Assembly: GCA_002841405.1 (NCBI GenBank)
Contig: PGZR01000003.1
Coordinates: 1 to 64,000, forward strand
Direction of reading: 5' to 3'
Source of the DNA: Firmicutes bacterium HGW-Firmicutes-4
GTDB lineage: Bacteria; Bacillota; Clostridia; Eubacteriales; Eubacteriaceae
DNA length: 64,000 bases
The position numbers were made by a program, and so were the translations under genes. Within the stretch, counting starts at the first letter, position 1. Each line of letters begins with the position of its first letter. Positions 1-64,000 of the stretch are shown one piece after another. Below the pieces are notes generated by a model. That model was not told the origin of the DNA and searched no databases. It worked only from the letters and a program-made list of their open reading frames with translations.

Positions 1-66
1 AATGAGTCCCGAAATAAGGCCCGGGCGATGTTTGAAGCCCTGGACCGGGCCCAGGAGGTGGAATAA
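1..66 (+). CDS. trpE: Anthranilate synthase component I, 3' end only
   Basis: Reading frame 1 is open from the window edge and ends at the TAA at 64-66, giving a 21-residue tail with the sequence NKARAMFEALDRAQ near its end. TrpE proteins end in a helix of this kind. The stop overlaps the ATG of trpG (TAATG), the usual translational coupling of trpE with trpG. The identification rests mostly on position directly upstream of trpG; the catalytic part lies outside the window. Confidence 0.75.
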   Translation, partial: NESRNKARAMFEALDRAQEVE

Positions 67-647
67 TGATTTTACTGATTGACAATTACGACAGCTTTTC
101 CTATAACCTGTATCAATATGTGGGGATGATCAATCCCGATATCCGGGTGATTAAAAATGATGAAATGAGTCTGGCCGAAATCGCCGCGCTGGCACCGGAT
201 CACATCATTGTCTCACCGGGGCCGGGACGACCAGCCGATGCCGGGATCTGTGAAGAAGTCATCGACTATTTCAAGGACAAAACCCCGATTCTGGGGGTCT
301 GCCTTGGTCATCAGGCCATCTGCGAGGTATTTGGCGGCACCGTCACCTATGCCAGCACCCTGATGCATGGCAAAAGCAGCAACGTCCATATCGCCAATGG
401 CAGCCCGATTTTCCGGGGGCTGCCACCGATTATTGCGGCCGGTCGCTATCATTCCCTCAGTGCCGAGCGCAGCAGTCTGCCGGATGATCTGCTGATTATC
501 GCCGAGGATGACGATGGCGAGGTGATGGCGGTCAAGCATCGCAGTTATGACGTCTACGGGGTCCAGTTCCATCCCGAATCGATTCTGACCCAGGATGGCC
601 ATAAGATGATTGAGAACTTTTTAAAGATAGGAAACGAAAATGATTAA
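66..647 (+). CDS. trpG: Anthranilate synthase component II (glutamine amidotransferase)
   Basis: The 193-residue protein is a class I glutamine amidotransferase. It supplies ammonia from glutamine to TrpE, which makes anthranilate from chorismate, the first step of tryptophan synthesis. The N-terminus reads MILLIDNYDSFSYNL, the nucleophile is Cys79 in GVCLGHQ, and the His169/Glu171 pair lies in FHPES. Length is normal for a stand-alone TrpG, not fused to TrpD. The start overlaps the trpE stop and the last 8 bases overlap trpD, so the three should be co-translated. Para-aminobenzoate synthase PabA is very similar; the trp context decides for TrpG. Confidence 0.95.
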   Translation: MILLIDNYDSFSYNLYQYVGMINPDIRVIKNDEMSLAEIAALAPDHIIVSPGPGRPADAGICEEVIDYFKDKTPILGVCLGHQAICEVFGGTVTYASTLMHGKSSNVHIANGSPIFRGLPPIIAAGRYHSLSAERSSLPDDLLIIAEDDDGEVMAVKHRSYDVYGVQFHPESILTQDGHKMIENFLKIGNEND

Positions 648-1668
648 AGCAGCGATATACGATATAGTCAACGGCAAGGACCTGTCCCTGGAGCGGACCC
701 GGGAGGTCATGGATCAGATTATGAACGGTCAGGCAACCAACGCCCAGATTGGTTCGTTTCTCACCGCAATGCGGATGAAGGGTGAAACCATTGATGAGAT
801 CACCGCCTGCGCGCTGGTGATGCGGGACAAATGCACCAAGATTTTCCCCAAAACCGATGTCCTGGATATTGTCGGCACCGGCGGCGACGAGGTCTCGACC
901 TTTAATATTTCGACGGTCTCGGCGCTGGTGATTGCCGCCGGCGGGGTGCCGGTGGCCAAACACGGCAACCGCAGCGTCTCCAGCAAGTGCGGCTCAGCCG
1001 ATCTGCTGGAAGCCCTGGGTGTGAATATTGAACTGTCGGCCGAGAAAAGCGCGGTGCTGCTGGATGAGCTGGGGATCTGCTTTATGTTTGCCCCGACCTA
1101 TCACGCCTCCATGAAATATGCCGGACCGGTCCGTAAGGAACTGGGCATCCGCACGATCTTTAATATTCTCGGCCCGCTGGCCAATCCGGCCGGTGCCAAT
1201 ATGCAACTGCTGGGGGTTTATGATGAAAACCTGGTGGAACCACTGGCCAATGTGTTAAACAAGCTTAACGTCAAGCGGGGGATGGTGGTGCACGGCCACG
1301 ACGGTCTCGACGAGATTACCCTGACTGACACCACCACCATCTGCGAAATTGCCGACGGCAAGATCAACAGCTTTTTTATCACCCCGGAACAGCTGGGGCT
1401 TAAGCGCTGCGAATTGCGTGATCTGATCGGCGGCGAAAAGGAAGAAAATGCCGTCATCGCCCGGGACATTCTCGACGGCGCAACAGGCCCCAAGCGCGAT
1501 GTCGTGGTGCTGAATTCGGCCTTCTGCCTGTATATGTCCCACAACGATATCACCCTCCGGGATTGTGTCCGGATGGCCGAAGAGATTATCGATTCCGGGA
1601 AGGCCAAAGCCAAGCTGGATAGCTTTGTCAAACGCAGCAATGAGCTGGCCATTGAGGTGCTGGCATGA
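640..1668 (+). CDS. trpD: Anthranilate phosphoribosyltransferase
   Basis: The 342-residue enzyme joins anthranilate to phosphoribosyl pyrophosphate, giving phosphoribosyl-anthranilate. The PRPP-binding loop GTGGDEVSTFN is near residues 79-89 and the conserved KHGNRSVSSKCGSADLLEALG stretch, which binds anthranilate, follows near residue 104. Length matches the family (about 330-345). The ATG at 640 lies within the last codons of trpG, and the stop overlaps trpC by 4 bases (ATGA), so this is the middle of a tightly coupled operon. Confidence 0.96.
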   Translation: MIKAAIYDIVNGKDLSLERTREVMDQIMNGQATNAQIGSFLTAMRMKGETIDEITACALVMRDKCTKIFPKTDVLDIVGTGGDEVSTFNISTVSALVIAAGGVPVAKHGNRSVSSKCGSADLLEALGVNIELSAEKSAVLLDELGICFMFAPTYHASMKYAGPVRKELGIRTIFNILGPLANPAGANMQLLGVYDENLVEPLANVLNKLNVKRGMVVHGHDGLDEITLTDTTTICEIADGKINSFFITPEQLGLKRCELRDLIGGEKEENAVIARDILDGATGPKRDVVVLNSAFCLYMSHNDITLRDCVRMAEEIIDSGKAKAKLDSFVKRSNELAIEVLA

Positions 1669-2447
1669 TCCTGGAGAGAATTGTGGCGGCCACCGCCAAA
1701 CGGGTGGTAGCGCTGAAAGAAACGACCAGTCTCGACGCCTTAAAGCGCCAGGCCCAACCTGCGCCAACGCCCTTTGCTTTTGAAAAAGCCCTGGTTCGGA
1801 AACAAGCCACCGGCGAAATGGCCTTTATCTGCGAGGTCAAAAAAGCCTCGCCGTCCAAAGGCGTGATTGCGGCGGATTTCCCCTATGTCGAGATCGCCCG
1901 GGATTATCAGAACGCCGGGGCCGATGCCATTTCGGTACTGACCGAGCCGGATTTTTTTCAGGGTGCTAATACTTATCTGACCGAAATTAAGGGGCAGGTA
2001 AGCATCCCGCTGCTGCGTAAGGATTTTATCATCGATCCGATTCAGATTTACGAAGCCAGCCTGATCGGCGCCGATGCGATTTTACTGATCTGTTCGATTT
2101 TAGATACCGACACGATCCGGGAGTACCTTGAGATTGCCGATGCGCTGGGACTGTCGGCGCTGGTGGAAGCCCACGATGAAGCGGAAGTTAAGCAGGCGCT
2201 GGCCGCCGGGGCCCGGATCATTGGGGTCAATAACCGCAATCTGAAGACCTTTGAAGTGGATCTTAAAAACAGCATCCGGCTGCGTCAACTGGTGCCCCCG
2301 GAGATTTTGTTTGTTTCGGAAAGTGGGATACAGACCGCGGAAGATATCACAAAACTGCGGGAAAATGGGACCAATGCGGTGCTGATCGGCGAAACATTGA
2401 TGCGAAGTGGGGATAAGAAAGCGGCGCTGGATCAGCTGCGGGGGTAG
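1665..2447 (+). CDS. trpC: Indole-3-glycerol phosphate synthase
   Basis: A 260-residue TIM-barrel enzyme that closes the indole ring from carboxyphenylamino-deoxyribulose phosphate. Family motifs are visible: FICEVKKASPSKG with the catalytic lysines near residues 53-60, LLRKDFIID in the middle, and VLIGETLMRS at the phosphate-binding end. Length is that of a monofunctional TrpC, not a TrpC-TrpF fusion. The start overlaps trpD by 4 bases. A 62-base gap to trpF contains a CTGACTG tandem repeat and a half-site resembling the dispersed palindrome of this window. Confidence 0.96.
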   Translation: MILERIVAATAKRVVALKETTSLDALKRQAQPAPTPFAFEKALVRKQATGEMAFICEVKKASPSKGVIAADFPYVEIARDYQNAGADAISVLTEPDFFQGANTYLTEIKGQVSIPLLRKDFIIDPIQIYEASLIGADAILLICSILDTDTIREYLEIADALGLSALVEAHDEAEVKQALAAGARIIGVNNRNLKTFEVDLKNSIRLRQLVPPEILFVSESGIQTAEDITKLRENGTNAVLIGETLMRSGDKKAALDQLRG

Positions 2448-2454
2448 CTGGGGC

Positions 2455-2495
2455 TGCTGACTGCTGACTGCTGACTGCCGTACCGATCAAATTAG
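2455..2495. repeat. CTGACTG short tandem repeat plus decayed palindrome half-site
   Basis: Between trpC and trpF the sequence repeats the 7-mer CTGACTG about three times (2458-2478). It is followed by GTACCGATCAAATT (2480-2493), which matches the outer end of the dispersed palindrome, GTACCGACCAATT, with a substitution and small shifts. It may be the scar of an element that was once complete. No opposite arm is present. Confidence 0.4.
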
Positions 2496-2509
2496 ATAGG
2501 GAGAATACC

Positions 2510-3118
2510 ATGACAAAAATAAAAATCTGCGGCTTATCCCGCCTGGACGACATTGCCGCGGTGAACGCGGCCCGGCCGGATTATATTGGTTTTGTCTTAG
2601 CGGAGAGTAAGCGCCAGGTCGATTTTGAAACCGCCCGGGCCTTGAAGCAGGCGCTGGATCCCGGCATTGCCGCGGTGGGGGTTTTTGTCAACCACCCGGT
2701 GGCCGAGATCAGCGCGCTGGCCGCGGCGGGCATCATTGATATCATTCAGCTGCATGGCGATGAGGACGAGGCCACCGTCCGGCTCTTGCAAACCCAAACC
2801 GGTTTGCCGGTGATCCGGGCCCTGCGGATCAGCAGTCCGGCCGACATCAAAGAAACCGCTGCCGATTACCGGCTTTTTGACACCTACGACCCCAGCCAAT
2901 ACGGCGGTTCCGGGGCGGTCTTCAACTGGGACCTGCTGGCCAACGTCAGCGGCGACTTCTTTCTCGCCGGCGGCCTCAATAGCAGCAACATCGCCGCCGC
3001 CATCCAGCAGGTGCGCCCCTACTGTGTTGATATCAGCAGCGGCGTCGAAACCGACGGCGTCAAAGACCGCGACAAGATTATACAAATAGTAGATATAATA
3101 AGAGGAATAACGGATTAA
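2510..3118 (+). CDS. trpF: Phosphoribosylanthranilate isomerase
   Basis: A 202-residue TIM-barrel isomerase that converts phosphoribosyl-anthranilate to carboxyphenylamino-deoxyribulose phosphate by an Amadori rearrangement. The N-terminus KIKICGL carries the catalytic cysteine, the phosphate loop appears as LAGGLNSSNI near residue 152, and the end VDISSGVETDGVKD carries the conserved aspartate and SSGVE motif. The ATG follows an AGGGAGAATACC ribosome site. It lies between trpC and trpB in the operon; the 378 bases after it hold an inserted palindromic element. Confidence 0.96.
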   Translation: MTKIKICGLSRLDDIAAVNAARPDYIGFVLAESKRQVDFETARALKQALDPGIAAVGVFVNHPVAEISALAAAGIIDIIQLHGDEDEATVRLLQTQTGLPVIRALRISSPADIKETAADYRLFDTYDPSQYGGSGAVFNWDLLANVSGDFFLAGGLNSSNIAAAIQQVRPYCVDISSGVETDGVKDRDKIIQIVDIIRGITD

Positions 3119-3214
3119 AGAAATAATAGACGCGAACAATCGTTGCTTTATCTGTCGGTTCCAAAAAACAATTTTGTTTATTTAGAGAACGAACCTGGTA
3201 ATTAACATAACCAA

Positions 3215-3403
3215 GTACCGACAATTGTTACATCATGTTGTACGCATCGGAGCGGACACGGCATCGCCTGTCCGATTTTCGCGAAGGCAACGAGCCAATC
3301 ACAAGCTGGCTTGTAGTTGGCGACTGCCCGCGACTAATGCGAAAGGAGCAAAGCGGATTTCGTATTGGTCGCGGCGAACAACAGATTAACAATTGGTCGG
3401 TAC
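3215..3403 (-). repeat. Dispersed palindromic element, copy 1 (long variant)
   Basis: Both ends match the family: on this strand it begins GTACCGACAATTGTTACATC and ends AACAATTGGTCGGTAC, so it is inverted relative to copies 2, 3, 5, 6 and 7. At 189 bp it is the longest copy. The inner arms CGGACA/TGTCCG are present, but extra sequence of about 90 bp, itself containing short inverted repeats, sits on one side of the apex. It lies between trpF and trpB, inside an operon, and is non-coding. Open frames that run through it are incidental. Confidence 0.85.
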
Positions 3404-3496
3404 GCCAGCGAAGTGCCAACCTCAAGTTCACCAAAAATTGTCCCCAAAACCGTCAGCACAGCTTACGGCCGTTTAGATAAGAAAAGGAGAAAGAAA

Positions 3497-4673
<1,177 letters not shown>

Positions 4674-4681
<8 letters not shown>

Positions 4682-5477
4682 CAGATCAGCATCAAATAGT
4701 ATCGAAACCAACAAAATATCGGAGATCTTCAGCAACCAGAAAGCCTTTATCGCCTTTTTAACCGCCGGCGATCCGAGCCTTGATAAAACCGAAGAATTTA
4801 TCCTGGCGATGGACGCTGCCGGGGCCGATCTGATTGAAATCGGGATTCCTTTTTCCGACCCCATCGCCGAAGGGCCGGTGATTGAGGCCGCCAACGAGCG
4901 GGCCCTGAGCGCCGGCACCACCACCGATGCGATCTTTGAGATGGTCGCCCGGGTTCGGACCCGGACCGCGATTCCGCTGGTCTTTTTAACCTATATGAAT
5001 CCGGTCTTTGTCTACGGAGTGGAACGGTTTTTTACTGCCTGCCAGAAAAATGGGATTAACGGCATCATTATCCCCGATCTGCCCTTTGAAGAAAAAGGCG
5101 AGATTTTAAGCGTCGCCCAGGCCCATGACGTCGACGTGATCACGCTGATCGCCCCGACCTCCCAGGATCGGATTCAGATGCTGGCCCGGGAGGCGACCGG
5201 CTTTATCTATCTGGTCTCGTCACTGGGGGTCACCGGGGTCCGCAGCGAGATCAAAACCGATCTGGCCGCCATTGTCAGTGATATCCGCGCGGTGACCCAG
5301 ACGCCCGTAGCGGTGGGCTTTGGGATCGCCACACCGGAACAGGCCACAACAATTTCAAAGCTAGCCGATGGCATCATCGTCGGCAGCGCCATTGTCCGCC
5401 TCATCGCCGAGCACGGCGCCGCATCCACCCCGATCCTGACCGACTACGTCCGCAAGATGAAGGCGGCGCTGGTTTAG
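4674..5477 (+). CDS. trpA: Tryptophan synthase alpha chain
   Basis: A 267-residue TIM barrel that cleaves indole-3-glycerol phosphate and passes indole to TrpB through a tunnel. The catalytic glutamate is in [17 protein letters not shown] and the catalytic aspartate in the [11 protein letters not shown] stretch. The GFGIATPEQ phosphate loop is near the C-terminus. The ATG at 4674 overlaps the trpB stop; the longer open frame upstream is trpB in another frame. It is the last gene of the operon. Copy 2 of the palindromic element begins 18 bases after the stop and may serve as its 3' end. Confidence 0.95.
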
Positions 5478-5494
5478 GGTGTTTGTGAGATACC

Positions 5495-5561
5495 GTACCG
5501 ACCAATTGTTAATCTGTTGTCCGCTCCGATGTGTACAACATGATGTAACAATTGTCGGTAC
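5495..5561 (+). repeat. Dispersed palindromic element, copy 2 (short variant)
   Basis: A 67-bp imperfect palindrome from GTACCGACCAATTG to CAATTGTCGGTAC. It lacks the inner CGGACA/TGTCCG hairpin of the long copies. The arms pair with small bulges in the same places as in the other copies, and the conserved asymmetric tail TGGGTT follows. It sits 18 bp after trpA and could fold in the 3' end of the trp transcript. The 300 bases after it, up to dhaK, are AT-rich and hold only an isolated half-site-like AATTGTCGGTA at 5789-5799. Confidence 0.85.
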
Positions 5562-5905
5562 TGGGTTTGTTTTCTAACAATACTTTCGTTACCGAATGCT
5601 AACCACCTACGCTCGTAAAATTGTGAGGTACAGCAAGAAAAACTATGGGTTTAAACGTAACATTAATCTATATTCAACCGATTATACACCGCACAAAATT
5701 TACAAAAGATTAACAAATATTTTATCCAGCTGACCCCAATCCTATTGACAGATTGAAAAATTACCTGTCGGGTTCGTAAATTTTATAGAATTGTCGGTAT
5801 CTCGCCAAAAAAAATCTTTTGATATCGTTTTTTTACATTCAAAATGGGTAAAAACGTGTTATAGTATTGATTAGAGTACTAATAATGTTTATAGGAGGAA
5901 GTCTT

Positions 5906-6901
5906 ATGAAAAAATTTATTAACGATGTAGAAAATGTGGAAAATGAAATGCTGGAAGGTATCGTTCTGGCCCATCCCGAATATGTTGCCCGTGTTGAAGG
6001 GTTTGACGTGCTGGTCCGCGCTGACAAAAAAGTCGGCAAGGTTGCTCTGGTAAGCGGCGGCGGCAGCGGTCATGAACCATCCCACGGCGGATTTGTCGGA
6101 AAAGGGATGCTTGACGGTGCTGTGGCAGGTTCTGTATTTACTTCTCCCACCCCAGACCAGGTATTTGAAGCGATCAAAGCAGTTGATGCCGGTGAAGGTG
6201 TATTATTAGTTATCAAGAATTACACCGGCGATATCATGAACTTCGAAATGGCTGCTGAATTGGCCGAAGCTGAAGGCATCAAGGTTGCCAACGTGGTTAC
6301 CAATGATGATGTTGCTGTTGAAGATAGTCTTTATACGACCGGCCGCCGTGGTGTTGCCGGAACCGTGTTTGTTCATAAAATTGCCGGTGCCAAAGCTGAA
6401 GCCGGTGCCAGCCTGGATGAAGTTAAAGCGACAGCCGAAAAGGTTATTGCCAACGTCCGGACCATGGGTGTGGCACTAAAACCGTGTACCGTTCCGGCGG
6501 CTGGAAAACCAGGCTTTGAATTATCAGAAGATGAAATGGAACTGGGAATCGGCATCCACGGCGAGCCGGGAACCGAACGAAAACCAATCCAGACCGCTGA
6601 CGAAATCGTCGATTACCTGATGGAACGGATCTTAAAAGATATGGATCCAAAAGCTGGCGACGAAGTCGCAGTGATGATTAATGGTGCCGGCGCCACCCCA
6701 CCAATGGAACTGTATATCTTAAACCGTCGGGTTCAGCAAATTTTGGCTGACAAGGGCGTTAAAGTTTTCAAAACCTTCGTTGGCGATTACATGACCTCCA
6801 TCGACATGGCCGGCGCATCCATTACCTTATTAAAACTGGACGCCGAACTGAAAGACTTATTACTGGCCCAAGCTGATACCATCGGCTTCAAAATGTATTA
6901 A
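5906..6901 (+). CDS. dhaK: Dihydroxyacetone kinase, substrate-binding subunit DhaK
   Basis: The 331-residue subunit binds dihydroxyacetone covalently through a histidine and presents it to the ADP-bound DhaL for phosphorylation. His218 lies in GIGIHGEPG, at the same position as the active histidine of the E. coli protein, and the GGGSGHEPSHGGF loop near residue 50 is the substrate-site signature. The start at 5906 follows AGGAGGAAGTCTT; an in-frame ATG further up has no ribosome site. A TATAGT box at 5860-5865 could be its -10, but no good -35 is visible. Downstream, palindrome copy 3 separates it from dhaL. Confidence 0.95.
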   Translation: MKKFINDVENVENEMLEGIVLAHPEYVARVEGFDVLVRADKKVGKVALVSGGGSGHEPSHGGFVGKGMLDGAVAGSVFTSPTPDQVFEAIKAVDAGEGVLLVIKNYTGDIMNFEMAAELAEAEGIKVANVVTNDDVAVEDSLYTTGRRGVAGTVFVHKIAGAKAEAGASLDEVKATAEKVIANVRTMGVALKPCTVPAAGKPGFELSEDEMELGIGIHGEPGTERKPIQTADEIVDYLMERILKDMDPKAGDEVAVMINGAGATPPMELYILNRRVQQILADKGVKVFKTFVGDYMTSIDMAGASITLLKLDAELKDLLLAQADTIGFKMY

Positions 6902-6937
6902 AATTTCGCGATACTAATTGGTTGACACTTCGCTGGC

Positions 6938-7037
6938 GTACCGACCAATTGTGAATCTGTTGTTCGCCACAAGCTCGGACAGGTTGATCAACCTGTCCGC
7001 CTTGATGCGTACAACATGATGTAACAATTGTCGGTAC
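6938..7037 (+). repeat. Dispersed palindromic element, copy 3
   Basis: A 100-bp copy with complete outer arms and an inner hairpin whose arms are a perfect palindrome through CGGACAGG, TTGATCAA and CCTGTCCG. CAAG on the left pairs with CTTG on the right. It lies in the dhaK-dhaL spacer, so a transcript of the operon would carry a long hairpin here. Such hairpins can change the relative amounts of neighbouring gene products. One arm base differs from the consensus (GTGAATC for GTTAATC). Confidence 0.87.
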
Positions 7038-7105
7038 TTAGTTTGGTGTTATTATAAAAGGTTTTAAAGAACTAATTGAGAAGAACATAGAAACGAGGAA
7101 AATAA

Positions 7106-7686
7106 ATGGCAACAAAGGCAGAAGTGCTGGATTTTATTCGGGTTTATGCGGATAAGATGGCAGAACATCGACAAGAATTGACCGATTTTGATCAGGCAAT
7201 CGGCCGACGGTTTCCGACAAAAATATTGATGATATTTTAAAAGCAGTGGGGATGACCCTGGTATCCACCGTTGGTGGAGCCTCCGGGCCCCTGTATGGCA
7301 CGGCGTTTATGAAAGCCGGGGCAGCGGTTAAAGGCAAGGAAGAATTATCCGATGAGGATGTGATTCTGGCCTTTGATGAAGCCGTCGGTGGGATTCAGTT
7401 CCGGGGCAAAGCGGTTCAGGGTGAAAAAACCATTCTCGACAGTATGATTCCGGCCATCAACGCCATTAAAGCCAGCATTGCCGCTGGTAAATCGATGAGC
7501 GAAGCCCTGGTCGACGCGGAAACCGCCGCCTGGGATGGGGTCGAATATACCAAAACCATCATTGCCACGAAAGGCCGTGCCAGTTATCTGGGTGAACGCA
7601 GTATCGGGCATCAGGATCCCGGCGCCACCTCGATGGCGTATGTTTTTCAGGCAGCTAAAGAAGTCGCAGCGAAGGCAGGTAATTAA
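7106..7686 (+). pseudogene. dhaL: Dihydroxyacetone kinase ADP-binding subunit DhaL, internally deleted and frameshifted
   Basis: An ATG at 7106, after GAAACGAGGAAAATAA, opens a DhaL-like N-terminus (ending ELTDFDQAIG) that runs out of frame after the glycine and stops at about 7240. The second frame resumes as SDKNIDDILKAVGMTL and continues with SSVGGASGPL-like and GRASYLGERSIGHQDPGATS motifs to 7686. Compared with the family, about 20 residues including GDxDHGxN, which coordinates Mg-ADP, are missing at 7215-7222. Without that loop no kinase activity is expected. An assembly error cannot be excluded, since the neighbours dhaK and dhaM are intact. Confidence 0.85.
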
Positions 7687-7689
7687 GAG

Positions 7690-8073
7690 ATGGTAGGAAT
7701 CGTAGTTGTTTCTCATAGTCAGAAAATAGCTGAAGGGGCCGTCGAACTGGCTAAACAAATGGCACCTGAGGCCAGTATCGCAGCCGCCGGCGGGATGGAA
7801 GATGGCAGCATCGGTACCGATGTTTCCAAAATTCTGGCGGGTATTGAAGCGGTTGATCAAGGCGATGGGGTGGTTATTCTGGTTGATCTCGGCAGTGCCG
7901 TGATGAGTTCGGAAATGGCCATCGAAATGCGGGAAGGCGGCAGTCAGGTCAAGATCATTGATGCGCCCATCGTCGAAGGAACAATTTTCAGTTCCGTGGA
8001 AGCATCCATCGGCTCATCCTTTGACGAAGTCGTTGAAGTCCTGGCCGGAGCTAAGGCCTATAAAAAATTCTAA
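7690..8073 (+). CDS. dhaM: PTS-dependent phosphotransferase DhaM (EIIA-Man domain)
   Basis: A 127-residue protein with only the mannose-type EIIA domain, which takes phosphate from HPr and rephosphorylates ADP bound to DhaL. The phosphorylated histidine is His9 in VVVSHSQKIAEG, and GDGVVILVDLGSAVMSS is the family's central motif. Short DhaM proteins without HPr and EI domains are usual in Firmicutes. It starts 3 bases after the dhaL stop and must be coupled to it, so the frameshift in dhaL may lower its expression. Confidence 0.93.
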   Translation: MVGIVVVSHSQKIAEGAVELAKQMAPEASIAAAGGMEDGSIGTDVSKILAGIEAVDQGDGVVILVDLGSAVMSSEMAIEMREGGSQVKIIDAPIVEGTIFSSVEASIGSSFDEVVEVLAGAKAYKKF

Positions 8074-8092
8074 ACACAATCAGATCAACACA

Positions 8093-8122
8093 GGCACCCC
8101 GGGTAACCGGGGTGTCTTTTTA
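8093..8122 (+). terminator. Rho-independent terminator of the dha operon
   Basis: CACCCCGG (8095-8102) and CCGGGGTG (8107-8114) form a perfect 8-bp GC-rich stem with a GTAA loop, followed by TCTTTTT. It lies 20 bases after dhaM. Confidence 0.93.
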
Positions 8123-8166
8123 TATCAAACTTTTATATAGAACATGAAGAGTTTTTGCGAAATGTG

Positions 8167-8195
8167 ATGAAATTTGTGAGCAATTGTGGTATACT
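8167..8195 (+). promoter_or_regulatory. Probable sigma-A promoter with extended -10
   Basis: TATACT at 8190-8195 is preceded by TG one base upstream (extended -10). ATGAAA at 8167-8172 is a weak -35 at 17-bp spacing. It lies 83 bp before the hypothetical gene at 8278. Confidence 0.5.
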
Positions 8196-8277
8196 GCTTT
8201 TAAATAATATCACGAGCGAATTGCCTAGCTCAGCGCATCGCTGCCAGAGCGTGCCACCATATGAAAGGGGAAAGACC

Positions 8278-8820
8278 ATGGATCCAATCAGTTTAAACGC
8301 CGTCGAGGCCCAGGGGCCATCTATTTCGCTGTCAAAGAAAATTGATGCCGTTACCATTAAACCCACCGGAGACAGCGTGAACCCTCAGAATGCCGCCAAT
8401 GCGGCCAATTCTTATTACAAATACGACACCATGGAGCTCAGCCGGGAGTATGTGGGCTATCGGATGAAAAGCGAGAATACCGCCGTCAACAGCGATACCA
8501 ACCAGGACAATTCTATTGTTGATCAGAAATCGTCACGGATACCCAGCGACGATGAAAACGAAAACCGCGAAAAAAAAGAAACCAAAAGCCAAACCGCTGA
8601 GGTCGATGAAACCGAAGACGAGAAAGTTTCCGGCAATCAGCTGGGTGGCTACACCAGTTCAGAATTGAAGGGTCTGGTTTTATCCGGCAAGATTTCCGTG
8701 GCCGCCTATAACGGGGAAATGAAAAGCCGTCAGGATGATAACAAGCCTGCTGAGCCTCAGCAACCTAAAAAACCGGTGCTGGGTCAGTCCGGTCGAAAAG
8801 CGGCAAACAGTCTATTCTAG
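8278..8820 (+). CDS. Hypothetical hydrophilic protein
   Basis: A 180-residue protein I do not recognise. The start at 8278 follows GAAAGGGGAAAGACC and gives MDPISLNAVEAQ; an upstream ATG in frame at 8155 overlaps the promoter and is unlikely. There is no signal peptide or membrane segment. The middle (about residues 75-125) is very rich in Asp, Glu, Lys and Asn and is probably disordered. A C-terminal block near residue 122, SSELKGLVLSGKISVAAYN, has the leucine-glycine-lysine pattern of short SHOCT-like oligomerisation helices, though this is only a resemblance. It is a single-gene unit with its own promoter and terminator. Confidence 0.7.
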   Translation: MDPISLNAVEAQGPSISLSKKIDAVTIKPTGDSVNPQNAANAANSYYKYDTMELSREYVGYRMKSENTAVNSDTNQDNSIVDQKSSRIPSDDENENREKKETKSQTAEVDETEDEKVSGNQLGGYTSSELKGLVLSGKISVAAYNGEMKSRQDDNKPAEPQQPKKPVLGQSGRKAANSLF

Positions 8821-8850
8821 TGCTTCGATTGATAAGCATAAATCCTATGA

Positions 8851-8900
8851 AAGAAGCGATAGCCCGGATCTCTATCATCCAGCGGAATGCTTCTTTTTTT
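8851..8900 (+). terminator. Probable terminator after the 8278 gene
   Basis: AAGAAGC (8851-8857) pairs with GCTTCTT (8889-8895), with a second inner stem GATAG/CTATC, and a run of T follows. The loop is large, so this is less certain than other terminators here. Confidence 0.5.
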
Positions 8901-8966
8901 ATGCGTTTTTTCCGGTGGGCGGCCTCAACATTTCCGGCTATTCAAAAAATTTAAAAAGACAACCCA

Positions 8967-9066
8967 GTACCGACAATTGTTACATCATGTTGTACGCATC
9001 GGAGCGGACAGGTTGATAAACATGTCCGATTCCGCAGCGAACAACAGATTAACAATTGGTCGGTAC
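8967..9066 (-). repeat. Dispersed palindromic element, copy 4
   Basis: A 100-bp copy inverted relative to copies 2, 3, 5, 6 and 7. Between the outer arms and the inner CGGACA/TGTCCG hairpin it has CGGA pairing with TCCG, where copies 3, 5 and 6 have CAAG pairing with CTTG. The change on both arms keeps the pairing. The tail TGGGTT is conserved next to its end on the minus strand. It lies upstream of the ZIP transporter; the rest of this 363-bp gap holds the terminator above and no gene. Confidence 0.87.
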
Positions 9067-9183
9067 GGTAGTTGTAGACAACAGCTAATAAACATTTTCG
9101 GTTTCATTTTTTTATTATTCGTGATATATTATTTCTGTTGCCTTATTTCCCGGCAATCGAAAAACCCATAAGGATGTGAACCA

Positions 9184-9993
9184 ATGAACCTTTCTAACTT
9201 AGCGATCGCCATCCTCCTGACTGTGCTGGCCGGCTTGTCGACCGGTATCGGCGGGCTGATTGTGCTGCTCTTTGAAAAAACCAATACCAAACTTTTATCG
9301 GTGGCGCTGGGATTCTCCGCTGGTGTCATGATTTACGTATCTTTTGTGGAACTGCTGTTTGAGTCCCGGCGGCTGCTGATTGCCAATCTGGGTGAAGCAA
9401 CGGGGATCTGGGTCAATGTTGTTGCCTTTTTTTGCGGGATGCTGCTGATTGCCATTATTGATAAGCTGGTGCCCTCCTACGAAAATCCCCACGAGACCCA
9501 TATGATCGAAGAAGCCGCCTCCTGTCCGGTGGATGGCAGTCAGAAACTGCTGCGAACCGGTATCTTTACCGCCGTGATCATTGCCATCCACAATTTCCCT
9601 GAAGGAATGGCCACCTTTGTCTCATCGATCCAGGACCCCTCATTGGGGCTGGCGATTGCCATTGCCGTGGCGATTCATAATATCCCCGAGGGGATGTCGG
9701 TAGCGATTCCGGTTTTCTGTGCCACCGGGTCCCGCAAAAAGGCCCTCGGCTGGTCGCTGTTTTCGGGGATGGCCGAACCGGTGGGGGCGATTGCCGCCTA
9801 TTTCATCCTGCTGCCCTTTCTTAACGACACCGTCTTCGGGATCCTCTTTGCCGGCATCGCCGGGATCATGGTCTTTATCTCCCTGGACGAGCTGCTGCCC
9901 ACCGCCCGGGAATACGGCGAACACCATCTGTCCATCTACGGGTTGATCGCCGGGATGATGCTGATGGCATTCAGTTTGATCGTGCTGATGTAA
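9184..9993 (+). CDS. zupT: ZIP family metal transporter (ZupT-like)
   Basis: A 269-residue integral membrane protein of the ZIP family, which imports divalent metals such as zinc. About eight hydrophobic segments are visible, beginning LAIAILLTVLAGLSTGIGG. The two metal-binding motifs HNFPEGMATF and HNIPEGMSVAIP in the fourth and fifth membrane segments are those of the ZupT group, as is the SLDELLP motif near residue 235. Length is typical (about 260-270). The start follows AAGGATGTGAACCA. No regulator lies next to it. Metal specificity cannot be read from the sequence; zinc is most common. Confidence 0.92.
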   Translation: MNLSNLAIAILLTVLAGLSTGIGGLIVLLFEKTNTKLLSVALGFSAGVMIYVSFVELLFESRRLLIANLGEATGIWVNVVAFFCGMLLIAIIDKLVPSYENPHETHMIEEAASCPVDGSQKLLRTGIFTAVIIAIHNFPEGMATFVSSIQDPSLGLAIAIAVAIHNIPEGMSVAIPVFCATGSRKKALGWSLFSGMAEPVGAIAAYFILLPFLNDTVFGILFAGIAGIMVFISLDELLPTAREYGEHHLSIYGLIAGMMLMAFSLIVLM

Positions 9994-10073
9994 TGGTCGG
10001 TATGGCGAGGTCTAATCAAGTGCAGAACGGTTTCTAAGGCCGGTTAATTGATCAATGATCGTTTTTATAACTC

Positions 10074-10161
10074 TTAATCTTCCTGGTAATGAAGCAAGGC
10101 CTCATTCTGGACGATTAATTCTTCTTCGGATGTTGCCACCTGATCATACAGATCTTGGAGC
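10074..10161 (-). other. Out-of-frame coiled-coil coding remnant continuing the 10162 gene
   Basis: Directly beyond the annotated stop of the next gene, a second minus-strand frame encodes DELQDLYDQVATSEEELIVQ and then ends at 10074. The pattern of leucines and charged residues is a clear coiled coil. The same frame is also open upstream to about 10247 (KRKPYNLKKYRRLNRTNQRL), so it overlaps the annotated C-terminus. It probably belongs to the same protein; see the finding on this site. Confidence 0.6.
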
Positions 10162-11388
10162 TCATCCTTTTTTTTTCGCAAACGTTGGTTGGTGCGATTG
10201 AGCCGGCGGTATTTCTTCAGGTTGTAGGGCTTTCGTTTGGCTGTTCAACATCGTCGCGGTTTTCGTATGGATAAAACTTCCGATTTTACTTTCCGTTAAA
10301 CCACACAATATACCGATCACAAACTGTGTGTTGATGCTGTCTTTGATATTGGCGGTTGAAAGATCGCCGACTTCCAGGGCAACGATCCCAGTCGACAGGA
10401 AAAGTGAAAAGATGATGGCACAGATACCAATATAAATAAGTCGGATTGTTGGCTTCATACGATCTTTTTCAAGAATGCTAAGACGCTCAAAATCTAAGAC
10501 CGGATTTCGGGCGGCGAATGAAACCCAGGTCCCGAGCATGGCTCCGATCCAGATGACACTGCACATACTGATAACCGCTAAAAAGTCGCTCTGGAAAAAA
10601 AATACTGTGTTGAGCTTTTTGATCATGAGATCGGCAAGAGTAGCTTGATTGGAAATTATTGCGGTTGAGGTAATCAACAATAGTACCAGCGCAATCAGGC
10701 TGGAAAGAAAGGCACGCATGCCCAACTCCTTCATATAGGTGTTTTTGATGCGCTGACCCTCGATTGTCGTGATTTCGTTATTTAATTGTTCCAGGGCTAA
10801 AACGGCTAACTCCGGCGTAGCCATCGTTCCCGTCAATCCCGCCTGGGCCAGAGATAGAAGCTTGTTAAAGTATTTTTTTTTGATTGTATTATTGTTTTTT
10901 TGATCTTTCTTGTCCTTATCGGTGTCAATGGAAAAATACAAGGATTTGATTATTATATTGGTGGACATGATTTTTTTAAGCAACTTTTTTTTCGCCGCCG
11001 GAATCAAATCATCATTTACCGCCGCAGTTGGCTCAGTGCTTTCTGCGGGAATCCATTGATAGGCAATGTCATAAGGATCTTTTTTATCCGCGCAGACGAC
11101 AAAATAACCGGTATCAGAAGCGATCAGTTCATGGCCACATTCCGGACAAATACCCAGATTTGGGCCAATCGCTCTTATTTGATCGGGCTCCTGATTGGCG
11201 GGAAAACCGCAGGCAGGACAATTGCCGCCGGGCGAATCGCTATTTTGCAGATTGCTGGTGCCCGCCGAATTAATAGAAAAGGCGATTAAATCGGAATCAA
11301 TCGAATAACTATCTGCTTCATTGATATTTAAATTATTTGCAGGATTTTCATTAACTATTTTCGGTTCTGGTTTCTCATGGTTTGACAT
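10162..11388 (-). CDS. Membrane protein with N-terminal zinc ribbon, probably frameshifted at its end
   Basis: A 408-residue protein of unknown function. The start at 11388 has AGGAGG five bases upstream; the open frame 19 codons longer has no such site. Near residues 55-90 two CxxC pairs (CPACGF and CPECGHEL) form a zinc ribbon. Four hydrophobic segments follow: SLIALVLLLITSTAIIS, FLAVISMCSVIWIGAMLGTW, LIYIGICAIIFSLFLSTG and FVIGILCGLTESKIGSFI. The last part, after about residue 380, is proline-rich and unlike the preceding sequence. A coiled coil in the adjacent frame is the likely true C-terminus, and a T9 run lies at 10168-10176. No operon partner is seen. Confidence 0.75.
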   Translation of the reverse strand: MSNHEKPEPKIVNENPANNLNINEADSYSIDSDLIAFSINSAGTSNLQNSDSPGGNCPACGFPANQEPDQIRAIGPNLGICPECGHELIASDTGYFVVCADKKDPYDIAYQWIPAESTEPTAAVNDDLIPAAKKKLLKKIMSTNIIIKSLYFSIDTDKDKKDQKNNNTIKKKYFNKLLSLAQAGLTGTMATPELAVLALEQLNNEITTIEGQRIKNTYMKELGMRAFLSSLIALVLLLITSTAIISNQATLADLMIKKLNTVFFFQSDFLAVISMCSVIWIGAMLGTWVSFAARNPVLDFERLSILEKDRMKPTIRLIYIGICAIIFSLFLSTGIVALEVGDLSTANIKDSINTQFVIGILCGLTESKIGSFIHTKTATMLNSQTKALQPEEIPPAQSHQPTFAKKKG

Positions 11389-11566
11389 ATCAGCCTCCTG
11401 AATGAAGAGAATCAGATTCTTTAAAAGAATCTTGTCAGCCGGCACCGAGCGAGGATCGGCAATACCCGGCTTACATAATGATTTAGTTTTTCTTGTTTTC
11501 TTATTACCACCAGAATTTTAATTTAATCACAGGGTCCGGGATGATTAAAATTGCCTTTGGCAGATG

Positions 11567-12466
11567 TCATGGTGACAGTCGCTGGAAAACGAGTTGGGCA
11601 CTCCCGCTGATACCATCACCTCCGGTGTTGTCCTGAGATTTCACCACCTGCCACTCAATCGGCTGCAGATAAGTTTGACTGGTGGTTTCAACGGTGGCTG
11701 CATCTTTGGCGATCACAAAATAAATCACCGTCAACTGCCGGGTCTTGTCGTAGCGCAGATAGAGCCGGCCCAGCATTGGGACCACCGGGAAGTTCGGGCC
11801 GGGATAGTCGGGCGGCGGGGAGCCGTATTGGAGGGTCCCCAGCTGAAAGCCCTGTTCCCGGTACAGCGGGGCGTTGGTTAAAATAGTGGCGTCAATCTGT
11901 GTCCAGTCGCTGAAGCCGGCCATGGTCGGGCCGGGTTTTGTTCCGGTGATCTGGGCGTCGAAACGGTGTTGGGCAGGGGGACAGCCCAGCGAGGCCAGCA
12001 CCAGTTCCAGCTGATCAAACGCCACCAGACCGGTGATGGCCTCACCATCAGGGACACCGTTGCGATACCCGAAGGGGTCCTTGGTCTGACTGATGGCGTA
12101 AACCCCGTAATGGGCATTAAAGGTGGCGGCTTCGGGATTGTAGAAGTCCGAACAGCTGCCGTCAAAGGCGCCGAAATTATAGAGGATGCTCAGTTCGCCG
12201 GGGCCCCGGTGGGGAAAGTTGTCTCCGCAGTGAAACAGCTTCATCGTGTCGCCCCAGCGGCCATCCCCGGTTTGGGCCGAGGTCGGCACGATCAGCTTCA
12301 GGCCGGTTTGAACAAAGACGCTCTGGCCGGCAAAGCTGGCTTTTTGCAGACATAAGACGGCATTGCTGCGCAGTTCGGCTAGCGCCGGGGCGAGGGCCAG
12401 CAGATAAACGCTGAACAACACCAGCAAAACGCCGGTCAGAAGCGTTATTTTTTTGGTTGGTTTCAC
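11567..12466 (-). CDS. Exported protein of unknown function
   Basis: A 299-residue protein with an N-terminal signal or anchor (MKPTKKITLLTGVLLVLFSV, ending near ALA-E at residue 31). The start codon is GTG, with GAAGGTGAT upstream. The mature part contains several cysteines (for example HCGDNFPHRGPGE and GSCSDFYNP), consistent with an extracytoplasmic, possibly disulphide-bonded or metal-binding domain, but I recognise no family. It is monocistronic on the minus strand, between two unrelated genes. The 120-base spacer to its downstream neighbour shows no clear terminator. Confidence 0.8.
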   Translation of the reverse strand: MKPTKKITLLTGVLLVLFSVYLLALAPALAELRSNAVLCLQKASFAGQSVFVQTGLKLIVPTSAQTGDGRWGDTMKLFHCGDNFPHRGPGELSILYNFGAFDGSCSDFYNPEAATFNAHYGVYAISQTKDPFGYRNGVPDGEAITGLVAFDQLELVLASLGCPPAQHRFDAQITGTKPGPTMAGFSDWTQIDATILTNAPLYREQGFQLGTLQYGSPPPDYPGPNFPVVPMLGRLYLRYDKTRQLTVIYFVIAKDAATVETTSQTYLQPIEWQVVKSQDNTGGDGISGSAQLVFQRLSP

Positions 12467-12593
12467 ACAATCACCTTCTTAACTGTATTCATACCATCGA
12501 ATTTTTTATTCAATCACAGCGGCGGTTGGTTTTGGGTGGCGGGTGGGTAAAAGAAGAATGACATTAGCGTAAATAAATTTGGGGAGGCAAATA

Positions 12594-12737
12594 ATGATTT
12601 TTATGGGTTTGTTTTTAACGGGGCTGGTCAGCGGTTTGATTCATTGGTTGATCCGGCGCAACGGGGAAGCAGCGGTAAATATTTGTCCGCTTTCCTTCAA
12701 AAAAAATCAAGTCGGGCAGAAGCTGCTAAATTTTTAG
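12594..12737 (+). CDS. Small putative membrane protein (47 aa)
   Basis: An ATG at 12594 follows the strong site GGGGAGGCAAATA and opens 47 codons. The N-terminal 20 residues MIFMGLFLTGLVSGLIHWLI form one hydrophobic helix followed by RRNG, a plausible single-pass small protein with a positive inside end. It is followed within 60 bases by the promoter of the chemoreceptor gene. No family is recognised. The case rests on the ribosome site and the hydrophobic segment. Confidence 0.45.
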   Translation: MIFMGLFLTGLVSGLIHWLIRRNGEAAVNICPLSFKKNQVGQKLLNF

Positions 12738-12771
12738 CGAAAATTTACAGTAGATATCTGTTCTTGGAGGG

Positions 12772-12800
12772 TAGATATTTGCACTAATAAAGGATATAAT
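12772..12800 (+). promoter_or_regulatory. Probable promoter of the chemoreceptor gene
   Basis: A consensus TATAAT at 12795-12800 has TAGATA (12772-12777, four of six matches to -35) at 17-bp spacing. The 128-base leader that follows contains a hairpin near 12862-12882 (GACGACGTTT with AAATGTCGTC) of unknown role. Confidence 0.5.
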
Positions 12801-12928
12801 ATAAAAAATTGTTTATTCTTTAACAAATGTAAGCATTGATCCTTGCTTAAGCTTTCTGGAGACGACGTTTTAAATGTCGTCGAAAAAATGCAGGGCATGG
12901 TAAAGGATTACATTGAAAGGGGTTATTT

Positions 12929-15574
12929 ATGAATGAAAATCAAAATATGAATCCAGTGACCGATGCGGGTGTCGCTCCGAATATGGTGGCGCCACAAGTT
13001 GACGATCACCGCAAATCACGACTATCCACCAAACTGCTATTATTTACGGCCGCGCTGATTGGTCTGGCGGTCCTGGCCCTGGCCATGATTGCCATTAGTC
13101 TGGGGGCAGCGGCATTAACCGATCCAGCCACCAATGTTCAGGTTACGATTGACAATCTGCGCAATCAGATTTTGTTAAGCGCACTCTTTATTATTTTAAT
13201 GGGCGGGGCCCTGGCTTATGCCATGGCGAAAAAGTTTTGCAAACCGATTAGCCGCCTCAAAGAAGTGGCCGATCAGGTGGCGCTGGGCCATGTTGATCTG
13301 GACATTGAAATCGCGACCCATGATGAGCTGGGTTATTTATTGGGGTCTTTTAAAACCATGGTTCAAAACAATAAAGACCTGGCCGAGGCCGCAAAACGGA
13401 TGGCTCAGGGAGATTTTGAGGTTGAAATCGTCCCCCGTTCCGAAGCTGATGAGCTGGCGTCGGCTATGATTGCCGTCCGGACAGAAATGAATCGCGTCCA
13501 TGATGCCATCATTAAATTTGGTCACGCCGCTTCCGAAGGGCAGCTGAACTACCGGGGCAACACCAATGACTATACGGGTGACTACAAAGATATGATTATT
13601 GCTTTAAATAATGTCATTAACACCTTTGTCAAACCCCTCAAGGTTGCCAACAAAGCGATTGAGCGGATTGGCAACGGGGTGATTCCACCCAAAATCACAA
13701 CCGAATATAAAGGTGATTTCAACGAGCTTAAAAGCAATATTAACGCCTGTATTGACGGGCTGGGCGCCTTGACCGAAACCGGCGACGTCATCCATCGCCT
13801 TTGCCTCAATGATTTTTCTGCCAAAGTGGAGGGGAACTATTTAGGCATCTATGGCGATCTGGCCATCTCGGTCAATGAGATCCACACCAAGCTTAACCAT
13901 ATCCATGCCATTGTCAATAATGTCTCCAATGGTGTAATGAGTGACTATGATGCGTTGGTAGCCACCGGAAAATACTGTGAGGCGGATGAATTTATTCCCA
14001 GTCTGATTCAAATGATTGAAAATATTCACGCCCTGGTCAGTGAAGCGGATCAAATGACCCAGCTGGCCATTGAGGGTGATCTTGATCATCGCGGTGATCC
14101 CACCCGATTCCGGGGGGATTATGCTAAGGTGATTGCTGGCTTCAACCAGACCCTGGATGCTGTAATCGAGCCGATTCAGGCGACTTCGGCAGCCCTTGAT
14201 GAACTGTCAAAAGGAAATTTGAGCTTTACCATGACCGGCGATTACAAAGGACAGCATGGCAAAATCAAAGAAAATATGAACCGAACCATCAACTTCTTAA
14301 AAAATTATGTGGCGGATATTACATCCTTGCTGCAGCTGATTGGCGAAGGCGATCTGTCCCAGGAAATCAGGGCTTATTATCACGGCGATTTCAATGCCGC
14401 CAAGCTGGTCATTAATAGCATTACCACCAGTTTAAGCGGATTTATGAAGGAAATTGATGATTCCGCCGAACAGGTCAACGCCGGTGCCATCCAGATTTCT
14501 GACGGCGGTCAGGCCTTAGCCCAGGGAACCACCGAACAGGCCAGTTCGATTCAGGAACTCACCGCGTCGATTGAAGAAGTGGCGGCAGAAACAAAACGCA
14601 ATGCTAAAAATGCCAACGAAGCCAACCAGCGGGCCCAGGAGGTGCGGAACAACGCCGAAGTGGGCAATGCGCAAATGTCAAAAATGGTCTCGGCCATGGT
14701 CGAAATCAACGAATCATCCAAAAATATTTCCAAGATTATCAAGGTGATCGATGACATTGCCTTCCAGACCAATATTCTGGCCCTAAACGCCGCCGTCGAG
14801 GCCGCCCGGGCCGGACAGCATGGCAAAGGTTTTGCCGTCGTTGCCGAAGAGGTCAGAACCCTGGCGGCCCGCTCGGCAGAAGCGGCTAAGCAAACCACCG
14901 GTCTGATTGAAGGCTCCATCGACAAGGTGGCGGCGGGCACCAAGATTGCCGATGAAACCGCCGAAAGTCTGGTTGAAATTTTAAATGAAATCGAAAAGGT
15001 CACGGGTCTGGTCGGCAACATTGCCCGGGCATCCAATGATCAGGCCACCGAAATCGCACAAATTACCATGGGGATCGAGCAGGTCTCGGTGGTTGTCCAA
15101 ACCAACTCGGCCACCGCCGAAGAAAGTGCCGCATCGGCCGAAGAACTTTCCGGCCAGGCGGAACTACTTAAACAGCTGATCAGTTCCTTTAAACTTAAAA
15201 GCAAAAAAGCGGCCTCCACCGAGGACGATAACAAAGCTCTGCTGTTGCTGGCTGAAATGGCCAAACAGGCGCCGGTTATGACCATGAACTGGCAGGCCCA
15301 GGTGGACACCATTGCGGCTGAAGTGGCCGCAATGGGCTATCAGGATATCGCGATTATGAATCTGGCCGGACATGCCAAGTACATCAAGGGGGGCGGCGAG
15401 TTTGATGCCTGGGGCGAATTCTGGTATGAAGCGGGCTTTAAGGGCGAAACGGCCATTTCGGAAGAGACGATCAGTAAAGTCACCAATGAAGCGGTTGTCT
15501 TTGATGTCGCGCCGATTAAACAAGGCAGCCAGGTTGTTGGTCTGCTGGTGGGCCGACGGGCCCCACAGCGCTAG
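12929..15574 (+). CDS. Methyl-accepting chemotaxis protein with HAMP array and C-terminal extra domain
   Basis: An 881-residue receptor that should signal to CheA/CheW. Two membrane helices lie near residues 33-60 and 73-97 with almost no extracellular loop. A HAMP domain follows ([20 protein letters not shown]), then several related helical segments up to about residue 510 that look like stacked HAMP units (for example [17 protein letters not shown]). The signalling hairpin tip is [20 protein letters not shown]. After the receptor part, residues from about 755 to the end form a separate alpha/beta domain ([20 protein letters not shown] to VGLLVGRRA) resembling a Cache-type sensor. Such a C-terminal placement suggests cytoplasmic sensing. 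The start has AAAGGGGTTATTT upstream. Confidence 0.93.
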
Positions 15575-15610
15575 CCACCGGCGTGATAAAAAAGCCCCCA
15601 AAAACAGCCA

Positions 15611-15657
15611 AACAGCCCGGAGACAAGAAACCAGAATTGTCTCCGGGCTGTTTTTTT
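15611..15657. terminator. Strong bidirectional terminator between convergent genes
   Basis: AACAGCCCGGAGACAA (15611-15626) and TTGTCTCCGGGCTGTT (15637-15652) form a perfect 16-bp stem with a 10-base loop. T7 follows on the plus strand, and the minus strand reads into T-rich sequence as well. Confidence 0.95.
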
Positions 15658-15698
15658 ATGGATTTTGGGATGACCATCGGTTAAGCGGCGGCCGAGCC

Positions 15699-16949
15699 TC
15701 AGATCAGGGTCTTTATATCCACCAGCAGATCGGTGCGGCTGTAGGGAATCAACAGTTCGACCCGGCCGACGGCGCCGGGGGCGACTTCGTAGGGGTTGAA
15801 GAAGATGCAGACCCCGGCATCGGTGAGGTAGAAGCGGGAGTTGGCATTGAGGCTGGCGGCAATGGTGGTGAGATCAATGTCACTGTAGCGGGGGTCGCTG
15901 TTTTTCAGGTTCTGAAATTCCAGCGTCAGCTTGGGCGAAATCTGGTTATCGGGAATCACCATGATATCCCCCAGCATCAGTTCGTCCCCGGTTTTGGTGC
16001 CAAAGCTGTGGGCACTCAGCACGGTATTGCCATGGGCGCCACCGGCATAGCTGTACTGTTCCTGGGTGATCGAAATGATATTGTTATTATTGTAGGGGAT
16101 GGCCGCGGTAACAATGTTCTCATATTTGCCGATCAGGTTGGCCCGGAAGGCCGGATCGGTGGTGTAGGCGTTGACAAAGCTCATGTAGTCGGCGTTGTTG
16201 GCCTGTACCCAGCTGGCTTCGAGATTGTCATAGAAGCTGTCCAACTGATTCTTGACCGGAGTGTTGTCATAAAAGAGCGGCCGTTGGTAACGGGAAGCGT
16301 AGACCCAACGCAGGGTGTCGATGTCATAGTAGTTTTGTTCCTGGGTCTGGCCGATGAGCAGGTTGTAGGGGCCGACAAAAGGCCGGCTGGTGGCACCCGG
16401 AGCCGCGCCGCCTTTGTTAACGATGACGATTTCGATCGCTTCGAGGCGATAGGATAAGCCAGCGGTTCCGGCACTGTTGCCGTTTTGGGCCCAATCCAGC
16501 CAGCCAAGATTCTGGGCGTGGACGCGATAGTAAATGTCAAAAAGATTGGCCGAGCTGCCAGTCAGGTTAATCCGGATTGCTTCTAACCGCAGGGACTGGC
16601 CGGAGGTGCCGCTAGTTTCGCCGTCAACTTTGGGGTCCTGCCAGCCGACGTTTTGGACATGGGTCTGGTAGTTTACGCCGAGATCATAGCCCTGATCGTT
16701 GACGGTAATCTCGATTGCTTCCAGCCGTAACCCCAGTCCCGAGGTGCCGCTGGTCGCACCGGCGCTTTTCCAGTCCTGCCAGCCAACGTTCTGGACATGG
16801 GTGCGGTAGTTGCAGGTGGGCATCAGCGTCTGGGTATCGACGGCAGTCGGAGCAGCCGCTGCCAGCACCCCCGGTGGCAGCGCCAGCAGGGTCAGCAGGA
16901 CGGCCAGCACCATGGTTTTTCGGGGTTTGTGATTACTGCGCGGGTTCAT
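15699..16949 (-). CDS. Secreted protein with three ChW repeats and a DUF3298-like domain
   Basis: A 416-residue exoprotein. The signal peptide (TMVLAVLLTLLALPPGVLA) ends near residue 31. Three clostridial hydrophobic repeats follow at about residues 48-150, each with the pattern HxQNxGWxDW, then TSGxxLRLEAIxI (THVQNVGWQDWKSAG, THVQNVGWQDPKVDG, VHAQNLGWLDWAQNG). These are thought to bind cell-surface ligands. The rest matches the DUF4163/DUF3298 pair found in RsiV-like proteins, with EQYSYAGGAHGNT and GRVELLIPYSRTDLL as landmarks. It probably sits at the cell surface. The end of this gene has a decayed relative at 23.5 kb. Confidence 0.88.
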   Translation of the reverse strand: MNPRSNHKPRKTMVLAVLLTLLALPPGVLAAAAPTAVDTQTLMPTCNYRTHVQNVGWQDWKSAGATSGTSGLGLRLEAIEITVNDQGYDLGVNYQTHVQNVGWQDPKVDGETSGTSGQSLRLEAIRINLTGSSANLFDIYYRVHAQNLGWLDWAQNGNSAGTAGLSYRLEAIEIVIVNKGGAAPGATSRPFVGPYNLLIGQTQEQNYYDIDTLRWVYASRYQRPLFYDNTPVKNQLDSFYDNLEASWVQANNADYMSFVNAYTTDPAFRANLIGKYENIVTAAIPYNNNNIISITQEQYSYAGGAHGNTVLSAHSFGTKTGDELMLGDIMVIPDNQISPKLTLEFQNLKNSDPRYSDIDLTTIAASLNANSRFYLTDAGVCIFFNPYEVAPGAVGRVELLIPYSRTDLLVDIKTLI

Positions 16950-16996
16950 TTTAGTACCTCACTTTCTGGTTGAATCAGGGGTTTTCCATAAGGGAT

Positions 16997-17230
16997 TTAA
17001 GCCGCGTTTTTTAGTTGCCTGTTATTGTCTTCATACCACCTCGGGGCTGATTTATTCATGGCGGGGCGTTCCGGATGCTGATTATTATTGCGCCGGTTTT
17101 CTTTATCAGAACGGCGATGATCCACCGGCCGGACCGGCTGGACGAAGGCGCATATTTTAGCAGCACCGAATCTGGCTGCTGTAACAGTTATCAATAGCCA
17201 TAGCTCGTCAGTGATTGTGCACTGGCAACC
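16997..17230. other. Gap with no supported gene
   Basis: Together with the remnant that follows, 16950-17865 is a 0.9-kb stretch without an intact gene. On the minus strand a 65-codon open frame (16997-17194) has no ribosome site and an odd composition, and I do not accept it. Confidence 0.5.
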
Positions 17231-17234
17231 GGTC

Positions 17235-17546
17235 TAGTCATGCCACCGCTTATGATATTTATTGCAGTGAAACAGCGGGTTTGTATGGGTATGAGTACGT
17301 GTCGTGGCGGGTGATGTTTTCGCGACGCCTGTTTTAGATTTGGATAGCAGCAAAAGCCATTATTTTGTTGTCAAAGCCCGGGATGACTATGGGGAATCGC
17401 TGCTGTCCAATCAAATGATGGCAAACTTGAATATACCGGTCATCAGGGTGACAGTTTCTAGTGAAACGGCGACTCTGATCCCAGGTTCCACAACCAGGTT
17501 AGAGGCACAGGTGGAACCATGCCGCCTGACGCCACTGCTTTTTTAG
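17235..17546 (+). pseudogene. Remnant of a secreted protein with Fn3-like and Big_2-like domains
   Basis: One frame (from about 17238) encodes HATAYDIYCSETAGLYGYEY, a fibronectin type III-like strand pattern. A different frame from 17304 continues as LDSSKSHYFVVKARDDYGES, the second half of the same fold, and then VIRVTVSSETATLIPGSTTR, the start of a bacterial Ig-like group 2 domain, before stopping at 17546. There is no start codon with a ribosome site, no signal peptide, and a frame change in between. It is the leftover of a larger surface protein. Confidence 0.65.
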
Positions 17547-17551
17547 TGGGT

Positions 17552-17580
17552 AAACCTTCCAGTGATGGGAGGTTTTATTT
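17552..17580 (+). terminator. Terminator-like hairpin after the Fn3 remnant
   Basis: AAACCTTCC (17552-17560) pairs with GGGAGGTTT (17567-17575) around a six-base loop, followed by TATTTATT. One G-U pair is needed. Confidence 0.45.
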
Positions 17581-17807
17581 ATTGGCATGCGCCCGGCGGA
17601 TGTGCTAGTGATACAAATTGATACTAATTGGTATCAGCAAGGAAGATCGCTATGGAAGCCGGAAAATTTGCCGCGATGCTGTCGAGCAAGCATCTCATTG
17701 ATTTAAAGCGAATGCAGTATAAGTATTAAGTTGCCGAAGTGGCGGAAAGATAGCGCTGATGCATAAAATTGGCAACCGGAATAAGTATTTTGTGGGTTGT
17801 TTCATGA

Positions 17808-17851
17808 GTAAAAAAAACATCAAACCCGATACGCTGAAGGGTTTGATGTTT
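17808..17851 (-). terminator. Terminator of the restriction-modification operon
   Basis: On the minus strand AAACATCAAACCC and GGGTTTGATGTTT form a perfect 13-bp stem (17839-17851 with 17815-17827), followed by a run of eight T. It lies 15 bases after the endonuclease stop. Confidence 0.92.
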
Positions 17852-17865
17852 AGAAAGCCAGGCGA

Positions 17866-18603
17866 TTAGGAGCGGCCGGAGTTGAACCGCACCAGGGCAT
17901 CCCAGTCAATACTGCCGTCGTCTAAGCAGAATAATTGGGTAAATTCTTTGATAAGGCGGTTTTCAGCTTTTTGATAGGCGGCTTCGAAAGCATCAATATG
18001 GGTTTTAGGCAGACGATCAATATAATGGATCAATTTAAGATAGAACTCTTGGTCACCCGTAAGTTCTTCCCAAAAATCCTGGCCAGCCAGCTCAGCATAC
18101 ATTTTGGGAATGGCCTTTGTTCCATTTTTCTTTTTTCCATAGCTGTAGCCAATGATCGGGACATAACGTTTTCGTGCCTGTTGAGCTAATTTGCCGGCAG
18201 CTGCAAAATCCTGCTCCTGTTTTTTCTTGCTACTGGAATTAAAAACATTGGTTCCTGATTTAACGGCAATGGCGTAAATCACATCATCCCCCTCAACCAT
18301 GATATCAATGCCCGGGGCCAGAGCTTTTTGACCCTGAACAGCTGCCGTAGCAATGGGTTCAAAAAATAAATTACCAAAAATTGTTTCTTCAGATGATGAT
18401 ACATAAGCAGAAAGTATGGCATCAACGATCTGTGCCGCACCTTGCATATCCTTTGCGCGAAACAAATAAGGATTTTTTTTGCGCATGACCGTTTTGATGG
18501 TCAGTGAATCTATTTTGGCAACAAGTGACACATAAAAATGATTGAGGGCATCACCAATTACTGACAGCATCAGCTCTTCGTTGTAGTTTGAATTAATAGC
18601 CAT
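17866..18603 (-). CDS. Type II restriction endonuclease, probably PmeII-like
   Basis: A 245-residue protein encoded just downstream of a cytosine methyltransferase and overlapping it by 11 bases. The start at 18603 has ACAGGAGA upstream; a longer open frame would reach into the methyltransferase. The segment ALAPGIDIMVEGDD, then YAIAVKSG, has the PD-(D/E)xK pattern with Asp100 and Lys115 as likely metal ligands, as in PmeII-type enzymes. It should cut DNA at a site protected by its partner. The recognition sequence cannot be read from here. The family name is from memory of the motif, and the pairing with the methyltransferase is the stronger argument. Confidence 0.8.
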   Translation of the reverse strand: MAINSNYNEELMLSVIGDALNHFYVSLVAKIDSLTIKTVMRKKNPYLFRAKDMQGAAQIVDAILSAYVSSSEETIFGNLFFEPIATAAVQGQKALAPGIDIMVEGDDVIYAIAVKSGTNVFNSSSKKKQEQDFAAAGKLAQQARKRYVPIIGYSYGKKKNGTKAIPKMYAELAGQDFWEELTGDQEFYLKLIHYIDRLPKTHIDAFEAAYQKAENRLIKEFTQLFCLDDGSIDWDALVRFNSGRS

Positions 18604-19783
18604 TGATTGCATTCTCCTGTTTCGACATAGCATTTTGAATTTTGAGATGAATATCAGTACCACGGGTACGTTTTGATTTGATAATGGCACTGTTGTTAGC
18701 CACCGCAACTAGCATTTGTCCCAATGCATGGGACAGACCGATTGGTACGGCGTTGCCGATCTGACAATATTTTGCTGTCGTGGTTCCTGCAAAAACCCAA
18801 TCGTCAGGAAATTGTTGAATGCGCGCATATTCGGTCACGCTCAGGGGACGATCCTTGGTAGGGTGACATAGCATGGAAGCTTTTTGAACTGGCGTCGTCA
18901 CCAGGGTAGGCGAAGGCTGATCATAGGATAGACGTCGGTAGAATCCAACCTTTCCACCACCAGATAGATAGGCTCCGCCCATGGCTTCTTTGATAAGATC
19001 TGGGGGCAAGTCTTTCCAGTTGCCGCCTTCGGGTACCATTTTTAAAAAATCTAAGCGATCTTTGCTAAAGCTGGCGCATTCGCCGGGATTATCTTCCAGA
19101 TCAAAAATTGCATCTCGTAGGGTATGCCACAGGTAATCTTTTTTCTGATGCAACTGAAAATGTGACGGCATGGGGAGAAAAATATTTTCATGATCACGAC
19201 TGCCGATAATAATCAGCCGTTCACGGAATTGCGGAACCCCATAATTGACAGCATCCAGCACGCCATAAATGGTTGTATAACCCAATTTTTCAAACTCATC
19301 AAGAACAATTTTGAAAACGGATCCCCGTTGGGACAGGGGATCCTTGTTTTCTTTATTGCGTTCTGATAGAGGGACATGATTGATAGAGGAAGAAATTAAA
19401 CCTTTAACATTTTCCATAATAAAGAAACGTGGCCGGATGGCATCAATCATGCGGATATAATCCATAAAGAGGCTACCTCGGGGATCGTTGATCCCCAGCC
19501 GCTTGCCTGCCGTTGAAAATGGCTGGCAAGGTGGTCCGCCACAGATTAAAAAAGGTTCTTCTCGGGCCAGTCCAGAAAGTTTTAAAACTTCTCCAGCGCT
19601 TATTTTTCGGATATCGCCGTCAATGACACTGTGGCCGTTGAGTCTCATGGTTGATACACAGGCCTTGTCAATATCCTGACCAATTTGAATGTTTAACCCG
19701 GCCTGCATCAGACCAATATCCAAACCCATGCCACCTGAAAATAACGAGATGACTGAGGAATCATTTTTTTGTAGTGCTGACAT
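18593..19783 (-). CDS. DNA (cytosine-5) methyltransferase
   Basis: A 396-residue C5-methyltransferase. Motif I is LFSGGMGLDIG near residue 14, the catalytic cysteine is Cys86 in GGPPCQPFS, motif VI is MENVKG near residue 120, and motif VIII is QFRERLIIIGSR. The conserved QIGNAVP near residue 350 is motif X-like. It methylates DNA at the site that the adjacent endonuclease would cut. The target recognition region is around residues 200-320. The two genes form a minus-strand operon ended by a strong terminator. An isolated R-M pair flanked by unrelated genes suggests horizontal gain. Confidence 0.95.
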   Translation of the reverse strand: MSALQKNDSSVISLFSGGMGLDIGLMQAGLNIQIGQDIDKACVSTMRLNGHSVIDGDIRKISAGEVLKLSGLAREEPFLICGGPPCQPFSTAGKRLGINDPRGSLFMDYIRMIDAIRPRFFIMENVKGLISSSINHVPLSERNKENKDPLSQRGSVFKIVLDEFEKLGYTTIYGVLDAVNYGVPQFRERLIIIGSRDHENIFLPMPSHFQLHQKKDYLWHTLRDAIFDLEDNPGECASFSKDRLDFLKMVPEGGNWKDLPPDLIKEAMGGAYLSGGGKVGFYRRLSYDQPSPTLVTTPVQKASMLCHPTKDRPLSVTEYARIQQFPDDWVFAGTTTAKYCQIGNAVPIGLSHALGQMLVAVANNSAIIKSKRTRGTDIHLKIQNAMSKQENAINGY

Positions 19784-20077
19784 AATTATTCACCATTTTT
19801 CTTTTAGTAATTTGGTTATATTATAGCATATTTTATTGAGATTAGATAGAACAAATGAAACAGATGATCGTATTGCTTTGTGGTGGGATGGAAAAAAATC
19901 AAATAAACCAATAGCACGATGGCAATTGGGTCTGGGGTAGCACAAAGAGTCCCGGCCTAGCATGGCTACCATCGGAAGCCTGGATCAGGATAATCTTTCG
20001 GGGCCTGGGATGAAAGATTGACAACTTTATTATTTAGCAAAATTATGATAAAACAAACAAAAAAGGAGGTGCTGGCT

Positions 20078-20248
20078 ATGAGTGATGAAGCCACTCAAAA
20101 ACGTCTATTTGACAGCGAAGTCTATTTTAAATTAAAAGAGGCGGAGTTGGAAGCCCAACAAACCAGTCAGCGTTATTTGCATAAGCTAGTGTTTGCGAAC
20201 TTAAAGAAAACGCTTGAAGCAAAGGTTGAATATCGTGAAGATTTATAA
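20078..20248 (+). CDS. Small hypothetical protein (56 aa)
   Basis: The ATG at 20078 follows AAAAGGAGGTGCTGGCT, a very strong site, and gives a charged helical protein (SDEATQKRLFDSEVYFKLKE at the start). A longer frame from 20018 lacks a site. A second frame overlaps its end from a GTG at 20235 (KIYKTSPEFFKDLLIL), which could be a truncated second gene of a toxin-antitoxin-like pair, but it soon runs into a terminator hairpin. I do not recognise the family. Confidence 0.55.
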   Translation: MSDEATQKRLFDSEVYFKLKEAELEAQQTSQRYLHKLVFANLKKTLEAKVEYREDL

Positions 20249-20364
20249 AACTTCACCGGAATTTTTCAAAGACCTTTTAATCTTGACAAGCCAACAATGG
20301 TTCCAAAACTTTGATCAATTGACACCTAAAAACTGCCCGGACAGCCCCGGCTGTTACCGCAATA

Positions 20365-20396
20365 AAAAAGCAGCGCTGTTTCAGGCGCTGCTTTTT
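20365..20396. terminator. Bidirectional terminator
   Basis: AAAAAGCAGCGC (20365-20376) and GCGCTGCTTTTT (20385-20396) form a perfect 12-bp stem with an eight-base loop. It can end both the small gene on the left and the minus-strand sensor gene on the right. Confidence 0.9.
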
Positions 20397-20457
20397 ATCG
20401 GCCGATTTTTGCGGAACAATCTCCAGTCGTCCCGGTTTGAACGGTTTTGATGGCGTT

Positions 20458-23319
20458 TCAAATAATCTCTTCTTTAATCAGGATTGCCACGATATGAGGG
20501 TCGAATTGGGTGCCGGCACAATCAATCAGAACTTGTTTGGCTTTTTCAACCGACAGGCCGTTTTTGCGGTAAGGGCGTGACGCCGTCATCGCGTCATAGG
20601 CGTCAGCAATGGTGATAATGCGCGACTCGATGGGAATGTCATCACCTTTGATGCCGCTGGGATAGCCGGTACCATCCCATCTTTCATGGTGACTCAAAAC
20701 GCCTTTGGCAATGTTGGCAAATTCATTGGTGGCGGTCAACATCCGATAGCCGATGGCGGGATGCTTTTTAATTTCGTTATATTCGGCTTCGGTGAGCCGT
20801 TGCGGTTTCTCAAGGATATCTCCGGAAACGATGATTTTACCGATATCGTGCAATAATCCCAGGGTGGCAATGTCATCGATCCGATGCGGCGAGAAATGCA
20901 AGGCTGTGGCGATCTTGACCGCCAGGTCTTTAACCCGATGCGAGTGGCTTTCTTCCCGGGGACTTTTCTCATACAGGGTGTTCATGATCGTTTTGATGGT
21001 CAGGCCCCGAACCCCCTGACTTTCGCTCATTTTTCTTTTGTACATGTATTCCTCAGCATTTTTGAAAACAGCCTCTAAATTCATGGAATGGTCTGTTTTT
21101 GTATCCCAACCAAAAGCGATTGACAGGATCCCGTTGCCGGTTTCTAATTGACTGCATCCCTGATTCATGCGATCGACAATTTTTTGGGCTTCATCGGCGG
21201 TTGTTTGTGGCATCAGAATCACAAACTCGTCGCCGCCCCAGCGCGCCGCGATATCATCGGCTCGCAGACAGGTTCTAAATAAAGTCGCGGTTTGTTTTAA
21301 CAAGACATCCCCATGATGATGGCCAAAGGCATCATTGGTCAGCTTCAGGCCATTCAAGTCGGCCATGATGATGGTCAGGGGATAGTTTCTGGGGGTATCG
21401 AGCCGTCCCATTTCCGCTTCAAAAAAGCGGCGATTGTAGAGTCCGGTCAGGGCATCATGGAAACTGAGATATTCAATCTGTCGGCTTTGGGCTCTTTTTT
21501 GGGTCACATCACGAAAGACGAGGACCACGCCAAGCATTTCATGGTATTGATTGTTAATCGGTGAGGCACTGTCCTCCAGCAGATAACATTGGCCATCCCT
21601 GGCGGTTAAGATGGCGTGATTGCTGATCTCATAAGGGAGGCCCGATTTTAACACCGTGCTGACCGGGTCAATGATTTCATAGTTGGGATCTTCATGTGAT
21701 AGGCGGAGGACTTCCTGATAATACATCCCTTTGGCTTCGGCTTCGGTCCAGCCTGTCATCTCGGCACAGACCTTATTGATGAGCTCGATTCTTTCATTTA
21801 AGTCGACAACCAGGACCCCGTCACCGATTGAGACTAAGGTCGATAAATATTTATTTTTTTCAATCTCAAGTTCGTCCCGGTATTTCGATTTTTCGATCAT
21901 ATTCCAGACGCCACTCATCAGCGCTGTCACCTGATAGATATCATTTTCATCGTAATCAATCGGGCGATTGGCCAGCCCGACGGTGGCGACGATGTGCGAA
22001 TCGGCAAAAACCGGCACCCCCATCCATTTATCGAGTTTAACATGGCCCTGGGGATAGCCTTTTTTGAGCGGATCCGGTTTGCTGAAGTCATTGATGATCA
22101 GGGGCTTTCGCTGGCGGATGACCTCACCCCAAATACCCACGGAATCTAATTGATAGACGGTCTTTTTCTCGGCCACCAGACAGGCGCTCATCACCCCTTT
22201 TGACCATGAATTGAGGGTGAGCTGGTTAGTTGCTTCGTCGAATAAATAGATATAGCCAAACTCACTGCCCGTCATTTTGATCAATTCATTCAGGACATAA
22301 TCGAGTCGATCAGTGACCGAACTATAGTCTTGATTCATCACGTTGAACATAATGGTGTTACGAAAGAGATTATTTTCTAATTTTGCGGTTTGTCGTTTGA
22401 CTTCTTTGCGAATCATGATAAAAGAAAATAACAGCAGAACCACAAAGACGGCCACCAGGGCGCTCAAAAAATAGATCGCGATTTGGGTATAGTCCGGTTT
22501 GGGATCGACCAGAAAGGGGAACCATTTGATATAGAGGGCCTCATAGGTGCCGTTTTCCGAGACGATCGCCAGGCCTTCATTGAGTGCGGCTAACAGCTCC
22601 TTGTCGCCTTCTTTAACGGCAAAGCAGAACTTCTGCTCAAAGCCACTAAGGGAAACCTTGACCCGTTCAACCCCATCGTCAGACAGGCGGGTAACGGCTT
22701 CAATATTTTCGATGTTCAAGTCATTAATTAACTTCTGGCCCACCAGGCTCTGGGCCAGCACGGCATCATGAGAGCCGGAACTGAGCAAGGAAAAGGCCTC
22801 GGCATAGGTATCAACGAGAATCAGGTTGTCGGTAAAATGCATGCTTTCGGCATAGTCCTGAGCATTATCGCCTTTCATGACGATGATTTCTTTGCCATAC
22901 AAATCGGCTTCGGAGGTGATTTTGGTGTCATCCTGACGGACAAAAATATTGCCGCGCATGACAATATAGGGCACCGTAAAATCAAAATACTGATCCCGTT
23001 CGGCGGAGTAACCAACCAGTGGCAGGACATCGAGCTGGCCATCTTCCAGTTCGGCTTTGATCGTTGCCCAATGATCGACTTTGAACTCAATCGTCAGCCC
23101 CATTTCATTGGCCACCGCCTGTAACAGCTCCACTGAAAAACCATCGGCCTGGCCATCGGTGACCACCGAAAAGGGCGGATAATCGTATTCGGTGGCACTT
23201 TTTAAGACCTGCTTTGGCGCTGCCATGGCATGGGCGGTCAACGGGTTAGCCGTGATGTAAAAACAGAGCACCGCACCGATAAGCCCAAGTAGCATCATGA
23301 TCCTTATTCTAACTTTCAT
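20458..23319 (-). CDS. Sensor protein: SBP3, GAF, PAS, GGDEF and HD-GYP domains
   Basis: A 953-residue cyclic-di-GMP protein. After a signal helix (MMLLGLIGAVLCFYI), a periplasmic amino-acid-binding-type domain (SBP_bac_3) covers about residues 40-265, then a membrane helix (IAIYFLSALVAVFVVLLLF), a GAF domain (about 330-480), a PAS domain (about 495-620), GGDEF with an intact RWGGDEFVIL motif, and HD-GYP with LLHDIGK and HHERWDGTGYP. Both synthesis and breakdown of c-di-GMP are therefore possible. The start at 23319 has TGGAGGTTAGTT upstream; the open frame begins 24 codons earlier without support. It probably responds to an external solute. Confidence 0.93.
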   Translation of the reverse strand: MKVRIRIMMLLGLIGAVLCFYITANPLTAHAMAAPKQVLKSATEYDYPPFSVVTDGQADGFSVELLQAVANEMGLTIEFKVDHWATIKAELEDGQLDVLPLVGYSAERDQYFDFTVPYIVMRGNIFVRQDDTKITSEADLYGKEIIVMKGDNAQDYAESMHFTDNLILVDTYAEAFSLLSSGSHDAVLAQSLVGQKLINDLNIENIEAVTRLSDDGVERVKVSLSGFEQKFCFAVKEGDKELLAALNEGLAIVSENGTYEALYIKWFPFLVDPKPDYTQIAIYFLSALVAVFVVLLLFSFIMIRKEVKRQTAKLENNLFRNTIMFNVMNQDYSSVTDRLDYVLNELIKMTGSEFGYIYLFDEATNQLTLNSWSKGVMSACLVAEKKTVYQLDSVGIWGEVIRQRKPLIINDFSKPDPLKKGYPQGHVKLDKWMGVPVFADSHIVATVGLANRPIDYDENDIYQVTALMSGVWNMIEKSKYRDELEIEKNKYLSTLVSIGDGVLVVDLNERIELINKVCAEMTGWTEAEAKGMYYQEVLRLSHEDPNYEIIDPVSTVLKSGLPYEISNHAILTARDGQCYLLEDSASPINNQYHEMLGVVLVFRDVTQKRAQSRQIEYLSFHDALTGLYNRRFFEAEMGRLDTPRNYPLTIIMADLNGLKLTNDAFGHHHGDVLLKQTATLFRTCLRADDIAARWGGDEFVILMPQTTADEAQKIVDRMNQGCSQLETGNGILSIAFGWDTKTDHSMNLEAVFKNAEEYMYKRKMSESQGVRGLTIKTIMNTLYEKSPREESHSHRVKDLAVKIATALHFSPHRIDDIATLGLLHDIGKIIVSGDILEKPQRLTEAEYNEIKKHPAIGYRMLTATNEFANIAKGVLSHHERWDGTGYPSGIKGDDIPIESRIITIADAYDAMTASRPYRKNGLSVEKAKQVLIDCAGTQFDPHIVAILIKEEII

Positions 23320-23448
23320 AACTAACCTCCAGAAAAAGTTTGTAAAATAGCAGACGTTGAAGCATAATCTGGTTTTGTAGAAGTTAATCATAACATGGCA
23401 GGGGGGTGCCTGACAATCATTTAGCGGTAATATTTGTTTGGCTTAAAT

Positions 23449-23476
23449 AAAGCAGCGAGGCTCAACTCGCTGCTTT
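23449..23476. terminator. Terminator-like hairpin
   Basis: AAAGCAGCGAG (23449-23459) and CTCGCTGCTTT (23466-23476) form an 11-bp stem with a six-base loop and flanking A and T tracts. It lies between two minus-strand genes and should end the protease gene. Confidence 0.85.
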
Positions 23477-23517
23477 TTGATTGTCGATTTTTCCGGTATT
23501 GTTCAGATGTTACCCAC

Positions 23518-23566
23518 CCGCATATCAGCGTTTCAATAGCCATCAGCAGATCGGTGCGGGTGGCGG
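23518..23566 (-). pseudogene. Decayed C-terminus of a DUF3298-type exoprotein
   Basis: On the minus strand this stretch encodes TRTDLLMAIETLI, closely matching the last residues SRTDLLVDIKTLI of the ChW/DUF3298 protein at 15699. No start or upstream domain remains. It lies just after the ChW-repeat protease, so a longer fusion or neighbouring gene was probably lost here. Confidence 0.55.
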
Positions 23567-23600
23567 GGGGGGATGACGCGCGCCACCCAACAGAGCAGTA

Positions 23601-25748
23601 TCAATTCGTTTCCAGATAAGCCGGTTCATTGGCGTCGACGCTAAAGTTGGTACCCTTGGGAACCACTTCGATCTGGATCGCTTCGAGACGGTAGCCGTAG
23701 CCGGAGGTGCCGGCCATCTGGCCGTTTTTGCCCCAGCCCATCCAGCCGATATTCTGGCAATGAACCCGGTAATAGACATCAAATTTGTCGGCATCAGCGC
23801 CGACTAACTTAATCTCGATGGCTTCCAGCCGCAGCCCCAACCCCGAGGTGCCGCTGATCTCTTTGTCATAGTGCCAGGGTGCCCAGCCGATATTCTGAAT
23901 ATGGGTACGATAGGCAATGCCGAGGTCATAATCGGATTGGACCAGTTGTATCTGGATCGCTTCCAGCCGGTAGCCGTAGCCCGAGGTGCCGGAGACTTCG
24001 CCGTTTTTGCAGTCATACTGCCAGCCGACGTTTTGGATATGGGTGCGGTAATAGACATCAACGCCGCCGGTAGCGGCACTCTTGACGGTAATGGTGTAGC
24101 TGGTGGTTTTGCCGCCGACGGTGATGGTCAGGGTTTTGGTGCCCGCCGTGGTGGTGTCAAAGCCGCTGACATTGGCCGCGGTGAGGGTCTCGGTGCGGGT
24201 CGAACCATCGCTGTAGCGGCCGGTGACGACCAGACCGGACAGATCCAGGGACTCACCAATCTGATAGCTCAGCTTATTGGCCGGACTGGTAATCTCGATG
24301 CCTGTCAGGGTGGCGACGCTTTGGCCGCCGGTAAAGGCTTTGATGCAGACACTTTCATTATCATAATAACCGGAGTCATACCAGATGTCGCTGCCAGTGC
24401 CCCGGGTAAAGCTCTCACCGCCATTGGCACTGGCGCTGCTGCTGTAGTTGGCGACGGCCCGCTCGGTGGGAATCTGGTATTCATTATTGGGGGTCGTATA
24501 TTTGATCACCACGGCAAATTTCTGGTTGGCTGTCAAGCTGACCGGGGTGTTGAGAGCGACGGTGTAATAGCCGCCATAGGCAAAGTTGGCGGTTTGGGTT
24601 GCGCGCAGCTGGCCACTACTGGGGTTGTCGGCCGCAACATCGGTATAGATGCTGATTTCGGCGGTGGTGTTGGCACTCATCGAGTAGGTAGCTATGGCGG
24701 TCAGGTTTTCGCTGGCCGCGGCGGTAAAGATATTGGCGCCCCAGGCCGAGCCATCAGCGGTGGTATAACCGCGGCTCCCGGTATTGCCGAGGGGATCATA
24801 CTGGTAGATGCGACCGTAATTGCTGGTGGCTTCGGCGTTATTGAAGACCGTCGCAGCTTCGCCGGCATGGGTGTCATAATAGGAAAGGTAGAAATAGCCA
24901 CCGTCGCCCCAGTTGGGGCCCCAGCTGTTTTTGATAATCCAGGCGCCGTTGCCCGGGGCCGTCAGGGGAAACAGGCTGCGGTCAAAATTGTCATCCCAGC
25001 CGACAATCGTTACGGCGTGATCGGTGGGGTTGCTGCCATTATAGTACAGGGCGGCAGCGTCGGCATTATAGTAAGAGCTGGAGTTGGTGGAACTGGCATA
25101 AATGGAGGTATAGACGGCGCCGCTGTCCATCAAAGCCTGTTTAATGGCCGTTGCCGATTTGGGCAGGTTTTCGGCCTGCTGAACGTGATAAACCGGGGCC
25201 AGTCCGATTTTTTTAGAGCTGCCATAGGGATCGCTGCTTTCACTGACCGGACCGCTCCAGCGGGTCAGGTAGGCCATCGCCATGTCGGCGTTGCCGGGAT
25301 CTTCGGGCCCGGAATCAAAACCATGATTCCAGCGCAGGTTGTTTTCGGACAGATCGACGGTGGCCGTCGGTTTCAGGGTTGATTCCAGCGAAGCCAGGCT
25401 GGCAAAGGCCCAGCAGACGTTATAGGTGCCCTGATGGCGGACGTCGGTGACCCGGCCGAGGCTGCGCAGATCATAACTGGCCGGAAAGCTGGCCGCGGTG
25501 TCAAGACTGGCGTCCACCGGGGCTTCTACCCGGACCACGGGTGGCGGCATATAGCCCAGACCATAGCCGTCGGCGGTGCTGGTTGTCAGGGTGCCGGCTT
25601 CGCGGTCGGCCAGGTACTGGACAAAAGCGGGATTTAAGGGGGCCGTTGTGGGGGCGGTGTCATCAGCCCAGACCGACTGGGGGAGCACCAGCAAACAGAC
25701 CAGACCGAACAGGATCAGCGAAACGCGGTGTTTGAATCGTTTTTTCAT
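23601..25748 (-). CDS. Secreted papain-like (C1A) protease with Big_3 and three ChW repeats
   Basis: A 715-residue exoprotein. The signal peptide (SLILFGLVCLLVLPQSVWA) ends near residue 28. The C1 protease domain has Gln106 and Cys112 in HQGTYNVCWAF, the catalytic His near 243 in TDHAVTIVGWDD, and Asn near 272 in IIKNSWGPNWG, so it should be active. A beta-rich domain follows, then a Big_3-like Ig domain (GESLDLSGLVVTGRYSDGST) near residue 500. Three ChW repeats end the protein (HIQNVGWQYDCKNGE, HIQNIGWAPWHYDKE, HCQNIGWMGWGKNGQ). The start at 25748 follows AAGGATGTTCCCAA. It is likely surface-bound through the ChW repeats. Confidence 0.93.
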   Translation of the reverse strand: MKKRFKHRVSLILFGLVCLLVLPQSVWADDTAPTTAPLNPAFVQYLADREAGTLTTSTADGYGLGYMPPPVVRVEAPVDASLDTAASFPASYDLRSLGRVTDVRHQGTYNVCWAFASLASLESTLKPTATVDLSENNLRWNHGFDSGPEDPGNADMAMAYLTRWSGPVSESSDPYGSSKKIGLAPVYHVQQAENLPKSATAIKQALMDSGAVYTSIYASSTNSSSYYNADAAALYYNGSNPTDHAVTIVGWDDNFDRSLFPLTAPGNGAWIIKNSWGPNWGDGGYFYLSYYDTHAGEAATVFNNAEATSNYGRIYQYDPLGNTGSRGYTTADGSAWGANIFTAAASENLTAIATYSMSANTTAEISIYTDVAADNPSSGQLRATQTANFAYGGYYTVALNTPVSLTANQKFAVVIKYTTPNNEYQIPTERAVANYSSSASANGGESFTRGTGSDIWYDSGYYDNESVCIKAFTGGQSVATLTGIEITSPANKLSYQIGESLDLSGLVVTGRYSDGSTRTETLTAANVSGFDTTTAGTKTLTITVGGKTTSYTITVKSAATGGVDVYYRTHIQNVGWQYDCKNGEVSGTSGYGYRLEAIQIQLVQSDYDLGIAYRTHIQNIGWAPWHYDKEISGTSGLGLRLEAIEIKLVGADADKFDVYYRVHCQNIGWMGWGKNGQMAGTSGYGYRLEAIQIEVVPKGTNFSVDANEPAYLETN

Positions 25749-25995
25749 TTGGGAACATCCTTTCTTTAAAACAGAATCGCTGCTGGCCACGGCTATCATT
25801 GTAAAGAACTTGTTTCTTTACCAGAGATATACCTGTTGAGGGTGGTTTTAATCATAAAATTTTAATATTTTCTTCGGGACGCTCTTAACGCGGCGTTTTT
25901 ATTTTGCCTGGAATCGGCTGATAGTCGCTGCCCAAAAAGGGTAAATAAGGATCATAACGATTAAGTTTTAATGTGAATGAAAGAGGGATAAGACC

Positions 25996-26631
25996 ATGAA
26001 ATTAACAAAAATCAGACCGCGCCGCTGGGGCGTCGCTGTGCTGGTGGGGGGGATCCTGGTGCTCGGCGGCTGTACGGCGCCAGCCACGGATAAACCCACC
26101 GCGGCCAGCCGCACCGACAAGACCGGGACGGCCATTATCAGCCCGGCGGCGGCCGCAGCGGCCCAGCAGGCCCTGCAATTTTACCACACCGTGACCCTGG
26201 ATGAGACCCGGGCCCAGGTGGAAACCACCCTGGGGGTCGCCGGAGAGATCCAGCCCGATGGCCAGGTCGGCTATCGGAATCCGGACAGCGGTTATGGGGT
26301 GCTGATCACCTACACTCAAGATGATACGGTCTTCGCCAAACGGCTGCTGTCGACGGCGCTGGCCCCGGAACTGGCGGCCCTCAATCCCTTCCCGGTGACG
26401 GACAAACAGGCTTACCGGATGGCGGCGGGGATGCCTTTTTATGAGGTCCAGGATGTGATGGGCAGCGACGGCATCGAAATCAGCCTGAGCCGACCGGAGC
26501 CCTGCAGCCCCAAACAGGTCACCGGTCTGGGCTGGTTTAACCCCGACGGCTCCTATGCCGTGGTGTACCTCAATCTACCCACCGGGGAGGTGATCCGCTC
26601 GGAGTTTGTGCCAGGATCACAACCGGATTAA
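25996..26631 (+). CDS. Putative lipoprotein
   Basis: A 211-residue protein whose N-terminus (RRWGVAVLVGGILVLGGC) is a lipoprotein signal with lipobox LGGC, so the cysteine at residue 26 would be acylated. The mature part contains two related halves, each starting with a short helix and a GxDGxxxY strand pattern (DETRAQVETTLGVAGE, then FYEVQDVMGSDG). This resembles the fold of SmpA/BLIP-like small lipoproteins, but only by pattern. AGAGGGATAAGACC precedes the start. No partner gene is evident. Confidence 0.8.
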   Translation: MKLTKIRPRRWGVAVLVGGILVLGGCTAPATDKPTAASRTDKTGTAIISPAAAAAAQQALQFYHTVTLDETRAQVETTLGVAGEIQPDGQVGYRNPDSGYGVLITYTQDDTVFAKRLLSTALAPELAALNPFPVTDKQAYRMAAGMPFYEVQDVMGSDGIEISLSRPEPCSPKQVTGLGWFNPDGSYAVVYLNLPTGEVIRSEFVPGSQPD

Positions 26632-26806
26632 CCCCGTTGATGGTGTTGGTGGGGTGAAGCGCAGTGTAAAAATGATCTAAGGCAAAAACTTGCTTACAAA
26701 AAAACTGTTCGCCTAGCGATATCCCCTCCCCAACCGTGTTTGAAACGTCATAAAAAGGGTATGAACCAAGGAATAAGCAATTTTATTAAATTAGGAAGTG
26801 AAATCG

Positions 26807-29260
26807 ATGAATTCTGAATCTGGCACGCCCACCGCCGCCGCGGCTATCGCCAGTGCGGCAGCAGTGCCCACCAATCTGACGGCCCCAATCGAGCCGGAAA
26901 TCGATTGGGGTGAACTGACCCTGGCTGATATCATCGATGTGCCGGCCGTGCAGGCCCTGCTGGAAAGTTTTCAGCAGCTCACCGGAATGCTGGGAGCCAT
27001 CGTCGACAGTAAGGGTCAGGTGCTGATCAGCGTCGGTTGGCAGGACATCTGCACCAAGTTTCATCGCTGCCATCCCGAAACCCGGAAAAACTGTATTGAG
27101 AGCGATACCGTACTGGCCCAGGCGGCTGAGCCGGGGAGCTTCCAGGCCTATCGCTGCAAAAACGGGATGTGGGATATTTCCTCACCGATTGTGGTCTCCG
27201 GCCAGCATCTCGGCAATATCTATTTTGGCCAGTTTATCTATACCGATGAAGTGCTGGACCGGGAATATTTCCGGCAGCAGGCCCGCCTTTATGGCTTTGA
27301 AGAGAGCGCCTATCTGGCCGCCCTGGAACAGGTGCCCCGCTATGACCGCGAAACCGTTAAGGCGGTGATGGCCTTTTATGCCAGGATGGGGGCGATGATC
27401 TCGGACCTGGGTTTTAAAAACCTCAGTTTGTCCCGGACCCTGAGCGAACGGCAGCGGGCCGAAGCCGAACTGAGAGAGAGTGAAAAAAGATTTCAGCTGC
27501 TCTTTAACCGTGCCCCGCTGGGCTACCAGTCCCTGGATTTTGACGGCTATTTTCTGGAGGTAAATCCCAAATGGCTGGAAATTTTAGGCTATCAAAGAGC
27601 GGAAGTGATCGGGAAATGGTTTGGCGATTTTCTCTGCCCGGAATATGTGGAAGGCTTTCGCAAGCGCTTTCCGCTGTTCAAGTCCCAGGGTTACATCCAC
27701 AGTGAATTTGAAATGCTGACCAAGGACGGCCAGCGGCTGACCATCGCCTTTGACGGCAAGATTGGCTATGATGTCGACGGCGGCTTTAAACAGACCCATT
27801 GCATCCTCCAGGACATCACCCAACAAAAGGCCATGGCAGCCCAGCTTTACAATGAAAAAGAATTGTTTAAAACGACCCTGATCTCAATTGGCGACGGTGT
27901 CATCGCCACCGATACCCAGGGGCAGGTGCTGATCATCAACAAAATTGCCGCCAGCCTGACCGGCTGGACCCTGGCCGAAGCCTGTGGCCAGCCCATTGAA
28001 GCGGTCTTTGAAATCATCAATGAATTCACCCGGGAACGCTGCGAAAACCCCGTCGCCAAAGTGCTGGCGACCAAAAGCATCATCGAGCTGGCCAATCACA
28101 CCCTGCTGATTGCCCGTGATGGCAGTGAACGGCCAATTGAAGACAGTGCCGCGCCGATCATCGATGAACAGGGTAATCTCACCGGGGTGGTGCTGGTCTT
28201 TCGGGATTTTACCGAAAAGAAAAAGAACCATGATGAAATTAAATATTTAAGCTTTCATGATCATCTCACCGGCGCCTATAACCGCCGCTTTTATGAAGAA
28301 GAACTGGTCCGGGTGGATACCGCCAGAAACTGGCCGCTGACGATTGTGATGGGCGATGTCAACGGCCTCAAACTGATCAACGATTCCTTTGGCCATGCCG
28401 CCGGCGATCAGCTGCTAGTCAAGACCGCCGCCGCCCTGACCAACAGCTGCCGGGCCGATGACATCATCGCCCGGATCGGCGGCGATGAGTTTATCATCCT
28501 GTTTCCCAAAACCGATGCCTTTGAAGCCGCCCAACTGATCAAACGGATCAAGAAGCTGTTGCAGGAGGAAAGCATCGAGGGCCTGGAAATCTCAGTTTCC
28601 TTCGGGTCGGCCACCAAAACCAGCGCTGCCGACGAGATCGGAGAAGTCTTCAAACAGGCCGAAGATAAAATGTACCACAACAAACTCTATGAAGGCCCCA
28701 GTTTAAAGGGTCGGGTCATCGACAATATCGTTGCCGCCCTCAATCACAAGAGCAGCCGCGAGGAAGTCCATTCCCGCCAGGTCTCGATTCTCTGTGAAAA
28801 GATGGGCGTGGCCCTGGGCATGGACGAATATCAGATCAAAGAGCTAAAAGCCTTTGGCTTGCTTCACGATATTGGCAAAATCGCCATCTCTGATAAGATT
28901 CTTAACAAGCCCGACCGCCTCAGCGAGGCCGAATGGCTGGAGATGAAAAACCACGCCGAAATCGGCTACCGCATTCTCTGTACCAATACCGAGTTGACCG
29001 AGATTGCCGATTATGTGCTGGCCCACCATGAACGCTGGGATGGCAGCGGTTATCCCAAAGGCCTCAAAGGCCCGGAAATCCCCCTGCCGGCCCGGATCTG
29101 TGCCATCGCCGACGCCTATGACGCGATGATCAGTGAACGCAGCTACAAGTCCCCGCTGTCAACCGAGCTGGCCATCACCGAACTGCTTAACCATGCGGGC
29201 ACCCAGTTTGATCCCGAGCTGGTGCTGGTTTTTGTCGGGTTGATATCGGGGACAGCCTAG
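26807..29260 (+). CDS. Sensor protein: PocR, PAS, PAS, GGDEF and HD-GYP domains
   Basis: An 817-residue cytoplasmic c-di-GMP protein without membrane segments. After a low-complexity Ala/Pro-rich start, a PocR-type ligand domain covers about residues 30-200, with the cysteine-rich CTKFHRCHPETRKNC and YRCKNGMWD. PAS domains follow at about 225-345 and 350-475, then GGDEF with the intact motif RIGGDEFIILF and HD-GYP with LLHDIGK and HHERWDGSGYPKG. The last three domains parallel the sensor at 20458. PocR domains sense small molecules such as diols. A GTG nine bases upstream at 26798 is possible, but it overlaps the AGGA site. Confidence 0.92.
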   Translation: MNSESGTPTAAAAIASAAAVPTNLTAPIEPEIDWGELTLADIIDVPAVQALLESFQQLTGMLGAIVDSKGQVLISVGWQDICTKFHRCHPETRKNCIESDTVLAQAAEPGSFQAYRCKNGMWDISSPIVVSGQHLGNIYFGQFIYTDEVLDREYFRQQARLYGFEESAYLAALEQVPRYDRETVKAVMAFYARMGAMISDLGFKNLSLSRTLSERQRAEAELRESEKRFQLLFNRAPLGYQSLDFDGYFLEVNPKWLEILGYQRAEVIGKWFGDFLCPEYVEGFRKRFPLFKSQGYIHSEFEMLTKDGQRLTIAFDGKIGYDVDGGFKQTHCILQDITQQKAMAAQLYNEKELFKTTLISIGDGVIATDTQGQVLIINKIAASLTGWTLAEACGQPIEAVFEIINEFTRERCENPVAKVLATKSIIELANHTLLIARDGSERPIEDSAAPIIDEQGNLTGVVLVFRDFTEKKKNHDEIKYLSFHDHLTGAYNRRFYEEELVRVDTARNWPLTIVMGDVNGLKLINDSFGHAAGDQLLVKTAAALTNSCRADDIIARIGGDEFIILFPKTDAFEAAQLIKRIKKLLQEESIEGLEISVSFGSATKTSAADEIGEVFKQAEDKMYHNKLYEGPSLKGRVIDNIVAALNHKSSREEVHSRQVSILCEKMGVALGMDEYQIKELKAFGLLHDIGKIAISDKILNKPDRLSEAEWLEMKNHAEIGYRILCTNTELTEIADYVLAHHERWDGSGYPKGLKGPEIPLPARICAIADAYDAMISERSYKSPLSTELAITELLNHAGTQFDPELVLVFVGLISGTA

Positions 29261-29272
29261 CGCAATTGAGAT

Positions 29273-29296
29273 GCAACCCCGTTATGGGGTTGCTTT
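29273..29296 (+). terminator. Probable terminator of the PocR sensor gene
   Basis: GCAACCCC (29273-29280) and GGGGTTGC (29286-29293) form an 8-bp perfect stem with a five-base loop, followed by only three T. Confidence 0.5.
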
Positions 29297-29324
29297 GAGT
29301 TGGCCAAAATAGATCATTAATAAG

Positions 29325-29640
29325 TGCTGACCGCGGCTCTTGATCCCCATCGCGGGGAGATTGTCGGGGTTTCTTTGGCTGTTGCCCCCATATTAGCGGG
29401 AAATAATGGTTATGATGCGCTTTATATTCCACTAGGCCACCACGATCCCGATGGGGCCGGGTTCAATGCGGAGGCCGGGGCGCCACTGCGCTCGGCGATG
29501 ATCTTTTTCACCTGGCCAACGAAGGACTGAGCATTTTAGAAAACCTGGCCGTCCTCGGGGTACCGATCCCCAAACGCCTCAAACCGGTGGTCGCTGACCT
29601 GGGGGAGGAGGACCCGCCCCAAAACCCCTCTCAGCCTTAA
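29325..29640 (+). pseudogene. Chimeric remnant: phage polymerase N-terminus joined to holin C-terminus
   Basis: The frame from 29325 encodes TAALDPHRGEIVGVSLAVAP and IPLGHHDPD, closely matching the exonuclease region of the polymerase at 34774. It then switches without a break into EAGAPLRSAMIFF, which matches the holin at 41343. One base further the frame shifts and continues as LANEGLSILENLAVLGVPIP and KRLKPVVADL to a stop at 29640, again matching the holin. About 6.7 kb that separate these segments in the intact module are absent. It is a collapsed second copy of the phage-like module and is not expected to make a functional protein. Confidence 0.85.
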
Positions 29641-29645
29641 AAAAA

Positions 29646-29679
29646 ACACCACTGACACAAGCGTCAGCGGTGTTTTTTT
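29646..29679. terminator. Terminator after the chimeric remnant
   Basis: ACACCACTGAC (29646-29656) pairs with GTCAGCGGTGT (29663-29673), one mismatch, six-base loop, followed by T7. A preceding A tract lets it serve the minus-strand gene on its right. Confidence 0.85.
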
Positions 29680-29737
29680 AGGGGTGTGTCCGGCAATCCA
29701 GAAAGCGATGATGGTTTAATTATCGATAAACATCTGG

Positions 29738-29760
29738 CAAAAGAACCGTCCCCTTGATTA
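29738..29760. repeat. AAAAGAACCGTCCCCTTGATT motif, left copy
   Basis: The sequence AAAGAACCGTCCCCTTGATT lies 8 bases beyond the metallophosphatase stop. The same motif occurs on the other side of that gene at 31221-31260 and in a variant at 60013. It resembles a widespread short motif, often found with REP-associated tyrosine transposases in other bacteria; that link is from general knowledge, not shown here. Confidence 0.6.
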
Positions 29761-29767
29761 TTTCTGC

Positions 29768-31051
29768 TTAGTCCAGAGTTTGGATGGTACCATCGGGCAG
29801 GTACTGCATCAGGCGGACAGCGGTAGAGTCCTTGCCGGATTCAATGACCACAAAGGTCATAACCGCAAGCTGCGCGTTTTTATCAATCCAGGTGCCACTG
29901 TTGGCATAGATTTTCTCACGGTTGTAGCCGTCGTTGAAGGTGTTGTAAACCGGCACATGGGTATGACCAAAGACGACCACATCAACGCTGGGATCGACAT
30001 CAAAATATTGGGTCACCGCCTGCTGGTCAGTATAGGTGGAGTCCTGAGCTTTGGCCGTGGCAATGTCATAGGGCAGTTTGACGGCGACGCCATTGGCGGC
30101 CTGTAAGGCATCCCAACGCTGCTGCACATTGTTATAGAGGGGGGCATTGATGGTGCCGTCCGGCTGGGTGGTTGGCAGCAGATCACTGAGGGCAAAGATG
30201 TCGTTGTAACCATCGACATCAACTTTAATGGTGGGTTCGGTGAAAGCGGCGTTAATCGGGAAGGTTGCGATGGTTCCGGCCCAGGTCTGGTAATAGGCAT
30301 AAGCGCCCAGCTGGTCGATATTATCGGCGGCCGGGGCAGCCACTTGGGGCAGGTCTTTGGCTGGGGCCGACATCCCTTCGGCAACCGACGTGGCGGCGAT
30401 CCGGGTAAAGAAATAACCGGGCGGCAAAATTGATGGGTAAGCGCCGGTGAAGTCTTTATTGGACAGCGAATCCGGGGCGCAGAAGGTGTTGTAGCGGTGA
30501 CCGTGTTCAATGATGATCTCGGCCCGCTCACCGGTGCGGTAGGTGCCCAGACCAGCGACATCGCGGAACTGTTTGATGCCGGGAACCAGTTCAGCCAGCA
30601 GCTCATCCGTCAGCAGCAAATCATGGTTGCCGGGCACATAGGTGACCGCGATGCCGCTCTTCATGACCGTTTCAATGGCAGCGACGACATCGGCATTGTT
30701 TTCGGCAACTTTTGTGAAGAAGGCCTTGAGTTCCGTCGGTCCGCTATAGTCGGTCGGGACAAACCATTCATCAAAAAGGTCACCGGCGATGACCAGTTCA
30801 TCAATTTCGCTGGCGGTGAGGGCATTTAAAAAAGTGACCAGGGCCGCTTTATTGGTGACGGTTTCGGAGAAACTGTCATCAGCCCCCAGATGCAGATCGC
30901 TGATGACAACAATCCGTTTGGCGTCAGGGGTCGCATTTTCGTCCCATAGAGGCAGTGCCTGGGCCTGACTGGCGGGTTTGGAACAGGCGGTCAGGGACAA
31001 AATCAGAAGGGCAACAAGGCTTAGAATCAGACCATGTTTTAACGATTTCAT
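29768..31051 (-). CDS. Exported lipoprotein metallophosphatase (calcineurin-like)
   Basis: A 427-residue metallophosphoesterase. The signal (LSLVALLILSLTAC) has a lipobox with the acylated cysteine near residue 23. The fold's metal ligands are all visible in order: DLHLGADD, GDLFDEW, GNHD, EHGHRYN and FGHTHVPVYN, so it should be an active two-metal hydrolase. The overall motif pattern is like LpxH-type UDP-sugar hydrolases, but an extracellular substrate is implied and cannot be named. The start at 31051 follows AAAAAGGAGCTTAC; a longer frame starts 52 codons upstream without support. It is flanked on both sides by copies of the AGAACCGTCCCC motif, which suggests a mobile cassette. Confidence 0.88.
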   Translation of the reverse strand: MKSLKHGLILSLVALLILSLTACSKPASQAQALPLWDENATPDAKRIVVISDLHLGADDSFSETVTNKAALVTFLNALTASEIDELVIAGDLFDEWFVPTDYSGPTELKAFFTKVAENNADVVAAIETVMKSGIAVTYVPGNHDLLLTDELLAELVPGIKQFRDVAGLGTYRTGERAEIIIEHGHRYNTFCAPDSLSNKDFTGAYPSILPPGYFFTRIAATSVAEGMSAPAKDLPQVAAPAADNIDQLGAYAYYQTWAGTIATFPINAAFTEPTIKVDVDGYNDIFALSDLLPTTQPDGTINAPLYNNVQQRWDALQAANGVAVKLPYDIATAKAQDSTYTDQQAVTQYFDVDPSVDVVVFGHTHVPVYNTFNDGYNREKIYANSGTWIDKNAQLAVMTFVVIESGKDSTAVRLMQYLPDGTIQTLD

Positions 31052-31216
31052 GTAAGCTCCTTTTTCTCTGCAATTAAATTTTCTCTTCATGACAGTCACA
31101 AGGGATGTCACTAAAAAATGCAGTATAGCTAGGTCAATTATAGCATATTCCCCGCTTAATAAAAAGTAACATTCTGCTGCGATGGGCACCTTGAATGAGA
31201 AAGCCAAGGGCCGTCA

Positions 31217-31262
31217 GACACAAAAGAACCGTCCCCTTGATTACACGTCCCCTTGATTACAC
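31217..31262. repeat. AAAAGAACCGTCCCCTTGATT motif, right copy, partly doubled
   Basis: The motif ACAAAAGAACCGTCCCCTTG is followed by a second shorter unit, ACGTCCCCTTGATTACACGG. It is in the same orientation as the copy at 29738, so the metallophosphatase gene lies between direct repeats. Confidence 0.65.
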
Positions 31263-31346
31263 GGTGAGGCACCCCGTTCCGCGTTTTTTTACCGGTCAAA
31301 GTTTCCCCAAAAACACTATCTGGCAACAATTTTACCTAAAGATCCT

Positions 31347-31374
31347 TTGACTAAATAAGTAAAAGGCGTATAAT
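31347..31374 (+). promoter_or_regulatory. Promoter of the WYL regulator gene
   Basis: TTGACT (31347-31352) and TATAAT (31369-31374) are separated by 16 bp, close to the sigma-A consensus. The context AAAAGGCGTATAATA is nearly repeated at the promoter before the helicase gene at 43152. Confidence 0.75.
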
Positions 31375-31436
31375 AGAGTAATATGAAAATGACTGGCAAA
31401 TGATGGGTAACATCGTTGACTTGAAAGGCGGAAACC

Positions 31437-32489
31437 ATGGCTGACACCAAATTAAAATGTTTACGGGTGCTGGATATTTTAAACGAAACCGACATCGATC
31501 ATCCCCTGACCACGGCCCAGATTTCTGAAAAACTGGCCTTATTCGACTTGGCGGCCGAGCGCCAGGCGATCAGCCAGGATATTGCGGTGCTCAACGAAGC
31601 CGGCTATCAGATCCGGCCCTGTCCCGACAACAAGCGCGGCTATTATCGGGCCACCCGGCGTTTTGAAAACTGGGAAATCAAGGTGCTGATTGACGCCATC
31701 GTCAGTGCCAAATTTTTAACCGATTGCGATATCCGGGCCATCACCGCCAAGCTCCAGGGCATGGCCAGCCGCGACAGTGCCAAACTGCTGAGCCGGGTGA
31801 CCCCGGTTAATCGTCAGCGCAAACCCGACAACCTGTTTGTCAAAGCCTCCATCGATCACCTGCTGGAAGCCATCCGCACCCACAAAAAAGTGCAGTTTCA
31901 GTATCTCTATACCGATGCCGACATGAAAAAGCAGTTGCGCAAAGACGGCTACTTTTACGTGGTGAACCCCTACGCCCTGACCTGGAAGGACGACCACTAC
32001 TACCTGATTGGCAACCTCGACAAATATGACAACCTTGGTTATTACCGGCTGGACCGGATGACCAATCTGACCATGCTCGCTCAGCCCGTCAAAGACGCCA
32101 CGACGCTGCTCGGCGAAAACCCCGCCCAGCGCATTGACGACTATGTCGCCACCGCCATCTACTGCCATAGCGGCGCCAAGATCAACCTGCAGCTGCTGTG
32201 TCAGTACGGTCTGGAGGATGAAATCATCGATTATTTCGGAACGGACCATTATCATACCAAACAACCCGACGGCTTTGAGTGCCACATCCGGGTGATGCAC
32301 AGCAAGGGCCTGATCTACTGGCTGATGCAGCACGGCGACAAGGTCAAGGTGCTGGCCCCTGAGGCCGTCAAGGATGAGCTGATCGCCAGCCTCCAGGCCA
32401 CTCTGGCCCAGTATCCGCCGGCAGAGCCCAGCGCCGCCGGGGAAGGGCAGAATCATGGCATCAAATCATCAAACCAGCACCTTAACTAA
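31437..32489 (+). CDS. WYL-domain transcriptional regulator
   Basis: A 350-residue DNA-binding regulator. An HTH of the DeoR-like type occupies about residues 1-70 (LRVLDILNETDIDHPLTTAQ), and the WYL domain about 140-230, with YALTWKDDHYYLIGNLDKYD and YYRLDRMTNL. A C-terminal WCX-like extension follows. WYL regulators often bind nucleic-acid ligands and control phage-defence or DNA-damage genes. A truncated paralogue starting with the same MADTKLK lies at 42729, after RadC of the phage-like module. The start has GGCGG upstream. The next gene overlaps its end by 35 bases. Confidence 0.93.
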   Translation: MADTKLKCLRVLDILNETDIDHPLTTAQISEKLALFDLAAERQAISQDIAVLNEAGYQIRPCPDNKRGYYRATRRFENWEIKVLIDAIVSAKFLTDCDIRAITAKLQGMASRDSAKLLSRVTPVNRQRKPDNLFVKASIDHLLEAIRTHKKVQFQYLYTDADMKKQLRKDGYFYVVNPYALTWKDDHYYLIGNLDKYDNLGYYRLDRMTNLTMLAQPVKDATTLLGENPAQRIDDYVATAIYCHSGAKINLQLLCQYGLEDEIIDYFGTDHYHTKQPDGFECHIRVMHSKGLIYWLMQHGDKVKVLAPEAVKDELIASLQATLAQYPPAEPSAAGEGQNHGIKSSNQHLN

Positions 32490-33770
32490 AAATCGGATCA
32501 TGCTGTTTATGCTGGTAATCGGTTTTTTTTGCTTTGGCCACAACGTCCAGGCCGCCGCAACCACCGAAACAAAAACGGTGCTGTTTCTTAATTCCTATCA
32601 TGCTGGCTATAAATGGAGTGACGATATTTATGATGGCATCAAATCCGCCCTCAACACCGGGGATCAGCCCATCAATTTGCAGGTCGAGTACATGGATACC
32701 CAGCGCTCCACCGATAGTCAATACCTGGAATCACTTTTTGAGACCTATCAGTACAAGTTTAAAAATCGCCGGTACGATCTGATCATCGCTGCGGATGACA
32801 CCGCTCTGGCTTTTCTGTTAGATTATGGTGAGACCTTATTTCCCGGAACACCGGTGGTATTTTGTGGGGTTAACTATTTTGATCCGGAAATGCTTAATCA
32901 GCACGCGCTTTTCACCGGCGTGATTGAAGGCTTTGATATTGGGGCAACCCTCGATGTCGCCCGCAGTCTTCATCCCGACACCGAAACGATTTATTATCTG
33001 GTGGATGATACCAAAACCGGGCAAGCGATCATGCTGGAGTTTTCCGAGCTCATCCCCCGTTATTCAGATCAATTCAATTTTGTCAGACTGGATGGCGCCA
33101 GCCTGGATGAAATAATCAACCCGCCACCTTACAGGCCTATCTGGAGCAAAACAAGGTGCTTGTGGTGCCCTTTACGGTGATTCTCTTAACCCTGTGTGGG
33201 ATCGTTTTACTGATGTATTTTAAAATTAAGCATAAACAGGCGGCCGAAGCAAGAGAGCGCCAGTACGCCTTAACCGATCCCCTCACCGGGATGCCCAATC
33301 GCCGGGCCGGGATTGAACATCTCACCAGGCAGCTGGAGAAATCCCGGGATAGTGATGCGCAAACGACGGTTTGTTTTATTGATGTCGACAAACTAAAAAT
33401 TGTCAATGATACCTGGGGACACCGGGAAGGGGATCAACTGATCAACATCCTCTGCCGGCTGGTCCAATCAAAACTGCGGGAAACCGATTTATGCTGCCGC
33501 TTTGGTGGCGATGAATTCCTGATTGTCTTTGACGATGCCAGCATCGCCGAAGCCAGCCAGGCGATGGCACGGATTGAAGAAGTGATTTCGGCCCATAATC
33601 AAAACCAGACGAGTCCCTATGAAATCAGCATCAGCTACGGCTTTGCCGAGTATCGTGCCACCGCGGACACGTCGGTTGAGGATCTGATTGAACAGGCCGA
33701 CAGGGCCATGTATCAAAATAAAATCCGGGCCCGGGAAGCGGTCGTTTTTAGAGCAAAATTGTATCCTTAA
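32455..33770 (+). pseudogene. Diguanylate cyclase with ABC_sub_bind sensor, internally deleted
   Basis: The first frame (32455-33180) encodes a signal helix (IMLFMLVIGFFCFGHNVQA) and the first lobe of a periplasmic binding domain (TVLFLNSYHAGYKWSDDI to TKTGQAIMLEF). At about 33118 the reading shifts to another frame, PATLQAYLEQNKVLVVPF, followed by a membrane helix and a complete GGDEF domain with RFGGDEFLIVF. The second lobe, about 130-150 residues, is missing and the junction is out of frame. Neither piece should be functional as a sensor. An internal GTG near 33156 might still give a membrane-bound cyclase. It overlaps the WYL gene, so both were probably co-transcribed. Confidence 0.8.
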
Positions 33771-33949
33771 AAGTTGCTGAAATCGTTTCACTTATTTGAT
33801 ATAATAATTGTATTCAATGCACTGGGCATTGCATGTTGTAGCGGGAAAGGAGGTTAAAGGGAGTCTGTGGTCAAAAAACCGATGGTCAGCAATCGATTCG
33901 GTACAAAATAATTTAACCATCGGTGACGTAATGAAAGTGATGGCAAGAC

Positions 33950-34381
33950 ATGCACATAAAAAGTAAAGGAAATAAAAAAAAGTCCGATCAGGATGCTGAT
34001 CGGCTAGAAAATGGGCCGGGAATGACGATCGTCAGGTGTCCCCATGTAAAGACCTGCCGATTTGGCGAGCGGCAAGCTATACAAGCCCGGAACCGCTGTC
34101 GCGGTGTATTGTGCCGGGTCAATCATTGGGAAGCCTGTCTGATTATTGCTTTTAAATGCCAGCGGTTACGCCAGCAGATCATGGTTGAGGTCAAAGGTCA
34201 TGCCATCCGGCATATTACCCGAAATTCAACCGAGCACCAGGAAGCCCAGCGCCGGATTAAACAGCTATTCTGTAAGGTCTGTAAGCACCGGGTACTGGAT
34301 TACTATGTCGTTTATGGAGATGCCAATATTGATGTGAAATGTCATCGTGATGGGCATTTGGGTTCCCATTTCATCAAATAA
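33950..34381 (+). CDS. Hypothetical cysteine-rich protein
   Basis: A 143-residue basic protein with nine cysteines, among them CPHVKTC, CRGVLC, and CKVCKHRV followed by CHRDGH near the end. The last group looks like a zinc ribbon of the kind seen in small phage proteins such as Com. There is no signal peptide. The start is uncertain: the ATG at 33950 has no good ribosome site, and a second ATG at 34022 is equally weak. A 9-bp inverted repeat (ACCGATGGT at 33878, ACCATCGGT at 33916) precedes it. It lies just before the phage-like module. Confidence 0.5.
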   Translation: MHIKSKGNKKKSDQDADRLENGPGMTIVRCPHVKTCRFGERQAIQARNRCRGVLCRVNHWEACLIIAFKCQRLRQQIMVEVKGHAIRHITRNSTEHQEAQRRIKQLFCKVCKHRVLDYYVVYGDANIDVKCHRDGHLGSHFIK

Positions 34382-34576
34382 TAAAAAAGGAGGTCGGTTT
34401 GGCGGAAAGGCCAGACCAACAGAAACAAGATAATTAAAGAGTGACGATGTGAAATGATACTGAGTTAAGATGCGCCTGTTCTAACAGAGTGACTAAGATA
34501 CCGGATGTTCGCAAATTTTGGGAAGTGGCCCACTGGTTTGTGTACATGCGGTATTTTTTTGCGTTCTCACACAACC

Positions 34577-34674
34577 GTACCGACCAATTGTTAATCTGTT
34601 GTTCGCCACAAGCTCGGACAGGCTTTGCCGTGTCCGCCTTGATGCGTACAACATGATGTAACAATTGTCGGTAC
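34577..34674 (+). repeat. Dispersed palindromic element, copy 5
   Basis: A 98-bp copy with standard outer arms, CAAG/CTTG inner pair and CGGACA/TGTCCG hairpin. The apex differs from copies 3 and 6 (GGCTTTGCCG). It is followed by a 48-bp stretch resembling the one after copy 6. It lies 100 bases before the polymerase start. In the 392-bp gap from 34382, nothing else is supported; an open frame around 34489-34650 (FWEVAHWFVYMRYFFAF) runs into the repeat and may be a remnant. Confidence 0.87.
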
Positions 34675-34773
34675 TGGGCTGGCTGCGGGTATGGGGTGTG
34701 TTGCCTCACTGAAATGTCAGCTCCGGTGTACCGGTTTGCTGCGGCCACTTCCTTACAATTAGAAAGGATAACG

Positions 34774-36750
34774 ATGAAAAGAAATTATCAGATGACGACG
34801 GATTTGCAGGTGGTTGAGGAGTATTTGGGTGAAGCGGTGCTCATTGCCTTTGATTTTGAAACGGCGCCGGGCCCGGCTTGGCGGGCGGACCGGGGGACGG
34901 CCCTGGACCCTCACCGGGGGGTGATTGTCGGGGTGTCGCTGGCGGTGGCACCGGGTACCGCGGTCTATCTGCCGCTGGGTCACCGGGATTTTGACAATAT
35001 TGATGCCCAGGCCGCCTTTGAATTTTTGCGGCGGCGGGTTTTTGAAAACCCCGGGGTCATTAAAATTGCCCATAACCTGGCCTTTGAGGCCAAGTTTCTG
35101 CTGGCCCGGGGGATTGCCCTGGTGGCCCCGGTCTATGACACCATGGCCGCGGCGCTCCTGATTTATAAAGAAGCCGGCCATTTTCGTCGGCTGGCCGATG
35201 TGGGTTTAAAGACCCTGGCCCGGGACTGGTTGGGACTTACCCTGCCGGGTTTTGTGGAGGTGGTCGGGGTCGGCAGCTTTGCCGATCTTAACCCCGGGGA
35301 TCAGGCCACCATCGCCTATGCCTGTGCTGATGCCGATCTGGCCCGGCAGCTTTATTTTCTGGAAAACGACTGGTTTGGGAAGAATATCCCGGCCCACGAA
35401 AAGCTGGTCAAGGCCATTGAGAGTCCGGTGGCGCTCTTTACCGCCCGGATGGAATACCGCGGCTTTGGGGCCGATGGGGCCGGGATTGCAGCCGCGGCCA
35501 TGACCTGTCGCGACCGGCTGGGGATTTATCAGAATGATCTGGAAAGCGGCGGCAGGCGACCGGTGCGGGTGGGCAAAAATGCCGCCACCAATGATCTGAA
35601 GGCCTATCTCTTTGAAGACCTGAAGCTGCCGGTCCTAAAACGCACCGACACCGGCAAAGCGGCTCTGGATGAGGATGCCATCAAGCAGCTGAGTGGCTAT
35701 TGCCGGGACCGGGGCCTGCCGGCAAGGGCCTATCTGGCGGCGATTTCGGCCTATCGGGGGCTGGCCAAGCTCTATAAAACCTATGTAGCGGGGCTTAGGG
35801 ACCAGATCAATCCGGCCACCGGAGCCATCCACACCCAGTTGTTTCCCCTGGGGACGGCCACCGGCCGCTTTGCTTCGGCCCAGCCCAATTGTCAGAACCT
35901 GCCGGCGGGGCCGACCCATGGCGTCAACGTCCGGGATTTTCTGGTGGCCCGGCCGGGCACCACCCTGGTGGCGGTGGATTACAGCCAGATTGAGCTGCGC
36001 ATCGGGGCCTGGTTTACCGGCGACCCCAACCTCCTGGCGGTGTACCGCGACGGCGGCGATATCCATGCCGTCACCACCGCGGCCGTCTATGGGATTTCCC
36101 TGGCCGAGGCCGGCGACAAGGGCCATCCCGATTATAAGGCCCGGCGGACGGTGGCCAAGAATATCAATTTTGGCATTTTTTACGGCCTCTATCCCCGGGG
36201 ATTGCAGAATATTCTGCGGGTCAAGGCCAATCAAAGGCTCAGCCTGGAAGCCTGTGAGGCGATGATTTTTAATCTGAAATTGGCCTATCCGGGACTGGTC
36301 CCCTGGCAGGAAGCCACCCGGGCCGCCGCCCGCTATCACGAAACCGTCGACACGGCCCTGGGCCGGCGCCGCACCCTGCCGGGGATTAATGCCCCGGAAC
36401 CGGGCCTTCAGAGTCATTTTGAGCGGGCCGCCCTCAACCACCCGATTCAGGGCACGGCGGCGGATATTTTAAAGCTGGCCATGGTCCGGCTGGAGGCGGG
36501 GCTGGCCGACCACCCCGATATCTGGCCGCTGCTAACCGTTCACGATGAGATCGTCTTTGAGGTGGCAACGGCCCGGTTGGGGGAGTCGATTGCCTGGATC
36601 ACCGCCGTGATGACAGCACCGCCCTTCCCGGGCTTTGACGTCCCCCTGGCCGTCGAAGTCACCGTCGGCGACCGCTATGGTTCGCTGGCGGGCTGGGAGC
36701 GGGCCGAATCAGGCGGGAGGAGTCACCCTGACGTACCGACCAATTGTTAA
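34774..36750 (+). CDS. Phage-type DNA polymerase, family A, with 3'-5' exonuclease
   Basis: A 658-residue polymerase without the 5' nuclease domain of chromosomal Pol I. The exonuclease domain begins with FDFETAPGP, giving the DxE ligands. Polymerase motif A is VAVDYSQIELR near residue 399, motif B is RRTVAKNINFGIFYG near 457, and motif C is LTVHDEIVFE near 588. This is the arrangement of phage replication polymerases. The start at 34774 follows AGAAAGGATAACG. The last residues (VPTNC) and the stop codon are supplied by palindrome copy 6, which has inserted into or replaced the original 3' end. The primase-helicase gene follows. Confidence 0.93.
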   Translation: MKRNYQMTTDLQVVEEYLGEAVLIAFDFETAPGPAWRADRGTALDPHRGVIVGVSLAVAPGTAVYLPLGHRDFDNIDAQAAFEFLRRRVFENPGVIKIAHNLAFEAKFLLARGIALVAPVYDTMAAALLIYKEAGHFRRLADVGLKTLARDWLGLTLPGFVEVVGVGSFADLNPGDQATIAYACADADLARQLYFLENDWFGKNIPAHEKLVKAIESPVALFTARMEYRGFGADGAGIAAAAMTCRDRLGIYQNDLESGGRRPVRVGKNAATNDLKAYLFEDLKLPVLKRTDTGKAALDEDAIKQLSGYCRDRGLPARAYLAAISAYRGLAKLYKTYVAGLRDQINPATGAIHTQLFPLGTATGRFASAQPNCQNLPAGPTHGVNVRDFLVARPGTTLVAVDYSQIELRIGAWFTGDPNLLAVYRDGGDIHAVTTAAVYGISLAEAGDKGHPDYKARRTVAKNINFGIFYGLYPRGLQNILRVKANQRLSLEACEAMIFNLKLAYPGLVPWQEATRAAARYHETVDTALGRRRTLPGINAPEPGLQSHFERAALNHPIQGTAADILKLAMVRLEAGLADHPDIWPLLTVHDEIVFEVATARLGESIAWITAVMTAPPFPGFDVPLAVEVTVGDRYGSLAGWERAESGGRSHPDVPTNC

Positions 36751-36832
36751 TCTGTTGTTCGCCACAAGCTCGGACAGGTCTATCAACCTGTCCGCCTTGA
36801 TGCGTACAACATGATGTAACAATTGTCGGTAC
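36733..36832 (+). repeat. Dispersed palindromic element, copy 6, overlapping the polymerase 3' end
   Basis: A 100-bp copy nearly identical to copy 3. Its first 18 bases (GTACCGACCAATTGTTAA) encode the last five residues and the stop of the polymerase. It lies between polymerase and primase, and the 48 bases after it resemble those after copy 5 (GGTATGGGGT and CCTCAC in both). Confidence 0.9.
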
Positions 36833-36928
36833 TGGTTGGTGCTGGTATGGGGTTGTGGCCTCACGTAAATGTCGGGCCCTACTGAGGTTTCAGCATCGGG
36901 TCCGACCATTAATAAATGGAGAAAAGCA

Positions 36929-39274
36929 ATGAAAAATAAATCGTTAAAACAGATCATTCCCCTGGATATCAGTCCGGCGGTCTTTCTGGCCGCCTTTGGC
37001 CCCGGGCCCTATGGGCTGCGGTCTTTTGCCGAGGGGGCGGCGGGCCGCGGCGGGGGCCGCAACCGGACGGCCACGGCGATCGAGCTGGCCGATCCGGAGG
37101 GGGCCCTGCTAGCAGAGCTGCGGGCCGAAAATGACGGGGAGCGGCGGGGGATCTTTTTTGTGGTCAACCCCGGCGGCCATAAGGATGCCGAGATCACCGG
37201 GGTGGCGGCCCAGTTTGTGGAGGCCGACGACCTGCCGCTGGCGACCCAGTGGGATAACCTGATGGCCTTTCCGCTGCCGCCCTCGATTGTGGTAAAAACC
37301 CGCAAGTCCCTGCATGGTTACTGGCTGATGACCCTGTCATCTGGAGGAGACGCAACCCCTGATCAAGACACCCCCGTCCTGGCCCGCTTCACCCCGCTCC
37401 AAAAACAACTGGCGGCCCACTTTGGCGGCGATCCGGTGATTTCAAACCCCAGCCGGGTCATGCGGCTGCCGGGTTTTAACCACCATAAGGCCGAGCCGGT
37501 GGCGGTAGCCTGTATGCTCTTTGAACCCGACCGCCGTTATGACCAGACCGAGCTGGCCGCGGCCCTTAAGCAGCTGCATCCCGATGACCCCCGCTTCAGG
37601 GCGACCGCCGCCCCCAAAAGCCCGGCCAAGGCCCGGCCTGCGGTGGCTCTGGATCGGCCCCGGGGGGATTTTGATCTGGATCAGCTATTGAGTGGCTGCG
37701 ATTTTATCCGCTACTGTCAGGAAGCCGCCGCCAGTCTGCCGGAGCCGCTGTGGTATCCGATGATTACCAATCTGGCCGATGTCCCCGGCGGTGAGGCGGC
37801 CATCCATCGTCTGTCGGCAGCCCATCCCGGTTACAGCTTTGCGGCCACGGCGGCCAAAATTGCCCAGTTTCGCCGCTCAGGCACCGGTCCCTTTACCTGT
37901 GAAACCATTGCCGCCTGGGGCTTTACCTGTCCTAAGCTCGGCCACTGTCCGGCCCAGCGGCCCCAGGACCGCGGTCAGGTGCCACCGCCGCCCTGGTATC
38001 GGCAAAGCCGGACCGGCCTGCGGCTGATCCCCGGCGTCCTGGCCAATGCCCTGGCGGCCCACAAAAAGATCTTTTATTCCCGGCAATGCTATTATCAGTA
38101 TCTGGGTGGGGTTTATCAAAAGGTCGATGAGCTCCACGTCAAGCACATCATCCGCAAATACCTGCGCCTTGATGATGTCATGATGCATCAGATCAACGAC
38201 ATCGCCGGCCAGTGGACCATGGAAATCCTCAAAAGCCCGGACCGTCTCAATGTTAACCGCGACCTGATCAATTTAAAAAACGGCCTCTATGACCGCTGCA
38301 CCCGGACGCTTCGGCCCCATGATCCCGACCTGCTGTCAACCATTCAGCTGGCGGTGTCCTATCAGCCCCAGGCCCCGGCCCCGCTTTTTGCGGCCTTTTT
38401 AGATGATTGTTTGGACCCGGCCACCCAGGTGCTGGTCCAGGAGCTGTGCGGCTATCTGCTGGTGCCGGAAACCCGGGCCCAGAAGGCTTTTGTCCTGGTG
38501 GGGGAAGGGGGCGCCGGCAAATCGACCCTGCTTTCGGTGATTCAGGAGCTTTTGTTGGGGGCGGCCAATGTTTCTAATATTTCCTGGCAGAATCTCGGCG
38601 AGACCTTTTTAACCGCCGAGCTGGACGGCCGGCTGGCCAATATCTTTGCCGATCTGCCCTCTAAAAACATTGACGACAGCACCCTCTTTAAGAGTATCAC
38701 CGGGGAGGACTGGCTGACCGCCCAGCGCAAAAACAAGGACCCTCACGGCTTTAAGAGTACCGCCCGGCTGGTCTTTTCCTGCAACAGCATCCCCAAAAAT
38801 CTGGGCGACCGCAGCGAGGCCTTTTACCGCCGCCTGGTGATCATCCCCTTTGGACCACCCAAACCGCCGGCCCAGCGGGACCTCCATTTAAAGGATAAAC
38901 TGGCCCGGGAGGCCCCGGGGATTCTCAACTGGGCCCTGGCCGGACTGGCCCGGCTGGCCGATAACGGCTATCGCTTCAGTGAATCCGCGGCCAGCCGGGA
39001 AGCCCTCAATAGCTATCGGGTGGCCGGCAGCTCGGTGCTGTCCTTTGTGGCGGATTGCTGCCTGGTGGGTCCCGGACGGCAGGTGGCGGCGGCCCAGCTC
39101 TACCACGCCTACCAGCAGTACAGCGGGGCTTCGGGGCTGCGGCCGGTTAGCCAGAAACGCTTCTGGATGGAGTTAAAAGAAAGCTATGGGATGGTGGAAA
39201 AAACGAAGGATTCATTGTCGAGACGGGCGATTTACGAAGGCATTGACCTGGAAGAATTGGCTGATTTTGGCTGA
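36929..39274 (+). CDS. Phage/plasmid primase-helicase (P4/D5 type)
   Basis: A 781-residue replication protein. The N-terminal part to about residue 280 resembles an archaeo-eukaryotic-type or RepB-like primase region (VVKTRKSLHGYWLM, SNPSRVMRLPGFNHHKAEPV). The C-terminal part is an SF3 helicase of the P4/poxvirus D5 family: Walker A GEGGAGKST near residue 525, Walker B-like ANIFADLPS, and the sensor stretch RLVFSCNSIPKNLGDRSEAF. It should unwind and prime DNA for the polymerase encoded upstream. The start at 36929 has ATGGAGAAAAGC upstream. GC-rich codon use matches the polymerase, not the AT-rich cassette further on. Confidence 0.9.
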   Translation: MKNKSLKQIIPLDISPAVFLAAFGPGPYGLRSFAEGAAGRGGGRNRTATAIELADPEGALLAELRAENDGERRGIFFVVNPGGHKDAEITGVAAQFVEADDLPLATQWDNLMAFPLPPSIVVKTRKSLHGYWLMTLSSGGDATPDQDTPVLARFTPLQKQLAAHFGGDPVISNPSRVMRLPGFNHHKAEPVAVACMLFEPDRRYDQTELAAALKQLHPDDPRFRATAAPKSPAKARPAVALDRPRGDFDLDQLLSGCDFIRYCQEAAASLPEPLWYPMITNLADVPGGEAAIHRLSAAHPGYSFAATAAKIAQFRRSGTGPFTCETIAAWGFTCPKLGHCPAQRPQDRGQVPPPPWYRQSRTGLRLIPGVLANALAAHKKIFYSRQCYYQYLGGVYQKVDELHVKHIIRKYLRLDDVMMHQINDIAGQWTMEILKSPDRLNVNRDLINLKNGLYDRCTRTLRPHDPDLLSTIQLAVSYQPQAPAPLFAAFLDDCLDPATQVLVQELCGYLLVPETRAQKAFVLVGEGGAGKSTLLSVIQELLLGAANVSNISWQNLGETFLTAELDGRLANIFADLPSKNIDDSTLFKSITGEDWLTAQRKNKDPHGFKSTARLVFSCNSIPKNLGDRSEAFYRRLVIIPFGPPKPPAQRDLHLKDKLAREAPGILNWALAGLARLADNGYRFSESAASREALNSYRVAGSSVLSFVADCCLVGPGRQVAAAQLYHAYQQYSGASGLRPVSQKRFWMELKESYGMVEKTKDSLSRRAIYEGIDLEELADFG

Positions 39275-39328
39275 AGATGAACAAAATAAGACAAAGTGGC
39301 GATTTCGTTATCACCAAAACCCCCAAAA

Positions 39329-39485
39329 CGAAGGGGTTTCGAAGCTTTTCGAAGGGGTTGCGAAGGGGTTAAACGGCTCTAATAAAGGATTCGAAGGGGT
39401 CGAAGGGGTTTTTTCCAAACTCAGCCTATAGAAACAAAAAAAACAAAATAAGCCAGGCGGCTTTTTTTAACCCCCAACCCCTTCG
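39329..39485. repeat. Iteron-like CGAAGGGGTT repeats, candidate origin
   Basis: CGAAGGGGT(T) occurs at 39329, 39350, 39361, 39392 and 39401, with a further degenerate unit CGAAGCTTTT at 39340. An inverted copy, AACCCCTTCG, is at 39476-39485. The spacings of 21, 11, 31 and 9 bases are not multiples of three throughout, so this is not simply a protein repeat. It follows the primase-helicase gene, a usual place for a replication origin. The 419-bp gap to the next gene otherwise holds only the weak hairpin below. Confidence 0.55.
39450..39468 (+). terminator. Short terminator-like hairpin
   Basis: AAGCC (39450-39454) and GGCTT (39459-39463) with a four-base loop, followed by a T tract. Weak stem. 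Confidence 0.4.
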
Positions 39486-39693
39486 ACTCCTTCGGAAAAG
39501 GCGAAACCGGGTGAAAAGAAATAAAGGAAAAAGTAATGGAAAAAGCATACCGGAGGATGAAAGGGGGACGTTACGGCGTGTCAGCTCTTAGGATGACATC
39601 CCGTAATGTTCCCCTGTCATGCGGAGGAAACGACAGCCCTCTGGCAGCAACCCGGCGGTGCCACCGCAAGCCCCAAAAAGAAAGGAGCCCCTC

Positions 39694-40080
39694 ATGAGTA
39701 ATAAATCCATCAAAACGATTAAAGCGTCGATCACCGACCTGCAGGCCCGGATCTGGCGCAATACCCAATATCTGGGCCACACTCAGAAACAGTTGTCCTC
39801 GATTTACCGGGCCAGTCCGGCCACTGCCCACCGCAGCCGCCAGCAAGTCCGGACGCTGCAGGCCGCCATTGCCCGGGACAGCCGCCACTTAGAAGCCGCC
39901 AGCCGGGCCCTGGTCGCCGCCATCGACAGCCAGGAAAACCCCCAGATCCAGGAAATCCTGACCCGCCGCTATGTAAAAGATCAACCCTTTGCCGCGATCG
40001 CCGCGGCCATGGGCTATGATCTGCGCTGGGTCTACCGGCTCCATGCCCGGGGGGTAGGGGACGAAAAAAAGCCGGGTTAA
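39694..40080 (+). CDS. Phage-type transcriptional regulator (sigma region 4-like HTH)
   Basis: A 128-residue basic protein. Its C-terminal third contains EILTRRYVKDQPFAAIAAAM followed by GYDLRWVYRLHARG, a helix-turn-helix like that of sigma-70 region 4. It resembles the small DUF1492/RinA/ArpU-type activators that switch on late genes in Firmicute phages. The N-terminal part is helical and rich in Arg and Gln. The start follows AAAGGAGCCCCTC. It sits between the replication genes and the lysis genes, the normal position of a late-gene activator, though no structural genes follow. The exact family is inferred from pattern and length. Confidence 0.7.
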   Translation: MSNKSIKTIKASITDLQARIWRNTQYLGHTQKQLSSIYRASPATAHRSRQQVRTLQAAIARDSRHLEAASRALVAAIDSQENPQIQEILTRRYVKDQPFAAIAAAMGYDLRWVYRLHARGVGDEKKPG

Positions 40081-40130
40081 AAGCTAACGATGGGTTGTCG
40101 TTAAACTAATCGATGCAGATTAACACGCCA

Positions 40131-40160
40131 TTTAAAGCCATCTGCCACCCATGCTACACT
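40131..40160 (+). promoter_or_regulatory. Possible promoter before the DUF1659 gene
   Basis: TACACT (40155-40160) with a TG at the extended -10 position and TTTAAA (40131-40136) at 18-bp spacing. Confidence 0.4.
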
Positions 40161-40190
40161 AAAGACAAATCTAGGAAGGGAGGACAAACC

Positions 40191-40412
40191 ATGGCAGTAA
40201 CCACTGATTTTCTGGAACAGAAGCTCCAGATCCGCTCCAACCACGGCATCGTCGATGGCAAGGAAAAAGTCACCAGCCGCACCTACGGCGATGTCAAAGC
40301 CGACGCCACCGATACCGACATCTATGATGTGGCCGAGATCATTGCCGGGCTGCAGCAGCCGGTGATGGAAGAAGTCATCAAACAGGAAGTAAGCCTGATC
40401 ATCCCCGTGTAA
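40191..40412 (+). CDS. DUF1659 family protein
   Basis: A 73-residue protein (AVTTDFLEQKLQIRSNHGI at the start; TDIYDVAEIIAGLQ in the middle). It matches in length and pattern the DUF1659 family, small Firmicute proteins of unknown function that usually pair with DUF2922, as here. The start follows AGGAAGGGAGGACAAACC. Palindrome copy 7 begins 15 bases after its stop, between it and the DUF2922 gene. The pair often lies near holin and lysin genes. Confidence 0.8.
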   Translation: MAVTTDFLEQKLQIRSNHGIVDGKEKVTSRTYGDVKADATDTDIYDVAEIIAGLQQPVMEEVIKQEVSLIIPV

Positions 40413-40426
40413 AACGACGTCAAGCC

Positions 40427-40493
40427 GTGCCGACCAATTGTTAATCTGTTGTTCGCTCCGATGCGAACAACATGATGTAACAATTGTCGGCAC
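40427..40493 (+). repeat. Dispersed palindromic element, copy 7 (short, with paired substitutions)
   Basis: A 67-bp copy of the short form. Here the end is GTGCCG and the other end CGGCAC, so both arms changed together compared with GTACCG/CGGTAC. The inner positions GTTCGC and GCGAAC also pair better than in other copies (GCGTAC). It lies between the DUF1659 and DUF2922 genes. Confidence 0.85.
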
Positions 40494-40555
40494 TGGGGTT
40501 CGGCCTGCATGGGCTGAACTTCGCAATGGCTGAATCTAAAGAAAGGAGGAACCCA

Positions 40556-40780
40556 ATGGCAGCAAATACCATCTTGCAACTGACCTTTAAACGGTCGGAT
40601 CTGAAAACCACCACCATGTCGATTACCAATCCCAAGCCGGGACTGACCGTGGAAGCGGTCAATACCGCCATGGCGGGCATCATTGCCAAAAACATTTTTG
40701 CCCCGGATGGCATGGACCTGATCTCCAAGGCCAAGGCTGAACTGGTCGTCACCGACACCACCGCCTTTTCCATGAGCTAG
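40556..40780 (+). CDS. DUF2922 family protein
   Basis: A 74-residue protein (ANTILQLTFKRSDLKTTTMS at the start, then PGLTVEAVNTAMAGIIAKNI). It has the length and pattern of DUF2922, small Firmicute proteins that go with DUF1659. The function of the pair is unknown. The start follows GAAAGGAGGAACCCA. The endolysin gene follows after 51 bases. Confidence 0.8.
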   Translation: MAANTILQLTFKRSDLKTTTMSITNPKPGLTVEAVNTAMAGIIAKNIFAPDGMDLISKAKAELVVTDTTAFSMS

Positions 40781-40831
40781 GCAAAGAAGGGGCGGGTAAC
40801 CGCCCCGACAAAAAACCAGAAAGGATAGGAT

Positions 40832-41377
40832 ATGAACCCATTTATTAAAAAAGTACAGGAAGCCCTGGCGGCCCGGGGCTATGCGCCCGGGCCCATTGAC
40901 GGCCGGGACGGGCCCAAGACCAGGAAGGCGGTTAAAGCCTTCCAAAAAGATTCCGGGCTGGAGCCCGATGGCCAGGTCGGCCGTCTCACCGAAAACCGGC
41001 TCTTTACCGACCAACTTAGCATCATCTCCTTTGATGGCGATGGCTCGACGCCCCATTTTGCCCGGGACGAATTTGCCTGTGATTGCGGCGGGGCCTATTG
41101 CGACGGTTTCCCGGCGGCGATGAACCTGGAGCTGCTGCTGAAGCTGGAAGCCCTGCGCAATGCCCTTGACGTCCCGGTGCGGATCACCTCCGGGGTCCGC
41201 TGCCCGACCCGCAACGATGAGGTCGGGGGCGTCCAGAATTCCCAGCATCTCTTTGGTCAGGCCGCCGATTGCTATGCCCACGGCATCCCGATTGCCACCG
41301 TCGCCGCCATTGGTGAGAGCCTGGGGTTGACCGCGATCCTCTATGAGGCCGAGGGCTTTGTCCATCTGGCGGTATAG
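40832..41377 (+). CDS. Endolysin: peptidoglycan-binding plus M15 peptidase
   Basis: A 181-residue cell-wall hydrolase. Residues 1-60 form a PG_binding_1 domain (VQEALAARGYAPGPIDGRDG, TRKAVKAFQKDSGL). The rest is an M15_3-type zinc peptidase with SQHLFGQAADCYA, which supplies His and Asp ligands, and FVHLAV, which supplies the last His. It cleaves cross-links or D-Ala ends of peptidoglycan. No signal peptide is present, consistent with release through the holin encoded next. The start follows AGAAAGGATAGGAT. Its last 35 bases overlap the holin frame. Confidence 0.9.
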   Translation: MNPFIKKVQEALAARGYAPGPIDGRDGPKTRKAVKAFQKDSGLEPDGQVGRLTENRLFTDQLSIISFDGDGSTPHFARDEFACDCGGAYCDGFPAAMNLELLLKLEALRNALDVPVRITSGVRCPTRNDEVGGVQNSQHLFGQAADCYAHGIPIATVAAIGESLGLTAILYEAEGFVHLAV

Positions 41378-41786
41378 CTGGGCTCTGGTTGGCGGCCTGG
41401 TCGGTCAGATCCTGGGTGGTTGGGACGGCTTTCTGCTTTGCCTGACCGCCTTTGTGGTGATCGACTACCTGACCGGCTTTCTGGCCGCAGCCTGGCAAAA
41501 ACGGCTGTCCAGTGCCCAGGGCTTTCGCGGCATCCTTAAAAAAGTGCTGATCTTTATGGTGGTGGGGATGGGCCACCTGCTCGACACCGCCCTGCTGGGT
41601 GGGGCCGGGGCCCCGCTGCGGTCGGCGCTGATTTTTTTCTATATCGCCAACGAAGGCCTGAGCATTTTTGAAAACCTGGCCGTCCTGGGGGTGCCCATCC
41701 CCAAACGCCTCAAACAGGTGATCGCAGAGCTGGGGCAGGAGGACGACCCCAGACCGGCCGATCAAGCCAGCGCCTCGATTGAATAA
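41343..41786 (+). CDS. Holin (phage_holin_4 type)
   Basis: A 147-residue membrane protein of the toxin-secretion/lysis holin family. After a basic start there are hydrophobic segments: ALVGGLVGQILGGWDGFLLC, LTAFVVIDYLTGFLAAAW, and VLIFMVVGMGHLLDTALL, followed by GAPLRSALIFFYIANEGLSI and a charged tail. It makes the membrane lesion that lets the endolysin out. The N-terminus overlaps the endolysin by 35 bases and may be abnormal: the usual holin start region is replaced by endolysin-overlapping codons (MRPRALSIWRYS). Its C-terminal half reappears in the chimeric remnant at 29.5 kb. Confidence 0.85.
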   Translation: MRPRALSIWRYSWALVGGLVGQILGGWDGFLLCLTAFVVIDYLTGFLAAAWQKRLSSAQGFRGILKKVLIFMVVGMGHLLDTALLGGAGAPLRSALIFFYIANEGLSIFENLAVLGVPIPKRLKQVIAELGQEDDPRPADQASASIE

Positions 41787-41811
41787 GATCCGGATAAAAA
41801 GTAGCACCCAT

Positions 41812-41857
41812 GAACCCCCAAAAATCCCTCGGTCTGAGGGGCTTTTGGGGGTTCTTT
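41812..41857 (+). terminator. Terminator of the lysis genes
   Basis: GAACCCCCAAAA (41812-41823) and TTTTGGGGGTTC (41843-41854) pair perfectly and enclose a second stem CCCTC/GAGGG. A short T tract follows. Confidence 0.9.
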
Positions 41858-41912
41858 GTCGGTACGGTGGTGTCAGATACCAGCCGGTATCCCCCGATTC
41901 CGTAAAAGAAGA

Positions 41913-41941
41913 TTGATCTTTTAGCCCGTAAACGCTACAAT
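41913..41941 (+). promoter_or_regulatory. Probable promoter of radC
   Basis: TTGATC (41913-41918) and TACAAT (41936-41941) are separated by 17 bp. The radC start is 45 bases downstream. Confidence 0.6.
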
Positions 41942-41985
41942 AAAGGCAACGAAGTAGAAAAAATCGGCCCGGAAAGGAAGCGGAC

Positions 41986-42675
41986 ATGGATAAAAAAAGC
42001 GATCAGAATCCCCATAAAGGCCACCGTCAGCGGCTTAAAAAGCGGGTTATCAAAGAAGGCATCGACTCTTTTGAGGATCATCAGATTCTCGAGCTGCTGC
42101 TTTTTTACGGCATCCCGATGAAGGACACCAACGCCCTGGCCCATGCCCTGATCGACCGCTACGGGTCATTGTCCGGGGTCTTTGACGCCGATCCCCGGGA
42201 TCTCTGCGACCAGGCCGGCATCACCGAAAACACCGCCCTGCTGCTGTCGCTGATCCCGGCCCTGGCGCGGCGCTACCAGCAGGGCAAGCTGGCCGCCAAA
42301 GCCGTCCTAAGCAGCACCACCGCCGCCGGGGAATACACCCTGTCGCTTTTTACCGGCCGCCTTAACGAAGCTTTTTATGTGATCTCTCTGGATAGTCAGA
42401 ACCGCGTCAACCAGGCCAGCCTGCTCCATGAGGGCACCATCAACGAGGCCCCGGTTTACCCCCGGCTGATTGTCGAAACGGCCCTGCGCCACCAGGCCGC
42501 CAGCATCATCCTGGCCCACAACCACCCCGGCGGCAGCCTGGCTCCCTCACCGGCCGATCTGGCCGTGACCCAGCGGATTAAAGCCGCCACCGAAGCCATC
42601 GCTATCACCGTGGTCGACCATATTATCGTGGCCGGCGACGGCTATTACAGCTTTGCCGAGAACCGGGTGCTCTAG
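41986..42675 (+). CDS. radC: RadC/JAB-domain protein
   Basis: A 229-residue protein. Residues 10-75 form the helix-hairpin-helix-like N-terminus (HRQRLKKRVIKEGIDSFED, YGSLSGVFDADPRDL). Residues 105-229 are the JAB metalloprotease-like domain, with the metal-binding motif HNHPGGSLAPSPADL. RadC was named for DNA repair, but its role is unsettled; it is common on mobile elements. The start follows GAAAGGAAGCGGAC. It has its own promoter, so it is not just a tail of the lysis operon. A truncated WYL regulator follows after 53 bases. Confidence 0.92.
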   Translation: MDKKSDQNPHKGHRQRLKKRVIKEGIDSFEDHQILELLLFYGIPMKDTNALAHALIDRYGSLSGVFDADPRDLCDQAGITENTALLLSLIPALARRYQQGKLAAKAVLSSTTAAGEYTLSLFTGRLNEAFYVISLDSQNRVNQASLLHEGTINEAPVYPRLIVETALRHQAASIILAHNHPGGSLAPSPADLAVTQRIKAATEAIAITVVDHIIVAGDGYYSFAENRVL

Positions 42676-42930
42676 GGTGCCGACCACCGACAAATTTAAG
42701 GGGCCGCCCCCAGACAGGCAGGTAAACCATGGCCGATACCAAACTTAAGATGCTCCGGGTCCTTGATATCCTCACCGAAACCGACCCCGACCATCCCCTG
42801 ACCACCGCCCAGATTGCCGACCAGCTCAGCCTTTTTGGTCTGAGTGCCGAGCGCAAGGCGATTAACCGCGATATCCACGTGCTGCAGGAGGCCGGCTATG
42901 ATATCCGCCCCTGCCCGGACAACAAGCCCG

Positions 42931-42961
42931 CCCGACCATCACCGCGATGGTCGGGTTTTTT
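42931..42961 (+). terminator. Terminator within the truncated WYL frame
   Basis: CCCGACCATC (42931-42940) and GATGGTCGGG (42946-42955) form a perfect 10-bp stem with a five-base loop, followed by T6. It probably once followed the missing 3' part of the gene or another gene. Confidence 0.92.
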
Positions 42962-43045
42962 AGCAGATGTTAGGTTTTTTGGAAGCCAAGTCATCGATGG
43001 CGGCCTTTTTGTTGAAAAAAAAGGTTGGTTTGGGCGGATAAGGTT

Positions 43046-43073
43046 TTGCGTTTCCGTACGAAAAGCGTATAAT
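43046..43073 (+). promoter_or_regulatory. Probable promoter of the PLD-helicase gene
   Basis: TTGCGT (43046-43051), 16 bp, TATAAT (43068-43073). The context AAAAGCGTATAATA is close to that of the WYL gene promoter at 31369. Confidence 0.6.
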
Positions 43074-43151
43074 AAAATTATCATGTTCGCGTCAGCTGAC
43101 CGTCCGCCCTGATGGCGGACCGGATTGGCTCCTGGGCAGAAAGAGGAAATC

Positions 43152-45704
43152 ATGGCAAACTATCAGATTATTGGACCCGCTACCAACCACAACTGCATCA
43201 CCGGCGAACACGATCACTTTTATCCCTATCTCCGGGAAGCGATCGGCCGGGCGCTTAAAATCGACCTAAATGTGTCTTTTCTGATGGTCTCCGGCGTCCG
43301 CCTCCTGCTAAAAGATCTGGCCGCGGCGGCAACGGCAGGGGTGCCGATTACCATTCTCTGCGCCAATTACCTTAACATCACCCAGCCCGAAGCCCTCTAT
43401 CTGCTCAAAGATGCCCTGGGCGACCGGTGTGATCTGCGCTTTTACAATGTTCCTAATCAGTCCTTTCACGCCAAGGCCTATTTTTTTTCCTACCCCGAGG
43501 GGGAGGAGGTCTTTGTCGGCTCTTCCAACCTGTCCCGTTCGGCCCTGACTTGCGGCATTGAGTGGAATTACCGGATTGACAGCCGGTCCCATCCCGGCGA
43601 CTGCGCCTTTTTCCGCCAGACCTTTGAGAACCTGCTAAAACATCACAGCATTCCCATCGATGACCGGGAGCTCAAACGTTATGCCAAACAATGGGTGCTG
43701 CCTAAAATCTATCAGCAGCTTGACCAGCTCGAAGCCGACCAGCCGCAAGAAACCATGGAAGAGCCATGGCCGGATAATCGGGTGGCCCAGCCCCAGGCCG
43801 GTTATGAGGTGGATGTCGCTGATTCCGTACCGGCGCCGATGATTGCCTTTCCCCAGCCCACCGGGGCTCAGGTGGAAGCCCTCTATGCGCTAAAACAGTT
43901 TCGCCGCGAACAGCTTGACCGGGGCCTGATTGTGGCCGCCACCGGCATCGGCAAAACCTTTCTGGCCGCCTTTGATAGTCGTGATTATAAACGGATTCTC
44001 TTTGTCGCCCATCGCGATGAAATTCTCAGCCAGGCCGCCCATACCTTTGCCTGCGTCCGGCCCGACCTTAGCGCCGGCCACTTTGACGGCAGCTGCAAGG
44101 ATACCGCCGGGGCGATTATTTTTGCTTCGGTCCAGACCCTGGGCAACCGCGACTATCTGTGCGACCGCTATTTTGCCCCCGATGCCTTTGAATACATCAT
44201 CATTGACGAATTCCATCACGCCGTATCCAGCTGTTATCAGAACATCATCGATTATTTTAAACCCGGTTTTCTTTTGGGCCTCACCGCCACCCCGGAGCGG
44301 CTGGACAATCAGGACGTTTTTGCACTCTGTGACTACAATGTGGTTTACGAGGTCCGCCTCAAAGAAGCCATCAACCGCGGCTGGCTGACCCCCTTTCGCT
44401 ATTACGGCATCTACGATGATCTGGACTACGACCAGATCGATTTTAAAAATGGCCGCTACGATGATAAGCAGCTGGCGTTTCTGGCCAGCGTCAACCACCG
44501 CGGCAATCTGATTTTTCAGCATTATGCCAAATATGGCAGCCGCCGGGCCCTGGGCTTCTGCATCAACCGCCGCCACGCCCTTTATATGACCCGCTATTTT
44601 AGGAATCAGGGGGTCGCCTGCGCCGCGGTGATTAGCGGCAGCCCGCCGGATGATGGCAAAGCGCTGACCCTGGACCGGGAAACCGCCATCAAAAAACTCA
44701 AGGACGGGGAGCTACAGGTGCTTTTTTCGGTGGATATGTTTAACGAGGGGCTGGATATCCCCGAACTGGACATGGTCCTGTTTCTGCGGCCGACCCAGTC
44801 ACCGACGGTCTTTCTGCAGCAGCTGGGCCGGGGTCTGCGCAAGACCCGGGGCAAAACCCATGTCAAGGTGCTGGATTTTATCGGCAATTATAAAAAAGCC
44901 AATCTGGTGCCCTTTTTTCTGACCAGCACGGCCCCACCGGAAAGCGGCGGCCGCCGGGGCTACCAGCTGCCCACTGAAGCCGATTTTCCCGAGGACTGTC
45001 TGGTTGACTTTGATTTCCGGTTGATTGATCTGTTTAAGAAAATGGCTCAGGATCAGAAGAAACTAAAAGACCGGCTGGTGGATGAGTTTGACCGGATCAG
45101 TGCCGAACTGGGTCGCCGGCCGCTGCGGCTGGATCTCTACGTCCATCTCGATGAAGCCATCTATCAGAGCATCCGCAGCAAAAAAGACCTCAATCCCTTC
45201 CGGGATTATCTGACCTTTCTTGATGCGATCGGCCAGACCACGGCCGCCGAAAAAGAACTGCTGGGCAGCCCGGGTCATGCCTTTTTAAGAAACATCGAAA
45301 ACACCGCCATGTCAAAAACCTATAAAATGCCGGTGCTGCTGGCCTTTTATAACAATGGTGCGATGAAGCTGGCCATTGATGACGACGATCTTTACCAGAG
45401 TTTCAAGGCTTTCTATGAAAAGGGCTCCAACCGGGTCGATCTGCTGCGCGACAAGACCACCGCCAATGCCATGAACTGGGGCAAAAAAGAATATGTCAGC
45501 CTGGCCAGGCGTAATCCGGTTCATTTTCTGGCCCAATCCGCCGGGGAATTCTTTTTTCTAAACGGTGAGACTTTCTGTCTGGCGCCCGAACTGGACGCCT
45601 TTGTGACCAACCCGGTTTTTGTCGGACACTTTAAAGATATTATCGACTACCGCACCAAACGCTTTTATAAAGAACGGCTGGAAAAAATGGAAACCCAGGC
45701 GTAA
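43152..45704 (+). CDS. PLD-nuclease/SF2 helicase fusion
   Basis: An 850-residue protein. Residues 1-200 form a phospholipase D-type nuclease half with His106 and Lys108 in SFHAKAYFF and the GSSNLS motif. The SF2 helicase follows: Walker A ATGIGKTF near residue 260, DEFH box near 350, LLGLTATPERLD, and the motif VI-like LQQLGRGLRK. The C-terminal 230 residues are helical and not recognised; they differ from the end of the paralogue at 51401. Such proteins lie in defence islands and probably recognise and cut foreign DNA while translocating, an inference from domains. The start follows AGAGGAAATC. Confidence 0.85.
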   Translation: MANYQIIGPATNHNCITGEHDHFYPYLREAIGRALKIDLNVSFLMVSGVRLLLKDLAAAATAGVPITILCANYLNITQPEALYLLKDALGDRCDLRFYNVPNQSFHAKAYFFSYPEGEEVFVGSSNLSRSALTCGIEWNYRIDSRSHPGDCAFFRQTFENLLKHHSIPIDDRELKRYAKQWVLPKIYQQLDQLEADQPQETMEEPWPDNRVAQPQAGYEVDVADSVPAPMIAFPQPTGAQVEALYALKQFRREQLDRGLIVAATGIGKTFLAAFDSRDYKRILFVAHRDEILSQAAHTFACVRPDLSAGHFDGSCKDTAGAIIFASVQTLGNRDYLCDRYFAPDAFEYIIIDEFHHAVSSCYQNIIDYFKPGFLLGLTATPERLDNQDVFALCDYNVVYEVRLKEAINRGWLTPFRYYGIYDDLDYDQIDFKNGRYDDKQLAFLASVNHRGNLIFQHYAKYGSRRALGFCINRRHALYMTRYFRNQGVACAAVISGSPPDDGKALTLDRETAIKKLKDGELQVLFSVDMFNEGLDIPELDMVLFLRPTQSPTVFLQQLGRGLRKTRGKTHVKVLDFIGNYKKANLVPFFLTSTAPPESGGRRGYQLPTEADFPEDCLVDFDFRLIDLFKKMAQDQKKLKDRLVDEFDRISAELGRRPLRLDLYVHLDEAIYQSIRSKKDLNPFRDYLTFLDAIGQTTAAEKELLGSPGHAFLRNIENTAMSKTYKMPVLLAFYNNGAMKLAIDDDDLYQSFKAFYEKGSNRVDLLRDKTTANAMNWGKKEYVSLARRNPVHFLAQSAGEFFFLNGETFCLAPELDAFVTNPVFVGHFKDIIDYRTKRFYKERLEKMETQA

Positions 45705-45736
45705 AGATCAAAATTTCCACCAAACAGGAGAACCGC

Positions 45737-46351
45737 ATGACTAAGTTATCCCATAGAACCGCAAATAAAACGTTGCAATATTATAATGAAACCGCCCAAA
45801 CCTTTGTCCAGGGTACCATCGACGCTGACCTCAGCAAACTGCATCGACGCTTTTTAAAACTGTTGCCGATTCAGGCCCACATCCTCGATCTGGGCTGCGG
45901 CTCCGGCCGCGACAGCAAAGCTTTTCTTGATGCCGGTTATCAGGTCACTGCCATTGACGGCTCGGAAGGCTGCTGCCGCCTGGCCGCCGATTATATCGGC
46001 CAGCCCGTGCTCTGCCAGACCTTTGCCGAACTCAATTTTGATGCGGCCTTTGACGGCGTCTGGGCCTGCGCTTCATTGCTCCATGTGCCCTATGCCGAAC
46101 TGACCGATATTTTCCGGAAAGTCGCCCGGGCCCTGCGTCCCGGCGGCACTTTATACGCTTCCTTTAAATATGGGGATTTTGAAGGGGAGCGCAACGGCCG
46201 GTATTTTACGGATCTGGATGAGGGGCGGCTGGCGGCGCTGGTGGCGCCGGTGGCGGGGTTGACGGTGGTTGAGACATTTGTGACCGGAGATGTGAGAGCT
46301 GGACGGGGTGGGGAGACGTGGTTGAATGTGATTGGGGTAGTGAATAATTAG
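45737..46351 (+). CDS. SAM-dependent methyltransferase, copy 1
   Basis: A 204-residue class I methyltransferase. The SAM-binding motif is ILDLGCGSGRDSKAF near residue 52, and DGVWACASLLHVPY near 108 is the motif IV region. The small size and FRKVARALRPGGTLY motif are those of small-molecule or TehB-like methyltransferases, not of sequence-specific DNA enzymes. It is very similar along its whole length to the protein at 60610. The start follows AGGAGAACCGC. The AT-rich cassette begins just after its end, and the corresponding place after copy 2 carries an HNH nuclease. Confidence 0.88.
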   Translation: MTKLSHRTANKTLQYYNETAQTFVQGTIDADLSKLHRRFLKLLPIQAHILDLGCGSGRDSKAFLDAGYQVTAIDGSEGCCRLAADYIGQPVLCQTFAELNFDAAFDGVWACASLLHVPYAELTDIFRKVARALRPGGTLYASFKYGDFEGERNGRYFTDLDEGRLAALVAPVAGLTVVETFVTGDVRAGRGGETWLNVIGVVNN

Positions 46352-46502
46352 CATTGTAAGGTTAAGTATTATCGATTAAGGTAAACTCAAAAAATATTTC
46401 GCAAGATTCGAATTAAAGTGATAAGTTTGAATGAAGTTTATTTAAATTAAAATTCTAAATGGCGTATTTCTATTGAAAAATGAATTTTGAAAGGGGTTTC
46501 GA

Positions 46503-47958
46503 ATGAAGATTTATTTTAGTGATTTCTTTGAAGTTGAACCAGAAAAATTAAAAAATTATGAGGCATTCAATATTTCTTTACTTAATGATTTACCATTATT
46601 CATTGACCCATTTCTTATTTTTTGCAGTGAAAAACCTGAGTATCAACAATTGCATAATTCAATTATTGATTATTTGTTTTTTTTTAAGAGATGAAGCTCT
46701 AAAGTCCCAAGAGTTAACACAGGGAATGATGGATTTATGGTATAAATTTCCTGAAGTAAAACAAACGTATTTAGGTTTTTGCAAAAATGGAAATTCGGGT
46801 CGAGGACTTGGCGAAGATTTTGCAATAGCACTTCATTCAGGTTTAAATAACATTTTTAAAAATTTTGGACATGAAGACATAACAAAAAGCACCCACGTTG
46901 AAAAATTGTGTTTGATTAAACCAAAAGTTGGTCGCGATAGTATAAGTGATTTTGTTACGAATCTTATAAAAGGCTATTTATTAACTTATACTGAGGAATT
47001 TACGAAAAAAAATATACAAGATAAGTATTGTATGGAATTTAATGTTGCAAAGGCTTATTTTAATTATGAAAAGAAAGTTTGGCAACCAAAAAAGTATTAT
47101 CTGCCGATGCATAACAATCACTTTGTGCTGTTAACACCTTGCGATTTACTGGTTAGGGTAGATACTTGGATTAACAAGAACGACATGTACAAAAATATAC
47201 AAAATATCGCAGTTAGTATTGAAGATGAAGCTTTGAGATTTGCAGTAAATGATTATTTTATAAAGTTATTATCAGAAAAGCCTAATAAACAAGAGAAGTT
47301 AATAGCCGCACAAAAAACAGTTGAAAAATATCCGTCATTAATTGACTATTATATTAGAGACAAAGAAGATCGAGAAGCTTTAGCCTTAGAAAATTCTTTA
47401 GAAGAAGTAAGTGAAGTTAATAAAGTATTTATTGAACAGGTTGTTGAACTTGCAAATTTCCTAAAAGATAAAACCGGTTTTTATGATGTAAAACCAAACT
47501 CTTTTGATGAAGCGATGGAACGAGTAAATTTTCTGAAGCATGTTATTGAGGATTGTGATGGTTATAGATGGTTTTATGACGGTGATAAGCCAATCAGAAG
47601 AGAAGCTGACTTGCATATTATGTATAAATTAGTTTGTTATGATACCATTGCAGATTTCAATAGCGAAGTGAATAATGGCAGAGGTCCTGTTGATTTTAAA
47701 GCTTCTATTAACAGAAAAGATACGACATTGATCGAATTCAAATTATCCAGAACATTAAAAAAGAACTTAGAAAAACAAGTTAATGTTTACAAGGACGCAA
47801 ATAATACTGATAAAGCAATAAAAGTAATTTTATACTTTACTGATGAAGAGTATAAGAAAACAATAAATATTCTAAATGATCTTGAACTGTCTGGTAAACC
47901 GGGAATTGTTTTAATAGATGCTCGGGCTGATAAAATACAAGCATCAAAAGCAAAATAA
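46503..47958 (+). pseudogene. PD-(D/E)xK nuclease-like protein, frameshifted at a T9 run
   Basis: The frame from 46503 (MKIYFSDFFEVEPEKLKNYE) stops at 46694. The next frame continues as DEALKSQELTQGMMDLWYKF to 47958. The switch lies at nine T (46677-46685); with eight T the protein would be one continuous chain of about 484 residues. Near its end (nucleotides 47690-47745) the pattern VDFKASIN, then TLIEFKLS fits the PD-(D/E)xK core. This is the first gene of an AT-rich cassette with the caspase-like gene and a second nuclease-like gene. The run may be a sequencing error or a switch; as written, the gene is broken. Confidence 0.7.
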
Positions 47959-48025
47959 GTTTTATATAAATGACTAAGATGGATCTATGTATTCGTTAAA
48001 TTATGAAGAGAAGGGACAAGACAAC

Positions 48026-49486
48026 ATGAGGAAAATAGCTCTGGTTATAGGCAATAATGAATACGAAAGTATGATTCCACTTAAGTGTGCGACAAAAGAT
48101 GCCACAGATATTAGTAAAAAATTAGAAACTTTAGGATTTGATTGTGTTTGCGAATTAAACATTGATTACAGGAAAATGTGCACAACAATTCACGAATTTG
48201 AAGAAAAAATCAATGAATATGAAATTGGATTAATATATTTTGCAGGACATGGATTTGAAATTGAAAAAACAAATTATTTAGCTATGTTGGATACGGGCAT
48301 TTTTGATGGAATACCAGTAAAACACTTGGCATTTAAATTGGATGATTTTATTGAAATTTATGATAAAAGTAGTTTGAGTATCAAAATAATAATATTAGAT
48401 GCTTGTAGAGAGAATTTCACAACAGGTACCAGAGGTAATAGTCTAAATGGTTTTGCTCCAATGTTTGCTCCAAAAGGCACAATTATTGCTTATTCGACAT
48501 CCCCTGGTCAAAAAGCTAAGGAGGACGAATTATTAGGAAATGGTATTTATACAAATGCTTTATTAAAATGTTTGAGTTTGCCAAGAATACCAATTGAAGG
48601 CATGTTCAAAAAAGTAAGAGAAATTGTAAGTACTGAAACTCAAAATAGCCAGATTCCTTGGGAACATACATCTCTATTAGGCAATTTTTACTTTAATCCA
48701 GATATTGCAAATGGTTCTTCAATGGCGATATATTCGAAAACAGCATTGGAAGATGCAACGTATATGTTCACTAAAGATAGCGTCTTAAAAGACATTATAA
48801 ACGAGTTGAAAAGTCATAATTGGTATGTGCAAAATCCTGCAATTACAAGATTGGACGCAATTGATTGGAGTTTAGCTAGTGTGAATGAGATTTTTATTTT
48901 AGGAAGAAATATTTATCAAACGGCCTGTGGTGGTTCTAGCAATGCAGAAAATTACCTAGATAGCTTAACATACAATTTAAATAACCTACCATATGATGTC
49001 AGTAAACATTTGTTAAATGGGATGACTTATGAAATCTACTTTGATCGTAATGGAAAGTTAAGAAATTCATTTAAAACTACGCAGTTTGAAAATGTTATCG
49101 GTGCTTTTGAACTTAGAAAAAGTGAGGAATTGAAATTCATTCAAAGTGAACTTACAAAAAATGATGAATATGTACTCTATATCCCAGGGAGCGAACAAAA
49201 ATTAATTTTTAGTGTTACGTTGAAGTTAAATGACGAGAACCAACCAACATTCGAGGTTGTTGATGTAGCTTGTAATGGGCAATCTGTACTCTACAATTTA
49301 GAGGGTACTGAAAAATATATAAGCGAAGATTTCTGGCATTATTCTGTAGAATCAAAAAGTAAATTTGAAGAAGACGTAAGAAAAAAAATAGTAGCCCCGA
49401 AAGAAAGGATTGAGTTTATATATAGTCATGATTGTGAAAATTTTATAACACCCGATAGCTTTAGTCTTAGATGGTATGGAAAATAG
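48026..49486 (+). CDS. Caspase-like protease (peptidase C14)
   Basis: A 486-residue protein whose first 230 residues form a caspase/metacaspase fold. His75 lies in IYFAGHGFE and Cys127 in IILDACREN, the catalytic pair. The opening KIALVIGNNEYE is the family's first strand. The C-terminal 250 residues are not recognised. They include a region with the pattern of a substrate- or partner-binding domain and no membrane segment. Prokaryotic caspases act as effectors that cleave proteins on infection sensing. The start at 48026 has AAGGGACAAGACAAC upstream. It lies 67 bases after the nuclease-like gene and 61 before the next, all on the same strand and very AT-rich. Confidence 0.88.
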   Translation: MRKIALVIGNNEYESMIPLKCATKDATDISKKLETLGFDCVCELNIDYRKMCTTIHEFEEKINEYEIGLIYFAGHGFEIEKTNYLAMLDTGIFDGIPVKHLAFKLDDFIEIYDKSSLSIKIIILDACRENFTTGTRGNSLNGFAPMFAPKGTIIAYSTSPGQKAKEDELLGNGIYTNALLKCLSLPRIPIEGMFKKVREIVSTETQNSQIPWEHTSLLGNFYFNPDIANGSSMAIYSKTALEDATYMFTKDSVLKDIINELKSHNWYVQNPAITRLDAIDWSLASVNEIFILGRNIYQTACGGSSNAENYLDSLTYNLNNLPYDVSKHLLNGMTYEIYFDRNGKLRNSFKTTQFENVIGAFELRKSEELKFIQSELTKNDEYVLYIPGSEQKLIFSVTLKLNDENQPTFEVVDVACNGQSVLYNLEGTEKYISEDFWHYSVESKSKFEEDVRKKIVAPKERIEFIYSHDCENFITPDSFSLRWYGK

Positions 49487-49547
49487 TTTAGACTGCTTTG
49501 AAGAGATTTTTTAGTGAATAAACTAATTGTGTTTATTGGAGAATAAT

Positions 49548-50795
49548 GTGATAAAATTACAACTATTTGATTATAATAAATCAAAAGAAACAGATTTGTT
49601 AGTTACATCATTTGTAAATAACAATATAAAAATTATGTTGGAAGTATTAATAGCATTACTTGATGAGACTGAAGAAACAGAAACTTTTATGGAATTTTTC
49701 TTGCCAAGTGCATATGTAAGACGCGAAAGTAAAGAAGCTCGGTTGCTTTTTGATGAACTATTGGAATTAATCAACTCAAGCATTATGAGACCTTTTATAA
49801 AGCCAAAATATGAATATCTCCTTTACTCAGTTTTAGAATGGTGGGAAGATCTTTGTGATAATGAAAAAGATTTATTGCAATACGAATTGGACATATTATC
49901 ATTGGATAAAATAAAAAGCGAACAAGAATATTTAGATGAGACAGGAGATAACATTATCTTAGAAGCAGTGACTAATTTTGAATATTATTATACATTTTGT
50001 TTTTATGATCATTATTTTTTCCATGAAGCAGTCGAATCTTTAGTTACAACATATTTAGATGATAGACCATTTTTTGAATTGTTTTTTTCAGATGTAGATT
50101 TAGATGACTATTTGATTATAATGCCAAATGATCTTAGAGAGCTTTATATTGAAGAAAAAGATAAGATTACAAAAGAATCAAAAAGCATTGTGATGCATAA
50201 ACAAATTTCAGAAAATCAAATAATAAATGAAATTTCGTTTTGTCTTGCTTCACTAGAACAGAGGATTGTTGAAATTGAAAATAGAGATGAGAATGAAATT
50301 AGTAATGATATTTACAATGGATTATTAAGGCTTTTTACTGTAGCTTTTGAATTGCAGTGTTCGAGAGAAATGCCGATTGGACGAGCCATAAAAAAATTAG
50401 GTGAAACCGACATATATATTTATCAGAATACATCAAATAAAAGAAAAGACTGGTGTATTATCGAAAATAAAATTTTGGAGAAATTTGAAGATCAATATCA
50501 GCAATTGATAGGATACCTAAATAATAACTTCGAATTTGGTGTGACAATCTCGATTAATAAAAATAAAAGTATCGAAGAGGCAGTAAACTTTATCGAGAAA
50601 AAGTTAGTTAGCTTAAAAAAATCACAAGAAGAGTTTCAAATTGTAGAGATTAAAAAACACTCTATACCACCTTATATCATTAAATCTAGGCATAACCTAC
50701 CTGGAAGTTTTAAACGAACTATGATGATATATCATTTTGTTTTAAATTTGCACGATCCTGAAAGGAAAAAAATTGCACAAAAAGCACGAAAATGA
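49548..50795 (+). CDS. Second PD-(D/E)xK nuclease-like protein
   Basis: A 415-residue acidic protein I do not recognise as a whole. The first 200 residues are helical and rich in Asp, Glu, Leu and Phe. Around residues 278-308 the sequence GRAIKKLGETDIYIY, then WCIIENKIL has Asp288 and Glu306-x-Lys308, the usual arrangement of a PD-(D/E)xK nuclease core. The start is GTG at 49548, six bases after GGAG; a TTG start further up is possible. It is the third gene of the AT-rich cassette. Base composition changes sharply after its end, at the Nudix gene. Confidence 0.7.
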   Translation: MIKLQLFDYNKSKETDLLVTSFVNNNIKIMLEVLIALLDETEETETFMEFFLPSAYVRRESKEARLLFDELLELINSSIMRPFIKPKYEYLLYSVLEWWEDLCDNEKDLLQYELDILSLDKIKSEQEYLDETGDNIILEAVTNFEYYYTFCFYDHYFFHEAVESLVTTYLDDRPFFELFFSDVDLDDYLIIMPNDLRELYIEEKDKITKESKSIVMHKQISENQIINEISFCLASLEQRIVEIENRDENEISNDIYNGLLRLFTVAFELQCSREMPIGRAIKKLGETDIYIYQNTSNKRKDWCIIENKILEKFEDQYQQLIGYLNNNFEFGVTISINKNKSIEEAVNFIEKKLVSLKKSQEEFQIVEIKKHSIPPYIIKSRHNLPGSFKRTMMIYHFVLNLHDPERKKIAQKARK

Positions 50796-50916
50796 CTAGA
50801 ATCGTGCCTATCATAATCAATAAACTCATAAAAACAACATCTTTGTGAACTGTCAAATGAGCTACAGGCTTGTCGATTGCAGGTCCTTTTTCACTCGGGT
50901 TGTGCGTGAGAATTGG

Positions 50917-50946
50917 TTGAATGTGAACAGGGAGAACGTATATAAT
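50917..50946 (+). promoter_or_regulatory. Probable promoter of the Nudix gene
   Basis: TTGAAT (50917-50922), 18 bp, TATAAT (50941-50946). It lies 34 bases before the start. Confidence 0.6.
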
Positions 50947-50979
50947 AATATGAAACAAGTTTACACAAAGGAGCATCCC

Positions 50980-51378
50980 ATGAAATATTACAAAGTAGCC
51001 GCTGCAATTATTAAGCATAACGATGAAATTCTCTGCATGCAGCGACCAGAAACAGAGTGTTTAGACCTCTCACTTAAATATGAGTTTCCCGGCGGGAAAA
51101 TCGAACCAGGCGAGACCGCCGAAGTTGCCCTAGAGCGTGAATTAAAAGAAGAAATGGCATTAACGGTGCGGGTGCTGCCAGAGAACTTTTTTATGACAGT
51201 GGAACATCAGTATCCGGAATTCTTTATTGAAATGCATAGCTATATCGTCCCGGTCGAAAGCAAAGCCTTTGAGCGCTTAGAACACCACCATCATTGTTGG
51301 CTACCAGTAGCCCGCCTGAACGAACTGGATTGGGCCCCGGCGGATATCCCGATTATGGAGAAATTAATGCGACAATAG
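50980..51378 (+). CDS. Nudix hydrolase (MutT-like)
   Basis: A 132-residue hydrolase. The Nudix box GGKIEPGETAEVALERELKE, then EM, lies near residues 37-58 and has all catalytic glutamates. The start KYYKVAAAIIKHNDEIL and size are those of MutT/8-oxo-dGTP diphosphatase or CTP pyrophosphohydrolase. It would remove damaged or modified nucleotides. The start at 50980 follows AAAGGAGCATCCC. The helicase gene follows after 22 bases and may be co-transcribed. Confidence 0.9.
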   Translation: MKYYKVAAAIIKHNDEILCMQRPETECLDLSLKYEFPGGKIEPGETAEVALERELKEEMALTVRVLPENFFMTVEHQYPEFFIEMHSYIVPVESKAFERLEHHHHCWLPVARLNELDWAPADIPIMEKLMRQ

Positions 51379-51400
51379 TAAGACCTAAAGAGGAGTCAAA

Positions 51401-54370
51401 ATGGAATCACACAAAGCAGTCCAAGCCGGTATTTATTCCGGGCTAATTGACAAAAACAGTATTTCCCTCGAACAATATCGGCCCCGGCTGCTGATTAATG
51501 ATGCCAGTAAAGGGCAAAAAGTCTTAACCAGCTTAATTAGTGAGCTAAAAGAGTGCGATGGCTTCTTTTTTTCGGTGGCTTTTATCACCGAAAGCGGGGT
51601 GGTATCGCTCTTAAACACCCTGATCGAATTGGAACAGAAAAACATCCCGGGGCGAATCATTGCCTCCCGCTATCTGGAATTTACCCAACCCAAAGCACTG
51701 CGGCGGCTCTTGGCTTTTTCTAACATTGATCTGCGGATCGTCACCGCTGGTAACCATCATACCAAGGGCTATATCTTTCGCAAAAATGATGTGTATAGCC
51801 TAATTGTCGGCAGCAGCAACATGACCCAAAACGCCTTATCCTCAAATAAAGAATGGAACCTGAAAGTCACCTCGATGGATAAGGGTTCCCTGATCCACGA
51901 AACCTTGAGTGAATTTGACGACCTCTTTCAATCAGCGGTCCGGGTCGACGGCCCATGGATTGATCAGTATGAAGAAATTTATCTCCAAAATCTCGTCAAA
52001 CAAAGCGTCTCTCGTCCAGAAAAACCGGCCGATCAGCTGAAGGTAGCTGATCACCCATCGACCTTTCAAGTTGATTTTAAGCCCCTATCGCCGGTAAACC
52101 CCCTTTTGCCACTGGATCAGGTGATGCCCAACACGATGCAGGTCAAAGCGCTGGCGGGAATCGAGCAGATCCGCAATGAAAATCAGCACAAAGCCCTCCT
52201 GATCTCGGCTACGGGTACCGGAAAAACCTATTTAGCGGCCTTTGATGTCAAAAAGGTCAGACCCAGGCGGTTGCTCTTTTTAGCCCATCGCGAGCAGCTC
52301 TTAAACCAAGCGATGGTAAGCTTTGAACGGGTGCTGGGTGACCCGCTAAGCTGTGGCAAATTATCGGGGGGCCATCACCAGGTCGATCGGCCCTATTTAT
52401 TTTCCACGGTTCAAACCATCGCCAAGGATCAATACCTCTATGCCTTTCGGCCCGGAGAATTTGACTATATTATCATTGACGAAAGTCATCGGGCTGGGGC
52501 CCACAGCTATCAAAAGATTTTAAATTATTTCAAACCGCAATTTTTACTGGGCATGACCGCAACCCCAGAAAGAACCGATGCCCATAATATCTGTGCCGAT
52601 TTTGATTATAACATTGCCTATGAGATCCGCTTGCAAGAGGCTATGGCTGAAGCGATGCTGTGTCCCTTCCATTATTTTGGGATCACCGAAATCAGTGTCA
52701 ACGGACAATTGATTGACGACAGCGCCGACTTTAATTATCTGACGTCAGAGGAACGGACCAAAAACATCATCAAGCAGATCCACCGTTATGGGCATGACGG
52801 CCCCAAGGTTAAGGGGCTGGTCTTTTGCTCCCGCAATGATGAAGCGGCGGTTTTATCGGTGCAGTTTAATGACCGCGGCTTTAAAACGGTGGCCCTCTCC
52901 GGCAGCGTCTCGGCTGACCGGCGGGAGGAAATGATAAGACGGCTAGAAAGTGACGGCGCCGATGCCCTGGACTATATCTTTAGCGTGGATTTATTTAATG
53001 AGGGTTTAGATGTTCCCACCCTCAATCAAATCGTCATGCTCAGGCCCACCCAGTCGGCGATTATCTTTGTCCAGCAACTTGGCCGGGGGCTTAGAAAAGC
53101 GGAAAACAAAGAATTTGTGGTGATCCTCGATTTTATTGGCAACTATAAAAACAATTTTATGATCCCCATGGCCTTATCGGATGACCGCAGCTTTAATAAG
53201 GATACCATCCGCCGCTACACGGTCGAGGGGACCCGGGTCATTCCCGGCGCTTCCACCATCAATTTTGATGCGATTGCCCGGCGCAAAATATTTGAAGCGA
53301 TTGATGAGGTTAATTTTAGCAATTCAAAATTTATGAAAGAAAGCTATATTAACCTGAAATATCGGTTGGGGCGAATACCGAAACTGATGGATTTCGAGTT
53401 TCATGAATCAATGGATTTAGAAGTATTATTTTCGGCTAAGCTGGGATCATATCATGAATTTTTGAAAAAAAACGAACTAGAGTACACCCTTAAATTTAAT
53501 GCGACTCAAGAAGAAATGTTATTATTTGTCTCGAAGAAATTGGCGGTTGGTAAAAGACCCCATGAATTATTGGTGCTTAAATCGATTTTAGCGGGTATCC
53601 CTGAGCCACTCCAGCAGATGAAAATTGAGTTGATGGAGCATTATGGCATTGACGTCAAAGAAAAAGCCATCACGAATGTCAGCAATATTTTATCCAATCA
53701 ATTTCAAGTCGGGGCCGCTAAAAACAGCTTTGATGGTGCGGTTTTTCTAGACGGTCAAAAGCCCGCGCCAGCTTTTTTAGAACAGCTAAAAAATGCGCAG
53801 TTTAAAGCCACTTTAACCGAATTAGTGGAATATGGTTTATTTCGCAATAGTAAATACTATGGCCACCACTATCAAGGGTCGGCCTTGTGTCTTTATCAAA
53901 AATACTCTTATGAAGATGTTTGCCGCTTGTTAGAGTGGGAAAAAAATGAAGTATCATTAAATATCGGTGGCTACAAATATGATGAAAAATCAGCGACCTA
54001 TCCGGTCTTTATTAATTATCATAAAAGCGAAGCGATTGAATCCTCAATTAATTACGAAGATCGCTTCATCGCACCCTCTAGCCTGATCGCCATTTCCAAG
54101 TCCGGCCGCTCCATCGAATCCAATGACGTCCAGGTGGCTTTACAGGCCCGTCAATTAGGGGTCGATCTGGAGTTGTTTGTCCGTAAGAATAAGGATGATA
54201 AAGCTTCCAAAGAGTTTTATTATCTGGGCAAAATGTTTCCCACCGGCGAAGCCCATGAAATCGTCATGGAAAAAGCCAATAAAAAGGCGGTTGAGATTCA
54301 TTATCGGCTGGATACTCCGGTTAGAGAAGATATTTATGAGTATCTTTGTGATGCTCCGGACTATGATTAG
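51401..54370 (+). CDS. PLD-nuclease/SF2 helicase with DUF3427 C-terminus
   Basis: A 989-residue protein paralogous in plan to the one at 43152. An N-terminal PLD-like domain has HTKGYIF and GSSNMTQNAL. The helicase has Walker A SATGTGKTY near residue 270, the DESH box near 360, GMTATPERTD, and QQLGRGLRKA. From about residue 790 the sequence is the DUF3427 domain (TLTELVEYGLFRNSKYYG, RSIESNDVQVALQARQ). Such proteins are found in restriction-like defence loci and probably degrade foreign DNA. The start follows GAGGAGTCAAA. A small gene of unknown function follows. Confidence 0.9.
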   Translation: MESHKAVQAGIYSGLIDKNSISLEQYRPRLLINDASKGQKVLTSLISELKECDGFFFSVAFITESGVVSLLNTLIELEQKNIPGRIIASRYLEFTQPKALRRLLAFSNIDLRIVTAGNHHTKGYIFRKNDVYSLIVGSSNMTQNALSSNKEWNLKVTSMDKGSLIHETLSEFDDLFQSAVRVDGPWIDQYEEIYLQNLVKQSVSRPEKPADQLKVADHPSTFQVDFKPLSPVNPLLPLDQVMPNTMQVKALAGIEQIRNENQHKALLISATGTGKTYLAAFDVKKVRPRRLLFLAHREQLLNQAMVSFERVLGDPLSCGKLSGGHHQVDRPYLFSTVQTIAKDQYLYAFRPGEFDYIIIDESHRAGAHSYQKILNYFKPQFLLGMTATPERTDAHNICADFDYNIAYEIRLQEAMAEAMLCPFHYFGITEISVNGQLIDDSADFNYLTSEERTKNIIKQIHRYGHDGPKVKGLVFCSRNDEAAVLSVQFNDRGFKTVALSGSVSADRREEMIRRLESDGADALDYIFSVDLFNEGLDVPTLNQIVMLRPTQSAIIFVQQLGRGLRKAENKEFVVILDFIGNYKNNFMIPMALSDDRSFNKDTIRRYTVEGTRVIPGASTINFDAIARRKIFEAIDEVNFSNSKFMKESYINLKYRLGRIPKLMDFEFHESMDLEVLFSAKLGSYHEFLKKNELEYTLKFNATQEEMLLFVSKKLAVGKRPHELLVLKSILAGIPEPLQQMKIELMEHYGIDVKEKAITNVSNILSNQFQVGAAKNSFDGAVFLDGQKPAPAFLEQLKNAQFKATLTELVEYGLFRNSKYYGHHYQGSALCLYQKYSYEDVCRLLEWEKNEVSLNIGGYKYDEKSATYPVFINYHKSEAIESSINYEDRFIAPSSLIAISKSGRSIESNDVQVALQARQLGVDLELFVRKNKDDKASKEFYYLGKMFPTGEAHEIVMEKANKKAVEIHYRLDTPVREDIYEYLCDAPDYD

Positions 54371-54389
54371 AAAATAAAAGGAGAAAACC

Positions 54390-54737
54390 ATGGGCTTAGA
54401 TCTTATTCTCGAAGCAACTGAAAAGAAAAAGTTTTATGAAAACAGTGCCTACTTTAATCAAGAGGCGGTAGACGAAATTCCCTTTAATGTCCGATGCCAG
54501 ACGCGTACCATCGAGTCACTTAAAAACGAAGAGGACTTAATGGATGCCTTGGGTGATATGGAGGCCCGGGCGTTTCGAGAAATTGATAGCTGCCGGTATA
54601 TTATCGTTGATAAAGAGGGTGTGCAGGAATTAATCCGCAACCCAAATCTTTCCGAAGAGGCACTGCAAGCGCTAGAGAAAGTCTTGGAAGATGTCGATTT
54701 CGAAAAGGAAATATTTACCGTCTACCCTTGGTGGTAA
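54390..54737 (+). CDS. Hypothetical protein (115 aa)
   Basis: An acidic, mostly helical protein that I do not recognise. The start follows AAGGAGAAAACC and lies 19 bases after the helicase stop, so the two are probably co-transcribed. The central part (NEEDLMDALGDMEARAFREI) and the end (FEKEIFTVYPWW) are landmarks. It has no cysteines in pairs, no signal peptide and no catalytic pattern that I can see. An accessory role to the helicase is only inferred from position. Confidence 0.65.
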   Translation: MGLDLILEATEKKKFYENSAYFNQEAVDEIPFNVRCQTRTIESLKNEEDLMDALGDMEARAFREIDSCRYIIVDKEGVQELIRNPNLSEEALQALEKVLEDVDFEKEIFTVYPWW

Positions 54738-54791
54738 GCATAACAACAAGTTTTCAGAGATTTAGCACAAATTTAAAGGAGGGACCTGCCC

Positions 54792-54986
54792 ATGTCCCTA
54801 TTCAACACCCAAGCTACCCCGATCTTCCTCAAAGAAGTGTCCACCACCGCCGAGCACATCGCCCGGCTCAAAGAACTCCAGGAGAAAGCCACTGGTAAAG
54901 TCAAAGATCACATCGCCCGGGAGATCAATCTGGCCAGCTACGGCGAAATCGGTGAAAAGAAAGGTTTCATGCCTGACACCGATTAA
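54792..54986 (+). pseudogene. Truncated N-terminus of a NERD nuclease
   Basis: A 64-residue frame whose first 55 residues closely match the start of the NERD protein at 62369 (MSLFNTQATPIFLKE versus MSLFTPNATPIFLKE, and KVKDHIAREINLASYGE). The match stops where the NERD domain would begin, and the frame ends soon after. The ribosome site AAAGGAGGGACC is conserved as well. A different NERD gene follows at 55015. It is a leftover of a duplication. Confidence 0.85.
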
Positions 54987-55014
54987 ACTTACAAGGGAGA
55001 AAGTAGGTATAAAC

Positions 55015-55749
55015 ATGACCTTTATGATATTAATTATATTGATCGGCTTAGCATTTATTCTTTATCCCCGAAAACCAAAAGAGACGACTAAAAAGTCAGA
55101 CCAAAAACCAGAGCTCAACAAGCAGTGGGATGAAACTGACTATGCAAAAGCAAGTGGATATAGCCAGAAGGACACGCTAAGCAATAAAGGCAATCAAGGA
55201 GAATATCTGAGCTTTCAGGAACTAAAAAAACTTGAAGGTGATCATCGGGTTTTGGTTAATCTTTATTTACCAAAAAGTAATGGTGAAACCACAGAAATTG
55301 ATTTGTTGCTTTTGTCTGAAACGGGGATCTATGTGATTGAGTCAAAGAATTACAGCGGTTGGATTTATGGTGATGAAAAAAATAAATACTGGACACAGGT
55401 GCGTAATTCCAAATCAAAGAAGCAATTTTTCAATCCTATCTGGCAAAATAAAACACATATCAAGGCATTAAAAGAGGTCACGAAAATTCAAGATGATAAT
55501 TTTTATGTTTCATACATCGTATTTGGTGATACGTGCACCTTGAAAATGGTGAATACCACTTCTAAAGATATGAAACTATTGTATTTGTGTGAAGTGGTTA
55601 GAGAATTAAAATCAGCCACTGCGAACAGGATGAAGGTCATGACAAGCGTTCAAGTGGACGAATTGTACCTTAAGTTACAGGCGTATTCGAGAGCAAATGA
55701 AGAAACTAAGAATGCGCATATTCAAGCGATTATTAAAAAAGTAAATTAA
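55015..55749 (+). CDS. Membrane-anchored NERD-domain nuclease
   Basis: A 244-residue protein with an N-terminal membrane segment (FMILIILIGLAFILYP) followed by a charged linker and a NERD domain at about residues 55-190. The core ETTEIDLLLLSETGIYVIES, then KNYSGWIYG, has the Asp and Glu-x-Lys residues of the PD-(D/E)xK-like fold. NERD proteins are nuclease-related and often found near helicases. The start at 55015 is preceded by GTAGGTATAAAC. It is unrelated in detail to the NERD remnant just upstream. Confidence 0.85.
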   Translation: MTFMILIILIGLAFILYPRKPKETTKKSDQKPELNKQWDETDYAKASGYSQKDTLSNKGNQGEYLSFQELKKLEGDHRVLVNLYLPKSNGETTEIDLLLLSETGIYVIESKNYSGWIYGDEKNKYWTQVRNSKSKKQFFNPIWQNKTHIKALKEVTKIQDDNFYVSYIVFGDTCTLKMVNTTSKDMKLLYLCEVVRELKSATANRMKVMTSVQVDELYLKLQAYSRANEETKNAHIQAIIKKVN

Positions 55750-55825
55750 TGGATCCAGGTCGGGATAGTCGTCTTGTATTTTGAAAGGTATATTGACAAT
55801 CATAACCAATGAAATGAGGTGAACC

Positions 55826-56215
55826 ATGAAATCAATGATTGCTGCTTGTGGAAATGATTGCAGCATCTGTCCCCGGATGCTGCCTAAAACGGATGCTGAA
55901 TTAACGGCGTCGGCGGAGCTATGGCATAAGATCGGCTATCGGGAACAGGCGGTGTCCAATGATGAGATCAAGTGTGAGGGCTGTACCCCGAACACGTGGT
56001 GCCGTCATGAAATTGTCAGCTGTACGGCCAGTCGAAAAATTGAAAATTGCGGTGAATGTGGCGATTATCCGTGTAACAAAATACTGGCAGCCTTTGAGAA
56101 TGCCCGGCACCATCTGTTGGATTGCCGGAAATGCTGCACCGATGCGGAGTTTGCGATCATGGAAAAAGCTTTTTTCGAAAAACAAATGAATCTGGACAAA
56201 GTACGGATGGATTAG
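55826..56215 (+). CDS. DUF3795 cysteine-rich protein, copy 1
   Basis: A 129-residue protein with 13 cysteines, including CGNDCSICPRM, CEGCTPNTWC, CGECGDYPC and CRKCC. This is DUF3795, presumed to bind zinc or an iron-sulphur cluster; function unknown. A near-identical gene begins at 63770, after a NERD gene, as here, so a NERD-DUF3795 unit occurs twice. The start follows ATGAGGTGAACC. Confidence 0.85.
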   Translation: MKSMIAACGNDCSICPRMLPKTDAELTASAELWHKIGYREQAVSNDEIKCEGCTPNTWCRHEIVSCTASRKIENCGECGDYPCNKILAAFENARHHLLDCRKCCTDAEFAIMEKAFFEKQMNLDKVRMD

Positions 56216-56672
56216 CTATGAAGGGCTGACTTATTGTTCAGGAGGAATGAAAATGACCGTAAAACAATTTTTAAAATGTTGTTATTATGAGTTTCCCGCA
56301 CTCAAAGTTTCTGGAATTATTGCGTAATGTGGTACCGATTTTTTCCGGTTTCTTTCTTTTCAAAAGTTTGGTTGGCGAAGAAAAGATCACCTGTCCTGAT
56401 ATTGGCAATACCGCGGGATAATATACGCTGGCGGTGCCGGACATGAATTTATTCAGGGTTCAACCACACGACGGCTGGCATGATTGTGCTATCTGTTCTG
56501 GGTCAGCAAGACAGGTACTACATTTTTTGTGGCCTATCTAAAAATCAGAAGAAAATACTACCGTGACCAATGGCTTGATGACGGTTTTGTAAACTGCGAG
56601 ATGGCATAGAAGCTTTAAACGACCATAAAATTAGCGTTTCAGAATTTAAATTTACTATAATGGAGTGTGAAA
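56216..56672. other. Gap with degraded coding sequence
   Basis: No intact gene is supported in these 457 bases. After AGGAGGAATGAAA a 24-codon frame begins at 56251 and ends quickly. Two further short frames suggest old protein sequence broken by frameshifts: FFLFKSLVGEEKITCPDIGN and, after a stop, LAVPDMNLFRVQPHDGWHD. I do not recognise the parent. Confidence 0.4.
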
Positions 56673-58730
56673 ATGAATAATAAACTATATCAACAATTGC
56701 AAACATCATCCGAGGTAAATCCATATAAACATGATGGTTGCTATGGGCTAATTCAAAGGGTCGTTTCAGCATATAAAGAAGAAGCTCTTGAAGCAATGGA
56801 TTATAGAGATCTGAATGCAATCTATTTTATGGTCATTGGTACCTGGAAATCTTCTTTTGAGCATAAAAAGAAAGTGCTTTTGGAGTCAAGTTTATCACCA
56901 GAAAATAAAGACAGTTTATGTTTGCTTGTTGACGATCTTAAAATAAAAACTGAAAATAATGAATTTTCTAATGGACAGACACTGGGAATGTTTGGAAGTG
57001 GTTTTATGTCTTTTAAAAATTCTGTCAATGAGCTTGACTCTCAAAAGTTCATAAATCTTTGTCTGAATATTATTGATATTAAAGAAGATGAAGAGTTGTT
57101 TCAACTTATTGATGATGCCTTTACAGAACCACTGAAGGGGATTAGGACTGCAACGGCATCCATTATTCTTCATTGTTTAAAACCATATAGCTTTCCAATT
57201 ATTAATGGGAAAGAAGGAAAGGGAACAGAAGTGTATGTCGCACTTGATATTCCGATCGATAAGCAAAACGACCTATCAAGCTATATTAAAAACACTCGTG
57301 CAATAAAGATTTTTCGAGACAAACACTTTAGTTTTAAAAATTATCGTGTGTTTGATCTCGTCAGGATCGAAGATGTATCACTTGGTTGGTTTGTTGGCGC
57401 TAACTATAATGGCATCGATCAGACACAGCGCTTTATTGATAATGGTATATGGGAAAATGGCTATGACGATAAATTTATAGAACTCGTAAACGAGATACAA
57501 GTTGGCGATCGAATTGCCATTAAAGCAGCATTCACTCAAAAAAAAGATCTACCGTTTAATGCAAACGGAAACTCGACATCTGTTATGTCAATCAAAGCGA
57601 TTGGTACAGTTACTCAAAATCATCATGACGGGAAAAATCTTGATGTTGACTGGATACCTTTTATTGAAATTAAAAAGTGGTATTTCTTCACGTATCGGCA
57701 GACCATTTGGAAAGTAGCTACTAATCCTGATGATTGGATGTATCAGGCTTTACTAGATTTTACCTTTAATGATGTGCCTCAGGATATTGATCGTTTCATG
57801 GCCCATCCATTTTGGGCTGATCGATATAGTTCTTATGAAGAAGAAATCGATGAAGGGAACGATATAGATCGTAGTAAACCGTTGCCATATTCTACGGAAG
57901 ATTTTCTAAAAGATGTTTTTATATCAGCAGAATCATATCATAAACTAAGAACGTTACTACTTCGCAAAAAAAACATCATCTTACAGGGGGCTCCAGGGGT
58001 TGGTAAAACCTATACAGCAAAACGACTTGCTTATGCCCTAATGGGTGAAAAGGATGACGCTCGAGTCAATTCTGTACAATTTCACCAAAGCTATTCTTAT
58101 GAAGATTTTATAATGGGTTACCGTCCTGATGAAAACAGTTTTTCATTAAAATATGGGGTGTTTTATAAATTTTGCAAATTGGCTGAAGAACATCTTGATC
58201 AACCGTATTTTTTCATTATTGACGAAATTAACCGAGGAAATCTTAGTAAAATTTTCGGAGAGCTTCTTATGCTGATCGAGTGTGATAAACGGGGACAGTC
58301 ACTGATTTTAACTTATTCAGATAAAGAATTTTCAGTTCCTGAAAATCTCTATATCATTGGAATGATGAATACCGCTGACAGAAGCTTGGCCATCATCGAC
58401 TATGCCTTGCGGCGCCGGTTTAGTTTCTTTGAATTAGAACCGGCTTTTGGTACAACTGTTTTTAAAGATCATCTGATGAAAAATGATGTGGATGAGTTAT
58501 TGGCTGATAAGATTGTCAATAGGTTAAATTACATCAATAATGAAATTGAACAAGATGACAATTTGGGAAAGGGATTTAGAATCGGGCATAGTTACTTTTG
58601 TGATTGCTCAAATGGTGATGATGCATGGTATGAAAGCATTATAGAGTATGAGATTGTCCCGTTACTGTCTGAATATTGGTTTGATGACCAGCAGAAGTCC
58701 AGGGACTATGCCGAGGAATTATTAAAGTGA
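56673..58730 (+). CDS. mcrB: McrB-type GTPase of a modification-dependent restriction system
   Basis: A 685-residue AAA+ protein. The N-terminal 200 residues are unrecognised and helical. Near residues 240-360 an EVE/PUA-like domain is suggested by GWFVGANYNGIDQTQRFIDN and the KAIGTVTQN strand; such domains flip out and read modified bases. The motor has Walker A GAPGVGKT near residue 438, IIDEINRGN as Walker B, and the McrB signature MNTADRS near 565. With McrC it should form the ring that translocates and cuts DNA with modified cytosine. The ATG at 56673 has TGGAG seven bases upstream. The stop overlaps mcrC by 4 bases. Confidence 0.92.
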   Translation: MNNKLYQQLQTSSEVNPYKHDGCYGLIQRVVSAYKEEALEAMDYRDLNAIYFMVIGTWKSSFEHKKKVLLESSLSPENKDSLCLLVDDLKIKTENNEFSNGQTLGMFGSGFMSFKNSVNELDSQKFINLCLNIIDIKEDEELFQLIDDAFTEPLKGIRTATASIILHCLKPYSFPIINGKEGKGTEVYVALDIPIDKQNDLSSYIKNTRAIKIFRDKHFSFKNYRVFDLVRIEDVSLGWFVGANYNGIDQTQRFIDNGIWENGYDDKFIELVNEIQVGDRIAIKAAFTQKKDLPFNANGNSTSVMSIKAIGTVTQNHHDGKNLDVDWIPFIEIKKWYFFTYRQTIWKVATNPDDWMYQALLDFTFNDVPQDIDRFMAHPFWADRYSSYEEEIDEGNDIDRSKPLPYSTEDFLKDVFISAESYHKLRTLLLRKKNIILQGAPGVGKTYTAKRLAYALMGEKDDARVNSVQFHQSYSYEDFIMGYRPDENSFSLKYGVFYKFCKLAEEHLDQPYFFIIDEINRGNLSKIFGELLMLIECDKRGQSLILTYSDKEFSVPENLYIIGMMNTADRSLAIIDYALRRRFSFFELEPAFGTTVFKDHLMKNDVDELLADKIVNRLNYINNEIEQDDNLGKGFRIGHSYFCDCSNGDDAWYESIIEYEIVPLLSEYWFDDQQKSRDYAEELLK

Positions 58731-59806
58731 GTACTGAAAAGGACAGTCCTAAAATACCCATTAGAAACATTTATTATATGCTTTGCTACGCATGGAATAC
58801 CCTTTCAAAAACTGATGATGTTCAAGTTGGTTCGGACAAATTCGATAATATTTACAATTTACTAGCAAGAATTTTGTACGGTGGGATTAAACAGCTGCAA
58901 AAACGTGGATTTCATCGGGAATATAAACTAGAAACCGAGGAACTTTCTGGCATAAGAGGAAAAATCGATTTTTCAATGACGGTTAAACAGAATAGTCTTA
59001 TCCGTAAAAAACTTGCCTGTAACTTTGACGAATTCACCGCAGATGTTACCTTTAATCAAATATTAAAATATACCATCGGTGTCCTTCTTAGATGTCCTAT
59101 GGTTGATACAGAATATAAACGTAATTTCAAAAAAACATTGCCCAATTTCGCAGAGATAGGTGCACTTGCACCAACACAAGATGTGCGTTCAAAGCTTTTG
59201 TATAATAGGAATAATAAACATTATGTGTTACTGATGAATATTTGCGAATTGATTTATGAAGGTCTTATTGCTGATGAAGAAGGGGAGGAACTCAAATTTT
59301 CAGACTTTATCAGGGATCGTGAAATGGCAAGGCTTTATGAAAAATTCGTTTTGAATTTCTATAAGAAGCATTTACCGGTTTCATATCAGGTTCATTCTCC
59401 CAAAATACCCTGGGATCTTTCCCATCAATATGACAATGACCAACTGCGGTTTTTACCTGAGATGAAAACGGATATTGTCGTCGTTAATAAAACAACAAAA
59501 ACACAGCTTATCATTGACACCAAATATTATCCTTCAGCACTGACAAAAAGCTTTCGCAGCGAAACAAAGAAGCTCATTTCCAATAATTTATATCAAATCT
59601 ATACCTATATGGGAAATAGCTCTTATCCTGGGAGGATTATGGGTTTATTATTGTACCCAACAACAACGGAAGAGCTTAATTTGAGTTTCCCGGTTGGGGG
59701 GAAGTATATTCTTGTAAAAACGCTTGATTTAAATCAGGAATGGGTTAAGATTGAAAATCGCTTGCTGGAAGTAGCATCTATTTCTGAATTGATCGAAGGG
59801 CTTTAG
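58727..59806 (+). CDS. mcrC: McrC nuclease subunit
   Basis: A 359-residue McrC protein. It binds the McrB ring and supplies the nuclease. The N-terminus IPIRNIYYMLCYAWNTL is typical, and the PD-(D/E)xK core is visible as PEMKTDIVVVNKTTKTQLII, then DTKYY, near residues 243-266. The start is GTG, overlapping the last codons of mcrB, so the two are translationally coupled. Length is normal (about 340-450). Confidence 0.93.
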   Translation: MSTEKDSPKIPIRNIYYMLCYAWNTLSKTDDVQVGSDKFDNIYNLLARILYGGIKQLQKRGFHREYKLETEELSGIRGKIDFSMTVKQNSLIRKKLACNFDEFTADVTFNQILKYTIGVLLRCPMVDTEYKRNFKKTLPNFAEIGALAPTQDVRSKLLYNRNNKHYVLLMNICELIYEGLIADEEGEELKFSDFIRDREMARLYEKFVLNFYKKHLPVSYQVHSPKIPWDLSHQYDNDQLRFLPEMKTDIVVVNKTTKTQLIIDTKYYPSALTKSFRSETKKLISNNLYQIYTYMGNSSYPGRIMGLLLYPTTTEELNLSFPVGGKYILVKTLDLNQEWVKIENRLLEVASISELIEGL

Positions 59807-59884
59807 CTTAGCGCCGCCGCCCCTTATACCTGTCTGGGTCTGGCCGATTATTTCAGCCACCAGGATTCCAAACTGAAAGATGGC

Positions 59885-59910
59885 AGTGCCTGACATCAAT
59901 TTATTAACTT
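59885..59910. repeat. GTGCCTGACATCAATTTATT direct repeat, left
   Basis: The 26-mer starting GTGCCTGACATCAATTTATT matches, with two differences, the one at 60483-60508. The two flank the truncated DUF1016 gene. Close by, 59960-59990 and 60011-60036 carry variants of the AGAACCGTCCCC motif in opposite orientation. The remainder of this 335-bp gap has no gene. Confidence 0.65.
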
Positions 59911-60141
59911 ATGTAAAAGCGCCATTTCGGTGGATGTGTTGGAAAAACGGAACAGGGAACACAAGGGGACGGAGGTAATGTGTCCCTTAGAATGCGAGAC
60001 GGCACCAGAACACAAAAGAACTGTCCCCCTTGATTCTTATCAGAGATAAAATATTTTGGGAATTGGTCTAGTGTCTAGTGTCAGATGGCCTTGTCCCTTG
60101 AACTATTAGCTGGCTTATCAAATACCACTATAAGGAGAGCT

Positions 60142-60480
60142 ATGAAAATGAACGATTTATCAAAGGATTTCATGAGTGTAGTCAATCTTATTCAGGAAGC
60201 CCGAGACAACGCGTTTCGAAAAGTGAATGAAGAGCTCATTCTTCTTTATTGGAATGTTGGTAACTATGTTTCTGAACAGCTTCAGAGTCAAAAGTGGGGC
60301 AGTTCTTATGTGGATGAATTGGCTGCATTCATTGCAGAGAATTGTCCAGAGTTGAAAGGGTTTAACCGAAGAGTTCTTTATCGAATGAAGCAGTTTTATG
60401 AAACTTATAAAGGCAGTGAATTTGTGTCACCACTGGTGACACAAATCAGTTGGACAGGTGTGACGGTGACGGAGGTGTGA
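60142..60480 (+). pseudogene. Truncated DUF1016 (YhcG-type) nuclease, N-terminal part
   Basis: A 112-residue frame starting after AAGGAGAGCT. It matches the N-terminal helical domain of DUF1016 proteins (EELILLYWNVGNYVSEQLQS, FNRRVLYRMKQFYETY, and VSPLVTQISWTG). In the full family a PD-(D/E)xK nuclease domain follows; here the frame runs into a GTGACGG-rich stretch and stops next to the right-hand GTGCCTGGCATC repeat. The nuclease is lost. DUF1016 proteins are usual members of restriction loci. Confidence 0.85.
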
Positions 60481-60482
60481 CG

Positions 60483-60508
60483 GTGCCTGGCATCAATTTA
60501 TAAACTTA
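60483..60508. repeat. GTGCCTGGCATCAATTTATA direct repeat, right
   Basis: Partner of the repeat at 59885-59910, same orientation, directly at the break of the DUF1016 gene. This suggests that insertion or recombination at this repeat caused the truncation. Confidence 0.65.
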
Positions 60509-60609
60509 AGAAACACCATTGCAGGAGATAAGAGCGGTCAGACCGCGAGCACCAATAAAAAGAACACAACCTAATTGTATATTTAAGAATTGTCAAAGAG
60601 GAGAAAGAA

Positions 60610-61233
60610 ATGACAAAAAACCTCAGTAAAACCCTCCACTACTACAACCAGTCCGCCCAGGCCTTTGTCCAGGGCACCATCGATGCCGACCTTGGTAAAC
60701 TGCACCGCCGCTTTTTAAAGCTGCTGCCGATCCAGGCCCACATCCTTGATCTGGGCTGCGGGTCCGGCCGGGATGCCAAAGCCTTTCTGGAAGCAGGCTA
60801 CCAGGTCACCGCCATGGACGGTTCGGCCGGCTGCTGCCGCCTGGCCGGGGACTATATCGGCCAGGAAGTGCTCTGCCAAACCTTTGAAAAACTGGATTGC
60901 TACCAGGCCTTTGACGGCGTCTGGGCCTGTGCCTCGTTGCTCCATGTGCCCTATGCCGAACTGACCGGGATCTTCCGGAAAGTGGCCCGGGCCTTACGTC
61001 CCGGCGGTTATCTGTACGCGTCCTTTAAATATGGTGATTTTGAAGGGGAACGCAATGGCCGCTATTTTACCGATCTGACCGAAGTACGGCTGGCGGCACT
61101 GCTGGAACCGGTGGCGGGGCTGGAGGTTGTGGAGACCTTTGTGACTGGGGATGTAAGAGATGGCCGGGATAGGGAGCAGTGGTTGAATGTGATCGGGAAG
61201 AAGGCCGAAAATGACAAGAAAAATTTGGTCTAG
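60610..61233 (+). CDS. SAM-dependent methyltransferase, copy 2
   Basis: A 207-residue paralogue of the methyltransferase at 45737. The stretch HRRFLKLLPIQAHILDLGCG is identical in both, and similarity continues to the end. The SAM motif is intact. Its last 23 bases overlap the HNH nuclease gene. GC-rich codon use contrasts with the AT-rich McrBC genes before it and the HNH gene after it. The start follows AGAGGAGAAAGAA. The substrate is not clear; the gene is not evidently a restriction-type DNA methyltransferase. Confidence 0.88.
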   Translation: MTKNLSKTLHYYNQSAQAFVQGTIDADLGKLHRRFLKLLPIQAHILDLGCGSGRDAKAFLEAGYQVTAMDGSAGCCRLAGDYIGQEVLCQTFEKLDCYQAFDGVWACASLLHVPYAELTGIFRKVARALRPGGYLYASFKYGDFEGERNGRYFTDLTEVRLAALLEPVAGLEVVETFVTGDVRDGRDREQWLNVIGKKAENDKKNLV

Positions 61234-61981
61234 AGAAGAAACGATTTTAGCATTTGATTTATATTGTAAGATACCCTTTGGAAAAATTCATCACAGTCAA
61301 CCAGAGATCATTAAATTATCACAGCTAATTAACCGAGAACCTTCAGCGGTTGCAATGAAAATGTCAAATCTAGCAAGCCATGATCCCGAACAACAAAAAA
61401 GAGGGATTAAAGGTTTGCAGCACGGTAGTAAATTAGAGCGCATAATTTGGGAGGAATTTCAAAATGATTGGGAGTCCCTGGCCTATGAAAGCAAAGCGAT
61501 TCTAGCCAGTATCAAAAACGAGGATATCGCAGTCGTGGCAAATATTGATCTACATAATTTGCCATCAGGTAAGGATAAGCGTAGTGTTGTTAAACAACGG
61601 ATTGGCCAGAGTTTTTTCAGGACTGCTGTATTAAATGCCTACGAATGCCGTTGCTGTATCACAGGAATTGCAATTGACACTTTGCTCGTTGCTAGCCATA
61701 TAAAACCCTGGAAACTCAGTGATGAAAAGACCGAACGCACCAACCCCACCAACGGTCTGTGTTTAAACGCTCTCCATGATAAAGCCTTTGATCAAGGATT
61801 GATTTCCATCAATCAAACGTTTGAAATTGTGGTATCTAATGAACTGAAACAGAATAATAATGATGTAAAAACAAAAGAATGGATTGTTAGTTTTGAAGGA
61901 AAGAAGATCAAAACACCTCAGAAGTTTTCACCGGATAGTCGGTTTATTGAATATCATAATGATGTGGTGTTTAGGGGGTAA
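61211..61981 (+). CDS. HNH endonuclease
   Basis: A 256-residue nuclease. The N-terminal half is a helical domain (WSREETILAFDLYCKIPFGK at the start). The C-terminal half has the HNH motif of the HNH_2-type restriction family: CRCCITG, VASHIKPWKLS, NPTNGLCLNALHDKAFDQG. It should cleave DNA, possibly modified. The ATG overlaps the methyltransferase end by 23 bases, so coupling is likely, but that methyltransferase does not look like a DNA-modifying partner. AT-richer than its neighbour, which suggests separate origin. Confidence 0.9.
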   Translation: MTRKIWSREETILAFDLYCKIPFGKIHHSQPEIIKLSQLINREPSAVAMKMSNLASHDPEQQKRGIKGLQHGSKLERIIWEEFQNDWESLAYESKAILASIKNEDIAVVANIDLHNLPSGKDKRSVVKQRIGQSFFRTAVLNAYECRCCITGIAIDTLLVASHIKPWKLSDEKTERTNPTNGLCLNALHDKAFDQGLISINQTFEIVVSNELKQNNNDVKTKEWIVSFEGKKIKTPQKFSPDSRFIEYHNDVVFRG

Positions 61982-62029
61982 GTTGTAGTCTAATATGACA
62001 ACGAATGGTGATTAAAGAAGGAGGAAATA

Positions 62030-62329
62030 ATGCAAGAGTCGAAATTTATGGATTACTTAATTAATGATTCAAACATCACAAGTAAAAACAAAGCGGTAAG
62101 TTCAAGAATGAGTCGAGCCAGAGCAGTTGAAAAAACATTAAATCTTAGTTTGGATGAAATTGTAGATGATGACAAAAAAATGTATCAATCTTTGATCAGA
62201 ATAAATGAAGAAATGAAAAATGCAAACGGCAACTATTCTAACGCTTTGAGAAAGTACTACACATTTAAAACAGGTAAAAAATTTCCGCGAATAGAAGAAT
62301 TTTATGATGAAAATCGCTTTAGTATATAA
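62030..62329 (+). CDS. Hypothetical protein (99 aa)
   Basis: A charged helical protein starting after AGAAGGAGGAAATA. The opening ESKFMDYLINDSNITSKNKA and middle SSRMSRARAVEKTLNLSLDE suggest a small DNA-binding or recombinase-core-like (SAM-like) helical bundle, but I do not recognise the family. It lies 48 bases after the HNH gene and 39 before the NERD gene, on the same strand, so it may be part of their operon. Confidence 0.6.
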   Translation: MQESKFMDYLINDSNITSKNKAVSSRMSRARAVEKTLNLSLDEIVDDDKKMYQSLIRINEEMKNANGNYSNALRKYYTFKTGKKFPRIEEFYDENRFSI

Positions 62330-62368
62330 AAGACGTCTACAATTGTCTGCATAAAGGAGGCTCCGCCC

Positions 62369-63727
62369 ATGTCCCTATTCACCCCCAACGCCACCCCCAT
62401 CTTCCTGAAAGAAGATTCCGATACCACCCGGCAGATCGCCCGGCTTAAAGAACTTCATGACAAAGCCACCGGCAAGGTCAAAGATGACATTGCCCGGGAA
62501 ATCACCCTGGCCAGCTATGGCGAAGTCGGGGAGCGGAACATTGCCTTTGAACTGAAAAACGCCGGGATACCGATGGTTATTATTCATGACCTGCACCTCC
62601 AGCATGAAGACCTGACCGCACAGATTGACTATGTCGTGGTGACCCGCAAGCTGGTCTTTTTTATCGAATGCAAAAACCTCTACGGTAATATTGAGATTGA
62701 CAATCAGGGCAATTTTGTCAGGAGCTATCCCTGGAATGGCCGCACGGTTAAAGAAGGAATCTATTCACCAATTACCCAGAACCAGCGGCATCTGGAAGTT
62801 TATCGGCAGCTCCGGCTGGCCCAGGCCACCAATCCGATCAAGCGTCTCGGTTTTCAGAGTGGCTTTGACAATTTTCATCAATCGATAGTCGTGCTGGCTA
62901 ATCCTAAAACAGTATTAAATGCCAAATACGCCAAAAAAGACGTCAAAGATAGAGTGATCCGGGCCGATCAGCTGATTGCCCATATCAAAGAACAGAATAA
63001 AAAATCAAAAGAATTGACATCCAGTGAAAAAGCGATGCAAGCCTGGGCAGAAAAAATTTTAGCTTTGCATCAGCCGCTAGCCAGCGACTACACTAAAAAA
63101 TATGAAACCATCCTGTCAGGCGTCACGGCAGCCGCCCCAGTTCCGCCTAAGCCGAGCGCCGCTCCGATGCCGGAAAGCGAAAAACCGGCAGTTCGGGAGA
63201 CCGCTGCCACACCTTACACCGTGACATCATCGCAAAATGACGATCTGGTGGCCAAACTCAAAGCCTATCGTCTACAAACCAGCCGCGCCGAAAAGGTCCA
63301 GGCCTATGTGGTTTTTAATGATCGGCAATTGGAAGATTTGATCACCCGGAAACCAACAACCTTGGAAGAATTGCAGCAGATATCTGGTTTTGGGCCGGTT
63401 AAAGCCGAAAAGTACGGCCCCGGCATTCTGGCCGTATTAAATCCGCTTGAAGGCGCTCAGGCTGCGGCGACCAGGGCTAGTCAAAAGCAGTCCTGGTCAC
63501 CGTCCCAACTTGTTGGTGAAAAAATCACCCACCAAAGCTTCGGTTCGGGCACCGTCAAAAGCGTCAGCCGCCATGAGATTATCATCAAGTTTCCAGCAAC
63601 CGCCAGAAGTTTTGCTTTTCCGGACGTCTTTGATACAACCATCTGGTTGTCAAACCCGGCCTTGCAAAAGCAAGTGGAAGAGCTTATCAAAGCAAAAAAG
63701 AAAGATGCTGGGGTACCAGCCCCGTAA
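62369..63727 (+). CDS. NERD-domain nuclease with HRDC domain
   Basis: A 452-residue protein. The NERD domain covers about residues 50-180: the Asp in LTAQIDYVVVTRKLVF and the Glu/Lys in FIECKNLYGNIEID are the nuclease-like core. A low-complexity Pro/Ala linker is near 255-285. Residues 295-370 form an HRDC domain (AYVVFNDRQLEDLITRKPTT, ISGFGPVKAEKYG), which binds nucleic acid, as in RecQ. The C-terminal 60 residues are a small beta domain (ITHQSFGSGTVKSVSRHEII). The start follows AAAGGAGGCTCCGCCC. A truncated copy of its N-terminus is at 54792. Confidence 0.9.
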   Translation: MSLFTPNATPIFLKEDSDTTRQIARLKELHDKATGKVKDDIAREITLASYGEVGERNIAFELKNAGIPMVIIHDLHLQHEDLTAQIDYVVVTRKLVFFIECKNLYGNIEIDNQGNFVRSYPWNGRTVKEGIYSPITQNQRHLEVYRQLRLAQATNPIKRLGFQSGFDNFHQSIVVLANPKTVLNAKYAKKDVKDRVIRADQLIAHIKEQNKKSKELTSSEKAMQAWAEKILALHQPLASDYTKKYETILSGVTAAAPVPPKPSAAPMPESEKPAVRETAATPYTVTSSQNDDLVAKLKAYRLQTSRAEKVQAYVVFNDRQLEDLITRKPTTLEELQQISGFGPVKAEKYGPGILAVLNPLEGAQAAATRASQKQSWSPSQLVGEKITHQSFGSGTVKSVSRHEIIIKFPATARSFAFPDVFDTTIWLSNPALQKQVEELIKAKKKDAGVPAP

Positions 63728-63769
63728 CTTAAAAAACGAAACTTATCACAACTAAAAGCGAGGTCAACC

Positions 63770-64000
63770 ATGAAACCAATTATTGCTGCTTGTGGAAATG
63801 ACTGCAGCGTCTGTCCCCGGATGCTGCCTAAAACGGCTGCCGAATTAACGGCGACGGCGGAACTGTGGTATAAGTTCGGCTATCGCGATCAGGTGGTCTC
63901 CAATGATGAGATCAGCTGTCGGGGTTGCACCCCGGACACCTGGTGTCGACATGAAATTGTTACCTGTACGGCCAGTCGAAAAATAAAAAATTGCGGTGAA
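63770..64000 (+). CDS. DUF3795 cysteine-rich protein, copy 2 (5' part)
   Basis: The frame starts at 63770 and is open to the window edge (77 codons). It is nearly the same as the DUF3795 protein at 55826 (CGNDCSVCPRMLPKT, CTPDTWCRHEIV, TASRKIKNCGE). It follows a NERD gene, as copy 1 does. The rest of the gene lies beyond the window. Confidence 0.85.
   Translation, partial: MKPIIAACGNDCSVCPRMLPKTAAELTATAELWYKFGYRDQVVSNDEISCRGCTPDTWCRHEIVTCTASRKIKNCGE

Follow-up and report, generated by a model that had tools for sequence, protein, structure and literature searches.

We identify a short feature near 29.3 kb of the window (the whole 64,000-nucleotide stretch analysed here) as a dead pseudogene scar, and not a small gene, in which a piece of a phage-type DNA polymerase gene runs directly into the end of a holin gene. 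We take it, with a probability of about 0.87, to be what is left of a phage-derived module that collapsed by internal deletion and that belonged to a lineage other than that of the intact module still resident in the window. The scar, the hairpin after it, the resident module and the two WYL genes discussed below lie on the forward strand. The resident module opens with a gene for a small cysteine-rich protein (33950-34381), which has no Pfam hit and has relatives upstream of the polymerase in related modules. This is followed by genes for a family A DNA polymerase with a 3'-5' exonuclease domain (34696-36750; PF00476, E 2e-86, and PF01612), a primase/helicase with D5_N and DUF5906 matches of the phage DNA primase kind (36869-39274), a phage-type transcription-regulator-like protein (39619-40080; phrog_36, E 4e-6), DUF1659 (40188-40412) and DUF2922 (40556-40780) proteins, an M15 peptidase with a peptidoglycan-binding domain, i.e. 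an endolysin (40832-41377), and a holin (41343-41786; PF05105, E 2e-39). The genome belongs to Acetobacterium: the named relatives of the polymerase come from A. dehalogenans, A. wieringae, A. woodii (a MAG), A. fimetarium and an Acetobacterium sp. MAG, and their contigs recur among the genomes of the window's genus.

The left half of the scar (29329-29481) derives from about codons 44-94 of a PolA-type phage DNA polymerase. Nucleotide alignment within the window matches it to the resident gene over a short stretch (29334-29389 against 34898-34953, 76% over 55 nt, E 2e-5), and a longer match is obtained to the second A. dehalogenans copy of the module (G004:C2; 29329-29482, 154 nt, 73%, E 6e-19), to which 38 of 51 translated residues are identical. 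The right half (29473-29614) is a Phage_holin_4_1 relative covering the last third of the gene, from about codon 86 to near its end, and aligns with positions 41603-41745 of the resident holin (87% over 142 nt, one 1-nt gap, E 2e-43); the E-values of 6e-19 and 2e-43 exclude a chance match for either half. Both halves retain the gene order and orientation of the module. The polymerase piece, with about codon 94 as its last codon, passes in frame into the holin, whose frame is then lost by a one-base deletion at 29509/29510, about 28 nt past the sequence shared by the two genes. Polymerase codons 1 to about 43 are absent, marking a second break on the left side of the scar, so that with a missing start and a broken frame the feature is a pseudogene. 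A terminator-like hairpin lies downstream (29652-29667). The earlier note's description of a polymerase part joined to a holin part without intervening sequence is thus borne out by both alignments; the first part, which the note placed in the exonuclease region, spans just some 50 codons and not that whole region.

The C2 polymerase match reaches 29482 and the holin match begins at 29473; hence, the halves abut with an overlap of about 9 nt and nothing between them. The overlapping sequence, GGCCGGGGC (29473-29481), is common to relatives of both genes and is short and GC-rich: it is present in the resident holin, and the polymerase piece ends in an 18-nt run (CAATGCGGAGGCCGGGGC, 29464-29481) that recurs without change in the other A. 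dehalogenans polymerase (G004:C68). A short repeat at the junction, for which the earlier note had advised a search, is thus present. Its exact length depends on which genes replace the lost parents: 9 nt for the polymerase of C68 with the holin of the window, 5 nt if the polymerase is taken from C2, and 2 to 5 nt with some other stand-ins. Among real polymerase/holin pairs, random pairs of breakpoints fall inside an exact run of at least 9 nt about once in 10,000. The junction fits an illegitimate deletion at short homology and falls short of proving one, because the parent module is not preserved, and both the microhomology length and the size of the loss rest on stand-ins. Accepting these, we posit that a replication-lysis module of non-resident lineage would once have sat after the GGDEF gene, with the full set of genes, from the small cysteine-rich protein to the holin, that is listed above for the resident module; that an illegitimate deletion at the short GC-rich sequence may have brought holin codon ~86 directly behind polymerase codon ~94; and that the start of the polymerase would have gone with a second break, and the frame with the loss of one base. 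Homology, gene order, junction, frameshift and the lack of this junction in related genomes are observed directly, whereas the order of events, and the view that the join came from a deletion and not from crossing-over of two modules, are inferred.

At 87.1%, the identity of the holin half to the resident holin is of the order seen between species (83-91% for intact holins of the main group, apart from three near relatives at about 96%); to the holin of A. wieringae it is 89.1% and to the C2 copy 81.3%. The near-identity expected of a recent duplicate is not seen in either half, with the holin at 87% and the polymerase piece at 76% to their resident counterparts. Moreover, the polymerase half contains a 21-nt (seven-codon) insertion, which in the polymerase alignment is common only to the C2 copy and which the resident polymerase lacks. 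A holin half at between-species distance, together with an insertion that the resident gene does not have, points to a separate module lineage. Most differences fall on third codon positions, 13 of 18 in the comparison with the resident gene and 12 of 15 in that with A. wieringae; counted strictly, the scar has one substitution and the lost base to itself. Most of the divergence therefore arose while the sequence still coded, and the copy was probably a functional gene through a divergence of between-species depth and was inactivated late. Parentage also bears on the extent of the loss: the 6.7 kb given in the earlier note cannot be upheld as an exact figure, as the parent was not the resident module, and the estimate is 6.6 kb for a parent like the resident one and 9.3 kb for one like the A. 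dehalogenans C2 module with its defence cargo.

The insertion points to C2, whereas the holin half is nearer the A. wieringae and window types (89 and 87%) than C2 (81%), so that either the parent was a mosaic or two modules contributed; the collapsed copy is possibly mosaic. This leaves some room, although we consider it the less probable course, for a variant in which recombination between two nearby modules, one giving the polymerase and the other the holin, produced what would still be the scar of a second copy. Such a crossover would account for the different nearest relatives of the two halves, and A. dehalogenans does carry two fuller modules in addition to decayed ones; further, the polymerase and primase of its C2 module have different nearest relatives, indicating that modules do recombine. 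Against this, a module that was already mosaic yields the same pattern in a single event, and the present genome has no second module in the right place.

Recent tandem duplication of the resident module with a WYL regulator, followed by collapse of one copy, is improbable, even though it is this that the two WYL genes at first suggest. An intact gene for a WYL regulator of 350 aa (31437-32489) and the 5' fragment of a second (42729-42932), recognized by homology, share the start MADTKLK that the earlier note reported; each lies downstream of a module copy, and no further strong WYL match of this kind exists elsewhere in the genome. However, the fragment is homologous over 68 codons, in which it is 75% identical in amino acids to the intact copy, before it breaks off into sequence upstream of a ResIII helicase gene, and the genes between module and regulator differ at the two loci (metallophosphoesterase versus radC); these add to the between-species distance of the holin halves and the missing insertion. 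No such WYL gene occurs near any other module in the genus, and the closest orthologue (67%, in G001) is part of a 14-kb stretch that contains no module genes and has a radC fragment 2.3 kb from the orthologue. Hence, the WYL gene is better read as belonging to the radC locus than as the module's own regulator. Thus, of the claim that a second copy of the module existed and collapsed, the collapse stands on gene order, orientation, the broken frame, the unique junction and other collapsed copies in the genus, and the recent duplication does not. In the window we also observed a perfect 23-base direct repeat (29738-29760 and 31221-31243) flanking the metallophosphoesterase gene, and two methyltransferase genes (45766-46336 and 60627-61197) that are 82% identical and about 15 kb apart. 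From 42952-43300 onward, across the ResIII helicase and a methyltransferase gene, the window is 95% identical to A. dehalogenans (helicase 95% and methyltransferase 93% in amino acids); being closer to that species than the module genes are, the restriction-like genes from 42952 on may, as this similarity suggests, have been exchanged recently.

Conservation of the chimera as an intact frame in many genomes, which the earlier note had named as the observation that would speak against a deletion scar, is not found. Part of the region 29250-29700 is matched in 12 of the 19 Acetobacterium genomes, the window's own included, and only its own matches through the junction, which is absent from the other 18. 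In a wider set, the 68-residue frame is matched in 7 of 101 genomes, again counting its own, and both halves together are found in that one alone. A junction 26-mer occurs in 3 of 198 loci, all three overlapping the window itself, and a 24-base version is absent from the viral contigs. The species is represented by this one genome, in 225 contigs and 86% complete, and so fragmented an assembly could conceivably have joined two loci wrongly. We regard such an artefact as quite unlikely: the shared sequence is only about 9 nt, while usual assembly overlaps are far longer, the assembly has no other copy of this polymerase variant, the frame is decayed, and similar collapses occur in other genomes. 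As for a real small gene, the 68-codon open frame (29324-29530) that spans the junction would be its coding sequence, an idea that hardly survives the frameshift ending the holin reading, the lack of a Pfam match for the chimeric frame, of a promoter-like site in 29200-29800, and of the junction in any genome but its own, whether among the 19 of the genus or the 101 searched more widely.

Across the genus, relatives of the polymerase with at least 63% identity are encoded at 8 loci in 7 of the 19 genomes (own included), and all eight loci have the primase, DUF2922, M15 and holin genes, although in G008 the primase is in pieces and the contig ends inside the holin. A radC gene is near seven of these eight fuller modules, the exception being G004:C2. 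The module genes evolve under purifying selection (dN/dS of 0.07 to 0.38 over 62 pairs). The phage portal PF04860 is found in 13 of the 19 genomes and never near a polymerase-bearing module; in module-bearing genomes the two are in every case on separate contigs or some 1 Mb apart. An argument from an absence of terminase in the module-bearing genomes was dropped, as the portal search revealed prophages in several of them.

In its genus the scar of the window does not stand alone. Among 56 holin matches, 10 are short partial copies in six of the 19 genomes (four in G000, two in G004 and one each in G007, G013, G014 and G016), nine of which keep the 3' part and one the 5' part; this count comes from a search with the full-length holin, a query with window 29250-29700, which carries only the 3' part, being biased towards 3' remnants. 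Collapsed copies with other pieces of the module are seen at G000:C220, G004:C16, G005:C53, G013:C50, G014:C23 and G016:C61. The first of these has a gap in the primase and M15 joined to the holin; at G004:C16 the primase is joined to DUF1659 across an exact 10-nt run; and at G005:C53 the polymerase is followed by pieces of the primase and the regulator. Deletions have fused the M15 endolysin in frame to the 3' part of the holin at both G000:C220 (L035, 5805-6458) and G013:C50 (L034), in frames of 217 and 190 codons. In-frame fusion was considered as a sign of selection and set aside: of the seven junctions that could be checked, the one in the window and those placed by tblastn coordinates, four are in frame, no more than expected by chance. 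The start near codon 86 of three remnants (the window, G004:C68 and G016:C61) raised the idea of a site-specific recombination site in the holin. This is disfavoured by the other remnants, which start at about codons 71 to 113 or, in one case, keep the 5' part, by the differing left neighbours, and by the GC-rich nature of the site; a short homology common to them, or one ancestral event behind them, explains the coincidence more simply, which for the three remnants near codon 86 amounts to a preference only.

Inside the otherwise intact G004:C2 module of A. dehalogenans lies an AbiL-like/RloAB-like defence pair (L027, 7652-10010), an AAA ATPase and an RloB-like protein placed between the regulator and the DUF1659/DUF2922 genes. 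We further noted a second module type without a polymerase (G010:C16, L041; G018:C10, L194; G009:C1:228907, L038; G008:C522/C588), with the primase at about 60% and the M15 protein at about 70%; in G010 its lysis genes are preceded by the C-terminal part of a Cas12a, other cas-like genes and an AbiLi-like ATPase. A near-palindromic, MITE- or REP-like repeat of about 104 bases, whose ends read GTACCGAC...GTCGGTAC and whose middle varies, is found on either side of the resident polymerase gene (34576-34677 and 36732-36835). It recurs at 6933-7048 and 8964-9067, with shorter copies at 40425, 5493, 3211 and 3373, and is matched in 17 of the 19 genus genomes, many of which have at least 40 copies.

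Taken alone, the scar is an ordinary textbook deletion pseudogene; what deserves to be followed is its parent module, gained and collapsed time and again. Tentatively, and with more doubt than assurance, we propose that this parent is a functional, genus-specific, phage-derived Acetobacterium element with replication and lysis genes only and no particle genes, placed mostly at one hot spot by radC and defence-like genes, able to carry anti-phage cargo such as the AbiL/RloAB-like pair of A. dehalogenans, kept under purifying selection, and repeatedly acquired and collapsed. If so, the scar would be a fossil of a living cycle of gain and loss of a controlled-lysis or satellite-like element. Its value lies in the evidence that a replication-plus-lysis module without particle genes repeatedly comes and goes at one acetogen locus, and this recurrence makes it testable whether reduced phage modules are useful to the host, through controlled lysis or defence cargo, or just slow to be lost.

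The replication half of the module resembles the replication region of clostridial phages and prophages, where the polymerase is about 40-48% identical in most loci, a primase (27-52%) follows in most, and a regulator-like gene is sometimes present, as in the module. Unlike in the module, relatives of DUF1659, DUF2922, M15 and the holin are absent downstream in the 137 loci outside Acetobacterium, within the stretch examined. The whole set including these four is found at 6 of 6 Acetobacterium loci and at none of the 137 loci from other genomes and from viruses, a comparison with flanks of at most 10 kb and many shorter contigs. One phage contig has relatives of both polymerase and holin, about 26 kb apart as against 6.6 kb here. 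Holin relatives (47-60%) are present in 72 viral loci, none of which has M15, DUF1659 or DUF2922 relatives near the holin. An alignment scan of viral contigs with the primase returned no relative, which is no argument against phage relatives, as primase relatives are found beside those of the polymerase. A cell-side counterpart of the lysis half is seen in an Acetobacterium chromosomal cassette (G004:C24, L189, 6361-8689; a similar one at G000:C3, L187) in the order holin - M15 - DUF1659 - DUF2922, followed in G004:C24 by a sigma factor. The G004:C24 cassette has the same four families as the module but another gene order, about 58% holin identity and, within the stretch examined, no polymerase or primase match. 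By its gene content, the module resembles a phage replication region to which a lysis cassette has been attached, particle genes being absent.

Phage satellites (P4-like, PICI) are small, have their own primase, lack capsid genes and may carry defence genes. The module has these traits in common with them but has a polymerase and lysis genes in place of integrase and packaging genes, neither of which was found among the module proteins scanned. A provirus of A. wieringae, which need not be this module, is described in PMC10134865. Cryptic or defective ('grounded') prophages, which decay by deletion according to a review (PMC6379469), share with the module chromosomal phage-type replication and lysis genes, no portal nearby, nested internal deletions and, in one copy, defence cargo; by the portal search, structural genes are absent or decayed in the module, as in such prophages. 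In contrast to cryptic prophages, the fuller modules are a fixed gene set across species, mostly at one locus (radC/ResIII) and under purifying selection, and not a random residue. We lean towards regarding the module as a phage-derived block in slow decay, preserved for a time because its genes were under selection.
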